Shown in pieces: positions 1 through 50,304 of a stretch of 50,304 bases of DNA (its first letter is position 1; each line of letters starts with the position of its first letter). Origin of the DNA: a bacterium (GTDB lineage Bacteria > BMS3Abin14); contig JARGFV010000003.1 in assembly GCA_029210545.1 (NCBI GenBank), positions 1 through 50,304 of the forward strand, written 5' to 3'. The position numbers and the translations under genes are program-made. The notes beneath the pieces are model-generated. The model was not told where the DNA came from. It made no database searches and was given only the letters and a program-made list of their open reading frames with translations.

Positions 1-3000
1 CGCCGCCCCAGCCGATGGGCAGGGTGTAGGCGGAATCGTCGTACACGTGACAGATGGAACAGTTGCCGTGGTTCGTCGTGTCGGACATCTCGGGCAGGTC
101 GTGGTTCACGATCCCCGAAACCCAGCCGTTTACAAAGTCGCCGTGGCAGTTGGCGCACTCGCTGCCGTCACCGGCCGTGACCGTGGTCGTCCACTTCCTC
201 GACCAGCTGCCCGTCTCGCCAGGACCGTCGTGGCAGCCACCCACACCGACCTCGTTCACGCCGCCCGTGTTCGAACACGATCCAGGACTGGCGTCGCTGT
301 AGTCATCGAACAGGCCGCGGGTCTCGGTCTGGGCCGCGCCGTCGGCCTCCCAGCTCCCGTCCACGTGGCTGGCCGGATCAGAGGACATGGGCACCATGGC
401 CGTGTGGCACACGCCGCAGCCGGCCGACGGTGACAGAGCCTCGGCGTGGGTCGCCTGGCTCAGACGGGGCGTCACCGCGTGAAGACCCGACGTGTACATG
501 TGACCGACACCCAGGCCCTTCGAACCCACGTGACAGTCCACGCAGTTCAGGTCGGCCGTCCATTCGTTCGTATCGGCGGCGAAGTGGCAGTCGTTAGCGC
601 AGCTGCCGTCCCCGGCCCAGGTGGTGATCTTTGCCCCCAGGGCCGGAGAGGTCACCACGCTGTCTAACGTACTGTGGGTGTTGGGTGCGTTGTTGTCGTT
701 GTGGCAGTCGGTGCAGAACCCGCTTCCCGTGTCCACGTAGGCCGTGTTGGAAACGTGGGCGGCATGTTCGCCCTGGGCGGGCGGCCAGCCGCGTTCCAGC
801 CTGAGCCCCGCGGCGTCGTGGCAGTCGGTGCAGGCCAGATCGGCGGTATCGGCCCAGTCGCCGGAGACGGCCGCGTTGACGGCGTGGCAGTTGTTTGTGC
901 AGCTGCCGGTGGTCCCGTTGAACGCCGACACGTTGGCGCTGCCGCTGATGTTCACCGTCCCGTCGAGGTGGGTGGTCGCGGTCTGGGCCGTGTGGCACTC
1001 GGAACAACTGCCGGATACGAAATACGAACTTCCCACGTGGACCGTGTGGCGGGCGCCCTCGTTGCCGGTCTCGGCCGCGGTGTTGGGGTTATTGTGGCAG
1101 GTCGTGCAGTCATCCAGGGTGCTGCCCCACATGTACGATCCGCCGGCACTGTATGGGGAAGTGGTTCCATCACCGAGGTTGTGGCACTCGTTGATACCGC
1201 AGGAGCCGAATGTGACGTCGTAGGTGCCGTCATAGGCGAAGGTGACGGACCCGCTGACGGCAAAGGTGCCGTTGATGTGTCCGGGGGAAGGCTCTGTCGT
1301 GTTCCACACCGGCGGGCCCTGGTGGCAGTCCGCGCAGTTGATGATCCGCCCAAAGGAGCCGGCGGCGCTGGTGTGGGACAGGTGGGTGATCCCTGTAGCC
1401 GTTCCGGTGGCCGTCACGTCCTCGTGACAGACCGAGCACTGATCTGTCACCGCGGCATCCCATTGCGGTGACATCTTGTTGTCGTGGCAGGCGGCCGAGT
1501 CGCAGGTGCCCCAGGTCATGTCCTTATAGGCCAGGGAACCCGCCTGGCTGTAGGTCACCGACCCGCCGCCGTAGCTGTTTTCAAAGCTCGGCGAGTTGGC
1601 CCAGAACAGGTTCACCTCGCCGTTGCCGTGGCCGTAAGAGGTGCCGTTATCAGGGTGACACTGGGTACACTCGTAACCCCGGTCAATAATGTGGGTGCCG
1701 TGGCGGTTCGTGTAGCTCGCAGGCGGGTGGCACAGGGAGCAGGAGGGTGCCGGCGGGTTGTTCCAGTCGTTAATCCCGGTGGGAGTGTCCACCTGGTTGT
1801 GACAAGAGAGGTTGCACCCCTGGGTCGTGTAGTTGTAGGCGGCGCTGGCCGAATCTACGGTAGTAGAAAAAGCAGCCGTATCGTGCCTCAGGAAGGTCCC
1901 TGGAGCTTGGATGTCCACCCTCTGATCGGTTCCCGCGTTGGCCGAATGCCCGACTTCTCCCGGGAAGGGGTGGCAGTAGGCGCAGATGACAATCTGCTCG
2001 CTGGGTACGAAATCGGCCGGAGTTGATCCGTAACCCAGGTACTGTCCGATGGTCAGGATGTGGTTGTCGTGGGCCCCGATGTCATCGTCAGCGTAATCGA
2101 CCCTGTATGTGTTGTTGGTACCGTTGTTGTCAGGCCACAAACGGTCGGCGGACTCGTCACCGTGACAGTAGGCGCAGTTCACTCCAGGCCCGAGGAGGGG
2201 GCTCTCGGCGAAGGCCGAGGAGACCCCCATGACGCGGGTGTTGTCGTGGCAGGCCGCGTTGCACGCCCCGACGGCCGGGCTGTACCCGATGCTGGGGTGG
2301 GAGTTGTACTGTATGTCCCCTGACTCGTGGTGGGTATTCCAGTCGTAGGCGGGGTCGCCGTAGACGTGGCAGAACAGGCACTCCGAATGGGTGGAGTCGT
2401 CGACGGCGGTCCTGGCGTGGCTCACCGTCATCCCGGCGCTCCATGCGCCCCGCTGACCGTGGCAGGCATCGCACCGTGGGTCTCCGATGGTGGTGACGAG
2501 ACTCTCGGCGTTGTCGGTCCACTGCCTCTGCCAGTCGCCGCCGTCGCTGTGACAGGCGGCCAGGGCATTGGAGGGCGAACATGTGGGAACGGTGCCGGCC
2601 ATGAAATCCAGGTCCGCCGCGAAGTTGATCGTGTCGGCCTTCTGGTCCACAGTGCCGTTGTAATGGAGGTCCGAAGGTGACGCGCCGTGGCAGGTCTCGC
2701 AGCCCGTGACCCCGGCGGTGCCTGCCCAGAGGCCTTCGTCGTGGGATTGAACCACGGCCGAGTAAGCTGACGCTATCACATGCAGGGCGCTCACCGGATC
2801 CCCTAAGGAACCGCCTCCTGCCGCATGGCAGTCGACGCAGTTTGCGGTACCGTTCCAGGGCGGAGATTGCTTGCCGTTGTGGCACCCGGTCACCCAGGAG
2901 GGCGCACAGGTCAGGGTGGAACCGGCGCCCGTCGGGTTGACGCTGGCGTAAAGGTCCACCCTGCTGTTGACGTGGAGAAGGGTGTTGCCGTTTGCGTGGG

Positions 3001-6000
3001 CCGCCGTGGCCGCGCCGGGCCCGTGGCAGAGGTCACAGGAAGCCCCCGGGCCGTTGGGAACCGTGGCCAGGTGCGCCGGGTGGGCGAGGGTATCGGGAGT
3101 AGCGCTGGCATCGGTCCCGTGGCACGTCCCGCAGGCGCCCGTTGAAGGGCTGCCCCAGGTGGCCGTCGTGTTATTGCCGCCGGCCGGGTTGACGGAGGAA
3201 CCGATAAAATTCCCGTGGCAGTACAGGTTGGAACACTGGCCGGGTCCCAGGTTCCCGTAGGTCGCGGCCAAGGCGTTGAAGCCGTCGAAATCGACATCCG
3301 TGGCCAGGTCGGCGTGGTAGGTCGGGTCGTCCATGGAGGCCAGGCCGTCCAGGATCTGGTCCACGGCGCTGTGACAGCGTATACACTCGATGTCATAGTA
3401 CTTCCCTGAGGCCGTCCCCACGTGCACCGGGTGGCTCCCCTGGGCGATCAGACCCTGGGCAGGGTCGTCCACCAGGTGGCAGGTTCCGCAGTCGGCCGTA
3501 GCCGGATCACCCCAGTCGGGGGTCGTGTCCACACCCCTGGCGGCCGGATCGAGCCCCGAGCCGTGGCACAGGACATCCGAACAGCTGCCCGGGATGTCGC
3601 CGATGGCGCTCGAACCGCCGTTGGCCAGGGCGTCGTAGGCGGCCAGCGCCCCCCATGTGTCCGCGACGGCCACGTCGGAGCGCCAGTTCACGTGGCCGGC
3701 GTCCCCGGGTCCCGTTCCGTAACCCTGGACCTCGAGGTGGCAATCCATGCATCCGATGCGGAAACCGTAGTTCCTGACACTGGCCTGGTCGACGTGGGTC
3801 TCGTGGCTCCCGGTCTTGTTGGTGCTCCCCACCCTGTGGCAGGTGCCGCACGCGCCGCTGCCGACGCTGCCCCAGTTGGCGTTGTCCGTCCGGACGTTGA
3901 AGCCTGACGAAACGTAAAACTCCCCGTGGCAGTACAGGTTGCCGCACGTTCCGGCGTTGGGAGCCCCCGGCGTGTAGGTCCAGGGAACAGCGCCGTCCTT
4001 GTCGCTCAGGGAAAGATCGATGTCGATGTTCGACGAGATCTCGGAGGGCGTCAGGGCCTGGTATTGGAGGTCGGTCTGGACAACGAGTTCGTTGTGGTCG
4101 TTGTTGATATGGCAAAAGTCGCAGGAGTTGCTCCCGTACTTGTCGATGTGCACGAGGTGCTGGCCGGTAACAAGCGTCGGCGGGTAAGTGTGACACTGAT
4201 CGCAGGTGGCCACAAATCCCCGTTGGTGGATGTGGCACTCCCGGCAGTCGGTAGCGCGCCGTTCACCGTGCTGGGTGCTGTCCTCGCCGCCGAAGTTGTA
4301 TTTCGTGGGAGCGCCGTCGGTGCCCGGGTCGTAGTGGCAGGTGGCGCAGACATCAGTGGTCCCGGCTGAGTTGGCCGGGTTGGCCGGGTCCTCGCTGGGA
4401 TCGTTGACCTGGGAGATATCGTCGAAGGAGTTAATGCCCGTCACGTCGAGAAAAACAACGCTGTGGGGCTGGTCCGGGCTCGTGGCGGTGTTGGACACGT
4501 TGCCGAGCACCATGAAGATGTTGGCCGGGTCGCTGTGGGGGTCGTGGCAGTCGCCGCAGTTCAGGGTGAAAGCCCCTTCCCTGTAATAGCCGTCCGGTTC
4601 CACCCAGGTGTTGTTGTGGGTGATGACGCCCACCCCCGGCGACCCGTCGTGGCACGCGGAGCACCACGTGTTCACGTCCGAGGTGCTGGTTGAACCGATG
4701 GCCACTCCGTCGATGGAATCGAGGGGTCTTGGAAGGTTCCCGATGGAGCCGGTGACTCCGTCCACGTGGTTTTTTTGCCAGTCGTGACAGTCCACGCAGA
4801 CGAGTCCCGGAGCGTTCCCGCTCCAGGGGAGGCCCAGGATGTTGCCGTGCCCCCTGTCCACGAAACCGGTGGCCGTGTCTGGGGCCGGGATCGTTTCGAT
4901 AATGGCCACACCGTCGGCGTCGTTCTCATGGCACGACTCGCAGGTCACCCCGGAGGTGTAGTCGCCGTACCTGGGATCGAGCCAGGAAGCCTTGGCAGTA
5001 GCCGCGTCCGTGGCGCCGCCGTGGCAGGCGTCGCACTTTGTCGTGGTGCTCTTGAGCGCGGAATCGTTGAAGTCCACCTTGCCGTCGGCATGCTCCGGAT
5101 CGGTGTCCGAAGTGTGACAATCGTTGCAGGGGATCCCGGGACCGTTGGGATACGCCGTCGTGTTCAGGTGCACGGCGTGGGACCCGGTGGTCAGGGCAGT
5201 GCCTATGGCATGGCAGTCGCCGCAGGCCACCGTCCCGCCCCAGACGGCCGTGACATAGGTAATGGAGCCGGAGTAGGCCTCCCGCGAGCCATAGCCGAGG
5301 GAGTGACAGGCGACCTGGCATGTCTTGGACGATTCGCTGTAGGCACCGGAAGCGGTGGTCCCGTCAAAAAAGACATCAATATCGCCGTCCACGTGGAGAA
5401 CCCGGTTGCCAATTGTATAGCCGTCACTGGCATCGGTATCCTGGATCGTGTCGTAGTGGCACACCGAGCAGGTGTAGCGTCCGTGTTTGGTCGTATCGAG
5501 GTGGCTGTTGGCCTTGGTCTGGGAAGCCAGGGTCCCGCTGCCGGCCGTGTAGGTGTTATCCCCGGCCCCGCCGCTGCCTGTGGGATAATCCGGAGCCCCG
5601 AAATAGCTGGTGCCGAGGGCGTCCGACCGGAATGAACCGTGGCACCCCTCGCAGTCGAGACCCGCGGCCAGGCTATCGGTCCAGGCCTGGGCCGCGACGA
5701 CATCCGTATTGAAGCGGTCCGTCCCCTGGCCGTCAGAGTGGCAGTAAAGGTTCAGACATACGTTGGGCGTTGATGCTGTTATCGAATAGGAGGGGCTCCT
5801 CTTGCTGGGCAGGTCCTCGGGCAGGGCGTTGGGGTTGACGGCGAGGTCAAAGATAACGTTGCGGAAGGTCCCGGAGGCGCTTTCTCCCTCGTTGTGGTAC
5901 CCGGAAGAGGTCACCCGGACGTGGCACGTTTTGCAGACTTTGCCATAACCGTTCGGGATGGGAGCGGAGTGGACAGCGTGGGGCGTCTTGTCCTCCTCCT

Positions 6001-7567
6001 TGAAGTGGCCGCTGGCAACGTAAGTCCTGGTTTCGGCAAAGGCGTACCCGTCCGGGCCTCCTCCGTAGTTCGCGAGAGGGGGGTACCCGTGACAGGTATC
6101 GCAGACGTCGCTGGCCTGGAACGACCCGCCGGCGTCGTCGTGGATATGGCAGTCTTCACAGCCGGAAAGGATTCCCGTTCCTCCAGTGTGTTTCGGCCCG
6201 CCCAGAGCGGTATTCATGAGGTTCGAGATGTTGCCCGGGCCGCCGATGACACTGTGGCAATCCTCATTATCGCAGATGGCGTTGCTGTACACACCGTCGA
6301 GAGCATAGGTGCTGGAATCGTAATAGGCTCCGGCAGTCTCGAAATAGAGGCTTGTGGCAGGTGCTGAAACCGGGGGAACCCTGCGAACCATGGCGATGTT
6401 GGATCCCACACCATAACCGTGGGGATCGTGGCAGTCGAGGCATCCGACGTTGACCTGGTCTGTTGAGTGGGCTCCCTTTCCGGCGTGGCAGTTGGAACTG
6501 ACGCAATTGGACAGGACCGACTTGGGCGGATCGGAGATCTGCGAGAGGTTGGTGTCCTCGACAAAGTTGAGCCTGTTGCCTGAACTGGACCCGTTGGGAT
6601 TGAAGTGCGGTTTGGCAGGGTCGTGGCAATCGGTGCAGGTCACGGTGGTCTGGACCTTGCCGTGGCCGGCAAGATAGTAGTCGCTGGACGCCCTGTCGGA
6701 GGGCGGGTCGTCGAAGCTGTGGCAGATCCCGCAGTCTTCCGGGGTGACCGGGTCACCGGCGAGGTTCCTGTCGATGGTGATAAGTGCGGTGCTTTCGGTC
6801 GAGTTGTGGGGGGAGTGGCAGCCCGTCAGGTTCCCCTCGTCCAGACACCCCGCGGGTTGAGATGCAAAGGAGCTGCTGTATTCGAGGGATACCAGGGGCC
6901 CGGTTACCGCGTGAGCCACCTTCCCCGAAGCGTAACCGGTCTGCCCCGCGTCATGGCATATCTGTGTACACAGGGTATTGCCCCCCGTATTGGAGGGGTC
7001 GAGCATGGTCGCCCCCACGGACGGGTAGGTTGCCGAAACATCCAGAGCCCCCGTTCCCCCCGTCCACGAAACGGAGTTCGTATCCACGCCGTGGATGTTC
7101 GGGTCGAGAGGGCTTGCGCCTCCGGTTACGTAGGCCGTCGTCGACGTCGCGTGGCAGTCGACGCACTTGAGATCCGCTTCAGCGCTGCCGGTACTGGAGG
7201 TCAGGTAGTTGACCGGGTGCTTGGAAAAAGAGAGATCCGAAAAGTGGCTCTTTATGCCGACCATGTTGGTCCGGACCGTGTCGGCATCGTGGCAGTAGAC
7301 ACATGGGACCGGCTGTCCCGGGCTCCAGGTATTGTCTGGGTTAGACAGGATCTCGACGACCCTGAGGTCTTTTTTCAGCAGCCTCGTGTAGAGAACGACG
7401 GAATCCCGGCCGCCGCCCACGGAATGGCAGTCGCTGCACTGGGACTCCTGCAGCTTGTGGGCGGCTTCCAGCGGAACCCCGAACACCAGCAGGATAACCG
7501 CCGCGAAGGTCACCACCAACGCGGTTCCGGCCGGGAAACGCCCTTTATTTGGCCACATCCAACCCAT
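1..7567 (-). CDS. Giant multiheme c-type cytochrome (3' end outside window)
   Basis: The minus strand is open from an ATG at 7567 to the window edge, about 2,522 codons with no stop reached. The start has a ribosome-binding site (AGGGAG, about 5 nt away) and an exported N-terminus: short charged region, hydrophobic residues about 16-32, then the first heme motif CSDCH at residues 44-48. By hand I count about 46 CXXCH, six CX3CH and eight CX4CH motifs, all in one frame from 7438 down to 47. Several CX4CH motifs (for example CGNLYCH near 3930) pair with a following NWG or TWG segment and CGTCH, the pattern of the Geobacter CxxxxCH...CXXCH domain. Role inferred: heme wire or electron store at the outer surface or periplasm. 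It follows the 15-heme cytochrome gene on the same strand. Four further long-spacer Cys-(X7 to X13)-Cys-His candidates are reported as a finding. Confidence 0.93.
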   Translation of the reverse strand, partial: MGWMWPNKGRFPAGTALVVTFAAVILLVFGVPLEAAHKLQESQCSDCHSVGGGRDSVVLYTRLLKKDLRVVEILSNPDNTWSPGQPVPCVYCHDADTVRTNMVGIKSHFSDLSFSKHPVNYLTSSTGSAEADLKCVDCHATSTTAYVTGGASPLDPNIHGVDTNSVSWTGGTGALDVSATYPSVGATMLDPSNTGGNTLCTQICHDAGQTGYASGKVAHAVTGPLVSLEYSSSFASQPAGCLDEGNLTGCHSPHNSTESTALITIDRNLAGDPVTPEDCGICHSFDDPPSDRASSDYYLAGHGKVQTTVTCTDCHDPAKPHFNPNGSSSGNRLNFVEDTNLSQISDPPKSVLSNCVSSNCHAGKGAHSTDQVNVGCLDCHDPHGYGVGSNIAMVRRVPPVSAPATSLYFETAGAYYDSSTYALDGVYSNAICDNEDCHSVIGGPGNISNLMNTALGGPKHTGGTGILSGCEDCHIHDDAGGSFQASDVCDTCHGYPPLANYGGGPDGYAFAETRTYVASGHFKEEDKTPHAVHSAPIPNGYGKVCKTCHVRVTSSGYHNEGESASGTFRNVIFDLAVNPNALPEDLPSKRSPSYSITASTPNVCLNLYCHSDGQGTDRFNTDVVAAQAWTDSLAAGLDCEGCHGSFRSDALGTSYFGAPDYPTGSGGAGDNTYTAGSGTLASQTKANSHLDTTKHGRYTCSVCHYDTIQDTDASDGYTIGNRVLHVDGDIDVFFDGTTASGAYSESSKTCQVACHSLGYGSREAYSGSITYVTAVWGGTVACGDCHAIGTALTTGSHAVHLNTTAYPNGPGIPCNDCHTSDTDPEHADGKVDFNDSALKSTTTKCDACHGGATDAATAKASWLDPRYGDYTSGVTCESCHENDADGVAIIETIPAPDTATGFVDRGHGNILGLPWSGNAPGLVCVDCHDWQKNHVDGVTGSIGNLPRPLDSIDGVAIGSTSTSDVNTWCSACHDGSPGVGVITHNNTWVEPDGYYREGAFTLNCGDCHDPHSDPANIFMVLGNVSNTATSPDQPHSVVFLDVTGINSFDDISQVNDPSEDPANPANSAGTTDVCATCHYDPGTDGAPTKYNFGGEDSTQHGERRATDCRECHIHQRGFVATCDQCHTYPPTLVTGQHLVHIDKYGSNSCDFCHINNDHNELVVQTDLQYQALTPSEISSNIDIDLSLSDKDGAVPWTYTPGAPNAGTCGNLYCHGEFYVSSGFNVRTDNANWGSVGSGACGTCHRVGSTNKTGSHETHVDQASVRNYGFRIGCMDCHLEVQGYGTGPGDAGHVNWRSDVAVADTWGALAAYDALANGGSSAIGDIPGSCSDVLCHGSGLDPAARGVDTTPDWGDPATADCGTCHLVDDPAQGLIAQGSHPVHVGTASGKYYDIECIRCHSAVDQILDGLASMDDPTYHADLATDVDFDGFNALAATYGNLGPGQCSNLYCHGNFIGSSVNPAGGNNTTATWGSPSTGACGTCHGTDASATPDTLAHPAHLATVPNGPGASCDLCHGPGAATAAHANGNTLLHVNSRVDLYASVNPTGAGSTLTCAPSWVTGCHNGKQSPPWNGTANCVDCHAAGGGSLGDPVSALHVIASAYSAVVQSHDEGLWAGTAGVTGCETCHGASPSDLHYNGTVDQKADTINFAADLDFMAGTVPTCSPSNALAACHSDGGDWQRQWTDNAESLVTTIGDPRCDACHGQRGAWSAGMTVSHARTAVDDSTHSECLFCHVYGDPAYDWNTHHESGDIQYNSHPSIGYSPAVGACNAACHDNTRVMGVSSAFAESPLLGPGVNCAYCHGDESADRLWPDNNGTNNTYRVDYADDDIGAHDNHILTIGQYLGYGSTPADFVPSEQIVICAYCHPFPGEVGHSANAGTDQRVDIQAPGTFLRHDTAAFSTTVDSASAAYNYTTQGCNLSCHNQVDTPTGINDWNNPPAPSCSLCHPPASYTNRHGTHIIDRGYECTQCHPDNGTSYGHGNGEVNLFWANSPSFENSYGGGSVTYSQAGSLAYKDMTWGTCDSAACHDNKMSPQWDAAVTDQCSVCHEDVTATGTATGITHLSHTSAAGSFGRIINCADCHQGPPVWNTTEPSPGHINGTFAVSGSVTFAYDGTYDVTFGSCGINECHNLGDGTTSPYSAGGSYMWGSTLDDCTTCHNNPNTAAETGNEGARHTVHVGSSYFVSGSCSECHTAQTATTHLDGTVNISGSANVSAFNGTTGSCTNNCHAVNAAVSGDWADTADLACTDCHDAAGLRLERGWPPAQGEHAAHVSNTAYVDTGSGFCTDCHNDNNAPNTHSTLDSVVTSPALGAKITTWAGDGSCANDCHFAADTNEWTADLNCVDCHVGSKGLGVGHMYTSGLHAVTPRLSQATHAEALSPSAGCGVCHTAMVPMSSDPASHVDGSWEADGAAQTETRGLFDDYSDASPGSCSNTGGVNEVGVGGCHDGPGETGSWSRKWTTTVTAGDGSECANCHGDFVNGWVSGIVNHDLPEMSDTTNHGNCSICHVYDDSAYTLPIGWGG

Positions 7568-7580
7568 CAAGGCTCCCTGA

Positions 7581-7623
7581 GTGACCCCCTCCCCTGCCTG
7601 AGGCACGGGAGCTTCGGGGTCAC
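7581..7623 (-). promoter_or_regulatory. Strong hairpin in leader of giant cytochrome gene
   Basis: GTGACCCC at 7581-7588 is the exact reverse complement of 7616-7623. Inside it CTCCC pairs with GGGAG, and at the centre TGCCT and AGGCA flank a single base. The structure ends just before the ribosome-binding site of the gene starting at 7567 and lies downstream of the preceding cytochrome's stop at 7786. No T-run follows on the minus strand, so it looks less like a terminator than an mRNA leader structure or a processing site between the two genes. Function is inference. The rest of the 218-base gap shows nothing I recognise. Confidence 0.45.
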
Positions 7624-7785
7624 AAGCATGATCCGCCGCTACCCTATCCTTTACCGTTCCAGAATGGCCACGGGCAGATCATGCCGAAATCTCCTGTTAA
7701 CACCTACATGTCCCGACAAGGAAGGTTACGGAGATGATTTACTTCCTTGCTGGCCTGCGGTCACACGGCATTTCAAGACGAAAAA

Positions 7786-10383
7786 TCAATGACACCCCAT
7801 GCACAGTTCGTCGTCCTGCTCCCTGAGCCGAAGCATGTTGTTGTCCGGGATGGAGGTCAGGGTGGAGGCCTGGCCGCACCCCTGGCCCGAGACGTAAAGG
7901 TCCGTCCCGTGGGGGCTGTGGCAGGTCACGCACGTCACGAGCTGGTATTTTTCGGAAGGTGTCCCTCCGTCGTAATTGTCGAAATTCTCGCCCACCTGGC
8001 GGATCAGCGGATCGCCCAGGGGCATGAAAGGATCGTCATCGGACCCGTCGCTTGTACAGGCAACAGCGCCCCAGTAACCCCAGTGGTCGACATACCGGTC
8101 AATGTGCAGGTCTACGGGGATGGAACGCCACTGGGGATCGTAGGCCGGCGTCGTCGTTGAAGAAGGGGATTCCAGGTTAATCGCGGCCGCCGGATAATCC
8201 ATGAGGACAGCCGCCGGATTCGAAATGGGGAAATGGTCGCTCGGATGTTTGATGGTGTCGGTGAGGAACCCGTAGTCTCCACCCCCGAGAACCTTGGGAT
8301 GGCAGTCCGTCTGAGTGCACAGGTTGGTCAGGGGCCCCTCGGCCGAGCTTCGTCCAGGGAGGCTGTTGTTTAACGCTGCATCAGAGACCCTGTACGGGTT
8401 CCCGGACTCCACGGGGAAATGCCCCTGGCTCTCATCGTGGCACGCGACGCAGGCGAGGGGCACCGACGTGCCTGGAGCGCTGTCGGTAAACCAGGCCGGG
8501 TCGTTGATAGTCGAATCGCCATGCCCGCCCCTGCTGAACCCGCTTATGGGACCGACATAATTGGCGGCGGCATTGCTGGCCTGGAAGAAAGACCCTCCCG
8601 GCAGCTGGAAGGAGGCCGGCGAGATATTGTGGCAGTCGAAGCAGATGCTGTTGTAGGTCGGGGAACCTGCCAGGCCGTTCCAGGGAACCGATTCACCGCC
8701 CTCGAGTCCATGGCACCGGACGTTGACGCACGCGAAATCGTTGAGGGTGGTGTAGGTGACCTCCGTGTCACCGGAGATCCCGGGCCCTCCCCAGGTGGAT
8801 CCGAACCACGACGGCCGTGCACCCCAGCTTGCCTCGTAACCGGAGGACCCGAGGAGGGTGATCTTGTCGGCGTCGATGGGAATTGCCGCGAAGGAATGGC
8901 CGGGCTGCTGCCCCAGTTCAGCGCCAACTCCGTGGCACACGTCGCATGTCAAACCGTTTGACACGTGTTTTGTGTGCGCACCCGGCAGCGTGCTTCCGTA
9001 CTTGTGGCACCCGGCGCAGTTGGCGCTCATGGCGTTGTTGTGCTGATGACAGTTCTGGCATGGCGGGTCATCGCCTGCCCCGGGGACCCCCGGGTCGAGG
9101 AGGTGGGCATCCACCGGGGGAAGCGGGAATGAGCGAGACATTTTCTGTTCCTTCCAGTCGACCCTGTCTTTCGGATAACGGATTCGGATCCCGTATATGG
9201 TCGTCTTTCTGGTCCAGTCGACGATGAGGGGGGACACCCCTGTGGAGTAACTCAGGTTTTCATCCCAGTCGCTGGTTCCATGGCAGTAAATGCACATGAG
9301 CCGGCCGTTCCCCTGTCCGTTTCGCGTTTCGGGGCTGGCCTGAAGCTTCTTGCTGCTCCAGAAGCTCTCCGACGAACGATCGACAACCAGGCCGGCGCCA
9401 CCGCTTCCCTCACCGACGAAAATATCCCTGCGGAAAAACACCTCGTCGTCACTGGTTGTTATCTCACCCTTATGAGGATCGTGGCACAGTTCACAAGGGA
9501 GTTTGTCGGCAATACTGATTCTATAAAGAAGTTTGCCGGAGGGGGCACGGACCTCGTAATTGTCATCCGTCGCCCCGTCATTCATCCACGTTTTGACATA
9601 GTGGCCTCCAGGCACGTTATCCGGGTTCTCGTAGCTGTCCCTGACAGAAGGAAGGCTGGGAGCATTGTTGGTGGTTCCCGGCTTTCGCCCACTCGGAAGC
9701 TCATAATACCCCAGGTTGCTGCCGTCCGAATTGGGATCGGTATCCTGATCATAGGCAAACGCGATATCCTGGGGCGGGTTGGTAAAGTCATTGTCCGTCG
9801 GCCCACCAACCCTGGCGTCTCCCCCGTGGCAGTCATAACAGAAAATGGTCTTGCCAACGAGATAGTTTGGTCCGCCTGATGGGTACGAATCGGTCGCCAG
9901 GTCCCGCTTCTGGTAATATCCGGCCAGGTCACCGGTCAGGTCACGCTTCCAGAGCAGATGATCGGCAAAATAATTGCCCGACGAACTGCCCGCCATTGAA
10001 ACCGTGTTTTCATCGGGAAGGTGCAAGTCATGGCAGGGCCAGCAGACCCCCCCGAAGCCGATGGTGCGGGAGGAAAAATCGTGGAGCGACCCTTCGGCAA
10101 CGCTCTGATCCCGGGCGGTGGATGCCCACGGCGGTGGCGTGCCGTCGTGGCAATCAAGACACAGGTCGCTAAGTACGGCAGCGTCCGGGGAAAGGTCTCT
10201 TTTGTACTGGGCTAACTCCGGCGAGTAATGGGCAATGTGGCACTCGTCGCACACACCCTTGATACCGGATGCTGTATAAGCAGGATCCGAAGAGCGATCG
10301 TGGGGCCCTCCCGCCAGAGGAAGAGCATGAAGTGAGGGAGCGTTAAGTAAAATGAAGAAAAAGACAATGGCTATAAAGCACAT
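7786..10383 (-). CDS. Secreted multiheme c-type cytochrome (about 15 hemes)
   Basis: About 865 residues from the ATG at 10383. The N-terminus is hydrophobic (MCFIAIVFFFILLNAPSLHA), like a signal peptide but without basic residues. The frame stays open upstream to a TTG at 10572 with ATGs at 10506 and 10503. None of these has a convincing ribosome-binding site, so the start is uncertain. Motifs in order are CDECH, CLDCH, CWPCH, CYDCH, CELCH, CIYCH, CQNCH, CAGCH, CDVCH, CVNVRCH, CFDCH, CVACH, CTQTDCH, CVTCH, and CMGCH right at the C-terminus. That is 13 CXXCH plus two CX4CH. Many His residues outside the motifs could act as distal heme ligands. No enzyme family is recognised. It is probably an electron carrier working with the giant cytochrome downstream on the same strand. 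Confidence 0.92.
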   Translation of the reverse strand: MCFIAIVFFFILLNAPSLHALPLAGGPHDRSSDPAYTASGIKGVCDECHIAHYSPELAQYKRDLSPDAAVLSDLCLDCHDGTPPPWASTARDQSVAEGSLHDFSSRTIGFGGVCWPCHDLHLPDENTVSMAGSSSGNYFADHLLWKRDLTGDLAGYYQKRDLATDSYPSGGPNYLVGKTIFCYDCHGGDARVGGPTDNDFTNPPQDIAFAYDQDTDPNSDGSNLGYYELPSGRKPGTTNNAPSLPSVRDSYENPDNVPGGHYVKTWMNDGATDDNYEVRAPSGKLLYRISIADKLPCELCHDPHKGEITTSDDEVFFRRDIFVGEGSGGAGLVVDRSSESFWSSKKLQASPETRNGQGNGRLMCIYCHGTSDWDENLSYSTGVSPLIVDWTRKTTIYGIRIRYPKDRVDWKEQKMSRSFPLPPVDAHLLDPGVPGAGDDPPCQNCHQHNNAMSANCAGCHKYGSTLPGAHTKHVSNGLTCDVCHGVGAELGQQPGHSFAAIPIDADKITLLGSSGYEASWGARPSWFGSTWGGPGISGDTEVTYTTLNDFACVNVRCHGLEGGESVPWNGLAGSPTYNSICFDCHNISPASFQLPGGSFFQASNAAANYVGPISGFSRGGHGDSTINDPAWFTDSAPGTSVPLACVACHDESQGHFPVESGNPYRVSDAALNNSLPGRSSAEGPLTNLCTQTDCHPKVLGGGDYGFLTDTIKHPSDHFPISNPAAVLMDYPAAAINLESPSSTTTPAYDPQWRSIPVDLHIDRYVDHWGYWGAVACTSDGSDDDPFMPLGDPLIRQVGENFDNYDGGTPSEKYQLVTCVTCHSPHGTDLYVSGQGCGQASTLTSIPDNNMLRLREQDDELCMGCH

Positions 10384-10650
10384 TGAATCGGCATGCCGTG
10401 CTATCGCTCCCCGGCGTGGACGCACAGCACTCAGGCGCACCCTGGCAAAGCCGGCTGTTTTCCCTGAAAAGGTTTTAAGCACGGTAAAGCATACCTTTCC
10501 CATCATCCGGTCAGGCAGATGGCTCCCTTCAACGACCCGGCAATTCGGGCCGACGGCCCTGCACAAAAACAACTTTATAGACGACTTCGGGCAATCCGCA
10601 AATTTTTAGCACGACCCGCTGTCCATGGCAACGGACAAAGCACCGCGTAA

Positions 10651-11274
10651 TTACCTGATCACGTTCTCGAGCGCCGGGTATCTGGCCAGATCCCCCTCCA
10701 GCAATGCCCCCTCCAGGTCGTTTGTCATGATGCCCCTGAGGAGGTAATCAGCGATCACCGAATACGCCATCTGCCTGTCAAGAAACACAACCCCTCGATC
10801 TGCAAGACCAAGGACGATCACCCTCGCCTCCTGGAGCGCCTTGGTCCGTTGCTGCAAAACCGTGTTGAGACGTTCGGCAGAGACTTTCTTGGCAACCCCT
10901 TCCCGGATCTTGTTGCTCAGGTCCTTAAGGGCGATATCGGCACGGGCAAGTTCGGACGCGAATTCCAGGTATTCCCGTGGACAGCCCACCGGGTACCCCG
11001 CTTCCACCAGGATCCGGACCGCGTCCCTGATCGGGGCGATCTGTTCTTCCGGGATATCCAGTGAACCGTAATAACTCTCACATTCCAGCGCGACCTCAGG
11101 ACCGTAGGCCTGCCGGAGGATGGAATCGACCTCCTTCCAGCTGCAGGAACCGTCGACCGGTACCGTGAGCAAGGCTAGGGCGAGGGAGGTGACAAACAAG
11201 CCCTTTGTCAGCGTTGAAAAGGCCAAGACACGCCTCCAGGTTGGAATCAGGTTCAGGAGCAGTCGTCCTGGCAT
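10651..11274 (-). CDS. Exported hypothetical protein
   Basis: This 207-residue product has a long hydrophobic N-terminal stretch around residues 23-38, preceded by basic residues, consistent with a signal peptide or anchor. The rest is mostly helical and charged, with two Cys near residues 43 and 63 and one near 98 that could form disulfides. I do not recognise the family. The start overlaps the end of the upstream anti-sigma gene by 22 nt, which suggests translational coupling, and the multiheme cytochrome lies downstream. No strong ribosome-binding site precedes the ATG. An inferred role is an accessory or sensing partner of the anti-sigma protein or of cytochrome assembly. The 267 bases between this gene and the chosen start of the cytochrome contain no other gene. 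Confidence 0.75.
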   Translation of the reverse strand: MPGRLLLNLIPTWRRVLAFSTLTKGLFVTSLALALLTVPVDGSCSWKEVDSILRQAYGPEVALECESYYGSLDIPEEQIAPIRDAVRILVEAGYPVGCPREYLEFASELARADIALKDLSNKIREGVAKKVSAERLNTVLQQRTKALQEARVIVLGLADRGVVFLDRQMAYSVIADYLLRGIMTNDLEGALLEGDLARYPALENVIR

Positions 11275-11894
11275 TTTTCGCTGACGACCAGCACGGAGTT
11301 GTAGCCGCCGAAACCGTCAGGGACCAGGGTCGCTGATTTGGGGTTGGCGACCCACCGTTCTCCGTCGACGAGAAGGTTGTAATGATAGACACCGGGATCG
11401 AGAGCCAGGGAAAATTCCCAGATCCCCCTGTCGCTCGCCTGGGCCAGGGTAACTTCCCTCTGCCCCCATTCGTTGAAGTCACCGATGAGGGCCACCGAAT
11501 CGGCCTCGGGAGAGAAGAAAATGATCCTCACCTGCTGGGAAATGACGGCATCGGACTGCGGTCCCGGGAACATGTCCCTGGCGATAAAACCAATCCCGAT
11601 GGCAAGAACCAGGGAAACGGCCGCGACAATGGGATGCAGGAACCGCCAGGAGAACGCCCCGCTGGCCTGCCTGGCGGGCAGGTTGGCCATGACCCTCTGG
11701 GCAAAGTACGGGGGGGGCTCGACCTGCCACTCGGAAGCCCGGTCCAGAAGGCCGTCGAGAGCCTGGAACTGGGCGACACTCTCCTGGCACGCCCCACAGT
11801 TTTCAAGGTGGGCCTCGAACCTTGCTCTCTCCTTCTCCGCGAGATCACCGGAAAGATATGGATCGATCATTCGTTCGAATTTTATGCAGCTCAT
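11253..11894 (-). CDS. Zinc-finger anti-sigma factor with CBM48/AMPK-type domain
   Basis: The 213-residue protein has three parts. Residues 1-45 form an anti-sigma zinc finger with His29-x3-Cys33-x2-Cys36 (HLENCGAC). About 86-109 is one transmembrane helix. About 120-205 matches the early-set / glycogen-binding (AMPK beta, CBM48) fold, with FNEWG, WEFSLALDPGVYHYNLLVDG and a C-terminal strand. By family knowledge such proteins hold an ECF sigma factor at the membrane and release it when the outer domain senses a signal. Unusually, no sigma gene sits beside it. The only ECF sigma in the window is at 40.1-40.7 kb. It is the first gene of the run leading into the exported protein and both large cytochromes, so it may control them. 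Confidence 0.85.
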   Translation of the reverse strand: MSCIKFERMIDPYLSGDLAEKERARFEAHLENCGACQESVAQFQALDGLLDRASEWQVEPPPYFAQRVMANLPARQASGAFSWRFLHPIVAAVSLVLAIGIGFIARDMFPGPQSDAVISQQVRIIFFSPEADSVALIGDFNEWGQREVTLAQASDRGIWEFSLALDPGVYHYNLLVDGERWVANPKSATLVPDGFGGYNSVLVVSEKCQDDCS

Positions 11895-11963
11895 GGTTCA
11901 GGAACCCCTCCCACCGCAAACAGAAAATATGGACTACTTAAATCCTGCTATTTCATACGGATA

Positions 11964-12014
11964 ACGTAAATTTAAGTTACAAACCGGGATGCCAGCCTGA
12001 ACTTAAATTTACGT
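11964..12014. repeat. Perfect 15-bp AT-rich inverted repeat upstream of the anti-sigma gene
   Basis: ACGTAAATTTAAGTT at 11964-11978 is matched exactly by its reverse complement at 12000-12014, with a 21-nt spacer. TCATACG on the outer left and ACGTATGA on the right extend the symmetry imperfectly. It sits about 70 nt upstream of the anti-sigma start in a clearly AT-rich patch. It could be an operator, a terminator for the gene at 12193-13026, or a small element end. The remaining sequence of the 11895-12192 gap holds a REP-like palindrome (see 12124). Confidence 0.6.
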
Positions 12015-12123
12015 ATGATTTTAGGCTCATCCGGTTAATGCGTACCTGCGCGGCGTTACGGCCAAACCCGGAAGGGCGTTCACCACCCGTTCGTCACACC
12101 AGGCATGTGACTCACTGGAGGCA

Positions 12124-12147
12124 CCCCTCGACAAGCTCGGGACAGGC
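12124..12147. repeat. REP-like short palindromic sequence
   Basis: The sequence CCTCGACAAGCTCGGG is of the type seen as scattered intergenic palindromes in many bacterial genomes. It lies between the two minus-strand genes ending at 12193 and starting at 11894. Only one copy was noticed in this window, so the assignment rests on general resemblance. Confidence 0.35.
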
Positions 12148-12192
12148 GTAGAGAGGCGGAGGAAACCTGATTTTATAGCCGTGAAGCTGAAT

Positions 12193-13026
12193 TCAAACCT
12201 CAAGAACTGAGCCAACCCCTGCGAAAAAGAAGCTGTCGCCGAGGGCCTCCCTGAGCCGGGCGGATCCGGCAAGACCGGTGCAGTGGCTGGCCCCTACTTT
12301 TTCCACACCCATGCCGGTCATGGCCTCGACGGTTCCCTGCATCTGTTCCTCACCTGAAAAACCCAGGTGTGTGCCTCCGACGACGGCCTTGACAACCATA
12401 CCGGGACGCGTCTTTTGCACGTGGCGCAGGATGTTCACCAATCCGGCGTGGGCACACCCAAGGAGCACGAGAAGCCCGCTTTCCCCTTCAACCACCAGGG
12501 ACAGGTCATCAACGTGAGGATCCGGGCCGCCCCCATTTTCCTCACAGAGAAACAATGTCGTGTCTCCTTTTTCGAACACGGTCTCCCTTGCAACCTCACC
12601 CGTGGTCGAGATCCCCTCTGCCACAACCTGAGATGTTTCAGAAAGGACAAAATCCGCCCCGAGGCCTTCCAGGTAGGCCCGGGTAAAAGGCATCCCGATG
12701 GGCTCCCTCGAACCGTCAACTGCCTCCCAGTAACGCGACACGAATATCCCGGGATGGGCAAAGATCCGCTTTCGCCCTCCGCCTTTCAAAAGTTCCGCCA
12801 GCCCACCCGTGTGGTCGTAATGGCCATGGCTGAGAACCACGGTGTCTACAGTACCGAGGTCGACACCAAGGATCCGCGCGTTATGGACAAGGGCGTAGCC
12901 CTGGCCGGTGTCGAAGAGGACCTTGCTGTCCCCCCTCTCGACCAGGGCCGCGAAACCGTGTTCCCCAATGAGTCCCATGGGCTTGACCACGGAGTTTTCA
13001 GATAGAACGGTAACCCTTGTTTTCAC
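12193..13026 (-). CDS. Metallo-beta-lactamase-fold hydrolase (COG1237-like)
   Basis: The 277-residue protein begins at a GTG with a GGGGGA ribosome-binding site about 5 nt away. It shows EHGFA near residue 22, the metal-binding His67-x-His69-x-Asp71-His72 motif (SHGHYDHTGG), a later GCAHAG motif and a conserved GGTHLG segment. This matches the MBL-fold family annotated as dihydropterin / methanopterin-phosphate synthase-like hydrolases, found in many anaerobes. The true substrate is not predictable from sequence. It is soluble and cytoplasmic. It is transcribed away from the CoA-binding protein gene across an AT-rich divergent promoter region (13027-13179). Confidence 0.85.
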   Translation of the reverse strand: MKTRVTVLSENSVVKPMGLIGEHGFAALVERGDSKVLFDTGQGYALVHNARILGVDLGTVDTVVLSHGHYDHTGGLAELLKGGGRKRIFAHPGIFVSRYWEAVDGSREPIGMPFTRAYLEGLGADFVLSETSQVVAEGISTTGEVARETVFEKGDTTLFLCEENGGGPDPHVDDLSLVVEGESGLLVLLGCAHAGLVNILRHVQKTRPGMVVKAVVGGTHLGFSGEEQMQGTVEAMTGMGVEKVGASHCTGLAGSARLREALGDSFFFAGVGSVLEV

Positions 13027-13140
13027 GGAGTCCCCCTTGACTTTCTAATTATACATGTTATTAGTATATAATAATTTATTGGAAATAGTTTATTTATTTA
13101 AAACCTTGATGGACTTGTAAAAAAGAACAACGGGGTTTTT
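13027..13140. promoter_or_regulatory. AT-rich divergent intergenic region
   Basis: This stretch is far richer in A and T than its surroundings (TATATAATAATTTATT near 13068) and separates two divergently transcribed genes, the MBL hydrolase and the CoA-binding protein. It probably contains both promoters. I cannot pick out a single convincing -35/-10 pair. No gene is seen in it. Confidence 0.45.
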
Positions 13141-13179
13141 AACGAGGCTGTCAACCTGAATATGGAGTATACATTATAT

Positions 13180-13572
13180 ATGGATATCGAGACCATCCTG
13201 AAACAGTCCAAGACGGTAGCCGTGGTAGGGCTTTCCTCCAATCCTGACAGGGCCAGCCACCGTGTTGCGGCATACCTCCAACAGGCCGGGTACAGGATCG
13301 TGCCGGTCCGGCCCGGGGAGGATGAGATCCTTGGTGAAAAAGTATATACATCCCTCAAAGAGATCCCTTTCCCGGTTGATATCGTTGACGTTTTCCGCAA
13401 ACCGGACGCTGTCGGCCCCGTTGTCGATGAAGCGATCGAAATCGGGGCGAAGGTCCTGTGGCTGCAGGAGGGGGTCACCCACCCCGAGGCCGAAGACAGG
13501 GCCCGCTCTGCCGGTCTGACGGTCATATCTGATCTCTGTATCCTCTCAGAGCACCGAAAGGCAGCGTTATAA
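13180..13572 (+). CDS. CoA-binding domain protein (YccU/COG1832 family)
   Basis: The 130-residue single-domain Rossmann protein has VAVVGLSSNPDRASH near the N-terminus (nucleotide-binding loop), VDIVDVFRKPD in the middle, GAKVLWLQEGV and a final DLC motif, the order seen in the E. coli YccU family. The start MDIETILK is preceded by GGAG 11 nt upstream and aligns with family N-termini. An in-frame ATG at 13162 would add six residues. Its exact function is not known for the family. Its stop codon overlaps the ATG of a tiny membrane ORF. Confidence 0.85.
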   Translation: MDIETILKQSKTVAVVGLSSNPDRASHRVAAYLQQAGYRIVPVRPGEDEILGEKVYTSLKEIPFPVDIVDVFRKPDAVGPVVDEAIEIGAKVLWLQEGVTHPEAEDRARSAGLTVISDLCILSEHRKAAL

Positions 13573-13643
13573 TGGGCGGCCTGGAGATCCTCATCCTTGT
13601 GGTATTTATCGTTTGGATCCTGTCCTCGGGTGGAGGAACGTGA
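13572..13643 (+). CDS. Possible 23-residue membrane microprotein
   Basis: An ATG overlapping the stop of the CoA-binding gene (TAATG) opens a 23-codon frame. The peptide begins MGGLEILILVVFIVWIL and ends with a small Ser/Gly tail. It is essentially one transmembrane helix with a Glu near the N-terminus. The overlap suggests translational reinitiation. No ribosome-binding site of its own is obvious. No known family is recognised. Confidence 0.4.
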   Translation: MGGLEILILVVFIVWILSSGGGT

Positions 13644-13780
13644 GGGGGCTGTTGATCTTCAGGTGGAGATCACATTGAAAAACCGCTGGATACGGGGACA
13701 CGGGGAAGGGGAGACACGGGGATAAAGTTTTTCTCTCCGCGTCAAAATGTTTTCGGCGATCAATTAACGGAAGGAAACGT

Positions 13781-14707
13781 ATGAGCGAAAACATCAAGGA
13801 CCTGGTCATCATCGGCGGCGGGCCCGCGGGTCTTACAGCCGGCATCTACGCCTCCCGGGCACGGATGGACGTTGTCCTTTTCGAAAAAGGCGCCTATGGA
13901 GGGCAGGTGGTGACCACCGCCCATATCGAGAACTACCCCGGGTTTCCCGGAGGGATAGGCGGGTTCGAACTGGCCGACCTCATGTACAAACAGGCCGAGA
14001 GTTTTGAACTGCCCATCGAGTACCGCTCAGTCGATGGCATCGCCAGGGAAGAAAACCTTTTCACCCTTGCCACAAGTCAGGGGGAAGTCAGAAGCCGGAC
14101 CGTGCTCATCGCCACCGGCGCCACTCCCAACAAACTGGGCGTTCCCGGCGAGGAGAGGCTAACCGGCAGGGGGGTTTCCTACTGCGCGACGTGCGACGGG
14201 GCCCTTTACAGGGAACGGGTGGTCGCCGTGATCGGAGGAGGCGATTCCGCCGCGGAGGAGGCTCTTTTCCTGACCCGTTTCGCCAGCAGGGTTCACCTGG
14301 TCCATCGACGTGATGAACTAAGAGCAGTACCCCTGATCCGTGAACGGGTAGCCGCCAATGAGAAGATCACCGTTGAATGGAACACGGTGATGACCGAGGT
14401 CATCGGTGACGATGAAGTCGTGGAACTGGTCCTGAAGGATGTGAAAACGGGCGAGACCCGATCGCTCCCGGCCGACGGCGTCTTCATCTACGTGGGGATC
14501 ACGCCCCAGACCGGGTTTGTCGGCGACCTTGCGGAACGGGATGAGGGTGGCTACATCATCACCGACCAGAAAATGCAAAGCTCGGTCGAGGGCCTTTACG
14601 CTGCCGGAGACGTGAGGTCGGAAAGCATCCGACAGGTCTCATCGGCTGTCGGTGACGGCGCCACGGCCTCTTTCTACGCCTATAAATACCTGGAGGAAAT
14701 AGAATAG
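13781..14707 (+). CDS. trxB: Thioredoxin-disulfide reductase
   Basis: A 308-residue flavoprotein with the FAD-binding IIGGGPAGLTAGIYASRA at residues 10-27, redox-active Cys135-Ala-Thr-Cys138, the NADPH-binding GGGDSAAEEA at about 152-161, the HRR motif (VHRRDELRA) and C-terminal GLYAAGDVR. Length and motif order match bacterial TrxB. It uses NADPH to reduce thioredoxin in the cytoplasm. The ATG has a GGAAGG ribosome-binding site about 6 nt away. No thioredoxin gene is adjacent. Its electrons could feed the three TlpA-like thiol proteins further along only through a membrane carrier not seen here. Confidence 0.96.
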   Translation: MSENIKDLVIIGGGPAGLTAGIYASRARMDVVLFEKGAYGGQVVTTAHIENYPGFPGGIGGFELADLMYKQAESFELPIEYRSVDGIAREENLFTLATSQGEVRSRTVLIATGATPNKLGVPGEERLTGRGVSYCATCDGALYRERVVAVIGGGDSAAEEALFLTRFASRVHLVHRRDELRAVPLIRERVAANEKITVEWNTVMTEVIGDDEVVELVLKDVKTGETRSLPADGVFIYVGITPQTGFVGDLAERDEGGYIITDQKMQSSVEGLYAAGDVRSESIRQVSSAVGDGATASFYAYKYLEEIE

Positions 14708-14777
14708 AGCGTGGGGGCGTGTTAGCAGGGGAGCCTGGGAGAAAGCGGTATCGAAGTAACGAGGTGGCCACTTTTCT

Positions 14778-14816
14778 GTCATTCCGGACATCGAACACAC
14801 GCCGTGATAATCCGGA
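14778..14816. repeat. Short dispersed repeat, GTCATTCC...GGAATCCAG type
   Basis: GTCATTCCGGACATC at 14778-14792 is followed by TCCGGAATCCAG, an imperfect palindrome of the widespread scattered type. The same 15-base left end occurs at 46206-46220. It lies between trxB and the first structured repeat copy. Confidence 0.45.
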
Positions 14817-14831
14817 ATCCAGTCTACACAA

Positions 14832-15010
14832 TTGATAGAGTCGCAAAAAGTCCAATCCGGGACTTTTTGCTCAACGGAAAGGGAAAAGCATCGTTTTCCC
14901 TTTCCTTATAAATCAATGACTTATCCCGCAAATTAATGACTTGCGGGACGGGTCATTGATTTGGGCACCCCGCGCGGGGTGCGTTGATGGACTTTTTACG
15001 AGTCCATCAA
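14832..15010 (+). repeat. Structured intergenic repeat, copy 1 (expanded third hairpin)
   Basis: The ends are imperfect inverted repeats, TTGATAGAGTCGCAAAAAG at the left and CTTTTTACGAGTCCATCAA at the right. Inside are four hairpins in order: AAAAGTCC/GGACTTTT, GGAAAGGGAAAAGC/GTTTTCCCTTTCC, AAATCAATGAC/GTCATTGATTT and GCACCCCGCGCGGGGTGC. In this copy the third hairpin is enlarged by a nested TCCCGCAA/TTGCGGGA palindrome and a second partial ATTAATGACTT. It sits between trxB and the FmdB-like gene. Confidence 0.9.
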
Positions 15011-15043
15011 CAATTGGGAACGATATTTTGAAAGGGATTTGCA

Positions 15044-15253
15044 ATGCCGATCTTCGAATTCAGATGTAAAAAATGCGGCCACCAGTTCGAGACCCTTGCC
15101 GGCAGGGACGAGGACGGTTCCGGCCTTGAATGTCCAGAGTGCGGGAAAACAGGAGCGCGGAAGCTTCTCTCCATGTTCTCCACGTCGGGTACGGAATCAA
15201 AGGCTTCCGGTGGAGGAGGGTGCGGCCACTCCCATAGCGGAGGGTTCGGCTGA
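15044..15253 (+). CDS. FmdB-family zinc-ribbon protein
   Basis: The 69-residue protein starts [16 protein letters not shown]. It has Cys8-x2-Cys11 and a second CPECG pair, the four zinc ligands of the FmdB / CxxC_CxxC_SSSS family, then [10 protein letters not shown] and a Gly/His-rich tail ([14 protein letters not shown]) that is typical of the family and may bind metal. Its role is unknown, though it was originally linked to regulation of formamide metabolism. It is flanked on both sides by structured repeat copies, so it is an isolated unit. Confidence 0.9.
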
Positions 15254-15259
15254 GCATAA

Positions 15260-15288
15260 TTTTTTCCGCGGTTCGCGGAAAAAATTAT
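15260..15288 (+). terminator. Hairpin downstream of the FmdB-like gene
   Basis: TTTTTTCCGCG at 15260-15270 pairs with CGCGGAAAAAA a few bases later, giving an 11-bp stem directly after the stop codon at 15253. The stem itself carries the T and A runs, so it could terminate transcription in either direction. The stop-proximal position supports a terminator role. Confidence 0.5.
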
Positions 15289-15311
15289 CTGAATTTTCAG
15301 TGCTGCCAATA

Positions 15312-15470
15312 TCGATAGAGTCGCAAAAAGTCCAATCCGGGACTTTTCGCTCCACGGAAAGGGAAAAGCGTGGTTTTCCCTTTCCTTACAAATCAATGAC
15401 TTACGGGGTGAGTCATTGATTTGGGCGCCCCGCGCGGGGCGCGTTGATGGACTCGCAACAAGGCCATCAA
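15312..15470 (+). repeat. Structured intergenic repeat, copy 2
   Basis: This has the same architecture as copy 1: a GATAGAGTCGCAAAAAG left end, four hairpins, and a degraded right end (GATGGACTCGCAACAAGGCCATCAA). The third hairpin uses ACTTACGGGGTGAGT as its tip. The fourth is GCGCCCCGCGCGGGGCGC, where copy 1 has GCACCCC/GGGGTGC, a compensated change. It lies between the FmdB-like and nitroreductase genes. A separate short palindrome (TTTTTTCCGCGGTTCGCGGAAAAAATT) lies just before it at 15260-15286. Confidence 0.9.
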
Positions 15471-15570
15471 TATTTCAAAAACCACGCGGTGTTCACGTCG
15501 GCCATTCTTCACATCATAAAACCGGCCTCAGCCCCCGAAACCAGGCACAAAAATAATGCGGGTGAAGATC

Positions 15571-16122
15571 ATGGAAAAAGTGTTACCAAGCGCCGTGCTT
15601 GAAACGATCAAAAAAAGGTACAGCTGCCGCAGGTACCGGCCCGATCCCGTTGAAAAGGAGCTCATGGTGCTGCTGGAGGAGGCCATCAAGTGGGCACCGT
15701 CGGCGTGCAACCGTCAGCCATATACATTCCATTTTATCACTGGCAAAGGAACGATCTCCGGGATCGCCGAGGCGGTACCCCTGGGCCCGGCTTCGGTAAA
15801 CGCATGGATAAAGACAGCCCCGGTCATCGTGGCAGCCGTGGGCAAGCCGGAGCTGGTCTGGCACAAGATGACGCAGGTCATCGATACCGATTACCATCGC
15901 ACCGATGCCATCATCGCCATGGACCACCTGTCTCTGGTAGCCGCCGAACTCGGACTTGGAACATGCTGGGTCGGATGGTTTCACCGGAAAAAGGTCGGGA
16001 AGTTCCTGGGCATCCCCAGGAACGAGGAGGTCGTGATCCTCATGACCCTGGGGCACCCGGACAGGGATCCGCCGAAGGAAAGAAAACGCAAGGAGATCAG
16101 CGAATTGATCGCGAGGCGATGA
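15571..16122 (+). CDS. Nitroreductase-family flavoprotein
   Basis: 183 residues from MEKVLPSAVLE. A GGTGAAG ribosome-binding site precedes this ATG, whereas an in-frame ATG at 15556 has none. It shows the FMN-binding RYSCRRYRPDPV, the APSACNRQPYTF segment, and a C-terminal LGLGTCWVGWF followed by MTLGHPDRDPP, all typical of the small FMN nitroreductase fold. By family it reduces nitroaromatics, quinones or similar acceptors with NAD(P)H, as a cytoplasmic dimer. The substrate here cannot be set. No co-transcribed partner is evident. Confidence 0.88.
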   Translation: MEKVLPSAVLETIKKRYSCRRYRPDPVEKELMVLLEEAIKWAPSACNRQPYTFHFITGKGTISGIAEAVPLGPASVNAWIKTAPVIVAAVGKPELVWHKMTQVIDTDYHRTDAIIAMDHLSLVAAELGLGTCWVGWFHRKKVGKFLGIPRNEEVVILMTLGHPDRDPPKERKRKEISELIARR

Positions 16123-16242
16123 ATAAACAGCGTACGTGCGTGAAGCGTAATAGCGTGAACGCGAAAAAAGCCCGGGCACTGACGAAAAAATCACCCACTC
16201 ACTTACGGACCTGCGCACTCACGGACGCACGGACAAACGAGC

Positions 16243-17106
16243 CTACCCTACCTGCAGGAATATCCTCTTGAGGGTATTGCCGTACCTCTCGTGAAACTGT
16301 TCTTTTTCCTTTGGGTTCATCTTCGCCAGACGATGCATGATGAACCGTTTGGCGGCTGCCCGGATGTCCGGATGAAGAGTCGGACTCAGGGTGACCTCGA
16401 TGAGATCCCCCATGAGCAGCGCCGGAAGGAGAGCGTGAACAGCCCTTGGCGGCGAATAAGGGTTGAAGGCCAGGGCCTTTTTTACCGGGTACCTCGCCGA
16501 CCACCTGGGGTGCACACTGATCTCTTCCAGAACCTCTGCCGCTGTGGGCCTTAACGAGGCCATCTTTATGACCATCTCCTCGATGGTCTTCGGATTGTTG
16601 AGAAGGTTGCGGATCACCGAAGGGTTCTGTTCCCTGACAAGGCTCTCCAGGGTATCCATGCTGGGCTTTCGAGCCATGGATTTTCTTACCCCAAGAGGGA
16701 TGTAATCCTGCGCCGGATGGCGGCTCTCAAGCTCTTCGGTGTGATAGATCCGCTTGTGAGGTGTCACGTCGGTCATAAGGGCCACGACCTCGTCAAACTG
16801 GTACCGGCGGCTTTTCTGCAGCACATCGCTCATGAAATCATTTCCCGCGTGTGCGGCCAGGGCTCTGGCATCACCAACGTGCTGAAGGTACTCAGTGTAA
16901 CCCGGTTTTCTGAGGCTCGCTCCCATGATCAGTTCGCGCAGGAGGAACGGGGCGACATCGGCCCCTACCCTGTGCATCTCCCGGCCCAGGAGGTGCAGGA
17001 TCATGGAATGGTTATGGGCCCCGGCAGCCTCACGGACCATGTCGCCCGCTCTCTGTCCCACTTTGCGGACGAGAAGGACACGCATTATCCTCAAGAAGTT
17101 TTTCAT
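16243..17106 (-). CDS. Conserved helical hypothetical protein (HEAT-like)
   Basis: The 287-residue protein is almost entirely alpha-helical, with no signal peptide and no membrane segment beyond a weak N-terminal hydrophobic patch. The C-terminal half has short repeating helical units containing 'NPSVIRNLLNNPKT', 'MASLRPTAAEVLEEI' and 'TLSPTLHPDIRAAAKRFI', resembling HEAT or leucine-rich variant repeats. Such repeats usually bind other proteins. I do not recognise a named family. It is transcribed divergently from the kinase-like gene at 17490, with structured repeat copy 3 between them. Confidence 0.7.
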   Translation of the reverse strand: MKNFLRIMRVLLVRKVGQRAGDMVREAAGAHNHSMILHLLGREMHRVGADVAPFLLRELIMGASLRKPGYTEYLQHVGDARALAAHAGNDFMSDVLQKSRRYQFDEVVALMTDVTPHKRIYHTEELESRHPAQDYIPLGVRKSMARKPSMDTLESLVREQNPSVIRNLLNNPKTIEEMVIKMASLRPTAAEVLEEISVHPRWSARYPVKKALAFNPYSPPRAVHALLPALLMGDLIEVTLSPTLHPDIRAAAKRFIMHRLAKMNPKEKEQFHERYGNTLKRIFLQVG

Positions 17107-17232
17107 CGATCGGTCTCTGACATTGGTGACCTTACAAAAAGTTCCCCCTTAACTTTCTGCGACCCTGTCAACGCTGAGACTAACAGGCTCCCCTTTTCAT
17201 TGCAATGGAACACCAGAATTAAGAATTAAGGT

Positions 17233-17390
17233 TTGATGACTTCGCAAAAAGCCATCAACGCGCCCCGCGCGGGGCGCCCAAATCAATGACTCACCCCATA
17301 AGTCATTGATTTGTAAGGAAAGGGGAAACCACGCTTTTCCCTTTCCGTGGAGCGAAAAGTCCCGGATTGGACTTTTTGCGACTCTATCAA
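17233..17390 (-). repeat. Structured intergenic repeat, copy 3 (reverse orientation)
   Basis: This is the only copy inverted relative to the others. Read on the plus strand it begins TTGATGACTTCGCAAAAAG and ends CTTTTTGCGACTCTATCAA, with the four hairpins in reverse order. It lies in a divergent intergenic region between a minus-strand gene starting at 17106 and a plus-strand gene starting at 17490, so here it cannot be a simple downstream terminator. Confidence 0.9.
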
Positions 17391-17489
17391 GGTTTGCACC
17401 ATGAGGTTTCACAGAGTTAAACTTAACCAGGGATAGGGATGGAGTATAAACCCGGAACTCAAAACCCAAAACCCGGAGGGAGCGAGCCC

Positions 17490-19094
17490 ATGAACCTTCC
17501 CACGGAAAAGGTCATCGAAGAGCTCTCAAGGCCTGAAGCCTACCCGTACCCGGTGGATAAGGTCGAGATCGTACAGACGCACATATCGATCGTATTCCTC
17601 GCCGGCGACAGGGTCTACAAGGTCAAAAAACCCGTGGATTTCGGGTTCCTGGACTTTACCACCCTGGAAAAGAGAAGAAAGTTTTGCCATGAAGAGCTCC
17701 GTCTTAACCGGAGACTCAGCCCCGGAATGTATCTCAAAGTGGTCGCAGTAACACAGGGCCCTGTTGGCCTTCGCTTCGGCGACATCGATCTGACCGATGA
17801 AATTGAATCGACGCCGGAAACCGCTCTTGATTACGCGGTTGTCATGGAGCGCCTGGACGAGGAGATGATGCTTTCCGAACTGCTGGCACGCGGTGAAGCC
17901 GACGCGGGTCTCATTGTGAGCATCGCCCGGCGGATCGCGGAGTTCCACCAGAAATCTGAAACTTCCCCTTATATTACCAGAATCGGTGGGACCCGGGCAG
18001 TCAAGTTCAACACTGAAGAGGATTTCCAGCAAATCGAATCTTACATAGGGCAAACCCTGGAAAGCTTCACCTATGAGCGTATTGCCGATTTCACACGAAC
18101 CTTCATGGAGGTCAATACCAGCCTGTTTGCCAGCAGGGAAGAGGAAGGCTGGATCAGGGATGGCCACGGTGACCTTCACACCCAGCATATCTGCCTTGGA
18201 GAAATCATCCAGATATTCGACTGCATCGAGTTCAACGAGAGGTTACGGTTCGGTGATGTCCTTGCGGATGCGGCCTTCCTGGCAATGGATCTCGAAAGGC
18301 TCGGTTTCACAGAACTGGCGGAACGTTACTCAGAAGCGTACCTGGTGAACATGGGACAGGAGGATCAGACCCCCCTGTTTAACTTTTACTGCTGTTACAG
18401 GGCTGTTGTCCGGGGCAAGGTTGAGGGTTTCCGTTCCAGCGACTCCAACATCACCGAAGACGACGCTGCCTCAGCTCGTGAAAGCGCCCGAACCTTCCAC
18501 CGGTTGGCCGAAAAGTACGCTCGGGCAGTTCTCCCCCCGACCATGATCCTTGGCTGCGGCCTCATGGGATCCGGAAAAACCACCCTTGCTGCAGGGCTGA
18601 CGGAACTCCTCGACATCGAGATCCTCTCCTCCGACAGGATCAGGAAGGAATTGGCGGGGGTTGAACCCACCAACAGGCGCCGCGTGCCGTTCTGTGCGGA
18701 TATCTATTCCAGGGAATATACCGACTTGACCTATTCCATGATGCACGAACGGGCCCTGGATTCCCTCAAGAGGGGGCAGAGCCTCTTTCTGGACGCCAGC
18801 TACATGGAACCGGGGATGAGGTTCAGGGCCGCCGAGACTGCCCGGAAAGCCGGAGCGCGTTTTCTTATATTCTATCTAAAGGCGGATGAGGACACCTTGC
18901 GGTCCCGGCTGCAGGCGAGGGAGGGACAGATCGGAACGATCTCGGACGGACGTGAGGAGATCCTGTCCGACCAGGCAGCCGCGTTTGTCGAACCTTATGA
19001 ATTTCCAAAGGGAACGGTTTTATCCCTGGACGCCTCAACACCGACGGACGAATCGGTCCGAACGGCCTACTGCCGCCTGCTTCTTTCCAACTGA
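17490..19094 (+). CDS. Phosphotransferase-like plus P-loop kinase fusion protein (COG2187/COG0645)
   Basis: 534 residues from MNLPTEKVIEEL, preceded by GGAGG. The frame is open upstream to 17439, but that region reads as non-coding. The N-terminal ~320 residues resemble the aminoglycoside-phosphotransferase-like fold, with VYKVKKPVDFGFLDF and a catalytic-loop-like DGHGDLHTQHICL followed by IFDCIEFNERLRFGD. The C-terminal ~180 residues are a P-loop kinase with Walker A GLMGSGKTT and a DASYMEPGMR segment. This two-domain protein is common in proteobacteria, often annotated AAA family ATPase, and its substrate is unknown. Cytoplasmic. No partner genes are evident. Confidence 0.85.
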   Translation: MNLPTEKVIEELSRPEAYPYPVDKVEIVQTHISIVFLAGDRVYKVKKPVDFGFLDFTTLEKRRKFCHEELRLNRRLSPGMYLKVVAVTQGPVGLRFGDIDLTDEIESTPETALDYAVVMERLDEEMMLSELLARGEADAGLIVSIARRIAEFHQKSETSPYITRIGGTRAVKFNTEEDFQQIESYIGQTLESFTYERIADFTRTFMEVNTSLFASREEEGWIRDGHGDLHTQHICLGEIIQIFDCIEFNERLRFGDVLADAAFLAMDLERLGFTELAERYSEAYLVNMGQEDQTPLFNFYCCYRAVVRGKVEGFRSSDSNITEDDAASARESARTFHRLAEKYARAVLPPTMILGCGLMGSGKTTLAAGLTELLDIEILSSDRIRKELAGVEPTNRRRVPFCADIYSREYTDLTYSMMHERALDSLKRGQSLFLDASYMEPGMRFRAAETARKAGARFLIFYLKADEDTLRSRLQAREGQIGTISDGREEILSDQAAAFVEPYEFPKGTVLSLDASTPTDESVRTAYCRLLLSN

Positions 19095-19287
19095 GCGAAC
19101 TATTCGAGGAGAAACTCCCTGGCAGGCTTCCGACTTCGCTGAAGCTACGGAGGACAAGCAGGACAGGCGGAACAGGCTGAACCAGCGCCCTGAGAATACT
19201 ATCATCTGTCAAAATCAGCCGTTTTCCACCTACGGTCTCTACCCCGGTCTCTGACACCAGGGGAAGTCTATTATTTTCTAGGAACCT
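19095..19287. other. Short convergent gap with scattered-repeat sequence
   Basis: This gap separates two convergent genes (17490-19094 plus, 19288-19851 minus). It contains CTTCCGACTTCGCTGAAGCTACGGAGGACAAG in pieces at about 19128-19157, a scattered palindromic type common in bacterial intergenic DNA (core CTTCGCTGAAG). No gene or clear terminator is seen. Confidence 0.4.
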
Positions 19288-19851
19288 TTATTTTCTTGGA
19301 ACCCTGTCCTCAGTCTCACTTATCATGTAGGCTACCCGTTCCGGAACGGACATGTACGGGACGTGAAGGAGTTCGATCCCGAATTCATGGTAGACCGTTT
19401 CGAGAGCCTTGTGTATCACGCGGGAAGTTTTGGGGTCTTCTTTCCTGTAGTTCGGATCCGCTTCCATGATCTCATCCGGGATGGGATCGAGGATGAAGGC
19501 AAAGGGTGCATAGTTCGCCGATTTCACCAGCAGCCGGGTGTAATGGAGAAAATCATCTTCATCATGGCGGGTGTGGAAGACATCGACATAGGCTAGTTGG
19601 TCGATGTGACATCTGTCGAGGAAGACATAACCAGGTGTAAGGCCCCGTTCCCGCTGTTTCTGGACGGCATGGACCATGTGCTGGAAAGTCATGAATTCGG
19701 TCCACGGCAGGATCCCTCCCTCTACCTTCAACTGCGTGTCGATAAGATCCCGAGCCACCTCTCGAACAATAGTGTGCCGCTCGGCAAGCAAGTTAATGGT
19801 CGTTGTCTTCCCTGTGCCTGGCCCTCCTGTAATGGATATTTTGGTCGGCAT
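19288..19851 (-). CDS. P-loop ATPase/kinase of the AAA_28 type
   Basis: The 187-residue protein starts MPTKISITGGPGTGKTT, with an AAGGAG ribosome-binding site 6 nt before the ATG. The frame extends upstream to 19926 without support. It has Walker A GGPGTGKTT, then FLDRCHID as the probable Walker B / lid region and a Tyr/Asp-rich C-terminal half (ILDPIPDEIMEADPNYRKED). This resembles the NadR kinase-like / AAA_28 family, small ATPases often annotated ATP-binding protein. The substrate is unknown. It is followed downstream by a convergent gene, so it is probably a single-gene unit. Confidence 0.8.
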   Translation of the reverse strand: MPTKISITGGPGTGKTTTINLLAERHTIVREVARDLIDTQLKVEGGILPWTEFMTFQHMVHAVQKQRERGLTPGYVFLDRCHIDQLAYVDVFHTRHDEDDFLHYTRLLVKSANYAPFAFILDPIPDEIMEADPNYRKEDPKTSRVIHKALETVYHEFGIELLHVPYMSVPERVAYMISETEDRVPRK

Positions 19852-20019
19852 TTTTACTCCTTGATATCCGAGCTTCTCAATACTTTTTTGTGCAAGTTGT
19901 TTACTACTAGAGCGCATCAGATGCAAGGAAGAATCCTGTCACGCAGCCCTCGCTCTATGGAACCGGGGGAGAGGTCAGGAGGCAACCGCATGGTCTCTGA
20001 TACCAAGGGACCGAAAGGG

Positions 20020-21513
20020 CTATGACCGCCCGCTCATTTCCACCTGGGCGAACCACTCGAGGAGGAAAGCCCTGGCGGCATCTTCATCGGGGGGGATCCG
20101 ACCGTCGCCCACCGCCTCAGCCGCCGCCTCTTTGGCTCGGCCGACAAGGGCGCCGGTTTCAAGGTTCAGGAGTTCCATGATCTTCCGTCCGTCAAGGGGC
20201 GAAGCCGGAGCCGGCAGCCTTTCCCTGATCGAAGCGATCCTCTCCCTTAACCTCCCGAGTTCCTCCAGTTTGCCTCGGCGACGCCGCAAGGCCAGGCTGT
20301 CGGACTCGACCAGGTCCAGCAACTTGTCCAGGTGGCTGCCTGACCTGCGGATGAACCTCCCCACGGCACGATCGCTCCACTCGTCCTGATAATGCACCAT
20401 GTGCAGGCGGACGAGACTCTGCACCTCCTTTACCCTGTGCCTGCTGCATTTCAGACGCTTCAGGACATTCCCGGCCGCATCGGCCCCAACAGACTCGTGA
20501 CCGTGGTAAATGTCTCCACCCTCCGCGTGGACCCTTGTCAGGGGCTTTCCGCAATCGTGGAGAAGCGCGGCCCACCTGAGTCCCACATCCGGGGGACACC
20601 GGTCCACGACACGCAAGGTATGCCTGAAAAGATCGGGGAAGTGCCACGGCGTGTCCTGAACGAACCCGACCATGGCCTGGATCTCCGGTGCGACGCTGGA
20701 GAAGGCGCTCCACCTCCCCAGGGGCTCCAATCCGAGGGAGGGTTCCCGGCTCAACAGGATCCGATCCAGTTCCTCACGGATGCGCTCGGGCGCGATCTCC
20801 GGAAGCCGATGGATGGCAGCTCCGACAGCTCGCCCTATCGCGGGATCGAGCCGGTAACCGTTAACCGCCTTGAACCTCGCTGCCCGGAATACCCGCAAGG
20901 GGTCCTCGACAAAGGTGATTTTCCCGGGAAGTGGGGTCTTCAATATGCCGTCATGGAGATCGGCAATTCCGCGACCCGTGGGGTCCAGGACATCGACGGA
21001 ATGGAAAGGGGAATCGAGGGGGGAGCGGATGGGTCCTGGTCCCTTCGGACCCATCCCGGTCAGATCTACATAAAGGGCGTTGAGAGTGAAGTCGCGGGAC
21101 AGGGCATCCGATGTCAGCGGATCAGGGTCCAGGTCCCGGAGCTTTGTCCTGAGCCGGGCCTGGGATAACTCCACCCGGCAGCCTTTGCCGATAACCAGGT
21201 GGGTCCCGAACCTTGGGAAAGAAACGGGCTCTCTCCATTTCCAGGTCCTGGCCATCTCTTCCGCAAGTTTTCCGGCCCCGTCACCATCTCCATCACCGTC
21301 ACCGAAAACCACCAGGTCCCATTCACCGGAGAAACACCCGTGGACCACAAGATCGCGGACGGTACCGCCCACCAGTAAAACACGCAACCCCAGCCGCTTC
21401 GCGAACGGGGCCACATCCCGTACAAGTTCTGTCAGCGGGTCCCTGAAACCGGGAGCTAGATCAACTCTCAGGCTTTTCCTCTTCAGGATCTCCATCAGCA
21501 TTGGCGTCGACAT
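20020..21513 (-). CDS. tRNA nucleotidyltransferase / poly(A) polymerase family with HD domain
   Basis: 497 residues. The N-terminus carries the nucleotidyltransferase motif GGTVRD (49-54) followed by Glu64-Trp-Asp66 (GEWDLVV), then SRDFTLNALY, DPTGRGIADLHDG and EDPLRVFRAARF, the motif series of class II CCA-adding enzymes. A C-terminal HD domain (LLHDCGKPLTR, IYHGHESVGADAA) adds phosphohydrolase activity in related enzymes. It adds or repairs tRNA 3' CCA in the cytoplasm. Oddities: the usual first catalytic Asp is Glu, and it is followed by a GDGDGDGDG tract. The ATG at 21513 has GGGAG 5-6 nt upstream and overlaps the histidine kinase end by 53 nt, so the two are coupled. Confidence 0.9.
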   Translation of the reverse strand: MSTPMLMEILKRKSLRVDLAPGFRDPLTELVRDVAPFAKRLGLRVLLVGGTVRDLVVHGCFSGEWDLVVFGDGDGDGDGAGKLAEEMARTWKWREPVSFPRFGTHLVIGKGCRVELSQARLRTKLRDLDPDPLTSDALSRDFTLNALYVDLTGMGPKGPGPIRSPLDSPFHSVDVLDPTGRGIADLHDGILKTPLPGKITFVEDPLRVFRAARFKAVNGYRLDPAIGRAVGAAIHRLPEIAPERIREELDRILLSREPSLGLEPLGRWSAFSSVAPEIQAMVGFVQDTPWHFPDLFRHTLRVVDRCPPDVGLRWAALLHDCGKPLTRVHAEGGDIYHGHESVGADAAGNVLKRLKCSRHRVKEVQSLVRLHMVHYQDEWSDRAVGRFIRRSGSHLDKLLDLVESDSLALRRRRGKLEELGRLRERIASIRERLPAPASPLDGRKIMELLNLETGALVGRAKEAAAEAVGDGRIPPDEDAARAFLLEWFAQVEMSGRS

Positions 21514-23722
21514 CTGCTCTCCCGTTCATGGAGAGGGTCTTACTCCGGCCCAACAGGTAGTTGATCCTGTAGAGGATATCCTGCTGGTCGAACGGCTTGG
21601 TGATATGCTCGTCCGCGCCAACCTCGAAAACCCTCTTGGCCACTTCTTTCCCGCCGGCCGCTGAAACAACCAGGATCGGTATATGTCTCACATCAGCGTC
21701 CTTGCGGACCCTTCGGCAGACTTCATACCCGTCCATTTCGGGCATCATGAGGTCCAGCATGATCAGGTCGACATTGTGCTTCCTTGCGTACTGGATCACC
21801 TTGGTAGAATCGGAAGTATAATGAACCCTGTACCCCTCCCTGGGCAGGATCATCTTCATCATCTTGAGAAACGCTTCGTCATCATCGACCACCAGGATCT
21901 TTTCACCTCCACCCCTGGGGGTTGTTCGCACTGCCTCGCCTCCCGCTCCCCTTGAAGACTCCGGCTCCTTGATCTTCTCGGACTCTCCGGTGGGCATGAG
22001 GATAAGGAACGCCGTTCCACGCCCTTCCTCGCTCTCCACGAAGACCTTCCCGTTGTGAGCCATGACGATCTCCCGGACGATGGAAAGCCCGAGTCCGGAA
22101 CCGCCGTAGCGACGGGTCGACGAGCTGTCGACCTGGTAGAACCGCTCGAAGACCTGGTCCAGGCGATCTTTCGGGATCCCGATACCGTTGTCTGCGACCC
22201 TGAGCTCGATGAAATCACTCTTGGAGCTGGCGTGGATCTCGATCCTCCCGCCGGAAGGCGTGAACTTCAGGGCGTTGTCGAGGAGGTTCTGAAACACCTG
22301 GAGCATCTTCTGAAAATCCCAGTATACTTTGGGCATATCTTCTTCGGCATGGATCTCGACGGAGATGTTCTTCTCCTCGTACTTGGGACGGAAGTTCTCC
22401 ACTGCCTTGTCGATGAGGTTGTCGGGAGTGATACCCTGCCTGTGAAGCTTGAACTCTCCGGACTCTATCTTCGTCAGGTCAAGAAGGTCCTCGATAAGCC
22501 CGAGCTGGCTGTTCCCCTGCTCCTTGACCACGGCGATGATATCCCTCAGTTCCCTGCTCGGGTTCCCGTAGTTTTTATCCAGGACCAGGGAGAGGTACCC
22601 GTTGATGACTGTCAGCGGTGTCCTCAGCTCGTGGGACATGATTGACAGGAACTTGTTCTTGACCTCGTTGGCTCTCTGGAGCTCCGTGTTCATGGTTTTA
22701 AGGACGTTATAGTTCTCCTGGAGCTTGCTTTGGGCCTCTTCCAGTTCAGCCGCCGTGGACTGGAGCTGCACATAGGATGCCTGGAGCTCCTCGTTGGCCG
22801 ATTCAAGTTCCAGGTACTTCCTGTTCACCTCCTCCTGCTTGTCCCTGAGCGCCCTCATCCGGTCCTTCACCCTGCGTTCCAGGTTCTCATTGAGGTCCTC
22901 GAGCTCGAGCTTCTTCTGGTGGAGGCGCTTTTCCCGGTTCGACAGCACTTCAGCCATGTAATTGAAGCGCTCAGCCAGGATCGAAAGTTCGTCGCGGCCT
23001 TTCATCTCGATCCTGTGGTCGTAGTTGCCCTTGACGATAGCTTCGGTTCCCCGGCTCAACTGGCGGATGGGCTTCGTCATGGTGGAAGCCAGCAAGATAA
23101 TACCCAGCAGAACGAACAGGGTCGTCACGATGATCGTCGCGTCGTGAGTCCGTTTGATGCGCACGATATTGTTGTTCACCTTATCGTTGATGTGATCGAT
23201 CATGAGAGCGAGGATGTCCCCCAGGTCATTAACGTGGTTGTGATAGATTTCCATAGTCGTCACCATCTCGGTGACGACCATGCCGATGGTTTTTTTGACC
23301 TCTCCCGTGACCAGGATGCTTGTGAGCATGATCAGGTCACCGAAAGTGCCTTCCATCTTCCGGGTGATGATGCCGAGGTTCCTGACCAGACGTTCAGGCT
23401 GCTCGTGACAAACTCCACAGCTCTGGGTTACCAGCGCGCCCGACATGATCTCATCTTCCATTATTCTCATCTTGTTCTTGATACGATCGACATCGTCGAT
23501 GAGTCCGCGGACATCCTCCTCCCCGTAACGGACATGCTCGATCCCCTTGACGGTCTCCAGGACCATCAGATCCAGTTCGTTGATCGTCCGCGCAACCCGG
23601 TCGATGAGGAACCGTGCCTTGTTCATGGTGTAAAGCTGCCCCATGATGTTGGATACAAGTCCGCTGCCGAGGAGAACGACGACAAAGATGGATACAAGCC
23701 CGGTGATGATTCTTTTCTTCAA
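21461..23722 (-). CDS. Hybrid sensor histidine kinase with periplasmic heme motif
   Basis: 753 residues. Membrane helices lie at about 5-27 and 196-214 and enclose a helical periplasmic domain with Cys102-Gly-Val-Cys105-His106, a c-type heme motif. It is followed by HAMP (216-268), a long coiled coil (268-355), HisKA with His364 (SHELRTP), the ATP-binding domain (NALKFT about 484, DNGIGI 511, GSGLGLS 541) and a receiver domain with phospho-acceptor Asp657 (LIMLDLMMPEMDG) and Lys709. It should autophosphorylate and pass phosphate to its own receiver; the final output is not in the window. The heme motif suggests sensing of redox state or a gas such as NO, CO or O2. It lies 18 nt after the PhnD-like binding-protein gene, a probable co-sensor. 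Confidence 0.93.
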   Translation of the reverse strand: MKKRIITGLVSIFVVVLLGSGLVSNIMGQLYTMNKARFLIDRVARTINELDLMVLETVKGIEHVRYGEEDVRGLIDDVDRIKNKMRIMEDEIMSGALVTQSCGVCHEQPERLVRNLGIITRKMEGTFGDLIMLTSILVTGEVKKTIGMVVTEMVTTMEIYHNHVNDLGDILALMIDHINDKVNNNIVRIKRTHDATIIVTTLFVLLGIILLASTMTKPIRQLSRGTEAIVKGNYDHRIEMKGRDELSILAERFNYMAEVLSNREKRLHQKKLELEDLNENLERRVKDRMRALRDKQEEVNRKYLELESANEELQASYVQLQSTAAELEEAQSKLQENYNVLKTMNTELQRANEVKNKFLSIMSHELRTPLTVINGYLSLVLDKNYGNPSRELRDIIAVVKEQGNSQLGLIEDLLDLTKIESGEFKLHRQGITPDNLIDKAVENFRPKYEEKNISVEIHAEEDMPKVYWDFQKMLQVFQNLLDNALKFTPSGGRIEIHASSKSDFIELRVADNGIGIPKDRLDQVFERFYQVDSSSTRRYGGSGLGLSIVREIVMAHNGKVFVESEEGRGTAFLILMPTGESEKIKEPESSRGAGGEAVRTTPRGGGEKILVVDDDEAFLKMMKMILPREGYRVHYTSDSTKVIQYARKHNVDLIMLDLMMPEMDGYEVCRRVRKDADVRHIPILVVSAAGGKEVAKRVFEVGADEHITKPFDQQDILYRINYLLGRSKTLSMNGRADVDANADGDPEEEKPES

Positions 23723-23740
23723 ACCTTTACGCTCCTGGTT

Positions 23741-24640
23741 CTAATTGAGGATCTTCATCTGCTTGAGGATATGGCCGCTTTCTTTCACGACCTCCCGGAC
23801 TTCTCCGAAGTCCCCCGTGGAAGCGGGGACGAACCGGGCGGCTCCAAACATTTTGAGGACCTCCTGCCCTTCCTTGCTGGATGACATCCTCAAGAATACG
23901 GACCGCATCGCTTCCCGGACCTCGTCCGGTGTCTCAGCCTTCATACAGAGGGTGGCGTCAGGGAAATGTCCCCCCGAGTACAGGATTTCTATCTTGCCGG
24001 CGAGTTCCGGTTTTTTCTGGAGGAGTTCCTCGTATATCGTGTTCTTGGCGGCGCCCATCTCGACCATGTCGTTGGCCACCATCCAGATCGCCGCGTCGTG
24101 GCTGCCTGAATACTGTATACTTGAAAAAAATTCGGCCGGTTCGTTGACCCCCGCCTTTTTCAGAAGCGCCAGGGGAAAAAAGTACCCGGCCGAAGTGTAA
24201 GGGCTCACGAAAACGAAGGAACGGTTTTTCCAGGTACTCACATCACGGGTAATGGGTGTCCCGGACCGTTTGAAGATGTAGGATCGGTAAAAGGTCTCCC
24301 CCGACGGCCATTCGGGCCGGATCAGGGGAACGAGACCATGGTTCTCAATGCCGAGGGCGGCCACAAAGCTGCCCAGAAAGGCGCCATCCGCCCTCCTTTC
24401 GTCAAGAGCCCTGATCACCTCTCCGTATCCGCCGAGGACTTCGAACCTCACATCCATGGGCAGCAGGGAAGAGGTGTAATCGCGAAGATATTGGTACTTT
24501 CGCTCCTGCTCGAAAATGTTCCGCTCCGGGACCAGGAGGATCCGCAGGGTTATTTTCCCTTCGGCCGCCGCCCATGAGAGGGACGCGGTAAGAAGAAAGG
24601 CACCGAGGGCCAGGACAGCGATCCTACGCAACCGTTTCAA
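23741..24640 (-). CDS. PhnD-like periplasmic substrate-binding protein
   Basis: 299 residues from a TTG start at 24640 that has GGGAG 7-8 nt upstream and overlaps the stop of the DUF362 gene by 17 nt. The signal peptide (KRLRRIAVLALGAFLLTASLSWA) is clear from this start. The ORF is open upstream to 24880, but that part is the other gene's frame. The body matches phosphonate/phosphite-type (PhnD, SBP_bac family) binding proteins: LRILLVPE, GGYGEVIRALDERRADGAF, YRSYIFKR, SPYTSAGYFFPLALLK, SSIQYSGSHDAAIWMVANDMVEMGA. No ABC transporter genes accompany it. Instead it precedes a sensor kinase, as AioX precedes AioS in arsenite sensing, so a ligand-presenting role is likely. Confidence 0.88.
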   Translation of the reverse strand: MKRLRRIAVLALGAFLLTASLSWAAAEGKITLRILLVPERNIFEQERKYQYLRDYTSSLLPMDVRFEVLGGYGEVIRALDERRADGAFLGSFVAALGIENHGLVPLIRPEWPSGETFYRSYIFKRSGTPITRDVSTWKNRSFVFVSPYTSAGYFFPLALLKKAGVNEPAEFFSSIQYSGSHDAAIWMVANDMVEMGAAKNTIYEELLQKKPELAGKIEILYSGGHFPDATLCMKAETPDEVREAMRSVFLRMSSSKEGQEVLKMFGAARFVPASTGDFGEVREVVKESGHILKQMKILN

Positions 24641-25730
24641 GTGTATACTCCCGTGATCCGAGCCCGAGCTTTTCGGCATGCGCCAGGATCGGCTCCCAGT
24701 CGATGCCGGTAATAGCCACGATCTTGTCCGTAGCCTCCAGATCCTCCAGTTTGCTCCCGGCAACAGCCTGGGCGCCGTTGACAAGGTCCATCCCCGCCTG
24801 ATCGATGGCCACCGGATCGAAAGAGGCCAGGATACCGATGTCGGCCACAAAGGGCGGGTCGTTGAACCCGTAACAGTCACAGTCAGGGCTGATGTTCATC
24901 AGGAAACTGAAATAGAGCCCTTTGCCTGCCTTGTTCTTCAGGGCGCCGGCCACATATTCGGCCGTTTTCTCCTGGGTGATGCCGGTGTCTGTCTTCCAGT
25001 TCACGGCGATGGCGCTGTCCTGGCACGCTACAGTACATTCACCGCAGCCGATACACTTTTCCTCGACGATGAGCGCCTCCGTGCCGGCCTCCCACTCGAT
25101 GGCGTCTTCAGGGCACCAGCTGAAACAGCGGCCGCACATGGTGCACTTTGCGGTGATGACCGAGGGCAGGACGTCGGAGTGGATCTCCTGTTTGCCGCTG
25201 GGGCTGGCCGCCCCCATCCCGATCCCCTTGAGGACCCCACCGAACCCGAAAAGCTCGTGGCCCGTGAAATGGGTCAGGTCTACCACGGCATCGGCGTGGT
25301 GGAAACCGGCGGCGATCTTCACCTCGGAGAAATGCTTGCCGTCGACGGGCTCCCGGATGTAGTCCATGCCGATGAGCCCGTCCCCGATGACGATGGGGGC
25401 CCCCACCGTGGCGTAGGAAAAACCGTTCAGGATCGCCGTCTCGAGGTGGTCCACCGCGTTTCCGCGGGAGCCCTTGTAAAGGGTGTTGGTGTCGATGAGA
25501 AACGGATTTCCGCCGGCTGCCTTGATCTCGTCGATGATCGCTCTCGCGAACTGGGGCGACAGAAAGGATGTGTTTCCCGCCTCGCCGAAGTGGAGCTTCA
25601 CGGCCACCTTGTCCCCCTTGTCGAGACGGTCGGCGAACGCGGAAACTTTGAAAAGTTTCCGCGTTTTGTCCAGAAGGCCATACCCCATCCGGGTGCGGAG
25701 GTCTGTGAAGTAAACGGTGGATGCAGTCAT
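24624..25730 (-). CDS. DUF362 protein with two 4Fe-4S clusters
   Basis: 368 residues. The N-terminal DUF362 domain has DKVAVKLHFGEAGNTSFLSP and a DTNTLYKGSRGNAVDHL segment. Two ferredoxin motifs follow at about 195-240 (CTMCGRCFSWCP and CIGCGECTVAC). The C-terminal part holds a Cys-rich CDCYGFNDPP and FDPVAIDQAGMDLVN. It is a cytoplasmic iron-sulfur protein common in anaerobes; the reaction is not known. It is the first gene of an operon with the PhnD-like protein and sensor kinase, linked by an overlap. Confidence 0.92.
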   Translation of the reverse strand: MTASTVYFTDLRTRMGYGLLDKTRKLFKVSAFADRLDKGDKVAVKLHFGEAGNTSFLSPQFARAIIDEIKAAGGNPFLIDTNTLYKGSRGNAVDHLETAILNGFSYATVGAPIVIGDGLIGMDYIREPVDGKHFSEVKIAAGFHHADAVVDLTHFTGHELFGFGGVLKGIGMGAASPSGKQEIHSDVLPSVITAKCTMCGRCFSWCPEDAIEWEAGTEALIVEEKCIGCGECTVACQDSAIAVNWKTDTGITQEKTAEYVAGALKNKAGKGLYFSFLMNISPDCDCYGFNDPPFVADIGILASFDPVAIDQAGMDLVNGAQAVAGSKLEDLEATDKIVAITGIDWEPILAHAEKLGLGSREYTLETVA

Positions 25731-25740
25731 GGCTTTAACC

Positions 25741-27261
25741 TCAATCGTTGTTCCTGGAGTTAGTGAAAAAGGTTGGCTGAAGGGCTAACCTGTCATTGGG
25801 AACTGTATCGAAATTATCGTAGGTCCTGGCGTTGACGAAATCCTGGACAGTTGCACCCCAATAGTTGTTGTGGGCCTTAATCGGATACACCGGGTAGGGT
25901 TTACTATCATTAGGTGTTGCTTCAGTAACATACACTTCAATTTTCCCTGTAATGCCCGGATAAACGTTATCGAAAATATCGTTAAAGCCCGTCGTCGATT
26001 TTTTATCATTATCACCAAGGACTATTTCACCGGCGTTCTGGAGCGTCCCTGTGAAGTCAACCAAGACACCGGATTCTTTATTGAGAGTTATGACGTTGCG
26101 GTAAAACACTGGTGTCATCTCTCCACCGATCCTGGTGCCGTAGCCGGAATTGCCTGATATGTGATTGTATTGGAGAATCGGTGTGCCCGGCCCCCCTGTG
26201 AGGTTGATTCCGTAGGTCGTATAAGCAGCGCCGGAGATGCTGCAGGAATCGATCAATGGCGTACCTCCGCTGGCCCAGATGGCGAGGGCGTTGCCGTCGA
26301 AAATGGACTCGGTGATCTGGCCGCTACTACCCACGACTTGAACGGCGGCACCTTCCACAGTGCCGTCGGCCGGCCCTCCTGGGTCAGTGTGCCCGGTGAA
26401 CACGGAATCAGCCACAAGGTAGTAGGTCACCCCTTCGAGATACAGGCCGCCGCGGCTGGCGCTGCTGGCCGCCGACGCGTCCACCGTGCTCGACAGGAAC
26501 TGGACGTTAGTACCTTCGTCGTCCACAGCGTCGATGGCCCAGGCCCCCTGCCCGTCGAAGAGACAGTTCTCGATGAGAATCTCCGGATCGGCCGACGGAT
26601 CACTCACTTCGACCCCTACCTGGGCGCCCCTGACGACCATGTTTTTCAGGTTCAGGTTTGCGCTCACCGAAAACAACACCGGGTGGGAGATATCAGCCTC
26701 AAGGATCGTTGCGCTGCCGGCCCCGGAGAGTGTCAGGCCGGCATCGATGGGGATCGTCCATGAGGTGGCACTGTTACCGAAGGCCTGACCGCTTCCGGTG
26801 CTCAGACCGATCGTATCAGCGAGCCGCGGGACGCTGAGGACAGCCAGAAGGCTGTCGATGGTGGAGCCCATTGTACTCTCGACGATGATGGGGGAGCTTA
26901 CGGTCTCGTTGTCGCTGCTGTCCACAGCCCTGACGAGGACAGTGTTGGCGCCGGCGGGCAGTTCGGCAGCCGTCGCCATGTAGGTCCAATCTACGGTTTG
27001 GGCACCTCCGGGAGGTTCTATGGTTGCGGTGGCAAAGGAAGTACCGTTGATGGCCACCGAGACCTCGGCGACCTTGACGTTGTCGCTCACCGTCCCCCGC
27101 AGGGCGATCTCGGCGCCGGGGCTGCTATGGAAGAATACTACGGGAGGGATGTCCGCTGTCGACGCCGGGTCGGACGGTGCGACGGTGTCGCGGCCGCAGT
27201 TGACCACAGTCAGAACCAGCGCCATGAGGATTGCCGATATGCAGACCGGTCTCAGGTTCAT
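25741..27261 (-). CDS. Surface lipoprotein with right-handed beta-helix
   Basis: 506 residues. The N-terminus has a lipoprotein signal peptide ending in LTVVNC, so Cys22 is probably lipidated. Residues about 45-130 look like an Ig-like strand domain (GTVSDNVKVAEVSVAING...). About 150-430 carry beta-helix repeats rich in Asn, Gly and Ser (NLNLKNMVVRGAQVGVEV, PEILIENCLFDGQGAWAI, GTPLIDSCSISGAAYTTYGI, TPVFYRNVITLNKESGVLV), the NosD / pectate-lyase-like parallel helix. Such proteins bind or cut polysaccharide, but no catalytic set is identifiable. It is outer-membrane or periplasmic and lies upstream of the DUF362 operon on the same strand with a 10-nt gap. Confidence 0.85.
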   Translation of the reverse strand: MNLRPVCISAILMALVLTVVNCGRDTVAPSDPASTADIPPVVFFHSSPGAEIALRGTVSDNVKVAEVSVAINGTSFATATIEPPGGAQTVDWTYMATAAELPAGANTVLVRAVDSSDNETVSSPIIVESTMGSTIDSLLAVLSVPRLADTIGLSTGSGQAFGNSATSWTIPIDAGLTLSGAGSATILEADISHPVLFSVSANLNLKNMVVRGAQVGVEVSDPSADPEILIENCLFDGQGAWAIDAVDDEGTNVQFLSSTVDASAASSASRGGLYLEGVTYYLVADSVFTGHTDPGGPADGTVEGAAVQVVGSSGQITESIFDGNALAIWASGGTPLIDSCSISGAAYTTYGINLTGGPGTPILQYNHISGNSGYGTRIGGEMTPVFYRNVITLNKESGVLVDFTGTLQNAGEIVLGDNDKKSTTGFNDIFDNVYPGITGKIEVYVTEATPNDSKPYPVYPIKAHNNYWGATVQDFVNARTYDNFDTVPNDRLALQPTFFTNSRNND

Positions 27262-27706
27262 GATCTACTTTCCTCCCGGATTGGACCACACTCCCTTAAC
27301 ATATCAGCTATTACCACACAAGGCAGGCAACGGGCAACGGTACAAATTTGTAATCGTTGGGCTGGAGTGAGGTACAAAGTACGAAGCGCGAAGAGGCAAC
27401 CTGGCTTCCGACGTAACGACTTGCCTAAGTGTCTACGTGTTTAAGTGTCTGCGTGTCTACGTATGTTCTGTCGTTGATGCCTGGATACTTAGATACCTGC
27501 CCCCTGCTTCCCTGCTCCCATGCTTCCCTGCTCCCATGCTTCCACGCCCTCTTCCCCTTCCCCCCGCCTTTGCGGCCGAACACCCGGACACTTTGTCCGG
27601 TTCCCGGACGACATGGAGGCCAGGTACAGGGTCATGAAGAACATGGATATCACTGTTTGTTCTGTAACGGTTTGAATATACAGGGATTTTACAAAAAATC
27701 CTCGTC
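27262..27706. other. Long divergent intergenic region with low-complexity word repeats
   Basis: There is no gene between the minus-strand lipoprotein and the plus-strand Tad operon. The region contains GTACAAAGTACGAAGCGCGAAG at about 27371, then variations on TGTCTACGTGTTTAAGTG at about 27429-27465, and TGCTTCCCTGCTCCCATGC repeated at about 27507-27540. It ends with the sigma-54-like promoter of the pilus operon. Confidence 0.6.
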
Positions 27707-27722
27707 TGGCCCAGGCCTTGCT
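27707..27722 (+). promoter_or_regulatory. Sigma-54-like promoter for the Tad pilus operon
   Basis: TGGCCC-AGGCC-TTGC fits the -24/-12 sigma-54 pattern (TGGCAC, five bases, TTGC) with exact spacing and one mismatch in the first block. Transcription would begin near 27733, about 20 nt before the ATG of the first Flp pilin at 27754, leaving room for its AAAGGAGG ribosome-binding site. Pilin genes in related bacteria are known to use sigma-54. It is predicted from position and pattern only. Confidence 0.5.
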
Positions 27723-27753
27723 CATCCCTGGTCAACGAAAGGAGGCATCGCTC

Positions 27754-28002
27754 ATGAAAAAGAAACGAAACACGCAGTCTGGACAGGGGATGACAGAATA
27801 CATCGTCATCGTCGCGCTTATCGCTGTGGCGGCAATCACCGTGGTGGGGTTCTTTGGCGATGTGGTACGGAACCAATTCTACACCATGACGGCCGCCCTG
27901 GCCGGTAGCCCGGCTCACGGCAAAGCGAAAGATATCGTCAAAAAAGCTGAAAAAGAAAAGAACCAGAGGGGTATGGGCGACTTCTCGTCCCCGGCCCGTT
28001 GA
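27754..28002 (+). CDS. flp: Flp-type pilin
   Basis: 82 residues. The start MKKKRNTQSG has an AAAGGAGG ribosome-binding site 8 nt upstream. The basic leader ends in SG, cleaved before QGMTEY, giving the hallmark Glu5-Tyr6 of mature Flp pilins. A hydrophobic helix (IVIVALIAVAAITVVGFFG) follows. The charged Lys-rich tail is longer than in many Flp pilins. It is the major fibre subunit candidate of the Tad pilus, assembled through the secretin at 31163 by the FHA-CpaF ATPase. The prepilin peptidase needed to cut it is not in this window. Confidence 0.92.
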   Translation: MKKKRNTQSGQGMTEYIVIVALIAVAAITVVGFFGDVVRNQFYTMTAALAGSPAHGKAKDIVKKAEKEKNQRGMGDFSSPAR

Positions 28003-28016
28003 AAGGGTCTCCGGCG

Positions 28017-28547
28017 ATGGCATTCGTGAAGACCGAAGAATCCGGGCCACCCCGAAACGCGAGGGGACAGGGAGTTATCGAGGCCATAGTGGCCCTCCCT
28101 GTCTTCCTCGTACTTGTATGCCTCATCTTCCAGCTTTTCTTCCTTGCCATAGCACGCGTCCAACTCCAGTACGCCGCCTTTTACGCTGCGCGTTCAGGAG
28201 TTGTCCACGATGGGGATATCCGGGTCATGGAAAAAACCGCCTCCAGGATCCTGGCTGCGTCACCCGGCTTGTCTCCTTTCCGGCCAGGATCGCTGCTGAT
28301 CGAATTGATCGATGGGAACGACCAGGAAACGGACCGACAAAGACCACAGGGGGGGCCTGCTCCAAACACGCATCTGGGCATCCGGGTCACCTGGAACTAC
28401 CCCCTGATCGTCCCGCTGGCAAGCAGGCTGTTCGGGAGATCATCCGGAACAGGCCCATATCGATCCGGGCCCACGATCCCCTTGCACGCTTCGTGGACCA
28501 TGGAAATGCAACAATACAAAGAAACGGAAAACAGCGATGAAAGGTAG
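28017..28547 (+). CDS. TadE-like pseudopilin
   Basis: 176 residues from the ATG at 28017, preceded by AAAGGG about 9 nt upstream; a TTG at 27999 is possible. It has a short leader ending ARG, then QGVIEAIVALPVFLVLVCLIF, so Gly-Gln cleavage with Glu at position 5 as in Flp and TadE. A soluble C-terminal domain with RVTWNYPLIVPLAS follows. This matches the TadE-like minor pilin family, which works at the base or tip of the fibre. It follows the pilin gene at 14 nt. Confidence 0.85.
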   Translation: MAFVKTEESGPPRNARGQGVIEAIVALPVFLVLVCLIFQLFFLAIARVQLQYAAFYAARSGVVHDGDIRVMEKTASRILAASPGLSPFRPGSLLIELIDGNDQETDRQRPQGGPAPNTHLGIRVTWNYPLIVPLASRLFGRSSGTGPYRSGPTIPLHASWTMEMQQYKETENSDER

Positions 28548-29661
28548 ACCCGCCTCCAGATCGGGAATCCGGGGACAGGTCCTTATCCTGGCGGTTCTGG
28601 TCCTTGGCCTGTGCTGCACTCTCCTCCTGGGCCTTTTCACGGTGTCGGCAGCCGTGCAGCAGAAGATCCGCCTTCAATTAACGGCTGACATGGCCGTCCT
28701 TTCCGTGCTGAACCATCAGGCCAACACTCTCAATTCCATCGCCCTGGCCAACAGGGCCATCCTGGCAAATGATGCCCTGGCCGCACAGCTCAACGCCCTT
28801 AGCTGCGAATCACGTTTTTACAGAAGGTTCGTGGAAAAGTTCCAAAAGTACCTGAAGTTCGTTCCTTACGTTGGGCCGGCGCTGACATTTATTTCTCAGG
28901 GCGCCAGATCCATGGAACTCCTCGTGAAACGATCAGCTTCCCTGATCCTTCCTTTTTGCCGCGGGGCCAACTCCCTTCTTGGCCGGAGCCAGCAGTTTAT
29001 CCGAAAGCTCCTGCCGCTGAATTCCTTGAAGGTCGCCCAGCGCTCCATCGAGGAGAACATGCCGGGATCGGAAATGCCCGCGCCGGGCAAGCTGCTTCTG
29101 TTAACCAAGGCACGACAGATCCAAAAAAGTCTCGAACCCATCCCAATGGAGAAGGCTGCAGCGGTCAGAAGGGCTACCATGGACAGCCACACTCTGAAGC
29201 GGAACTGGAGGGTCAGCGTCGGTGGGTTCTCTCCAATAAAGAAAACGGGCGGGCTCAACATCCCCACGGGGGACCTGCAAGCCCAGGACAAGCTGCGAAT
29301 AAAAGTGTTCAAGCGGCTCCGCTGGCGCTGGAAAACGGCCCTGTCAGAAAAAAACCTCGCATCGGATCTCGGCTACAAAGCTCCTGAGCGGATCATCTCC
29401 CTTAACCGTGGGAAGAACACTGAATTCACTTTGCCCCTGGCCCTGCAGTGGAACTTTTCGGGCGAGTTGTTCGGGGAGATAGATGAGAGAAATTTTCTTG
29501 CCCTCTCCGCAGGACGCCTTTTCTATCACCGGGAGTCTCATCCTGAAGAACAGCCCAACGTGTTCAATCCATTCTGGAAGACCCAACTCATTCCGGTGGC
29601 ATCCGAACCAACGGCGAAAAAGATCGTACCGAAAATGATCCTCGAGGAGATCCGACATTGA
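28537..29661 (+). CDS. TadG-like pilus assembly protein
   Basis: 374 residues. The start overlaps the TadE stop by 11 nt. The N-terminus GIRGQVLILAVLVLGLCCTLLLGLFTV has the Gly-Gln cut site and hydrophobic helix but lacks Glu at position 5, as in TadG relatives. The following part (TADMAVLSVLNHQANTLNSIALANRA) is a helical region common in these putative pilus assembly proteins. The remainder has no recognisable domain. Likely a minor pilus-associated membrane protein. Confidence 0.78.
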   Translation: MKGRPASRSGIRGQVLILAVLVLGLCCTLLLGLFTVSAAVQQKIRLQLTADMAVLSVLNHQANTLNSIALANRAILANDALAAQLNALSCESRFYRRFVEKFQKYLKFVPYVGPALTFISQGARSMELLVKRSASLILPFCRGANSLLGRSQQFIRKLLPLNSLKVAQRSIEENMPGSEMPAPGKLLLLTKARQIQKSLEPIPMEKAAAVRRATMDSHTLKRNWRVSVGGFSPIKKTGGLNIPTGDLQAQDKLRIKVFKRLRWRWKTALSEKNLASDLGYKAPERIISLNRGKNTEFTLPLALQWNFSGELFGEIDERNFLALSAGRLFYHRESHPEEQPNVFNPFWKTQLIPVASEPTAKKIVPKMILEEIRH

Positions 29662-30275
29662 GTCTTTTCAGGTCCGACAGACAAACTGCCAGACAAACCG
29701 GACAGGCGTTGATCGAACTGCTCGTTATCCTGCCGGTTTTTCTCCTGCTCTTCGCCTGCGTGCTGCCCCTGACAGCCTACGGGATATTCCCGACGTGGCT
29801 CGACGAAAGACTGGCCCTTTCCCAACTCACGGAAAAGACAGAGTTGATCCCTGACATCCTTTCCGAAGCTCATGGAAGCTGCCGCACACCCACTTATCCC
29901 GACGAGGAAACAATCGAAGAAACCTCGACAAGCACTCCAACCGGCAACATATCGTTCTCACTGCCCGGGGTTCTCCCGGACCGGATGATACGGCATGAAC
30001 TCAGCATGACTCTCACACGAAAAGACCTGTTGGCCGGCAGCGTCATGGCATCGTGGTCCCGTACCAGCGAAACGGTCACCCGCAGTCTGTCCCTGCTCAT
30101 ACCAGACAGGTTCGAGGAACAGGACGTATCCCGCCACGTGAAAAGCTGGAGTCTGGTTGGGGTTCTGCGGGGAAAAGACACCGTATTAAAAAAACTGGGC
30201 ATCAACCTTTTTCACCTCAATCTCGATGCGGTTCCGGCGAATGATTCAGGAGGAAAACCAGATGAGACGAAGTGA
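29658..30275 (+). CDS. Second TadE-like pseudopilin
   Basis: 205 residues from a TTG that overlaps the previous stop (TTGA), with GGAG about 9 nt upstream. The leader RQTARQTG is followed by QALIELLVILPVFLLLFACVL, again Gly-Gln with Glu at position 5. The soluble part has a PTYPDEETIEETSTSTPTG linker. It looks like a minor pilin paralogous in design to the one at 28017. It overlaps the small pilin downstream by 14 nt. Confidence 0.8.
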   Translation: MSLFRSDRQTARQTGQALIELLVILPVFLLLFACVLPLTAYGIFPTWLDERLALSQLTEKTELIPDILSEAHGSCRTPTYPDEETIEETSTSTPTGNISFSLPGVLPDRMIRHELSMTLTRKDLLAGSVMASWSRTSETVTRSLSLLIPDRFEEQDVSRHVKSWSLVGVLRGKDTVLKKLGINLFHLNLDAVPANDSGGKPDETK

Positions 30276-30417
30276 ATCCGGCCAGTCACTCACGGAAACG
30301 GCCTTTCTGACAGCTCTTGTCTCTCTGGGCGCAATCGGAAGCATGGCAGTGTGTCACGAGAGGATAGTCCGCTTCATCGACCTTATCCTGTCAGTTATCG
30401 CCAGCCCTGCACCCTAA
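30262..30417 (+). CDS. Second small Flp-like prepilin
   Basis: 51 residues from MRRSESGQSLTETAF, with AGGAGG 8 nt before the ATG. Cleavage after SG would give QSLTE, with Glu at position 5 but Thr, not Tyr, at 6. One hydrophobic helix fills most of the rest and the tail is short, ending SVIASPAP. It contains a CHERI segment of no obvious meaning. It could be an alternative or minor pilin. Its gene overlaps the pseudopilin upstream. Confidence 0.75.
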   Translation: MRRSESGQSLTETAFLTALVSLGAIGSMAVCHERIVRFIDLILSVIASPAP

Positions 30418-30440
30418 GCCAGGCACCTTAAGGAGTCACC

Positions 30441-31166
30441 ATGAAAAGTAAAAGAACCGTTCTCATCATTTCCTGCCTGATTGGCCTTATCAGCGCCTCT
30501 GGATACATGTCCCGGATCCAGTCGATCCGTGACGAGATCACCGACCTCACGGAAATGGCCCCTGCCCTGACAGCAAGCCGCACGGTTCACGCCGGTGAGC
30601 GCCTTCAACCTGACACCCTGACGGCGGTCATGGTTCCGCGTAAATCTCTTTCTCGGAGGGCCCTTACCCCTGACGACCTGGAACTTGTCAGTAACCGGCG
30701 GACCCTCAACACCATACCAGCGGGTGACACTGTCCTTTGGACCGACCTGCCGGAGGGACCAAGGCTGAAAAACCCATCTGAAAGAATCCCTCCAGGCTAT
30801 CGCGCGATCGCTCTGCCTGCAGACGAGATCCACACCATGGTCCATTTCCTTTCACCAGGAGACAAAGTCGATGTGCTCGCTTCGTCATTCTCGGAATCAG
30901 CGGGAGGGCTGATCACCGACACGGTGGCAGAAGGGATCCTTATCCTGGGTGTTGGACTGCATCTGGACAGCTGGGACCGGAGCGACGAAGAGAGCGATTA
31001 TCCCCTTTCCGTCACGCTGCTGGCTGAACCCGCCATCGCTGCCAGGATACTTAAGGCGTCCCAGGTGGGTGAGGTCCACTTCCTGGTCAGGGGAAGGGAT
31101 ATCCTTTCCGAGATTTTGGGGAAGGAGACCACCATTCTCGAAACCGATGAAAGGAAAACGAGATGA
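30441..31166 (+). CDS. cpaB: CpaB-family pilus assembly protein
   Basis: 241 residues with an N-terminal membrane anchor (about 6-22) and an SAF-like domain (ASRTVHAGERLQPDTLTAVMVPRKSL), followed by IPPGYRAIALPADEIHTMVHFLSPGDKVDVLA, the RcpC/CpaB signature. It is a periplasmic protein of the Tad channel that works with the secretin. Its end overlaps the secretin ATG (ATGA), so the pair is coupled. Confidence 0.92.
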   Translation: MKSKRTVLIISCLIGLISASGYMSRIQSIRDEITDLTEMAPALTASRTVHAGERLQPDTLTAVMVPRKSLSRRALTPDDLELVSNRRTLNTIPAGDTVLWTDLPEGPRLKNPSERIPPGYRAIALPADEIHTMVHFLSPGDKVDVLASSFSESAGGLITDTVAEGILILGVGLHLDSWDRSDEESDYPLSVTLLAEPAIAARILKASQVGEVHFLVRGRDILSEILGKETTILETDERKTR

Positions 31167-32374
31167 ACCGGTACCGGCCCACCCTTATCCCGGCGGCAGC
31201 GCTGTGCTTAACTCTTCTTTTTTCGGGCTCATCGCCCTGCGATGACAGTTTCGACATCGACGACATCAGCGAAGCCGGCTCCCTGCAGGCGATCCCTTTG
31301 TCCCACAGTTCAGAAGAGGCCCTCGACCGCACTCTCCAGTCCGTCGAGGACATAGAAAATCTCATCGTTTCCCGGTTCCCTGGAGGGGCGATCTTCAGAG
31401 GAGAGCTGCTCCTGTCTGAAGACATGCGCCGGGTCAGCACGATTAGCGATTCCATGAGCAACATCATAAACCTGTGTTCCTACCACCCGGACGCCCTGGC
31501 AGTATCAGCGGATTATCTGAACCGCATCCTTAAAGAGAACCGCGTCGAGGGCCTGCATCTGTCCACCCTCGGGAAAACACTTCTGCTATCCGGAACCCCG
31601 GCCGAAGAAGGGGACGCGTCGAGAGTGGAAAGAATGTGCAAAGCGCTGAATATCCCTTTTATCGATGGCACCCGTTCCCTGGTAGCCGACCGCCGGATGG
31701 TCCTGTTCGAAGTCTCATTTCTGGAGATCAACCGGGATGCTTTCAGGGAGATCGGGATCGACTGGCCTGCTTCCACCACCCTGGCCGCGCCGGACAGCTT
31801 GCGTTTGGGGAAACTGGCGCCTGCGCACTCACTTGAGATCACCATCCAGCACCTTATCCGCGAAGGAAAAGCCAGGATCATCTCCAGACCCAGGCTGGCG
31901 TGCCGCTCTGGCCAAAAAGCGACCTTTCAGGCCGGGGGTGAAATCCCCATACCACGCACGGATCAGGAGGGCGGCATTTCCGTTACCTGGAAACCGTACG
32001 GGATCATCCTCCAGGTCGCGCCCTCCATAGACCAGGAAGACATGATCCACGTCCAGGTGCTTTCGGAAGTCAGCATGGTGGACCAGGCAAACGCCGTCGA
32101 GGGTATCCCGGGAATCCTGACCCGCAGAGTCGAGACCAGCCTGAGCCTGGCCATGGGGCAATGGATCGTCCTTTCCGGTCTCGTTCACAGTGACGACAGT
32201 GAAAGGATCAAAAAGGTCCCTCTTCTGGGAGACATCCCGATACTGGGTGAGCTCTTCAAGTCCAGGGACTTTCAGAAAAGGGAAACGGAACTGGCCGTCT
32301 TTTTGCGGCCCCAACCAACCGCTGTCTCCGACACTGACGAATATGACGAAGCGCTGCCGGAGGCGGCCCGATAA
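31163..32374 (+). CDS. cpaC: Tad secretin (outer-membrane channel)
   Basis: 403 residues. A signal peptide (about 1-25) is followed by an N-domain with a BON-like segment (NRVEGLHLSTLGKTLLLSGT) and the secretin C-domain with VSFLEINRDAFREIGIDW, IQHLIREGKARIISRPRLACRSGQKATFQAGGEIPIP and the closing RIKKVPLLGDIPILGELFKS. It forms the multimeric channel through which the pilus leaves the cell. It is placed between cpaB and the ATPase as in known Tad clusters. Confidence 0.94.
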   Translation: MNRYRPTLIPAAALCLTLLFSGSSPCDDSFDIDDISEAGSLQAIPLSHSSEEALDRTLQSVEDIENLIVSRFPGGAIFRGELLLSEDMRRVSTISDSMSNIINLCSYHPDALAVSADYLNRILKENRVEGLHLSTLGKTLLLSGTPAEEGDASRVERMCKALNIPFIDGTRSLVADRRMVLFEVSFLEINRDAFREIGIDWPASTTLAAPDSLRLGKLAPAHSLEITIQHLIREGKARIISRPRLACRSGQKATFQAGGEIPIPRTDQEGGISVTWKPYGIILQVAPSIDQEDMIHVQVLSEVSMVDQANAVEGIPGILTRRVETSLSLAMGQWIVLSGLVHSDDSERIKKVPLLGDIPILGELFKSRDFQKRETELAVFLRPQPTAVSDTDEYDEALPEAAR

Positions 32375-32411
32375 CGGAGCCTGAAAAGGGCCCGTGAAAA
32401 AGGAGGAAGTA

Positions 32412-32708
32412 ATGAAAAGTGGATCGAGGTTTTTACGTACGGGGACTTTGCTGCTGGTTCTCCTGGCCGCGGTTTCTCTTCTCCTGCCCATAGTGGCTTC
32501 CGGAATGGACGGCGGGAAGGTCAACATCAACGTTGCCACATCCGAGGAGCTTACATCCCTTCCCGGGATCGGGCAGGCAAAAGCCGACGCGATCATCGCT
32601 TTCCGCGAAGGGCACGGGCCCTTTGCCACCGTCGATGGCCTCTTGGAAATACGGGGGATAGGAGCGGGACTCGTGGAGAAGCTAAGAGACCTGGTAACGA
32701 CCGAATGA
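32412..32708 (+). CDS. ComEA-like exported helix-hairpin-helix protein
   Basis: 98 residues from MKSGSRFLRTG with AAGGAGG about 6 nt upstream; a GTG at 32394 is an unlikely alternative. An N-terminal signal peptide (about 8-30) precedes a single ComEA-type HhH domain: VNINVATSEELTSLPGIG, then KADAIIAFREGHGPF, then LLEIRGIGAGLVEKLRDLV. ComEA family proteins bind double-stranded DNA outside the inner membrane during DNA uptake. Its position inside a pilus operon is unusual and suggests a DNA-linked role. Confidence 0.9.
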   Translation: MKSGSRFLRTGTLLLVLLAAVSLLLPIVASGMDGGKVNINVATSEELTSLPGIGQAKADAIIAFREGHGPFATVDGLLEIRGIGAGLVEKLRDLVTTE

Positions 32709-32759
32709 CAACTTTCCCTGACGGGGGCAGGGGCCACCCTGTCCCCGGGGAGGCAACTC

Positions 32760-34367
32760 ATGAAAATGATCGCAACCTTCATATCTCCGGTGAAAGAAAG
32801 CAGGGTCGTTTCAGCGACCGGCAGCAGGATCGTTATCGGACGCGATGAAAGCGCTGAAATCAATCTGGATCACCCTTCCGTATCCAGGACACATGCCCGT
32901 GTCACCCTGATCGAGGGCAAATCCCATTTTTTTCTTGAAGACTGCCGCAGCGCCAACGGGACTTTTCTCGAGGGAGTCCCGGTGAAAAGCTCCACGACTC
33001 TCTATCCGGACCAGAACCTTGAGATCGGTCCCTTCCGTTTTCACCTCTGTGTGACACCAGACCTCAGTTCTTTTCCCGCCGGACCTCACCAGGTATCCCA
33101 TGATCGTTCCCCGGAGGAGGATTCCATCGTCCAGGAAGCTGTCAGATCCCTCCCGGCATTGATGGAAGCTGCCCGGCACAACCACAACGGTGAAGGGGGG
33201 GAGGAGCTGTCCGTCAAAGCTGAGAAGATCCTGTATCAGAAGATCATCCACCTGCTGGGTTCGCACACGGGAACGGGCAACGCCGAAATCCTGACCCGAA
33301 AAGCCCTCACCTTGTCTCTTGGTCTGGGTCCCCTGGAGGAATGGCTTGAAGACCCGGGAGTTTCTGAGATCATGATCAACGGAACCGACTCTGCTTACCT
33401 GGAAAAAAAGGGACAGATATTAAGAGTGAAGACCCCTTTTGGTGACTCCAACCTGATCATGGGCATCATCGACCGGATCCTTGCCCCCCTGGGCAGACGT
33501 GTAGACGAGAAAAACCCTTACGTGGATGGCCGATTGCCGGACGGTTCCAGGATCAATGTGGTCATCCCTCCGGCATCCCTCATCGGTCCCGTTGTAACCA
33601 TACGTAAATTCCCGGCTCGACAACCCAGGATCGACGACCTGGTTGCCAACGGGACGGTCAGCGCGGACGCTGCCTCCTTTCTTAAGCAGGCGGTGCGCAA
33701 GAAAAGGAACATCATCATCTCAGGGGGCACCGGCGCAGGGAAGACAACCCTTCTCAACGTTCTGGCCTCCTTCATCCAGGACCTGGAACGGGTCGTGACC
33801 ATAGAGGATGCCGCGGAACTCAAACTGAATCAGGAACATGTGGTACGCCTGGAAACACGGCCGGCCAACCTGGAGGGGACGGGCGAGATTACTACCAGAG
33901 ACCTTGTGAGAAACTCTCTCAGGATGAGACCGGATCGCATCATCGTCGGTGAGTGTCGGGGCGGTGAGGCTTTTGACATGCTCCAGGCCATGAATACCGG
34001 GCATGAAGGTTCAATGACGACCTGTCACGCCAATTCGCCCAGGGACGCACTCAAAAGGATCGAGATGATGGCCCTCATGGGCGGCCTGGCCGTTCCCCAG
34101 CATGTTATCCGCGAACAGATCGCATCTGCCGTCAACATTATCGTCCAGATCGTTCGTCTGCCCGGTGGCAGGCGCGCAGTAACTCACATCGTCGAAGTGG
34201 ATGGATACGAATCAGAACAGGTCCTGACACAACCCATCTTCGAACCCGACGGTGACGAGGGCGGCGCTGCGGCCACCGGTATCCAGGCTTCATTCCTTTC
34301 GGGAAGCGATATCATGGAAAAGGTCCACTCCCCTTCAATGGAGGTGCGCTCCAATGCACTTACTTGA
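32760..34367 (+). CDS. cpaF: FHA-CpaF fusion: pilus secretion ATPase
   Basis: 535 residues. The N-terminus is a complete FHA domain (about 20-95) with Gly27-Arg28, Ser42-Arg43-x-His45 and Asn66-Gly67, a phosphothreonine reader. A linker leads to the CpaF/TadA motor: SEIMINGTD (202-210), Walker [10 protein letters not shown] (322-330), Asp-box [11 protein letters not shown], Walker B RIIVGE (393-398) and [17 protein letters not shown] (415-431). It drives pilin export and fibre assembly from the cytoplasm. The fused FHA domain points to control by protein phosphorylation. It overlaps tadB by 14 nt. Confidence 0.94.
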
Positions 34368-35016
34368 TATTTTTTCGACGTTTCTCACAGGGGCAGCGGC
34401 GACAACCATCACCTTCCTCGCGGCAGGATGGTATGGGAAAAGATCCAACAGGGAGAAGATATCCCGCAAGAGTTCACAGCAGATGGAAGAGCAGCTGCCC
34501 GCCTTCCTGGACACTCTCGCCTCTGGCCTCTCGGCAGGTAACAGCCTTCAGCAATCCATGGACATCTGTATCAGGAAGGCGCCTGACCCGCTGATGACAT
34601 TCGTGCAGAAGATCCTTCTCAAACACAGATCAGGCATGTCTCTCGAAGAGGCTCTCAAATCAGAGGCCGATGAGATCAGCACAGGCAGTATGTCTCTGGC
34701 GCTCAACTCTATTGCAGCCTGCTACCGTTCTGGAAGCAACATGGTCGAAGCGCTCTCCCTTCTTGCTACTCTTTGCAGAGAGCGATCCAATCTGAGAAAA
34801 AAGATCCTGGCCAGGACAGCTCAAAGCAGGATGCAAGGGAGCGTCATTGTGGCTGTTCCCCTGGTCTTCATGATCCTTTTGTATATCGTCAGCCCACAGA
34901 ACATGATCCCGGTGATCCGCACGGATCTTGGCAGAAATATCATGGCAGCAGCATTACTTCTTCAGACCATTGGCGCCCTTCTGATCAGGAGGGTTTTAAA
35001 ACAGGAGATCCTGTGA
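34354..35016 (+). CDS. tadB: TadB inner-membrane platform protein
   Basis: 220 residues from [10 protein letters not shown] with GGAGG 8 nt upstream, overlapping the cpaF stop. Membrane helices at about 7-25 and two near the C-terminus flank a type II secretion F-like domain (LPAFLDTLASGLSAGNSLQQSM, GMSLEEALKSEADE). It is the inner-membrane pilus platform partner of TadC. The stop overlaps the tadC ATG (ATGA). Confidence 0.9.
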   Translation: MHLLDIFSTFLTGAAATTITFLAAGWYGKRSNREKISRKSSQQMEEQLPAFLDTLASGLSAGNSLQQSMDICIRKAPDPLMTFVQKILLKHRSGMSLEEALKSEADEISTGSMSLALNSIAACYRSGSNMVEALSLLATLCRERSNLRKKILARTAQSRMQGSVIVAVPLVFMILLYIVSPQNMIPVIRTDLGRNIMAAALLLQTIGALLIRRVLKQEIL

Positions 35017-35753
35017 TGGGAATTACAGTTGTTACCGGCCTTCTGGTGGCGATGTTTACCACAGGCATCATGGTCCTGGTTACCGAGTACCTTTCCGGGG
35101 ACACTGAACCTGTAAAAAATATGGAAACAAAGGACAGGAGAACTTCAGCGATCACAATATCCGCCATGAGCAGCATGGCCTTTCTGATCACTATTTTCAC
35201 ATCCTTCTCACCGAGGGTCGCGATCCTTTCCACACTGGCGATCTTATTCTGTTGGGCACTGTTAATATCCCACACCCACCGGAAGGTTGTCATCCGAAGA
35301 GCCGCCATCAGACGGGACCTTCCCATGCTCCTGGATTACCTGGTCCTTCAGGTCGAATCGGGCCACTCCCTTCTGTCCGCCTTGCGGTCTGCCCCAAGCC
35401 TGTTCAAACCATCAGCGCCCCTTTGTCAGAGCCTGACAGAGCTCGACCGCCATCTGAAGGTCGGGGAGACTTTTCAAGGAGCCCTGGAAAAAACCATCCA
35501 ATTCATGAACAGCCCTGAAGCAGAAGTCCCATTCCAGGCTATATCCGGCGCCCTGCGTCATGGCACTCCCATGGGTGCGATGCTCCGTGAACAATCTGTC
35601 AGGATGAGAGAGCACATGATCCTTGAGGGAGAACAGTTCGCTAACACCGCTTCAATCAAGATCCTGATACCTCTTCTTTTCTTTATCTTCCCGGCGGCGT
35701 TCCTGGTGATCTTCAGTCCCGTGATCGTGTCTCTGGCAGGCAGGATACCATGA
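35016..35753 (+). CDS. tadC: TadC inner-membrane platform protein
   Basis: 245 residues. Three to four membrane helices (about 5-23, 45-65, 70-85, 220-240) surround a GspF-like domain with RDLPMLLDYLVLQVESGHSLLSALRSA and VPFQAISGALRHGTPMGAMLREQS. It pairs with TadB to form the platform. GGAG lies 9 nt before the ATG, and the stop overlaps the DUF192 gene by 4 nt. Confidence 0.9.
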   Translation: MGITVVTGLLVAMFTTGIMVLVTEYLSGDTEPVKNMETKDRRTSAITISAMSSMAFLITIFTSFSPRVAILSTLAILFCWALLISHTHRKVVIRRAAIRRDLPMLLDYLVLQVESGHSLLSALRSAPSLFKPSAPLCQSLTELDRHLKVGETFQGALEKTIQFMNSPEAEVPFQAISGALRHGTPMGAMLREQSVRMREHMILEGEQFANTASIKILIPLLFFIFPAAFLVIFSPVIVSLAGRIP

Positions 35754-36106
35754 ACGCTCTCGTAAACAGTAACACGGGACAGGTGATCCTGGATGAGCTG
35801 GACGTGAGGTCGACCTTTTTCGGACGTTTAACGGGATATGCTCTGAGAGGTTTCATTAACTGTCCCGGTATGCTCTTTCTTGACACTCCCAGGGTCCACA
35901 CCCTGGGGATGCTGTTCCCTCTGGACCTGTACTTTTTCGACACCTCCCTTCGGTTGCTCGGTTCTTCCCAGGCCATTCGGCCGATGAAGTTCCCGCGGTC
36001 GCCCCGGGGGACCCGCCACATTCTGGAAATCCCGCACCACGCCCACAACCTGTCTGTTGAACTGGAAGCGGGTGAGCAGGTTTCGATCCTCTGGAGCGCA
36101 GGATGA
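35750..36106 (+). CDS. DUF192 family protein
   Basis: 118 residues with TFFGRLTGYALRGFINCPGMLFLDTPRVHTLGMLFPLDLYFFD, then HILEIPHHAHNLSVELEAGEQV, the DUF192 pattern (family also known from ComEA-linked and Tad-linked genes). No signal peptide. The family's function is not established. It overlaps both neighbours by 4 nt, so it is part of the pilus operon. Confidence 0.83.
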   Translation: MNALVNSNTGQVILDELDVRSTFFGRLTGYALRGFINCPGMLFLDTPRVHTLGMLFPLDLYFFDTSLRLLGSSQAIRPMKFPRSPRGTRHILEIPHHAHNLSVELEAGEQVSILWSAG

Positions 36107-37146
36107 TGATCCCCTCCCTGATCCTTATTAAAACGGATAAAAAACAAAGGTACTTTTTGACCTTCAGAAAAGCCCTGGTCATCGGTACCGGAAAAGAGTC
36201 CGATTTTATCGTCAACCACCCGTTCCTGCATGATAATTCTCAAACCCTGGCTGTTAATGCTCCACGGAAGGGTATGGGAAAGAATGGGGGAGAAAACATC
36301 GACAGAGGGAAAGTCCGATGGTCGACGGATGTGCCGGGTCTTCAAATACGCTGCCGGTCGCTGAAGCTGCCCGTTTTACTGGCGGCGGTTTCATTGTTAG
36401 CGGCCATTCTCCTGGCCCTGGTTCTCGAAGCGGTGCGTGGGGGATCCAGTGCTCAGGACTGGTCTGCCATCCCCCTTCCTGCAAGGGAAGCCTATGGCTT
36501 TTGCCGCCAGGATCACAACCATCGGGATGGGATCCTTTACTCTTTTGAGGCCGAGGCAGCCGAACCTCACGACATTACCTTTGTGCCCGGCGGCGAAGGG
36601 GACGGCTCCACACTATCTCTTTCGGTTAATCAGAATCCCCCTCTGAACTCAATTAAACTGCCGGAAGGATGGGGTATGAAAAGAGTGGTCCGGATTCCCG
36701 CCAAAATGATCCAGGTGGGAGAAAACACAATAGAGTTTCGCCGTTTTTCACAGTTACCGGACACCAACGGATGGGGTGTGAAAGAGGTCGAATCGATCCG
36801 GACCGTGGAGCGCCCCATGGACCAGGCCGCCGTCAGACAAACTCTGGAAGGCGCCAACAATCTCCTGAAAGAGCAAGTGCTCGACGGTCCGGATCTCGGC
36901 CGTTTGTATGGGATCCTGAACAAAATTTCGATCCCGAACCATCTGCCCGAGCTGAGTTCGATGAAAAACAGCGTCCTTGATATGGTGCACAACAGGATGA
37001 TCGAAATACTGCAGGAAACCACTTTTCAGATAAGGTCTGCGCGTATCATGGGGGACGAGGAAACTGCCGGGAAACTGGCAGCCCGAACCCGGGACTGGAT
37101 ACCTGAAGAGTGGGAGGAAGGCTGGAGGATTCTCAATGGTTTCTGA
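36103..37146 (+). CDS. Membrane protein with degenerate FHA-like N-terminus
   Basis: 347 residues. Residues about 10-50 resemble an FHA beginning (KALVIGTGKESDFIVNHPFL) but lack the full Arg/Ser/His/Asn set. A helix at about 88-110 (LPVLLAAVSLLAAILLALVL) anchors it. The outside part has a beta-rich domain (LSLSVNQNPPLNSIKLPEGWGMKRVVRIP) and a helical C-terminus. It shares architecture with the next gene and overlaps it, so the two may form a complex in the pilus machine. Family unknown. Confidence 0.7.
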   Translation: MMIPSLILIKTDKKQRYFLTFRKALVIGTGKESDFIVNHPFLHDNSQTLAVNAPRKGMGKNGGENIDRGKVRWSTDVPGLQIRCRSLKLPVLLAAVSLLAAILLALVLEAVRGGSSAQDWSAIPLPAREAYGFCRQDHNHRDGILYSFEAEAAEPHDITFVPGGEGDGSTLSLSVNQNPPLNSIKLPEGWGMKRVVRIPAKMIQVGENTIEFRRFSQLPDTNGWGVKEVESIRTVERPMDQAAVRQTLEGANNLLKEQVLDGPDLGRLYGILNKISIPNHLPELSSMKNSVLDMVHNRMIEILQETTFQIRSARIMGDEETAGKLAARTRDWIPEEWEEGWRILNGF

Positions 37147-38233
37147 CAATAACCGGGATGTTTTCGATGAAGCGACCAATACCGGCTTGAAACTGCCGGG
37201 AAATTCATGGGGTCATAATGGCGGAGGGCACCTGGTCGTCGTGAGGGAAGGGGGAAAAGTCGTCCACACGTTCCAGCCCCGAGGAAAACAGATCACCTTC
37301 GGCCGTTCCCGGAACAACTCCATCGTGCTGCCGCATCCTGCCTTCCCCCGCCAGGCTGGGGAGATCATTCTGGGACCAGTTCCCCATTACCGGGAAGGCG
37401 GTAACGGGAGCGGTTCAAAGGCGCTGAACACTATGGTTCCCGGAAAAGATTATCGGTTCGGTCCCTACTCCGTGCGTCTCATGGGTCCTGGTGATATCCT
37501 GGCTAACAGGGCCGGATCCGGCAAGGGGGTCCGCCGGTCAATGTCCACCATATCAGGGTTTGCCATATCAGGAGCCCTGATCCTGGTGACAACCATTTGT
37601 TATGTCCTTGTCTCCCACTCATGGAACGTTGAACCATTGGAGGCACCGGAAGCGCCCTTTCAAACCAGCCGGGTCGGGCAAAAAACAAACGAAAGCTCAA
37701 ACGAATTGGCAGGCGGAGCGGCTCTGACGGAAACCGTTCTGCCTGTATCGAGAGACACCGTTAAAACAGAGGACCCACCCTTTAAAGAAAGTAACCCTGC
37801 TACAAGAGCGCCGTCCGTCCCCCTGGATCGCGGTCCTTCCGGAAGAGATCAATCCCCCCGGATCACCGCTGCGGGCGTCAACGAAAAAGCAGATCCATTA
37901 AGCGCATCGCAGGGAGGGATCAAGGCCGACCAGTTCGAAAAGATCATTTCGACGGTCAGGTCCCTGCTTGGGAGGGGGCAGATAAACGAGGCGGTGAGGG
38001 CAGTGAGGCCCATTGTACCGTTTGCAAACCATGCCCAGCGGGTTCAGATCATCGGGATAATGGATCCTCCGCTGCAGGAAAAGTACAAAAAAGCCTACCT
38101 GCTTAAAGATTACGAACGATCCGAATCGGTCAGGATACTGAACGACATCGTCATGTGCCGGCTGGAGTTCCTGCCCGCCTGGCAGAAGGCGCAGACGCTT
38201 CTGGATGGATGTCGAGTAACTTCGACGCGGTGA
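37136..38233 (+). CDS. FHA-like membrane protein, last gene of the pilus operon
   Basis: 365 residues. Residues about 35-115 contain a plausible FHA core (QITFGRSRNNSIVLPHPAF...GPYSVRL). A transmembrane helix at about 140-160 follows, then a low-complexity Ser/Pro/Glu linker and a helical C-terminus that resembles a TPR-like repeat (TVRSLLGRGQINEAVRAVRPI, MCRLEFLPAWQKAQTLLDG). It overlaps the gene upstream by 11 nt. It may scaffold the FHA-CpaF ATPase or sense phosphorylation. The last codons enter low-complexity sequence, so the C-terminus could have been altered. Confidence 0.72.
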   Translation: MVSDNNRDVFDEATNTGLKLPGNSWGHNGGGHLVVVREGGKVVHTFQPRGKQITFGRSRNNSIVLPHPAFPRQAGEIILGPVPHYREGGNGSGSKALNTMVPGKDYRFGPYSVRLMGPGDILANRAGSGKGVRRSMSTISGFAISGALILVTTICYVLVSHSWNVEPLEAPEAPFQTSRVGQKTNESSNELAGGAALTETVLPVSRDTVKTEDPPFKESNPATRAPSVPLDRGPSGRDQSPRITAAGVNEKADPLSASQGGIKADQFEKIISTVRSLLGRGQINEAVRAVRPIVPFANHAQRVQIIGIMDPPLQEKYKKAYLLKDYERSESVRILNDIVMCRLEFLPAWQKAQTLLDGCRVTSTR

Positions 38234-38306
38234 CACGGAGATACGCGGACGCGGAGAAGAAGCAACTGTCTTCTCTCTGAGCATGCAAAGCCAAGGGCAA
38301 TCAATC

Positions 38307-38464
38307 TTGATAGGGTCGCAAAAAGTCCAATCCGGGACTTTTCGCTCCACGGAAAGGGAAAAGCGTCGTTTTCCCTTTCCTTACAAATCAATGACTTGCG
38401 GTGCCGGTCATTGATTTGGGCGCCCCGCGCGGGGCGCGTTGATGACTTTTTGCGAAGTCATCAA
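38307..38464 (+). repeat. Structured intergenic repeat, copy 4
   Basis: Left end TTGATAGGGTCGCAAAAAG, four hairpins (third: AAATCAATGACTTGCGG...CGGTCATTGATTT), and right end GCGTTGATGACTTTTTGCGAAGTCATCAA. It follows the last gene of the pilus operon. The 38465-38672 stretch beyond it holds GTACG/GAGG-rich low-complexity sequence and no gene. Confidence 0.9.
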
Positions 38465-38672
38465 TCTTTATCCTAACCTATCCGCACCTCAATTAAAGGA
38501 AGGCTCACAAGAGTATGGCAGATACGAGGCTCGACTGACGAGGGAACCGAAGACGTACGTAAGTTGGTACTTCGAGGTTCCCGAGGAGGGAGTACGAAGT
38601 AGATGGCGTGCTATTGTGAGTCGTTATTACCTATCCTTGACCCCGCCCTGCCCCTCTGCTAAAACCCTCGCC

Positions 38673-38927
38673 ATGGATTTCCCCCCCCAGAACCCCCTCA
38701 TGCTGGTCACCCTCCTGGCTGTGACCTTCGTCATCACCCTGCCCTTCGGGATGTGGCGCGCCCGGTGCCGTAAATTCACCGTCCAGTGGTGGCTGGCCAT
38801 CCACCTGGTCATCCCGTTCATCTTCATCATGCGTAGATGGGGGGGGTTTACCTACTTTTTCATCCCTCTTTTCCTGGCCAGCACTGTTCTGGGCCAGATC
38901 GTGGGCGGGAAGATCAAAAGCAAATAA
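38673..38927 (+). CDS. Small membrane protein
   Basis: 84 residues from MDFPPQNPLMLV; the frame is open further upstream into the repeat, but that part has no coding character. Three hydrophobic segments (about 9-24, 40-54, 62-78) with RARCRKFTVQW between the first two make a small inner-membrane protein. It has no strong ribosome-binding site and no recognised family. A terminator overlaps its stop. Confidence 0.55.
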   Translation: MDFPPQNPLMLVTLLAVTFVITLPFGMWRARCRKFTVQWWLAIHLVIPFIFIMRRWGGFTYFFIPLFLASTVLGQIVGGKIKSK

Positions 38928-38950
38928 AAAGGGCCACGGATCAGTGGCCC
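38926..38950 (-). terminator. Rho-independent terminator for the NHL-cytochrome-sigma-PQQ operon
   Basis: GGGCCAC/GTGGCCC form a 7-bp GC stem with a 6-nt loop (38931-38950). Read on the minus strand the stem is followed by TTTTTATTTG, a classic terminator, about 40 nt after the stop of the PQQ-type gene at 38991. It also lies at the end of the plus-strand gene that stops at 38927, though a T-run is missing in that direction. Confidence 0.8.
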
Positions 38951-38990
38951 TCCTTGTATCCATCACCTATCCTGGATGCCAGCATATCTT

Positions 38991-40079
38991 CTATTCCACC
39001 TTAAGGGCGTAGACGTAGCCGTCGTCGCTTCCGTAATAGACGACGCCATTCTCCACGGCAGGCGAAGAGGAAACCGGCCCTCCGGTCTGGTATTTCGTGA
39101 GAAGTCTCCCATCCTTTTCCGCCAGTATGTACAAAGTCCCGTCCTGTGCCCCGAAAAAGACCGCCCCTCCCGAAACACGAGGGGAAGAATATATTTCGGT
39201 ACCGACGACATGTTCCCACTTCAACTGTCCGGTCGAAAGGTCGATAGCGTAAAAGGTGCCGTCCGTTCCACCCACATAGACCACCCCATCGGCAATCCGC
39301 GGACTGGAAATGATCTGACTCCCCGTACCGAACCTCCAGATCTCTTCACCTGTATTTTGATCCAGGCAGTAGAGGTTGCCGTCGTCGCATCCGAAGACCA
39401 CCATCCCAGCCTGGAGAGCCGGCGAGGAAAATATTCTTGTACCATTGGAGACAGTCCAACGTTCTTTCCTTTCAACGATATCCAGAGCCAGGAAGCTGCC
39501 TTTCTCGGTTCCGAAGAAAACAACCCGGTTGTCATCGATAACAGGAGTGGTGAAAATTCCCGAATCTGCTCTGTATTTCCAGATGTTATCATGGTTATCG
39601 ATATCAACAACATAAAGGTGATGATCGGCACTACCGAATATAAAAATATTATCAGCGATGATTGGAGAGGATTGATTCGAGGAACCCGTCACGATCCGAT
39701 GAACCATTTCACCGGTTAACAAATCGATCATGTAAAAGCTAAAATCGTAGGCTGAAACGAGGAGCATTCCCTTGAAAACCGCAGGAGTTGACTGCACAAA
39801 ATAAGACGCCTTGAACTTCCACCTCTGCTCCCCGCTTGCTGAATCCAGTGCATAGACCGCACCGGTGTTGTCACCGATATAAAGGATTCCAGCGCTTACC
39901 AAAGGGGATGAAACAACCGGACCGGCAGCCTGGAATCTCCATAAAAGGGCCAGTTCGGCCTGTCGGTCTGGTTCGAGCGGCACATTATCCTGATTTTTTT
40001 CCACTGTGGCGCATGAAATCACCATGGAAAGAAAGAGAGCAGTCAGGAGCCGGGAAAAGCCCTTTCTCGCCGGTCGCAT
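38991..40079 (-). CDS. PQQ-type beta-propeller lipoprotein
   Basis: 362 residues from MRPARKGFSRLL with AGGAG about 10 nt upstream. The signal peptide ends in a lipobox (MVISC), so it is anchored as a lipoprotein. The body is about eight repeats of the type VVSSPLVSAGILYIGDNTG-AVYALDSASGEQRWKF, the PQQ-enzyme / BamB-like propeller. No catalytic residues of a PQQ dehydrogenase are seen, so it is probably a binding or scaffold propeller. It is the last gene of the operon with the NHL protein, cytochrome and sigma factor. Confidence 0.9.
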   Translation of the reverse strand: MRPARKGFSRLLTALFLSMVISCATVEKNQDNVPLEPDRQAELALLWRFQAAGPVVSSPLVSAGILYIGDNTGAVYALDSASGEQRWKFKASYFVQSTPAVFKGMLLVSAYDFSFYMIDLLTGEMVHRIVTGSSNQSSPIIADNIFIFGSADHHLYVVDIDNHDNIWKYRADSGIFTTPVIDDNRVVFFGTEKGSFLALDIVERKERWTVSNGTRIFSSPALQAGMVVFGCDDGNLYCLDQNTGEEIWRFGTGSQIISSPRIADGVVYVGGTDGTFYAIDLSTGQLKWEHVVGTEIYSSPRVSGGAVFFGAQDGTLYILAEKDGRLLTKYQTGGPVSSSPAVENGVVYYGSDDGYVYALKVE

Positions 40080-40107
40080 CACAAATGGTCTCCTGGCAGG
40101 AAAAGAG

Positions 40108-40719
40108 TTAATCGTCCTCGTTCCCTTCAGGGATGCCCGCACCCGATTCTTCGTTGAGGATCTCCAGGAGTCTTTTCTTTGCCCTGAAGATCCGCACCTT
40201 GACCAGGTTCAGGTTGAGACCAAGCACGTCGGCTATCTCCTGGTAGGGCATCTCCTGAAAATAACACAGGATGATAACGGTCCGGTACTTTTCAGGAAGC
40301 CGTCCGATGGCCTCTTCAAGCATCATCCGATCCTGTATCTGCATCGAAATCTGCATCGGGTTCTTCAAATGCAGGCTGTCCTCAGTAGACCTGATCTTTT
40401 CCGGAGGAAGGTCATCAATGGAAACCGTTTTGCCTCGACCCATCTTACGATGCTCGTCGATACAGATATTTTTAGCGATGCTGTAAAGCCAGGTGGAGAA
40501 TTTTTTGTCGGGATCATACTTCTTGATGTAACGGTAGGCCCGCAGGAACGTTTCCTGGGCAAGATCGGAGGCGATGTCCGGGTTTCGGAAGAACTGGTAG
40601 CAGAAGCTGTACATCCGGTTTTGAAAACGGGTGACTAGCTCGCCATAGGCATCCCTGTCACCTCTCTGGGCAAGTTTTGCGAGAACAGCATCTTTTCGAT
40701 CCGTGTCGCCGGTTACCAT
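40108..40719 (-). CDS. ECF (RpoE-like) sigma factor
   Basis: 203 residues from an ATG at 40719, 5 nt after the cytochrome stop; no clear ribosome-binding site, and upstream starts overlap the cytochrome. Region 2 (AYGELVTRFQNRMYSFCYQFF, DLAQETFLRAYRYI, FSTWLYSIAKNICID) and region 4 (LPEKYRTVIILCYFQEMPYQEIADVLGLNLNLVKVRIFRAKKRL) are complete and there is no sigma-70 region 1 or 3. It directs RNA polymerase to a regulon that plausibly includes this cytochrome operon. No anti-sigma gene is adjacent; the anti-sigma at 11253-11894 is a candidate partner. Confidence 0.93.
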   Translation of the reverse strand: MVTGDTDRKDAVLAKLAQRGDRDAYGELVTRFQNRMYSFCYQFFRNPDIASDLAQETFLRAYRYIKKYDPDKKFSTWLYSIAKNICIDEHRKMGRGKTVSIDDLPPEKIRSTEDSLHLKNPMQISMQIQDRMMLEEAIGRLPEKYRTVIILCYFQEMPYQEIADVLGLNLNLVKVRIFRAKKRLLEILNEESGAGIPEGNEDD

Positions 40720-40724
40720 AACGA

Positions 40725-42692
40725 TCAATAAGCTGACGCCGGATGGCAGGAGTGGCAAAGACGCGTAAAGTCGATTTTCGGGTGAATCGCTTTTGGATCG
40801 ATGTTATCGCCATCCCCCACTTTAAAAATATATGCACCACCACGTGTGATGGCGTTGTGAGTCACATGACACGAATGACAATTCATGTTCCCATTTTGCG
40901 TATATGTAGCCGGATATTCATCAGGCAACAGGTGAGTTGTATATATATTGGGAAATGAAAGCCAGTCAGCTTCCAGGAGAGGGTGGGTGTGGCCCTCTCC
41001 AAAAGTCTCCGCGTCCATGCCGTGACAACCAATACAGAGGTAATCTTCAGGCGTCTCATCGCTCCATTCAGAATCCGGGCCAGCCGGCGCAAGGAGCTTA
41101 TGAGGCACCGAAGGATCCGTCCCCGGAAGTGGCGTCAGATAGTGACAGGTCAGACACGTGATCGTAGTCGGTGTGTCGCCTTCACCATCGTATGCGGACA
41201 CCATGCCCGTCGCAGGCCATTCCCCACGATAAAGCGGCGGATCCAGTTTATCATATGTTGATGGCAACGTGGGGTCACCCATAAAATGGCTGACACCCAG
41301 TTGGTGACAATTGGCGCAAATATCCGCAAGCATGTCCACAAGAATAGGGATAAAATTCACCTCCACCCGACCATACCCCGCATTATGGGCCCGATGACAA
41401 TGAGAACAGTATACCCTGTCCGGCAGCGGCTCGCCGTAGGTTTTACCCAAACTTTCCTGGTTGGAGCTTATCTGCTGGGCGATCTCCGGGCTTAACAGAC
41501 CGTCATTCTCATAACCGTGATGACCTACCGGCGGTTCCCTGTGGCATATCTCGCAAAATGTATCGACATCGCCATCCCTGACCGGTGCCGGGATATCGAT
41601 GAGAGCGGGTGAATTTTCCATTCCACCGTGGGCCACATGGCAGCTCGTACAGATCATCAGGGGCAGATCGGTATCAGTATCTGTTTTTCCCCATTCGAGA
41701 TAGATCCTTTCAGTAGTATCGGCTATCGCGGCGATCCAACCGGTTCCGTTCGCCTCGTCGTCATCCACGGGATGGTAGGTCCTTTCCGTAACCGTACCAC
41801 CGGGGTTGGGATAGGGGGGCTGACTTTTTTTATCACCCCTTTCTCCCTTGTGGCACCCTTCACAGAATTCGTTCGACACTTCCTTTACAGGGTCCTTGGA
41901 GAGCAGATTCTCCGTGGGTCCCACGCTCTCGATGCCATGGAACGCGTGACAGGTGGTGCACTCTATCTTGCCGTATGTTCCAAAGGTCAGGTGCCCACCC
42001 AAAGTCCAATGTCCCTCTTCGGCTAACATTCCACTGGAAAGCGGATAAGGCTCCGGAAACGGGACCATAAAGCCCGCATCGACAATAATCGGGCTTGCTC
42101 CTTTTGTTTGATCATACGGTTCTATACCCACCGGGTGGGTACCTGTGACATTCTGGGTACCGTACCCTTGATGTACCTTATTCTTGTGGCACCGCACGCA
42201 TAACCCTTCCAGAGGAACCCGGAGGAACGGCCTGCGGGCCGGGTTGTGGGGGTCGTGGCAAAGTGAGCACTCGATCTTCTCGCCCTTCACATAAGCCAGC
42301 CCCGTGTTACTCAACTCCGTATCAGTCGGACCGTTTCCCGGATCGTATCCGTGGCTTTGAGGATGGTATACCGTCAAACCGGCATCAACATTCTGATCGA
42401 CGATCGCGACACCGTCATGACAGGAAGCACAGATGTTGCCTGTCTTTCCATACTCCAGAAGCGACTCCGGCAGTGAGTCCCAGATCAAGGGCCTGCCGTC
42501 AGTCTGTAAAGGGTGACAGACCTTGCACTGCGGATTTTGACGCTTCAAATCTTCTGTAAGCTGAAGATACCCTTGCTCATACAGATCATGAGGGGAATTA
42601 AAAATATTTCCACCAACAGGTCCCGGCAAAAAAAAGAGCATCAGGACAGTTCCCATTATGGGAACCGATGTTTTGAGTTTTAAAGGAGTCAT
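40725..42692 (-). CDS. Secreted 14-heme c-type cytochrome
   Basis: 655 residues with a signal peptide (about 1-28). I count 14 CXXCH motifs: CKVCH, CASCH, CSLCH, CVRCH, CTTCH, CEGCH, CTSCH, CEICH, CSHCH, CANCH, CLTCH, CIGCH, and CHSCH twice, the last just before the stop. Several are followed by HNPARR, FHGI or AHGG segments and GTHPVG, as in the doubled-CXXCH (Paired_CXXCH) domains of surface cytochromes. No catalytic domain is visible. The ATG overlaps the NHL gene stop by 1 nt (TAATG). Probably an outer-membrane or extracellular electron-transfer protein with the NHL propeller. Confidence 0.94.
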   Translation of the reverse strand: MTPLKLKTSVPIMGTVLMLFFLPGPVGGNIFNSPHDLYEQGYLQLTEDLKRQNPQCKVCHPLQTDGRPLIWDSLPESLLEYGKTGNICASCHDGVAIVDQNVDAGLTVYHPQSHGYDPGNGPTDTELSNTGLAYVKGEKIECSLCHDPHNPARRPFLRVPLEGLCVRCHKNKVHQGYGTQNVTGTHPVGIEPYDQTKGASPIIVDAGFMVPFPEPYPLSSGMLAEEGHWTLGGHLTFGTYGKIECTTCHAFHGIESVGPTENLLSKDPVKEVSNEFCEGCHKGERGDKKSQPPYPNPGGTVTERTYHPVDDDEANGTGWIAAIADTTERIYLEWGKTDTDTDLPLMICTSCHVAHGGMENSPALIDIPAPVRDGDVDTFCEICHREPPVGHHGYENDGLLSPEIAQQISSNQESLGKTYGEPLPDRVYCSHCHRAHNAGYGRVEVNFIPILVDMLADICANCHQLGVSHFMGDPTLPSTYDKLDPPLYRGEWPATGMVSAYDGEGDTPTTITCLTCHYLTPLPGTDPSVPHKLLAPAGPDSEWSDETPEDYLCIGCHGMDAETFGEGHTHPLLEADWLSFPNIYTTHLLPDEYPATYTQNGNMNCHSCHVTHNAITRGGAYIFKVGDGDNIDPKAIHPKIDFTRLCHSCHPASAY

Positions 42693-44344
42693 TATGGTTT
42701 TTTCAGGGGAACAACATCGATCCTGTCCCCTCCACCCGCCGTTGCGAAAAGAATTTTTCTGATCTGGACTCTTCGAGCCAGTTTCTCACAAACAATCAGC
42801 AGGTCCGGTTCCACAAATACCAGCCCGTTGGGTGAACCGAGATCGATGGGCAACCCGCGCTCATTCGTGAGGAGAAATACGAATTCTCCTTCATCATCGA
42901 AGACCTGGATAACGTTCTGTTGTGAGTCTGCCACATATATGTGCCCATCCCTACTGATGGCAATGCCTTTTGGTCGCAGGAACTGACCGATACCCAGGCC
43001 TCTCTCACCGATGGCTCCGAGATATCCTCCATTCAGGTCGAACATCTGTAACCTGGAGTTGAGGGTGTCCGAAACGACAAGCCGCCCGCCGGGATCACGG
43101 TTTGCAAAGGTTGGATAGTGCATCCTTCCCGGGTCGGATCCCCTTTCACCGATGACCTTGACCAGTTCGTCCTTATTGTCGAGCACGTAGACCCACCCGT
43201 TGGGATTATCCACCACAAAAAGCCTGTCATCGCTGCCGGCGATAATATCCACCAGGCCGAACCTGAACCACGGGAATCGAAGCTGGAATCCCGGGCCGAA
43301 GTATTCAAGGACCATCTCTTTGAGCTGTATTCTTCGGTCAAAATTGCCGCGAGGAGAAAAGACCACTATCTCTCCCCGGTACGCATCCGCGGCAAAAACG
43401 TAACCGTGCTCATCCACGGCGATCCCGAGAAGTCTTTCGAACTCCCACGGCTGTGCCCCCCGGCCGCCGTGCCGGGCCAGGATATCCCCGTTGGGACCGA
43501 TGACCGTTATCAGTCCTGTACCACTGTCAGACACAAAAAGTTTCTGCTCAGAGGGCAGGTATTCGATGTCCACGGGACTGACAAATCCGTACCCATCTTG
43601 ATTGAACTGCGTGACAAGCTCTGTCCGAGCGGTTACCTCCTCCAGAGTTTTTATGGCCAAGAGTCTGGAATCCGCTGGTGCAAGAACTGCTGACGACACA
43701 TTCAAGATCTTCAGGACATCACTGTTGTCAGATTCCTGCAGTTTCCTATCCAGAGCGGAAACGACATATTCGTACCGGTTGCCCAGGAACACATCCCTGT
43801 CCAGAAAAGTCGAATCCAGAGTGCTGCTTAACAGGGTGAAGGAACTATCACCCTCTTTTCTTCTGTAAAGGTTGAAAGCCAACACATGTTCAGGGTTCTC
43901 ATGAAGCCAGGCCAGGGCGATCCCTTCAGGGCGGATCTGGTATGATGCCCAACTCGGAGGCAGGAGCGCCCCAAGTTCTGGAGGCGCCAACCTTATGTAC
44001 CGCATCTCCGATCTTTCACTCGCTATCCCATTAATATCCCGCGCGGTGATCGTATAGAAATAGACCTCCCCGGGAGATAAGTTAAAATCATCGAGTACAG
44101 GGTTCACAGCGTCACCAACATGCAGGAAATCTCCCTTCTCTCCAACACGCCGATGTACCTGGTACTTCACAGCCCCTTGCACCCGAAACCAGCGCAGGCT
44201 TACACCACCACGGATTTCGGTGATATCGATCCACTTGGGAGGAGATAATGATGTCTGGGCAGACGCCAAGGGCACCAGAATGAAAACCAGGAGAAGGGAG
44301 CTGATTGCCGATATATTGAACGCTCTTTTAAAAAGCGGCTTCAT
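42692..44344 (-). CDS. Exported fibronectin-III / NHL-repeat beta-propeller protein
   Basis: 550 residues. A signal peptide (about 1-29) is followed by two fibronectin-III-like domains (about 35-115 and 130-215, with VSLRWFRVQGAVKYQVHRR and IALAWLHENPEHVLAFNLYRR) and then NHL repeats (about 245-540: GFVSPVDIEYLPSEQKLFVSDS, LLGIAVDEHGYVFAADAYRGEIVVF, RPKGIAISRDGHIYVADSQQNVIQVF). NHL propellers of this kind accompany surface cytochromes in several Gram-negative bacteria. It is the first gene of the operon and starts close to structured repeat copy 5. Confidence 0.9.
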   Translation of the reverse strand: MKPLFKRAFNISAISSLLLVFILVPLASAQTSLSPPKWIDITEIRGGVSLRWFRVQGAVKYQVHRRVGEKGDFLHVGDAVNPVLDDFNLSPGEVYFYTITARDINGIASERSEMRYIRLAPPELGALLPPSWASYQIRPEGIALAWLHENPEHVLAFNLYRRKEGDSSFTLLSSTLDSTFLDRDVFLGNRYEYVVSALDRKLQESDNSDVLKILNVSSAVLAPADSRLLAIKTLEEVTARTELVTQFNQDGYGFVSPVDIEYLPSEQKLFVSDSGTGLITVIGPNGDILARHGGRGAQPWEFERLLGIAVDEHGYVFAADAYRGEIVVFSPRGNFDRRIQLKEMVLEYFGPGFQLRFPWFRFGLVDIIAGSDDRLFVVDNPNGWVYVLDNKDELVKVIGERGSDPGRMHYPTFANRDPGGRLVVSDTLNSRLQMFDLNGGYLGAIGERGLGIGQFLRPKGIAISRDGHIYVADSQQNVIQVFDDEGEFVFLLTNERGLPIDLGSPNGLVFVEPDLLIVCEKLARRVQIRKILFATAGGGDRIDVVPLKKP

Positions 44345-44353
44345 CTATCAAAA

Positions 44354-44511
44354 TTGACAGGGTCGCAAAAAGTCCAATCCGGGACTTTTCGCTCCACGGA
44401 AAGGGAAAAGCGTCGTTTTCCCTTTCCTCACGGATCGCTGACATATTTGCCGGTCATCGATCCGGGCACCCCGCGCGGGGTGCGTTGATGGACTTTTTGC
44501 GAGTCCATCAA
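44354..44511 (+). repeat. Structured intergenic repeat, copy 5 (compensated third hairpin)
   Basis: Left end TTGACAGGGTCGCAAAAAG, right end GGACTTTTTGCGAGTCCATCAA. The third hairpin here reads GGATCGCTGAC...GGTCATCGATCC in place of AAATCAATGAC...GTCATTGATTT, and the fourth is GCACCCC/GGGGTGC, so several pairs have changed on both arms. It lies upstream of the NHL gene start. Confidence 0.9.
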
Positions 44512-44579
44512 AATTCACTTGTCACAGTAACGCATTATATAACACAAAAGAAAACCCCCATTCATTACCAAATTCGGCA

Positions 44580-44705
44580 ACCTCGCAAAAAGTCCCTTCG
44601 AGCCATTTTGCGGGGTGTTGGATCACGCCATAAGCGTGACTCCCCCGAACCGGTTTTTCCCTGACAGGCGCGAGATGTTTGATGGACTTTTTGCGAGTTC
44701 ATCAA
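44580..44705 (+). repeat. Divergent relative of the structured repeat
   Basis: It shares the ends (CTCGCAAAAAGTCC at the left and GATGGACTTTTTGCGAG...TCATCAA at the right) but has a different core (CACGCCATAAGCGTG hairpin, GGTGTTGGAT, CCGGTTTTTCC). Together with copy 5, this makes two related elements within 360 bp. The following 44706-44930 stretch has AT-rich sequence and a TTGACA at 44832 that could be a -35 box for the TlpA-like gene; no gene is seen. Confidence 0.7.
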
Positions 44706-44930
44706 ACCTGTGTAAAAAGGTTATCGGCAGGATAGTCAAAATGTGGACAATCCAAAAGCAGAGAGTTACAATAATGAAATTAAATACAATCCCCTGGTAA
44801 CAAACCAGGATCGCCATCGAGGGTTTCGGGTTGACAAATGAAGCCCTGCGCTGATAGGTATTCATGGGTTTGGGGGGGCATACAGGCCCTCCTCTCCATA
44901 TCCTCGTGTCAGCAACGGAGGATTTTATTA

Positions 44931-45494
44931 ATGACGTCCGCTTCCATGTTCCCCAAACGGTTATCACGGGTTACAAAGCTCTGCCTGTTTTTGTTCCTGT
45001 GTGCCGTAAGCCTCACCGCGCTTGCTCTCCCTAGAGTTTCCATGGCCGCCAACCCCCTCGAGGGCCAGCCCTCGCCTATCTGGCCTGCCATGGCGGACAT
45101 GAACGGGGAGATGAGAGGTCTCGAGCCTCACCTGGGTAAAGATGTGATCCTGCTCGACTTCTGGTCGATCTACTGCGTGTCCTGCGTCCAGGAAATGCCC
45201 TCCCTCGTGGATCTGTACGAAAAATACAAGGACCAGGGTTTGATGGTCTACGGAGTCGACCTCGACTCGTTCAGCCCCCGCAGGGTCGGCAAGTTCATCG
45301 ATGGCCTCAACTTCAAGATCACCTACCCCGTGATCATCGATCAGAAGCGTGAGATCGCCGGAGCCTACAAGGTGGGGATGCTGCCGACCACCATCATCAT
45401 CGGCAAGGACGGCAAGGTGAAGATGTTCCACATCGGTTACAAACCCGGAGATGAGAAGGAGTTCGACCACCTTATCGAATCCCTTTTAAAGTGA
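44931..45494 (+). CDS. TlpA-like thioredoxin-fold protein (CVSC)
   Basis: 187 residues from MTSASMFPKRLSR with GGAGG 9 nt upstream; the frame is open to 44838 without support. An N-terminal signal segment (about 17-40) precedes a thioredoxin fold with the redox motif WSIYCVSCVQEMP, the TlpA/ResA insertion region and the cis-Pro loop MLPTTIIIG. It is a membrane-anchored or periplasmic thiol-disulfide oxidoreductase, as used to reduce apocytochrome cysteines before heme attachment. The following TlpA-like gene lies 20 nt away. Confidence 0.9.
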   Translation: MTSASMFPKRLSRVTKLCLFLFLCAVSLTALALPRVSMAANPLEGQPSPIWPAMADMNGEMRGLEPHLGKDVILLDFWSIYCVSCVQEMPSLVDLYEKYKDQGLMVYGVDLDSFSPRRVGKFIDGLNFKITYPVIIDQKREIAGAYKVGMLPTTIIIGKDGKVKMFHIGYKPGDEKEFDHLIESLLK

Positions 45495-45514
45495 TCCTGG
45501 AAAGGACTCATTTC

Positions 45515-46084
45515 ATGAACCCGATCAGACAGACAAACCTCCACCCCCTGCTCATTACCGTGATGTGCCTTTCTCTTTTCCTCGCCGCTCCCCCTTCCAT
45601 GTCAGCGGAAAAGGAGGGCCTGCTTGAAAGCCGGATCCTCAAGGTCGGCGCGGACGCACCCCTTTTCACGTGCAGCAGCCTGGACGGAAGCGAGTTCGCT
45701 CTCAAGCAGCTCATCGGACAAAAACCGGTGGTCCTTTTCTTCTGGTCCTTCTTCTGCGGCCCATGCCGGGAGGAGATGCCGGTCCTGCAGAACCTTTCCG
45801 ACGAGTTCGGGCGGGACGAGGTCGCCTTTATCGGGGTCAACCTGGACGGGGATAAACTGGGCAAGGCCATCACCAAGTTCATGGCCGACTCGAACCTGAA
45901 TTTTATCACCGTTTACGACGAACTGAACGGTCTGGAGTACAAGATCGCCGATCCCTACGGAGTGGCGGGAACACCCACAACCTACGCCATCGGGATGGAT
46001 GGCAAAGTGATCTTTTCGACTGTCGGCCACCTTGAGCCCAGCGAACTCAAGGAGGTCATCAGGCAATCCATGTCAGGAACCTGA
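45515..46084 (+). CDS. TlpA-like thioredoxin-fold protein (CGPC)
   Basis: 189 residues from MNPIRQTNLHPL with AAGGA 8 nt upstream; a GTG at 45491 is possible and would overlap the previous stop. The signal peptide (about 12-33) is followed by a thioredoxin fold with WSFFCGPCREEMP and cis-Pro loop GTPTTYAIG. CGPC is the classic thioredoxin motif, unlike the CVSC of its neighbour. Likely periplasmic and linked to cytochrome c maturation or thiol handling. Hairpins at 46081-46161 end the unit. Confidence 0.9.
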   Translation: MNPIRQTNLHPLLITVMCLSLFLAAPPSMSAEKEGLLESRILKVGADAPLFTCSSLDGSEFALKQLIGQKPVVLFFWSFFCGPCREEMPVLQNLSDEFGRDEVAFIGVNLDGDKLGKAITKFMADSNLNFITVYDELNGLEYKIADPYGVAGTPTTYAIGMDGKVIFSTVGHLEPSELKEVIRQSMSGT

Positions 46085-46161
46085 AATCCGACAAAACCCC
46101 TGGGATCCATCGGATTTCAGGTTGTAGGTTAAAAGGGGCTGCACAAATTGCAGCCCCTTTA
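46081..46161. terminator. Two consecutive hairpins after the TlpA pair
   Basis: The first is CTGAAATCCGA at 46081-46091 pairing with TCGGATTTCAG at 46110-46120, overlapping the stop codon. The second, AAAGGGGCTGC at 46132-46142, pairs with GCAGCCCCTTT at 46150-46160; its flanking A and T runs make it usable in either direction. Likely terminator for the plus-strand TlpA genes in a convergent region. Confidence 0.65.
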
Positions 46162-46205
46162 AATTTGGATGAATCCAGGGAAAGGTGCAGGAGAACAGGG
46201 GGTCC

Positions 46206-46299
46206 GTCATTCCGGACATCACCCCTTCCTACAATCCCCCCCCTCTGGAAATTCTTTCCCCCTCACCCCGACCCTCTCCCACGGCGGGGAGAGGGAGAG
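46206..46299. repeat. Scattered short repeats in a convergent gap
   Basis: GTCATTCCGGACATC at 46206-46220 matches 14778-14792 exactly. CCCTCTCCC...GGGGAGAGGG at 46272-46295 is a palindrome of a type common in intergenic DNA. No gene is seen between 46085 and 46558; low-complexity words such as CCAGATACCAGACACCTAGA occur near 46492. Confidence 0.5.
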
Positions 46300-46389
46300 T
46301 ATCGAAATACACTAATGGACGCCCGGAATGCCAAAAGAACAGTACGCTGCATCGGGATGGACCGATGAACGCCGACCTCCGAACAAAAT

Positions 46390-46412
46390 AACTCCGGCAA
46401 TGTGCCGGAGTT
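46390..46412. terminator. Bidirectional hairpin in a convergent gap
   Basis: AACTCCGGCA at 46390-46399 pairs perfectly with TGCCGGAGTT at 46403-46412 around a 3-nt loop. On the minus strand it is followed by ATTTTG and on the plus strand by TCAAATTC. It sits between convergent genes, 150 nt downstream of the cytochrome gene stop at 46559 in that gene's direction. Confidence 0.6.
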
Positions 46413-46558
46413 TCAAATTCCTGGTGCGCAGAGCTGCCACTCCGCGGGTTTTACGTTTTAGGTTTCAGGTGGGGAAAATCACGGTTCTTCCCCAGATACC
46501 AGACACCTAGACCCTGCCCTTACACCTTCCTGCCTGAGTCCGGCTCCCGAGGCTATCC

Positions 46559-47842
46559 CTACCGTATCAGCGGGACGATACGCTCCTCTTTTTCTTCCTC
46601 GATGACGACCGTTTTCCTGGCCTCGAACCCTTCGTTCTGGATTCGGGTGACCTGCTCGTTAAGCCAGACATCGTCCTTCCTGGTGTGACAGCGGGCACAG
46701 GCCTGCACGATGGTGAGGTTCTCCTGGACCTTTACAGGGCTGAAATTGAAGTCGTGGTTCTTCTCGGCAGGCGCTTCCTGCCCTTCCATGCTCTCCCCGT
46801 GGCATTCGATGCAGGGGGGGGCCGGACGGCTGAAATCGAACCTGTGGTCGTGGATGCTGTACTCCTGACCGCCTTCGATAACGGTGGGTATGTGGCAATC
46901 GTCGCAGGTAGCCTGGCCTTCGGAGTGGAAAGCGTGATTGTTATAATTTTTATAGATACCGCGATGGCACGTGCCGCAGTACTCACTTCGGGTCATCGTT
47001 CTCGCTTCGGTCACCGTGATCCCACGGTCGAACCCGCACACCTCGCAGGCCCGGTCGGTGGCGTAGAACTTGTTGGCCCAGAACATGAACATCCTGTGGC
47101 GTTCATGGTAATCCATGGTCCCCCAGTACCAGCCCTTTGACTTGGGTTTGGGCATGAAGAACTCGGTATAATAATCGTTTAGATTCTCACCTGGGATGTA
47201 GCCAACAGGAAATGGGAAGATCTGGGTCTTTTTGTCCTTGCCGTCTGTGTGGCAAGCCTCGCAGATCATGTCTCGCAAGTTTTTGGAAAGGTTCCTCGGA
47301 TTGACGATCTTCTCCGGGTCCCCGTCCGAATCGGCGTGCGCCTCTCCAGGGCCGTGGCAGGCCTCACACCCGATGGATTCCTCCTGGTAGGACCTGGTTT
47401 CCATGTCGAAGCCGACCGCGTGACATCCGTTGCAGTACAGGGGATAAGGCTGTTCGTTCCAGTTCCAGATGGAATACGGCTCCCACCTCTCCTCGGCGAT
47501 ATTCCAGTACTTCGGCAGAACGTAGAACTGCCCCCCCAGAAGGGTCATGTACTTCTGGATCCAGTGGCTGCCGATGGTGAAATAGATATCGCCTTTCTCG
47601 AAAGGTATGCTCGGCCCGAAATCGGTGGCCTCGACAGCCTTCGGGTCCTTCATGGCGTTGCGGAGCATCCTTGCATGGGGGGTACGGAGCCATTGGGCGT
47701 AAATTTCCTCGTGGCACTCCTGGCACTCCCACGAACCGATGAAACCCTCGGCCCCCTGCGCGTGAACCTGCGCGGGAATGAGGCAAAGGGTGATCAGGAT
47801 GCAGATCGGCAGAAAAATGGACTGGTTCATGGAACGCTTCAA
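46559..47842 (-). CDS. Cytochrome c554-like multiheme cytochrome, paralog A
   Basis: 427 residues from a TTG at 47842 with AAAGGGG 6 nt upstream (MKRSMNQSIFLPICILITL would be its signal peptide); an ATG 12 nt later is the alternative. The longer open frame to 47983 runs through a structured repeat and is not real. Heme motifs are CQECH, CNGCH, CEACH, CEACH, CGTCH, CDDCH, CIECH and CARCH, eight in all, plus CEVCG that lacks the His. The order and spacing match the cytochrome c554-like family, and a paralog lies at 48899. No reductase active site is recognised. Periplasmic electron carrier, or possibly a redox enzyme. Confidence 0.9.
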   Translation of the reverse strand: MKRSMNQSIFLPICILITLCLIPAQVHAQGAEGFIGSWECQECHEEIYAQWLRTPHARMLRNAMKDPKAVEATDFGPSIPFEKGDIYFTIGSHWIQKYMTLLGGQFYVLPKYWNIAEERWEPYSIWNWNEQPYPLYCNGCHAVGFDMETRSYQEESIGCEACHGPGEAHADSDGDPEKIVNPRNLSKNLRDMICEACHTDGKDKKTQIFPFPVGYIPGENLNDYYTEFFMPKPKSKGWYWGTMDYHERHRMFMFWANKFYATDRACEVCGFDRGITVTEARTMTRSEYCGTCHRGIYKNYNNHAFHSEGQATCDDCHIPTVIEGGQEYSIHDHRFDFSRPAPPCIECHGESMEGQEAPAEKNHDFNFSPVKVQENLTIVQACARCHTRKDDVWLNEQVTRIQNEGFEARKTVVIEEEKEERIVPLIR

Positions 47843-47898
47843 GGCCGGCCCCTTTGAGTAAAGTTCAATGATGCAACTAAATATCCAAGTGACTAAGT

Positions 47899-48057
47899 AT
47901 GATAGAGTCGCAAAAAGTCCAATCCGGGACTTTTTGCTCCACGGAAAGGGAAAAGCGTCGTTTTCCCTTTCCTTACAAATCAATGACTTACGGTGTAAGT
48001 CATTGATTTGGGCGCCCCGCGCGGGGCGCGTTGATGGACTTTTTGCGAGTCCATCAA
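47899..48057 (+). repeat. Structured intergenic repeat, copy 6
   Basis: This has the standard form, with GATAGAGTCGCAAAAAG, four hairpins (third: AAATCAATGACTTA...TAAGTCATTGATTT, perfect) and GGACTTTTTGCGAGTCCATCAA. It lies between cytochrome paralog A (start 47842) and the peroxiredoxin/TlpA-like gene (end 48158), both minus strand. Low-complexity GATACCTGCATACCTGGATAC words follow at 48124-48144. Confidence 0.9.
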
Positions 48058-48157
48058 GTATCTACGTATCCAAGTTCCCAGATTTCCACCTGCCTGCGAT
48101 ATCAGGTTCTTACATAGGCACATAGATACCTGCATACCTGGATACACACAGATCTCC

Positions 48158-48715
48158 TTACTTCGGAACAGCCTGGATGAGGTCCTCGATGACAAAGGGG
48201 ATCTCATCTTCACCGGGCGGAAAGTCGCCCACATGGCTGTACCTGACGACACCGTCGACACCGATGACTACCTTTAGGGGGATAGGGCCGGAAAGGCCGT
48301 AAATCTTTGTTGCCACCTTCAGCCTCTCGTCGATGAGGATCGGATAGGTGACACCGTTCTCCTCCACAACCTTGGCGATCTCGGTGTCATCCCCGGACTG
48401 CAGGGTGATGGCCAGGATCTCGAACCCCTGGTCCTTGAACTTGTCATAGTTCTTCAGGATATTGGGGATCTCGGCGACACAGATGTTGCACCAGGTGGCC
48501 CAGAACTCCAGCATGACCACCTTCTTGCCGAAATAGTCCGAGAGCGTGATCTCCCTGCCGTCCAGGGTCTTGAGGGTAAAGTCGGGAGCCTGCTGGCCGA
48601 TCTGCACCCTCATGGCGGTGCTCTGGGCCTCTGAAACGCCCGGGAAACAGAAGGTGGCGTGGGGAGCCACCACGAGCATGAATATGGTCGCCATCACGAG
48701 TTTCTTTTTCTTCAT
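48158..48715 (-). CDS. TlpA/peroxiredoxin-like thiol protein (CNIC)
   Basis: 185 residues with a signal peptide (MKKKKLVMATIFMLVVAPHA). The thioredoxin-fold body begins QIGQQAPDFTLKTLDGREITL, with redox motif WATWCNICVAEIP and a cis-Pro-like loop PIPLKVVIG. This places it between TlpA/ResA and AhpC/TSA-like redoxins. Likely periplasmic. It sits between the two paralogous cytochromes, and a role in maturing their heme-binding thiols is plausible. Confidence 0.9.
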   Translation of the reverse strand: MKKKKLVMATIFMLVVAPHATFCFPGVSEAQSTAMRVQIGQQAPDFTLKTLDGREITLSDYFGKKVVMLEFWATWCNICVAEIPNILKNYDKFKDQGFEILAITLQSGDDTEIAKVVEENGVTYPILIDERLKVATKIYGLSGPIPLKVVIGVDGVVRYSHVGDFPPGEDEIPFVIEDLIQAVPK

Positions 48716-48898
48716 TTCTTTAACCTCCGAGGAGTGCCTCCATCCAAAACCGGGTGCCGATTCCGGATCATAAATTCCTCAACCTGATAGCCTTTTCAGG
48801 CCGGTTCTGAAGCATTTTCCAGCAGATTCAATTCAGGCACCTGCCAAAACACTGCCCCAAATATATATCCACAGCAAGCCGCTGACGTGCTGCGGATA

Positions 48899-50158
48899 TT
48901 AGTGGTCCACGAAAATGGTTTTTTTCCATCCCCCCATGATATCCCTTGCCCATGAAAGCCCGCCCTCCTCATCCTCGTGGCAGACCACACACGCTTTCTC
49001 GATCTCCTTGTCGTAACAGTTGTCGTTGTGCACCATGAAGTAGCTGTAGGAATGGATGTCCCCTTCCATGCTCTCCTTGAGGGGCTTGGCCTTGGGGACA
49101 TGGCAGTCGATGCAGACGTGGGTCACATTCGTGGGATGGTGCGTGTGCAGCTGCATCTTGGCCCTGAAATTGTGGCAGGAGAAGCAGAAATCCAGCATAT
49201 CGTTCTTCTCCCCCTCATCGATCTTGGCGCCATCCGTACCCGCGATTCCGCAGACCTCGCACCTTGCCCTCGCCGAATTGAGCTTCTTGTCGGTCCAGTC
49301 ACGGTACAAGCGGCTGATGGCGCCCCGGACACTCTCATCCGCTTTTATCTCGAGGGGAATGTAAAACTTTGTCAGGTCATCCCCCGGTATAAAGCCCACA
49401 GGATAATAATATTCCCCGGAAATGTCCGTCCCCCTGACGTGGCAGGAGGCGCAGATCATGTTGTACCTTTCAATAGTCAGGTCTGACGGGTTGACGATGA
49501 GTTCCGGAGTACCGCCGGCCTCGACGTGTTTTCCTCCCGGGCCATGGCACGCTTCGCACCCGACACCCTGGTCACCGATGGTCCTGTTCAACGGGTCGAT
49601 GAAGGTCGTGTGGCATCCCGCGCAGTAAAGGGAATAGGGCTTCTTCTTCCAGGACCAGACCGAATAGGGCCGCCACTCCTTTGACTGGACTGACCACAGG
49701 CGGGGAAGGACGTAATATTCTCCGTCGATCAGTTTCATGTAGCGCTGGTCCCAGTGGGAACCGATGGTGTACTCGATCTCGTCCCTGGTGAAGGGAAGTT
49801 CCTCCTGAGTGAAGTCGCCGAGGATGGCGGCGGGATTGGCCCTGGCATCCTGAACGGCTGTGCTGTGAAAGGTCTTTTTCCAGCCGTTGTACTCCCCCTC
49901 ATGACAGGGGATGCACCCCTCCGAACCAAGGTAGTCATTACCGTTCGGACCGTCCCTTTTGATCGTAAAGCCGGCGACAACCCTGGCCTGCCCGGACGAG
50001 GAAACCGCCTGGGAGCTGCCGGCGGCTACCCCCTCTGCTACTCCCTCTGCTACTCCCTCAGCCAGTCCCGAAGGCACAGGCCAGGAAAAGAATACCAGAA
50101 GCAGGCAGGAAAACCCTGCAAGAAACAACCTGGGAATCGCGATCGCAGACCGGAACAT
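48899..50158 (-). CDS. Cytochrome c554-like multiheme cytochrome, paralog B
   Basis: 419 residues from MFRSAIAIPRLFLAG, preceded by GAGGGGG; a GTG at 50176 is the alternative. A signal peptide is followed by a short GVAE tandem tract (AEGVAEGVAEGVAAG). Heme motifs are CIPCH, CAGCH, CEACH, CASCH, CFSCH, CIDCH and CVVCH, seven in all, plus CEVCG as in paralog A. Shared segments such as YTIGSHW, YVLP, PYS(I/V)W, GCEACHGPG and CEVCG show common descent. It lacks the last C-terminal heme of paralog A. A 183-nt gap lies downstream before the TlpA-like gene, with nothing recognisable. Confidence 0.9.
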   Translation of the reverse strand: MFRSAIAIPRLFLAGFSCLLLVFFSWPVPSGLAEGVAEGVAEGVAAGSSQAVSSSGQARVVAGFTIKRDGPNGNDYLGSEGCIPCHEGEYNGWKKTFHSTAVQDARANPAAILGDFTQEELPFTRDEIEYTIGSHWDQRYMKLIDGEYYVLPRLWSVQSKEWRPYSVWSWKKKPYSLYCAGCHTTFIDPLNRTIGDQGVGCEACHGPGGKHVEAGGTPELIVNPSDLTIERYNMICASCHVRGTDISGEYYYPVGFIPGDDLTKFYIPLEIKADESVRGAISRLYRDWTDKKLNSARARCEVCGIAGTDGAKIDEGEKNDMLDFCFSCHNFRAKMQLHTHHPTNVTHVCIDCHVPKAKPLKESMEGDIHSYSYFMVHNDNCYDKEIEKACVVCHEDEEGGLSWARDIMGGWKKTIFVDH

Positions 50159-50194
50159 GACCTGGAGCCCCCTCACATCGAAAAATCAGGTTCT

Positions 50195-50304
50195 CGCGTT
50201 GATGGACTTTTTGCGAGTCCATCAACTTTTGACAGGGTCGCAAAAAGTCCAATCCGGGACTTTTCGCTCCACGGAAAGGGAAAAGCGTCGTTTTCCCTTT
50301 CCTT
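50195..50304 (+). repeat. Structured intergenic repeat: right-end remnant plus copy 7 (cut by window edge)
   Basis: 50195-50225 is GCGTTGATGGACTTTTTGC...TCCATCAA, the right end of one element without its body. At 50229 a fresh left end (TTGACAGGGTCGCAAAAAG) begins a normal copy, truncated by the window edge inside the second hairpin. Adjacent ends suggest tandem copies or a deletion between two copies. Confidence 0.85.

Follow-up and report, generated by a model that had tools for sequence, protein, structure and literature searches.

A giant multiheme c-type cytochrome with a 12-heme N-terminal domain and tandem three-heme modules

We identified a giant multiheme c-type cytochrome at the edge of a 50,304-nucleotide stretch of bacterial DNA (the whole stretch is hereafter called the window), and sequence analysis confirmed that it is encoded in a single intact frame. 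The predicted number of bound hemes is at least 64 for this protein and at least 87 for its ortholog in another genus of the same family. It is probably a Sec-exported giant heme chain, in which a 12-heme N-terminal domain is followed by tandem modules of the Geobacter type, and would serve in extracellular electron transfer or storage together with a 15-heme partner. The features of the gene and its neighbors are listed in Table 1.

The frame extended on the minus strand from 7606 to 2 without a stop and was still open at window base 1, which coincides with base 1 of contig C3 in the source genome (G000, 2.72 Mb, 241 contigs). Because the contig begins there, the gene lacks its 3' end as a result of an assembly cut, and since it overruns the contig, 64 hemes is a minimum. 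No 3' continuation was found in the source genome with either the C-terminal 813 residues of the ortholog or the C-terminus of a complete paralog as query. Translation could start at GTG 7606 (2,535 codons) or at ATG 7567 (2,522 codons); the latter was favored because AGGGAG is located 5 nt ahead of it. A Sec-like signal peptide directly followed this ATG and no lipobox was present in it, both as read from the sequence by eye. GC content at third codon positions was 0.76–0.86 throughout the ORF, without a break, and an Rfam search of the window gave no match. An earlier sequence-only reading had described one continuous minus-strand frame of 2,522 codons starting at ATG 7567, open at the edge and not a broken gene; all of this was borne out. 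In particular, a broken gene was ruled out by a collinear ortholog, 67% identical, in a separately assembled genome.

Table 1. Features of the giant cytochrome gene and of the genes directly upstream (window coordinates)
Feature	Position	Strand	Basis
Giant multiheme c-type cytochrome, 5' 2,522 codons	2..7567	-	Open frame; motif counts; alternative GTG 7606
Sec-type signal peptide MGWMWPNKGRFPAGTALVVTFAAVILLVFGVPLEA, without lipobox	7463..7567	-	Read from sequence
N-terminal domain, hemes 1–12, common to seven family members	6077..7462	-	Alignment; searches
Heme 5, long-spaced CX8CH; Cys pair and His invariant in 7/7 members (CX8-9CH)	6815..6847	-	Cys pairing; alignment
Two three-heme modules, hemes 14–19	5114..5920	-	Module comparison
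Middle section, hemes 20–28, CX2CH throughout	4109..5113	-	Motif spacing
Twelve consecutive three-heme modules, hemes 29–64: CX3-13CH, W, CX2CH, H, H, CX2CH	47..4108	-	Module comparison; TIGR01904 and PF09698 matches
Heme 38, CX7CH, first position of module	2879..2908	-	Cys pairing; kept in ortholog
Heme 41, CX8CH, first position of module; CX3CH in ortholog	2549..2581	-	Cys pairing; ortholog alignment
Heme 62, CX13CH, first position of module; likewise CX13CH in ortholog	230..277	-	Cys pairing
15-heme cytochrome immediately upstream on the same strand; TTG-initiated ORF, with a probable ATG at 10383	7786..10572	-	G003 ortholog 57% identical, same place
Two small conserved genes: 207 aa without family match; 213 aa, zf-HC2 (anti-sigma type) and CBM48	10651..11894	-	Counterparts in G003

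A computational recount of the heme motifs reproduced exactly the 46 CX2CH, 6 CX3CH and 8 CX4CH motifs reported before. The earlier total of about 60 was thus correct for these three spacings, but four long-spaced sites had been overlooked and the full number is 64. The frame contained 64 CH dipeptides, and those outside CX2-4CH motifs had an unpaired Cys 7, 8, 8 or 13 residues before them, giving CX8CH (CH at residue 263), CX7CH (1575), CX8CH (1685) and CX13CH (2458). All 128 Cys residues of the window protein fell into 64 C-Xn-CH pairs with none to spare. In the ortholog, the 174 Cys residues of the mature part formed 87 pairs, and the only two leftover Cys were in the signal peptide. Chance occurrence of the motifs was ruled out, as 500 residue shuffles yielded means of 0.36 CX2CH, 0.33 CX3CH and 0.36 CX4CH (at most 3 in any class), i.e., about 0.4 per class against the 46, 6 and 8 observed. 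Three of the four long-spaced motifs occupied the position taken by CX3CH or CX4CH in the modules described below and the fourth was invariant in the N-terminal domain, which is strong evidence at the sequence level that they are heme sites. Searches for CX2-4CH, which are usual in genome surveys, overlook such conserved long-loop sites (4/64 here).

The window part of the protein contained 14 three-heme modules (hemes 14–19 and 29–64). The first motif was stretched in every module, with a spacing of 3, 4, 7, 8 or 13, and the second and third motifs were always CX2CH. A Trp followed the first motif in 13 of the 14 modules, and His-x-x-His was usually present between motifs 2 and 3. At least one His preceded motif 1, none preceded motif 2 (14/14) and at least two preceded motif 3, giving three or more distal His per module. 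The ortholog contributed a further seven complete modules and an incomplete eighth one. With this countable repeat and its variable first motif, heme number can be given in multiples of modules, and the idea that one chain equals one wire becomes testable. Modeling of two modules with AlphaFold2, using sibling modules as the alignment, gave a mean pLDDT of 34.7, and the model was discarded.

The heme array matched TIGR01904, PF09698, Cytochrome_C7 and the MtrC/MtrF domain II/IV profile. Scores were 140.1 bits over 8 stretches for TIGR01904 (cut-off 27), 56 bits for PF09698 (cut-off 21.7), 143 bits for PF14522 and 132.5 bits for PF22113, the MtrC-MtrF domain II/IV profile (cut-off 30). A search for the Geobacter CxxxxCH domain, proposed in the earlier reading, was therefore positive. 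The whole protein had no match among PDB chains (phmmer, E ≤ 0.01). A module profile retrieved UndA as the best PDB match (7e-9); this match and that to PF22113 are probably driven largely by the heme motifs. A search of the PDB with the N-terminal domain returned nothing credible, and no Pfam S-layer domain was detected in the 2,535 available residues, from which the C-terminus is missing.

The ortholog was found in genome G003 and comprised at least 3,325 aa, with 67% identity across the whole window protein. All 64 CH sites aligned between the two proteins; all 128 Cys residues and 70 of the 72 non-motif His residues were identical, and Met was conserved at 7 of 19 positions. The ortholog also ended at its contig end, and its frame stopped within a 106-nt direct repeat of 90% identity, which is the likely reason for the contig break.

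We further checked the occurrence of this protein family. The N-terminal domain was detected in only 2 of 12 genomes searched in this small phylum (G000 and G003), all 12 of one family, and 396 Nitrospirota genomes yielded only weak partial matches. The whole protein retrieved only matches of the heme-motif type (26–35%, in one Nitrospirae and one gammaproteobacterial genome) from a broad collection of genome contigs, and none from viral contigs. Besides the window, frames with the N-terminal domain were located on contigs C136 and C166 of G000 and on C40, C66, C17 and C61 of G003. Those on C136 and C166 are further giant paralogs, both cut at contig ends; the C166 gene adjoins a propeller-like protein, as does C17. 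Of the seven family frames examined, six overran a contig end, and heme counts from these two draft genomes are accordingly lower bounds. The only complete member, C17, has 1,885 aa and 39 CH sites; every mature Cys is paired, but the last pair, spaced 40 residues apart, is possibly no heme site. On C61, a giant protein of at least 2,201 aa has upstream of it a relative of the 15-heme protein that is extended by a long heme array (at least 1,363 aa), and this second tandem pair suggests that parts have been exchanged between the 15-heme and giant types. A similar array of heme modules, joined to non-heme repeat domains, was observed in a 2,679-aa protein of a Nitrospirota genome (G186, contig C46, 5504–13543).

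The 15-heme cytochrome is the probable operon partner of the giant protein. Gene order was shared with G003: a metallo-beta-lactamase-fold protein (71%), the anti-sigma-type protein, the 207/215-aa protein, the 15-heme protein (57%) and the giant (67%). The anti-sigma-type protein (11253–11894, minus strand) is a zinc finger fused to a glycogen-binding CBM48 domain, lies beside the cytochrome pair in both genera and is a possible regulator. No porin family was recognized among the neighboring genes scanned. An origin of the locus as prophage or element cargo was rejected, as no sign supported it.

Additional redox loci were present in the window. A cytochrome with 14 hemes, whose C-terminal end carried two CHSCH sites, adjoined an NHL-propeller protein (40725–42692 and 42692–44344, minus strand), and this second cytochrome cluster also contained an ECF sigma factor (40108–40758) and a BamB-like propeller (38991–40142). 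Two related cytochromes with 8 and 7 hemes (46559–47983 and 48899–50176, minus strand), which partially matched the GSU2203 and DmsE decaheme models, bracketed a ResA-like thioredoxin (48158–48715); another redoxin was encoded at 45491–46084 (plus strand). A run of pilus/secretion-type genes occupied 28000–38230 (plus strand), including a secretin-like gene (31163–32374) and others that appeared FHA-like and TadE-like by eye. Two unrelated minus-strand ORFs, with 5' ends at 15396 and 47983, had a near-identical translated start (LICKERENxAFPFPWSxKSRIGLFATLS). This stretch is probably a repeated intergenic DNA element, and the ORF starts at 15396 and 47983 are therefore doubtful.

With regard to function, the giant protein would be exported by Sec and its hemes attached outside the cytoplasm; ResB-type cytochrome c synthase genes were present in the genome (PF05140, 275 bits). 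The hemes are expected to be mostly bis-His coordinated, given 72 largely conserved non-motif His residues for 64 hemes. Successive modules may set the hemes close enough for electron hopping, such that one polypeptide would constitute a long heme chain. The OmcZ subunit contains eight hemes. At the OmcZ rise of 58.1 Å per subunit (PMC9473688), 64 hemes would extend over ~46 nm and 87 hemes over ~63 nm, assuming OmcZ-like packing. The chain would act at or outside the outer membrane, where electrons from respiration may be carried or stored for extracellular acceptors, and the 15-heme neighbor is its likely partner.

Alternatively, the protein might be a charge store and not a wire, its hemes forming a periplasmic or surface-located electron capacitor that buffers respiration when acceptors are scarce. 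Heme number ranged widely among paralogs, from 39 CH sites in the complete one to at least 87, a variation that capacity fits at least as well as fixed length, and at least three paralogs were present in G000 and four in G003. However, heme order and spacing were strictly kept between the orthologs, which capacity alone would not need, and the two roles are compatible with each other; we consider storage as the sole role rather doubtful. It is unlikely that the protein is primarily a structural or adhesive surface polymer for cell-mineral or cell-cell bridging in which hemes are secondary. Although the proteins adjoining the paralogs on C17 and C166 look BNR-like, and C17 also adjoins a long protein of Ig-like appearance (both read from sequence), the window gene has no propeller or Ig-like neighbor, every Cys serves heme, the non-motif His residues are almost fully conserved and the non-heme residues are the most divergent. 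Finally, wrong fusion of separate cytochrome genes via repeats is hardly credible: repeats abound in these genes and the majority of family members stop at contig edges, but direct DNA repeats of 60 nt or longer are absent from the window ORF, and frameshifts or mis-joined repeats are ruled out by the collinear ortholog (at least 3,325 aa in one frame) in the separately assembled genome of another genus.

The exported heme chain proposed here represents a known kind of molecule, not a new one, and a size record is not established. Published examples include a 69-motif protein in the closed genome of Desulfuromonas soudanensis (DSOUD_0664, PMC4914508), an 86-motif protein on an ANME-2c fosmid (PMC9012536) and a 113-motif protein in a Methanoperedens genome, described in 2020 as the largest of any microorganism (PMC7327174). 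Against these maxima, the earlier statement that the window protein is among the largest of its kind holds, and the status of largest known was rejected. With at least 64 hemes it is below the bacterial 69-motif example, and the ortholog, with at least 87, is above it, both sequences being unfinished. We tentatively suggest that these proteins might form a lineage-specific family in which single chains act as heme wires and carry more hemes than any other bacterial protein, with more than 100 possible in the complete ortholog, a 12-heme N-terminal domain unmatched in the PDB, and a first motif that is freely stretched (CX3 to CX13CH) yet keeps its heme.

DSOUD_0664 is likewise a bacterial giant multiheme cytochrome predicted to be extracellular, a likeness drawn from its description only. 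The ANME and Methanoperedens giants have a similar or larger number of hemes per chain, but the ANME MHC-A/B types possess S-layer domains, and the 86-motif ANME-2c protein combines S-layer with pectin lyase-like domains; the window part of our protein, from which the C-terminus is missing, showed no domains of this kind. OmcZ, OmcS and OmcE filaments are also extracellular multiheme chains, and OmcZ shares the long-loop trait in that one heme is held by a 14-residue loop (PMC9473688). However, these filaments are polymeric, with 4–8 hemes per subunit, and no PDB chain was matched by the giant in phmmer. MtrC, OmcA and UndA resemble the giant in the PF22113 profile match, but the giant has no lipobox, and no porin family was recognized among the neighboring genes scanned. 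The Geobacter-type cytochromes of TIGR01904/PF09698 share the CxxxxCH...CxxCH repeats, which scored above the cut-off many times along the array. In contrast to these models, the repeat here has three hemes (two within TIGR01904), its first motif ranges from CX3CH to CX13CH, and the 12-heme N-terminal domain lies outside the coverage of TIGR01904. Tandem three-heme domains are also found in GSU1996 of Geobacter sulfurreducens, a dodecaheme protein with four triheme domains in one chain that forms a linear monomeric heme wire (PMC10138318). Compared to its four domains, each with one His-Met heme, the giant has at least 14 modules in the window, and seven more complete ones in the ortholog. One His-Met heme per module is not indicated, as the conservation of Met was low relative to that of non-motif His, and the conserved His residues are enough for bis-His coordination.
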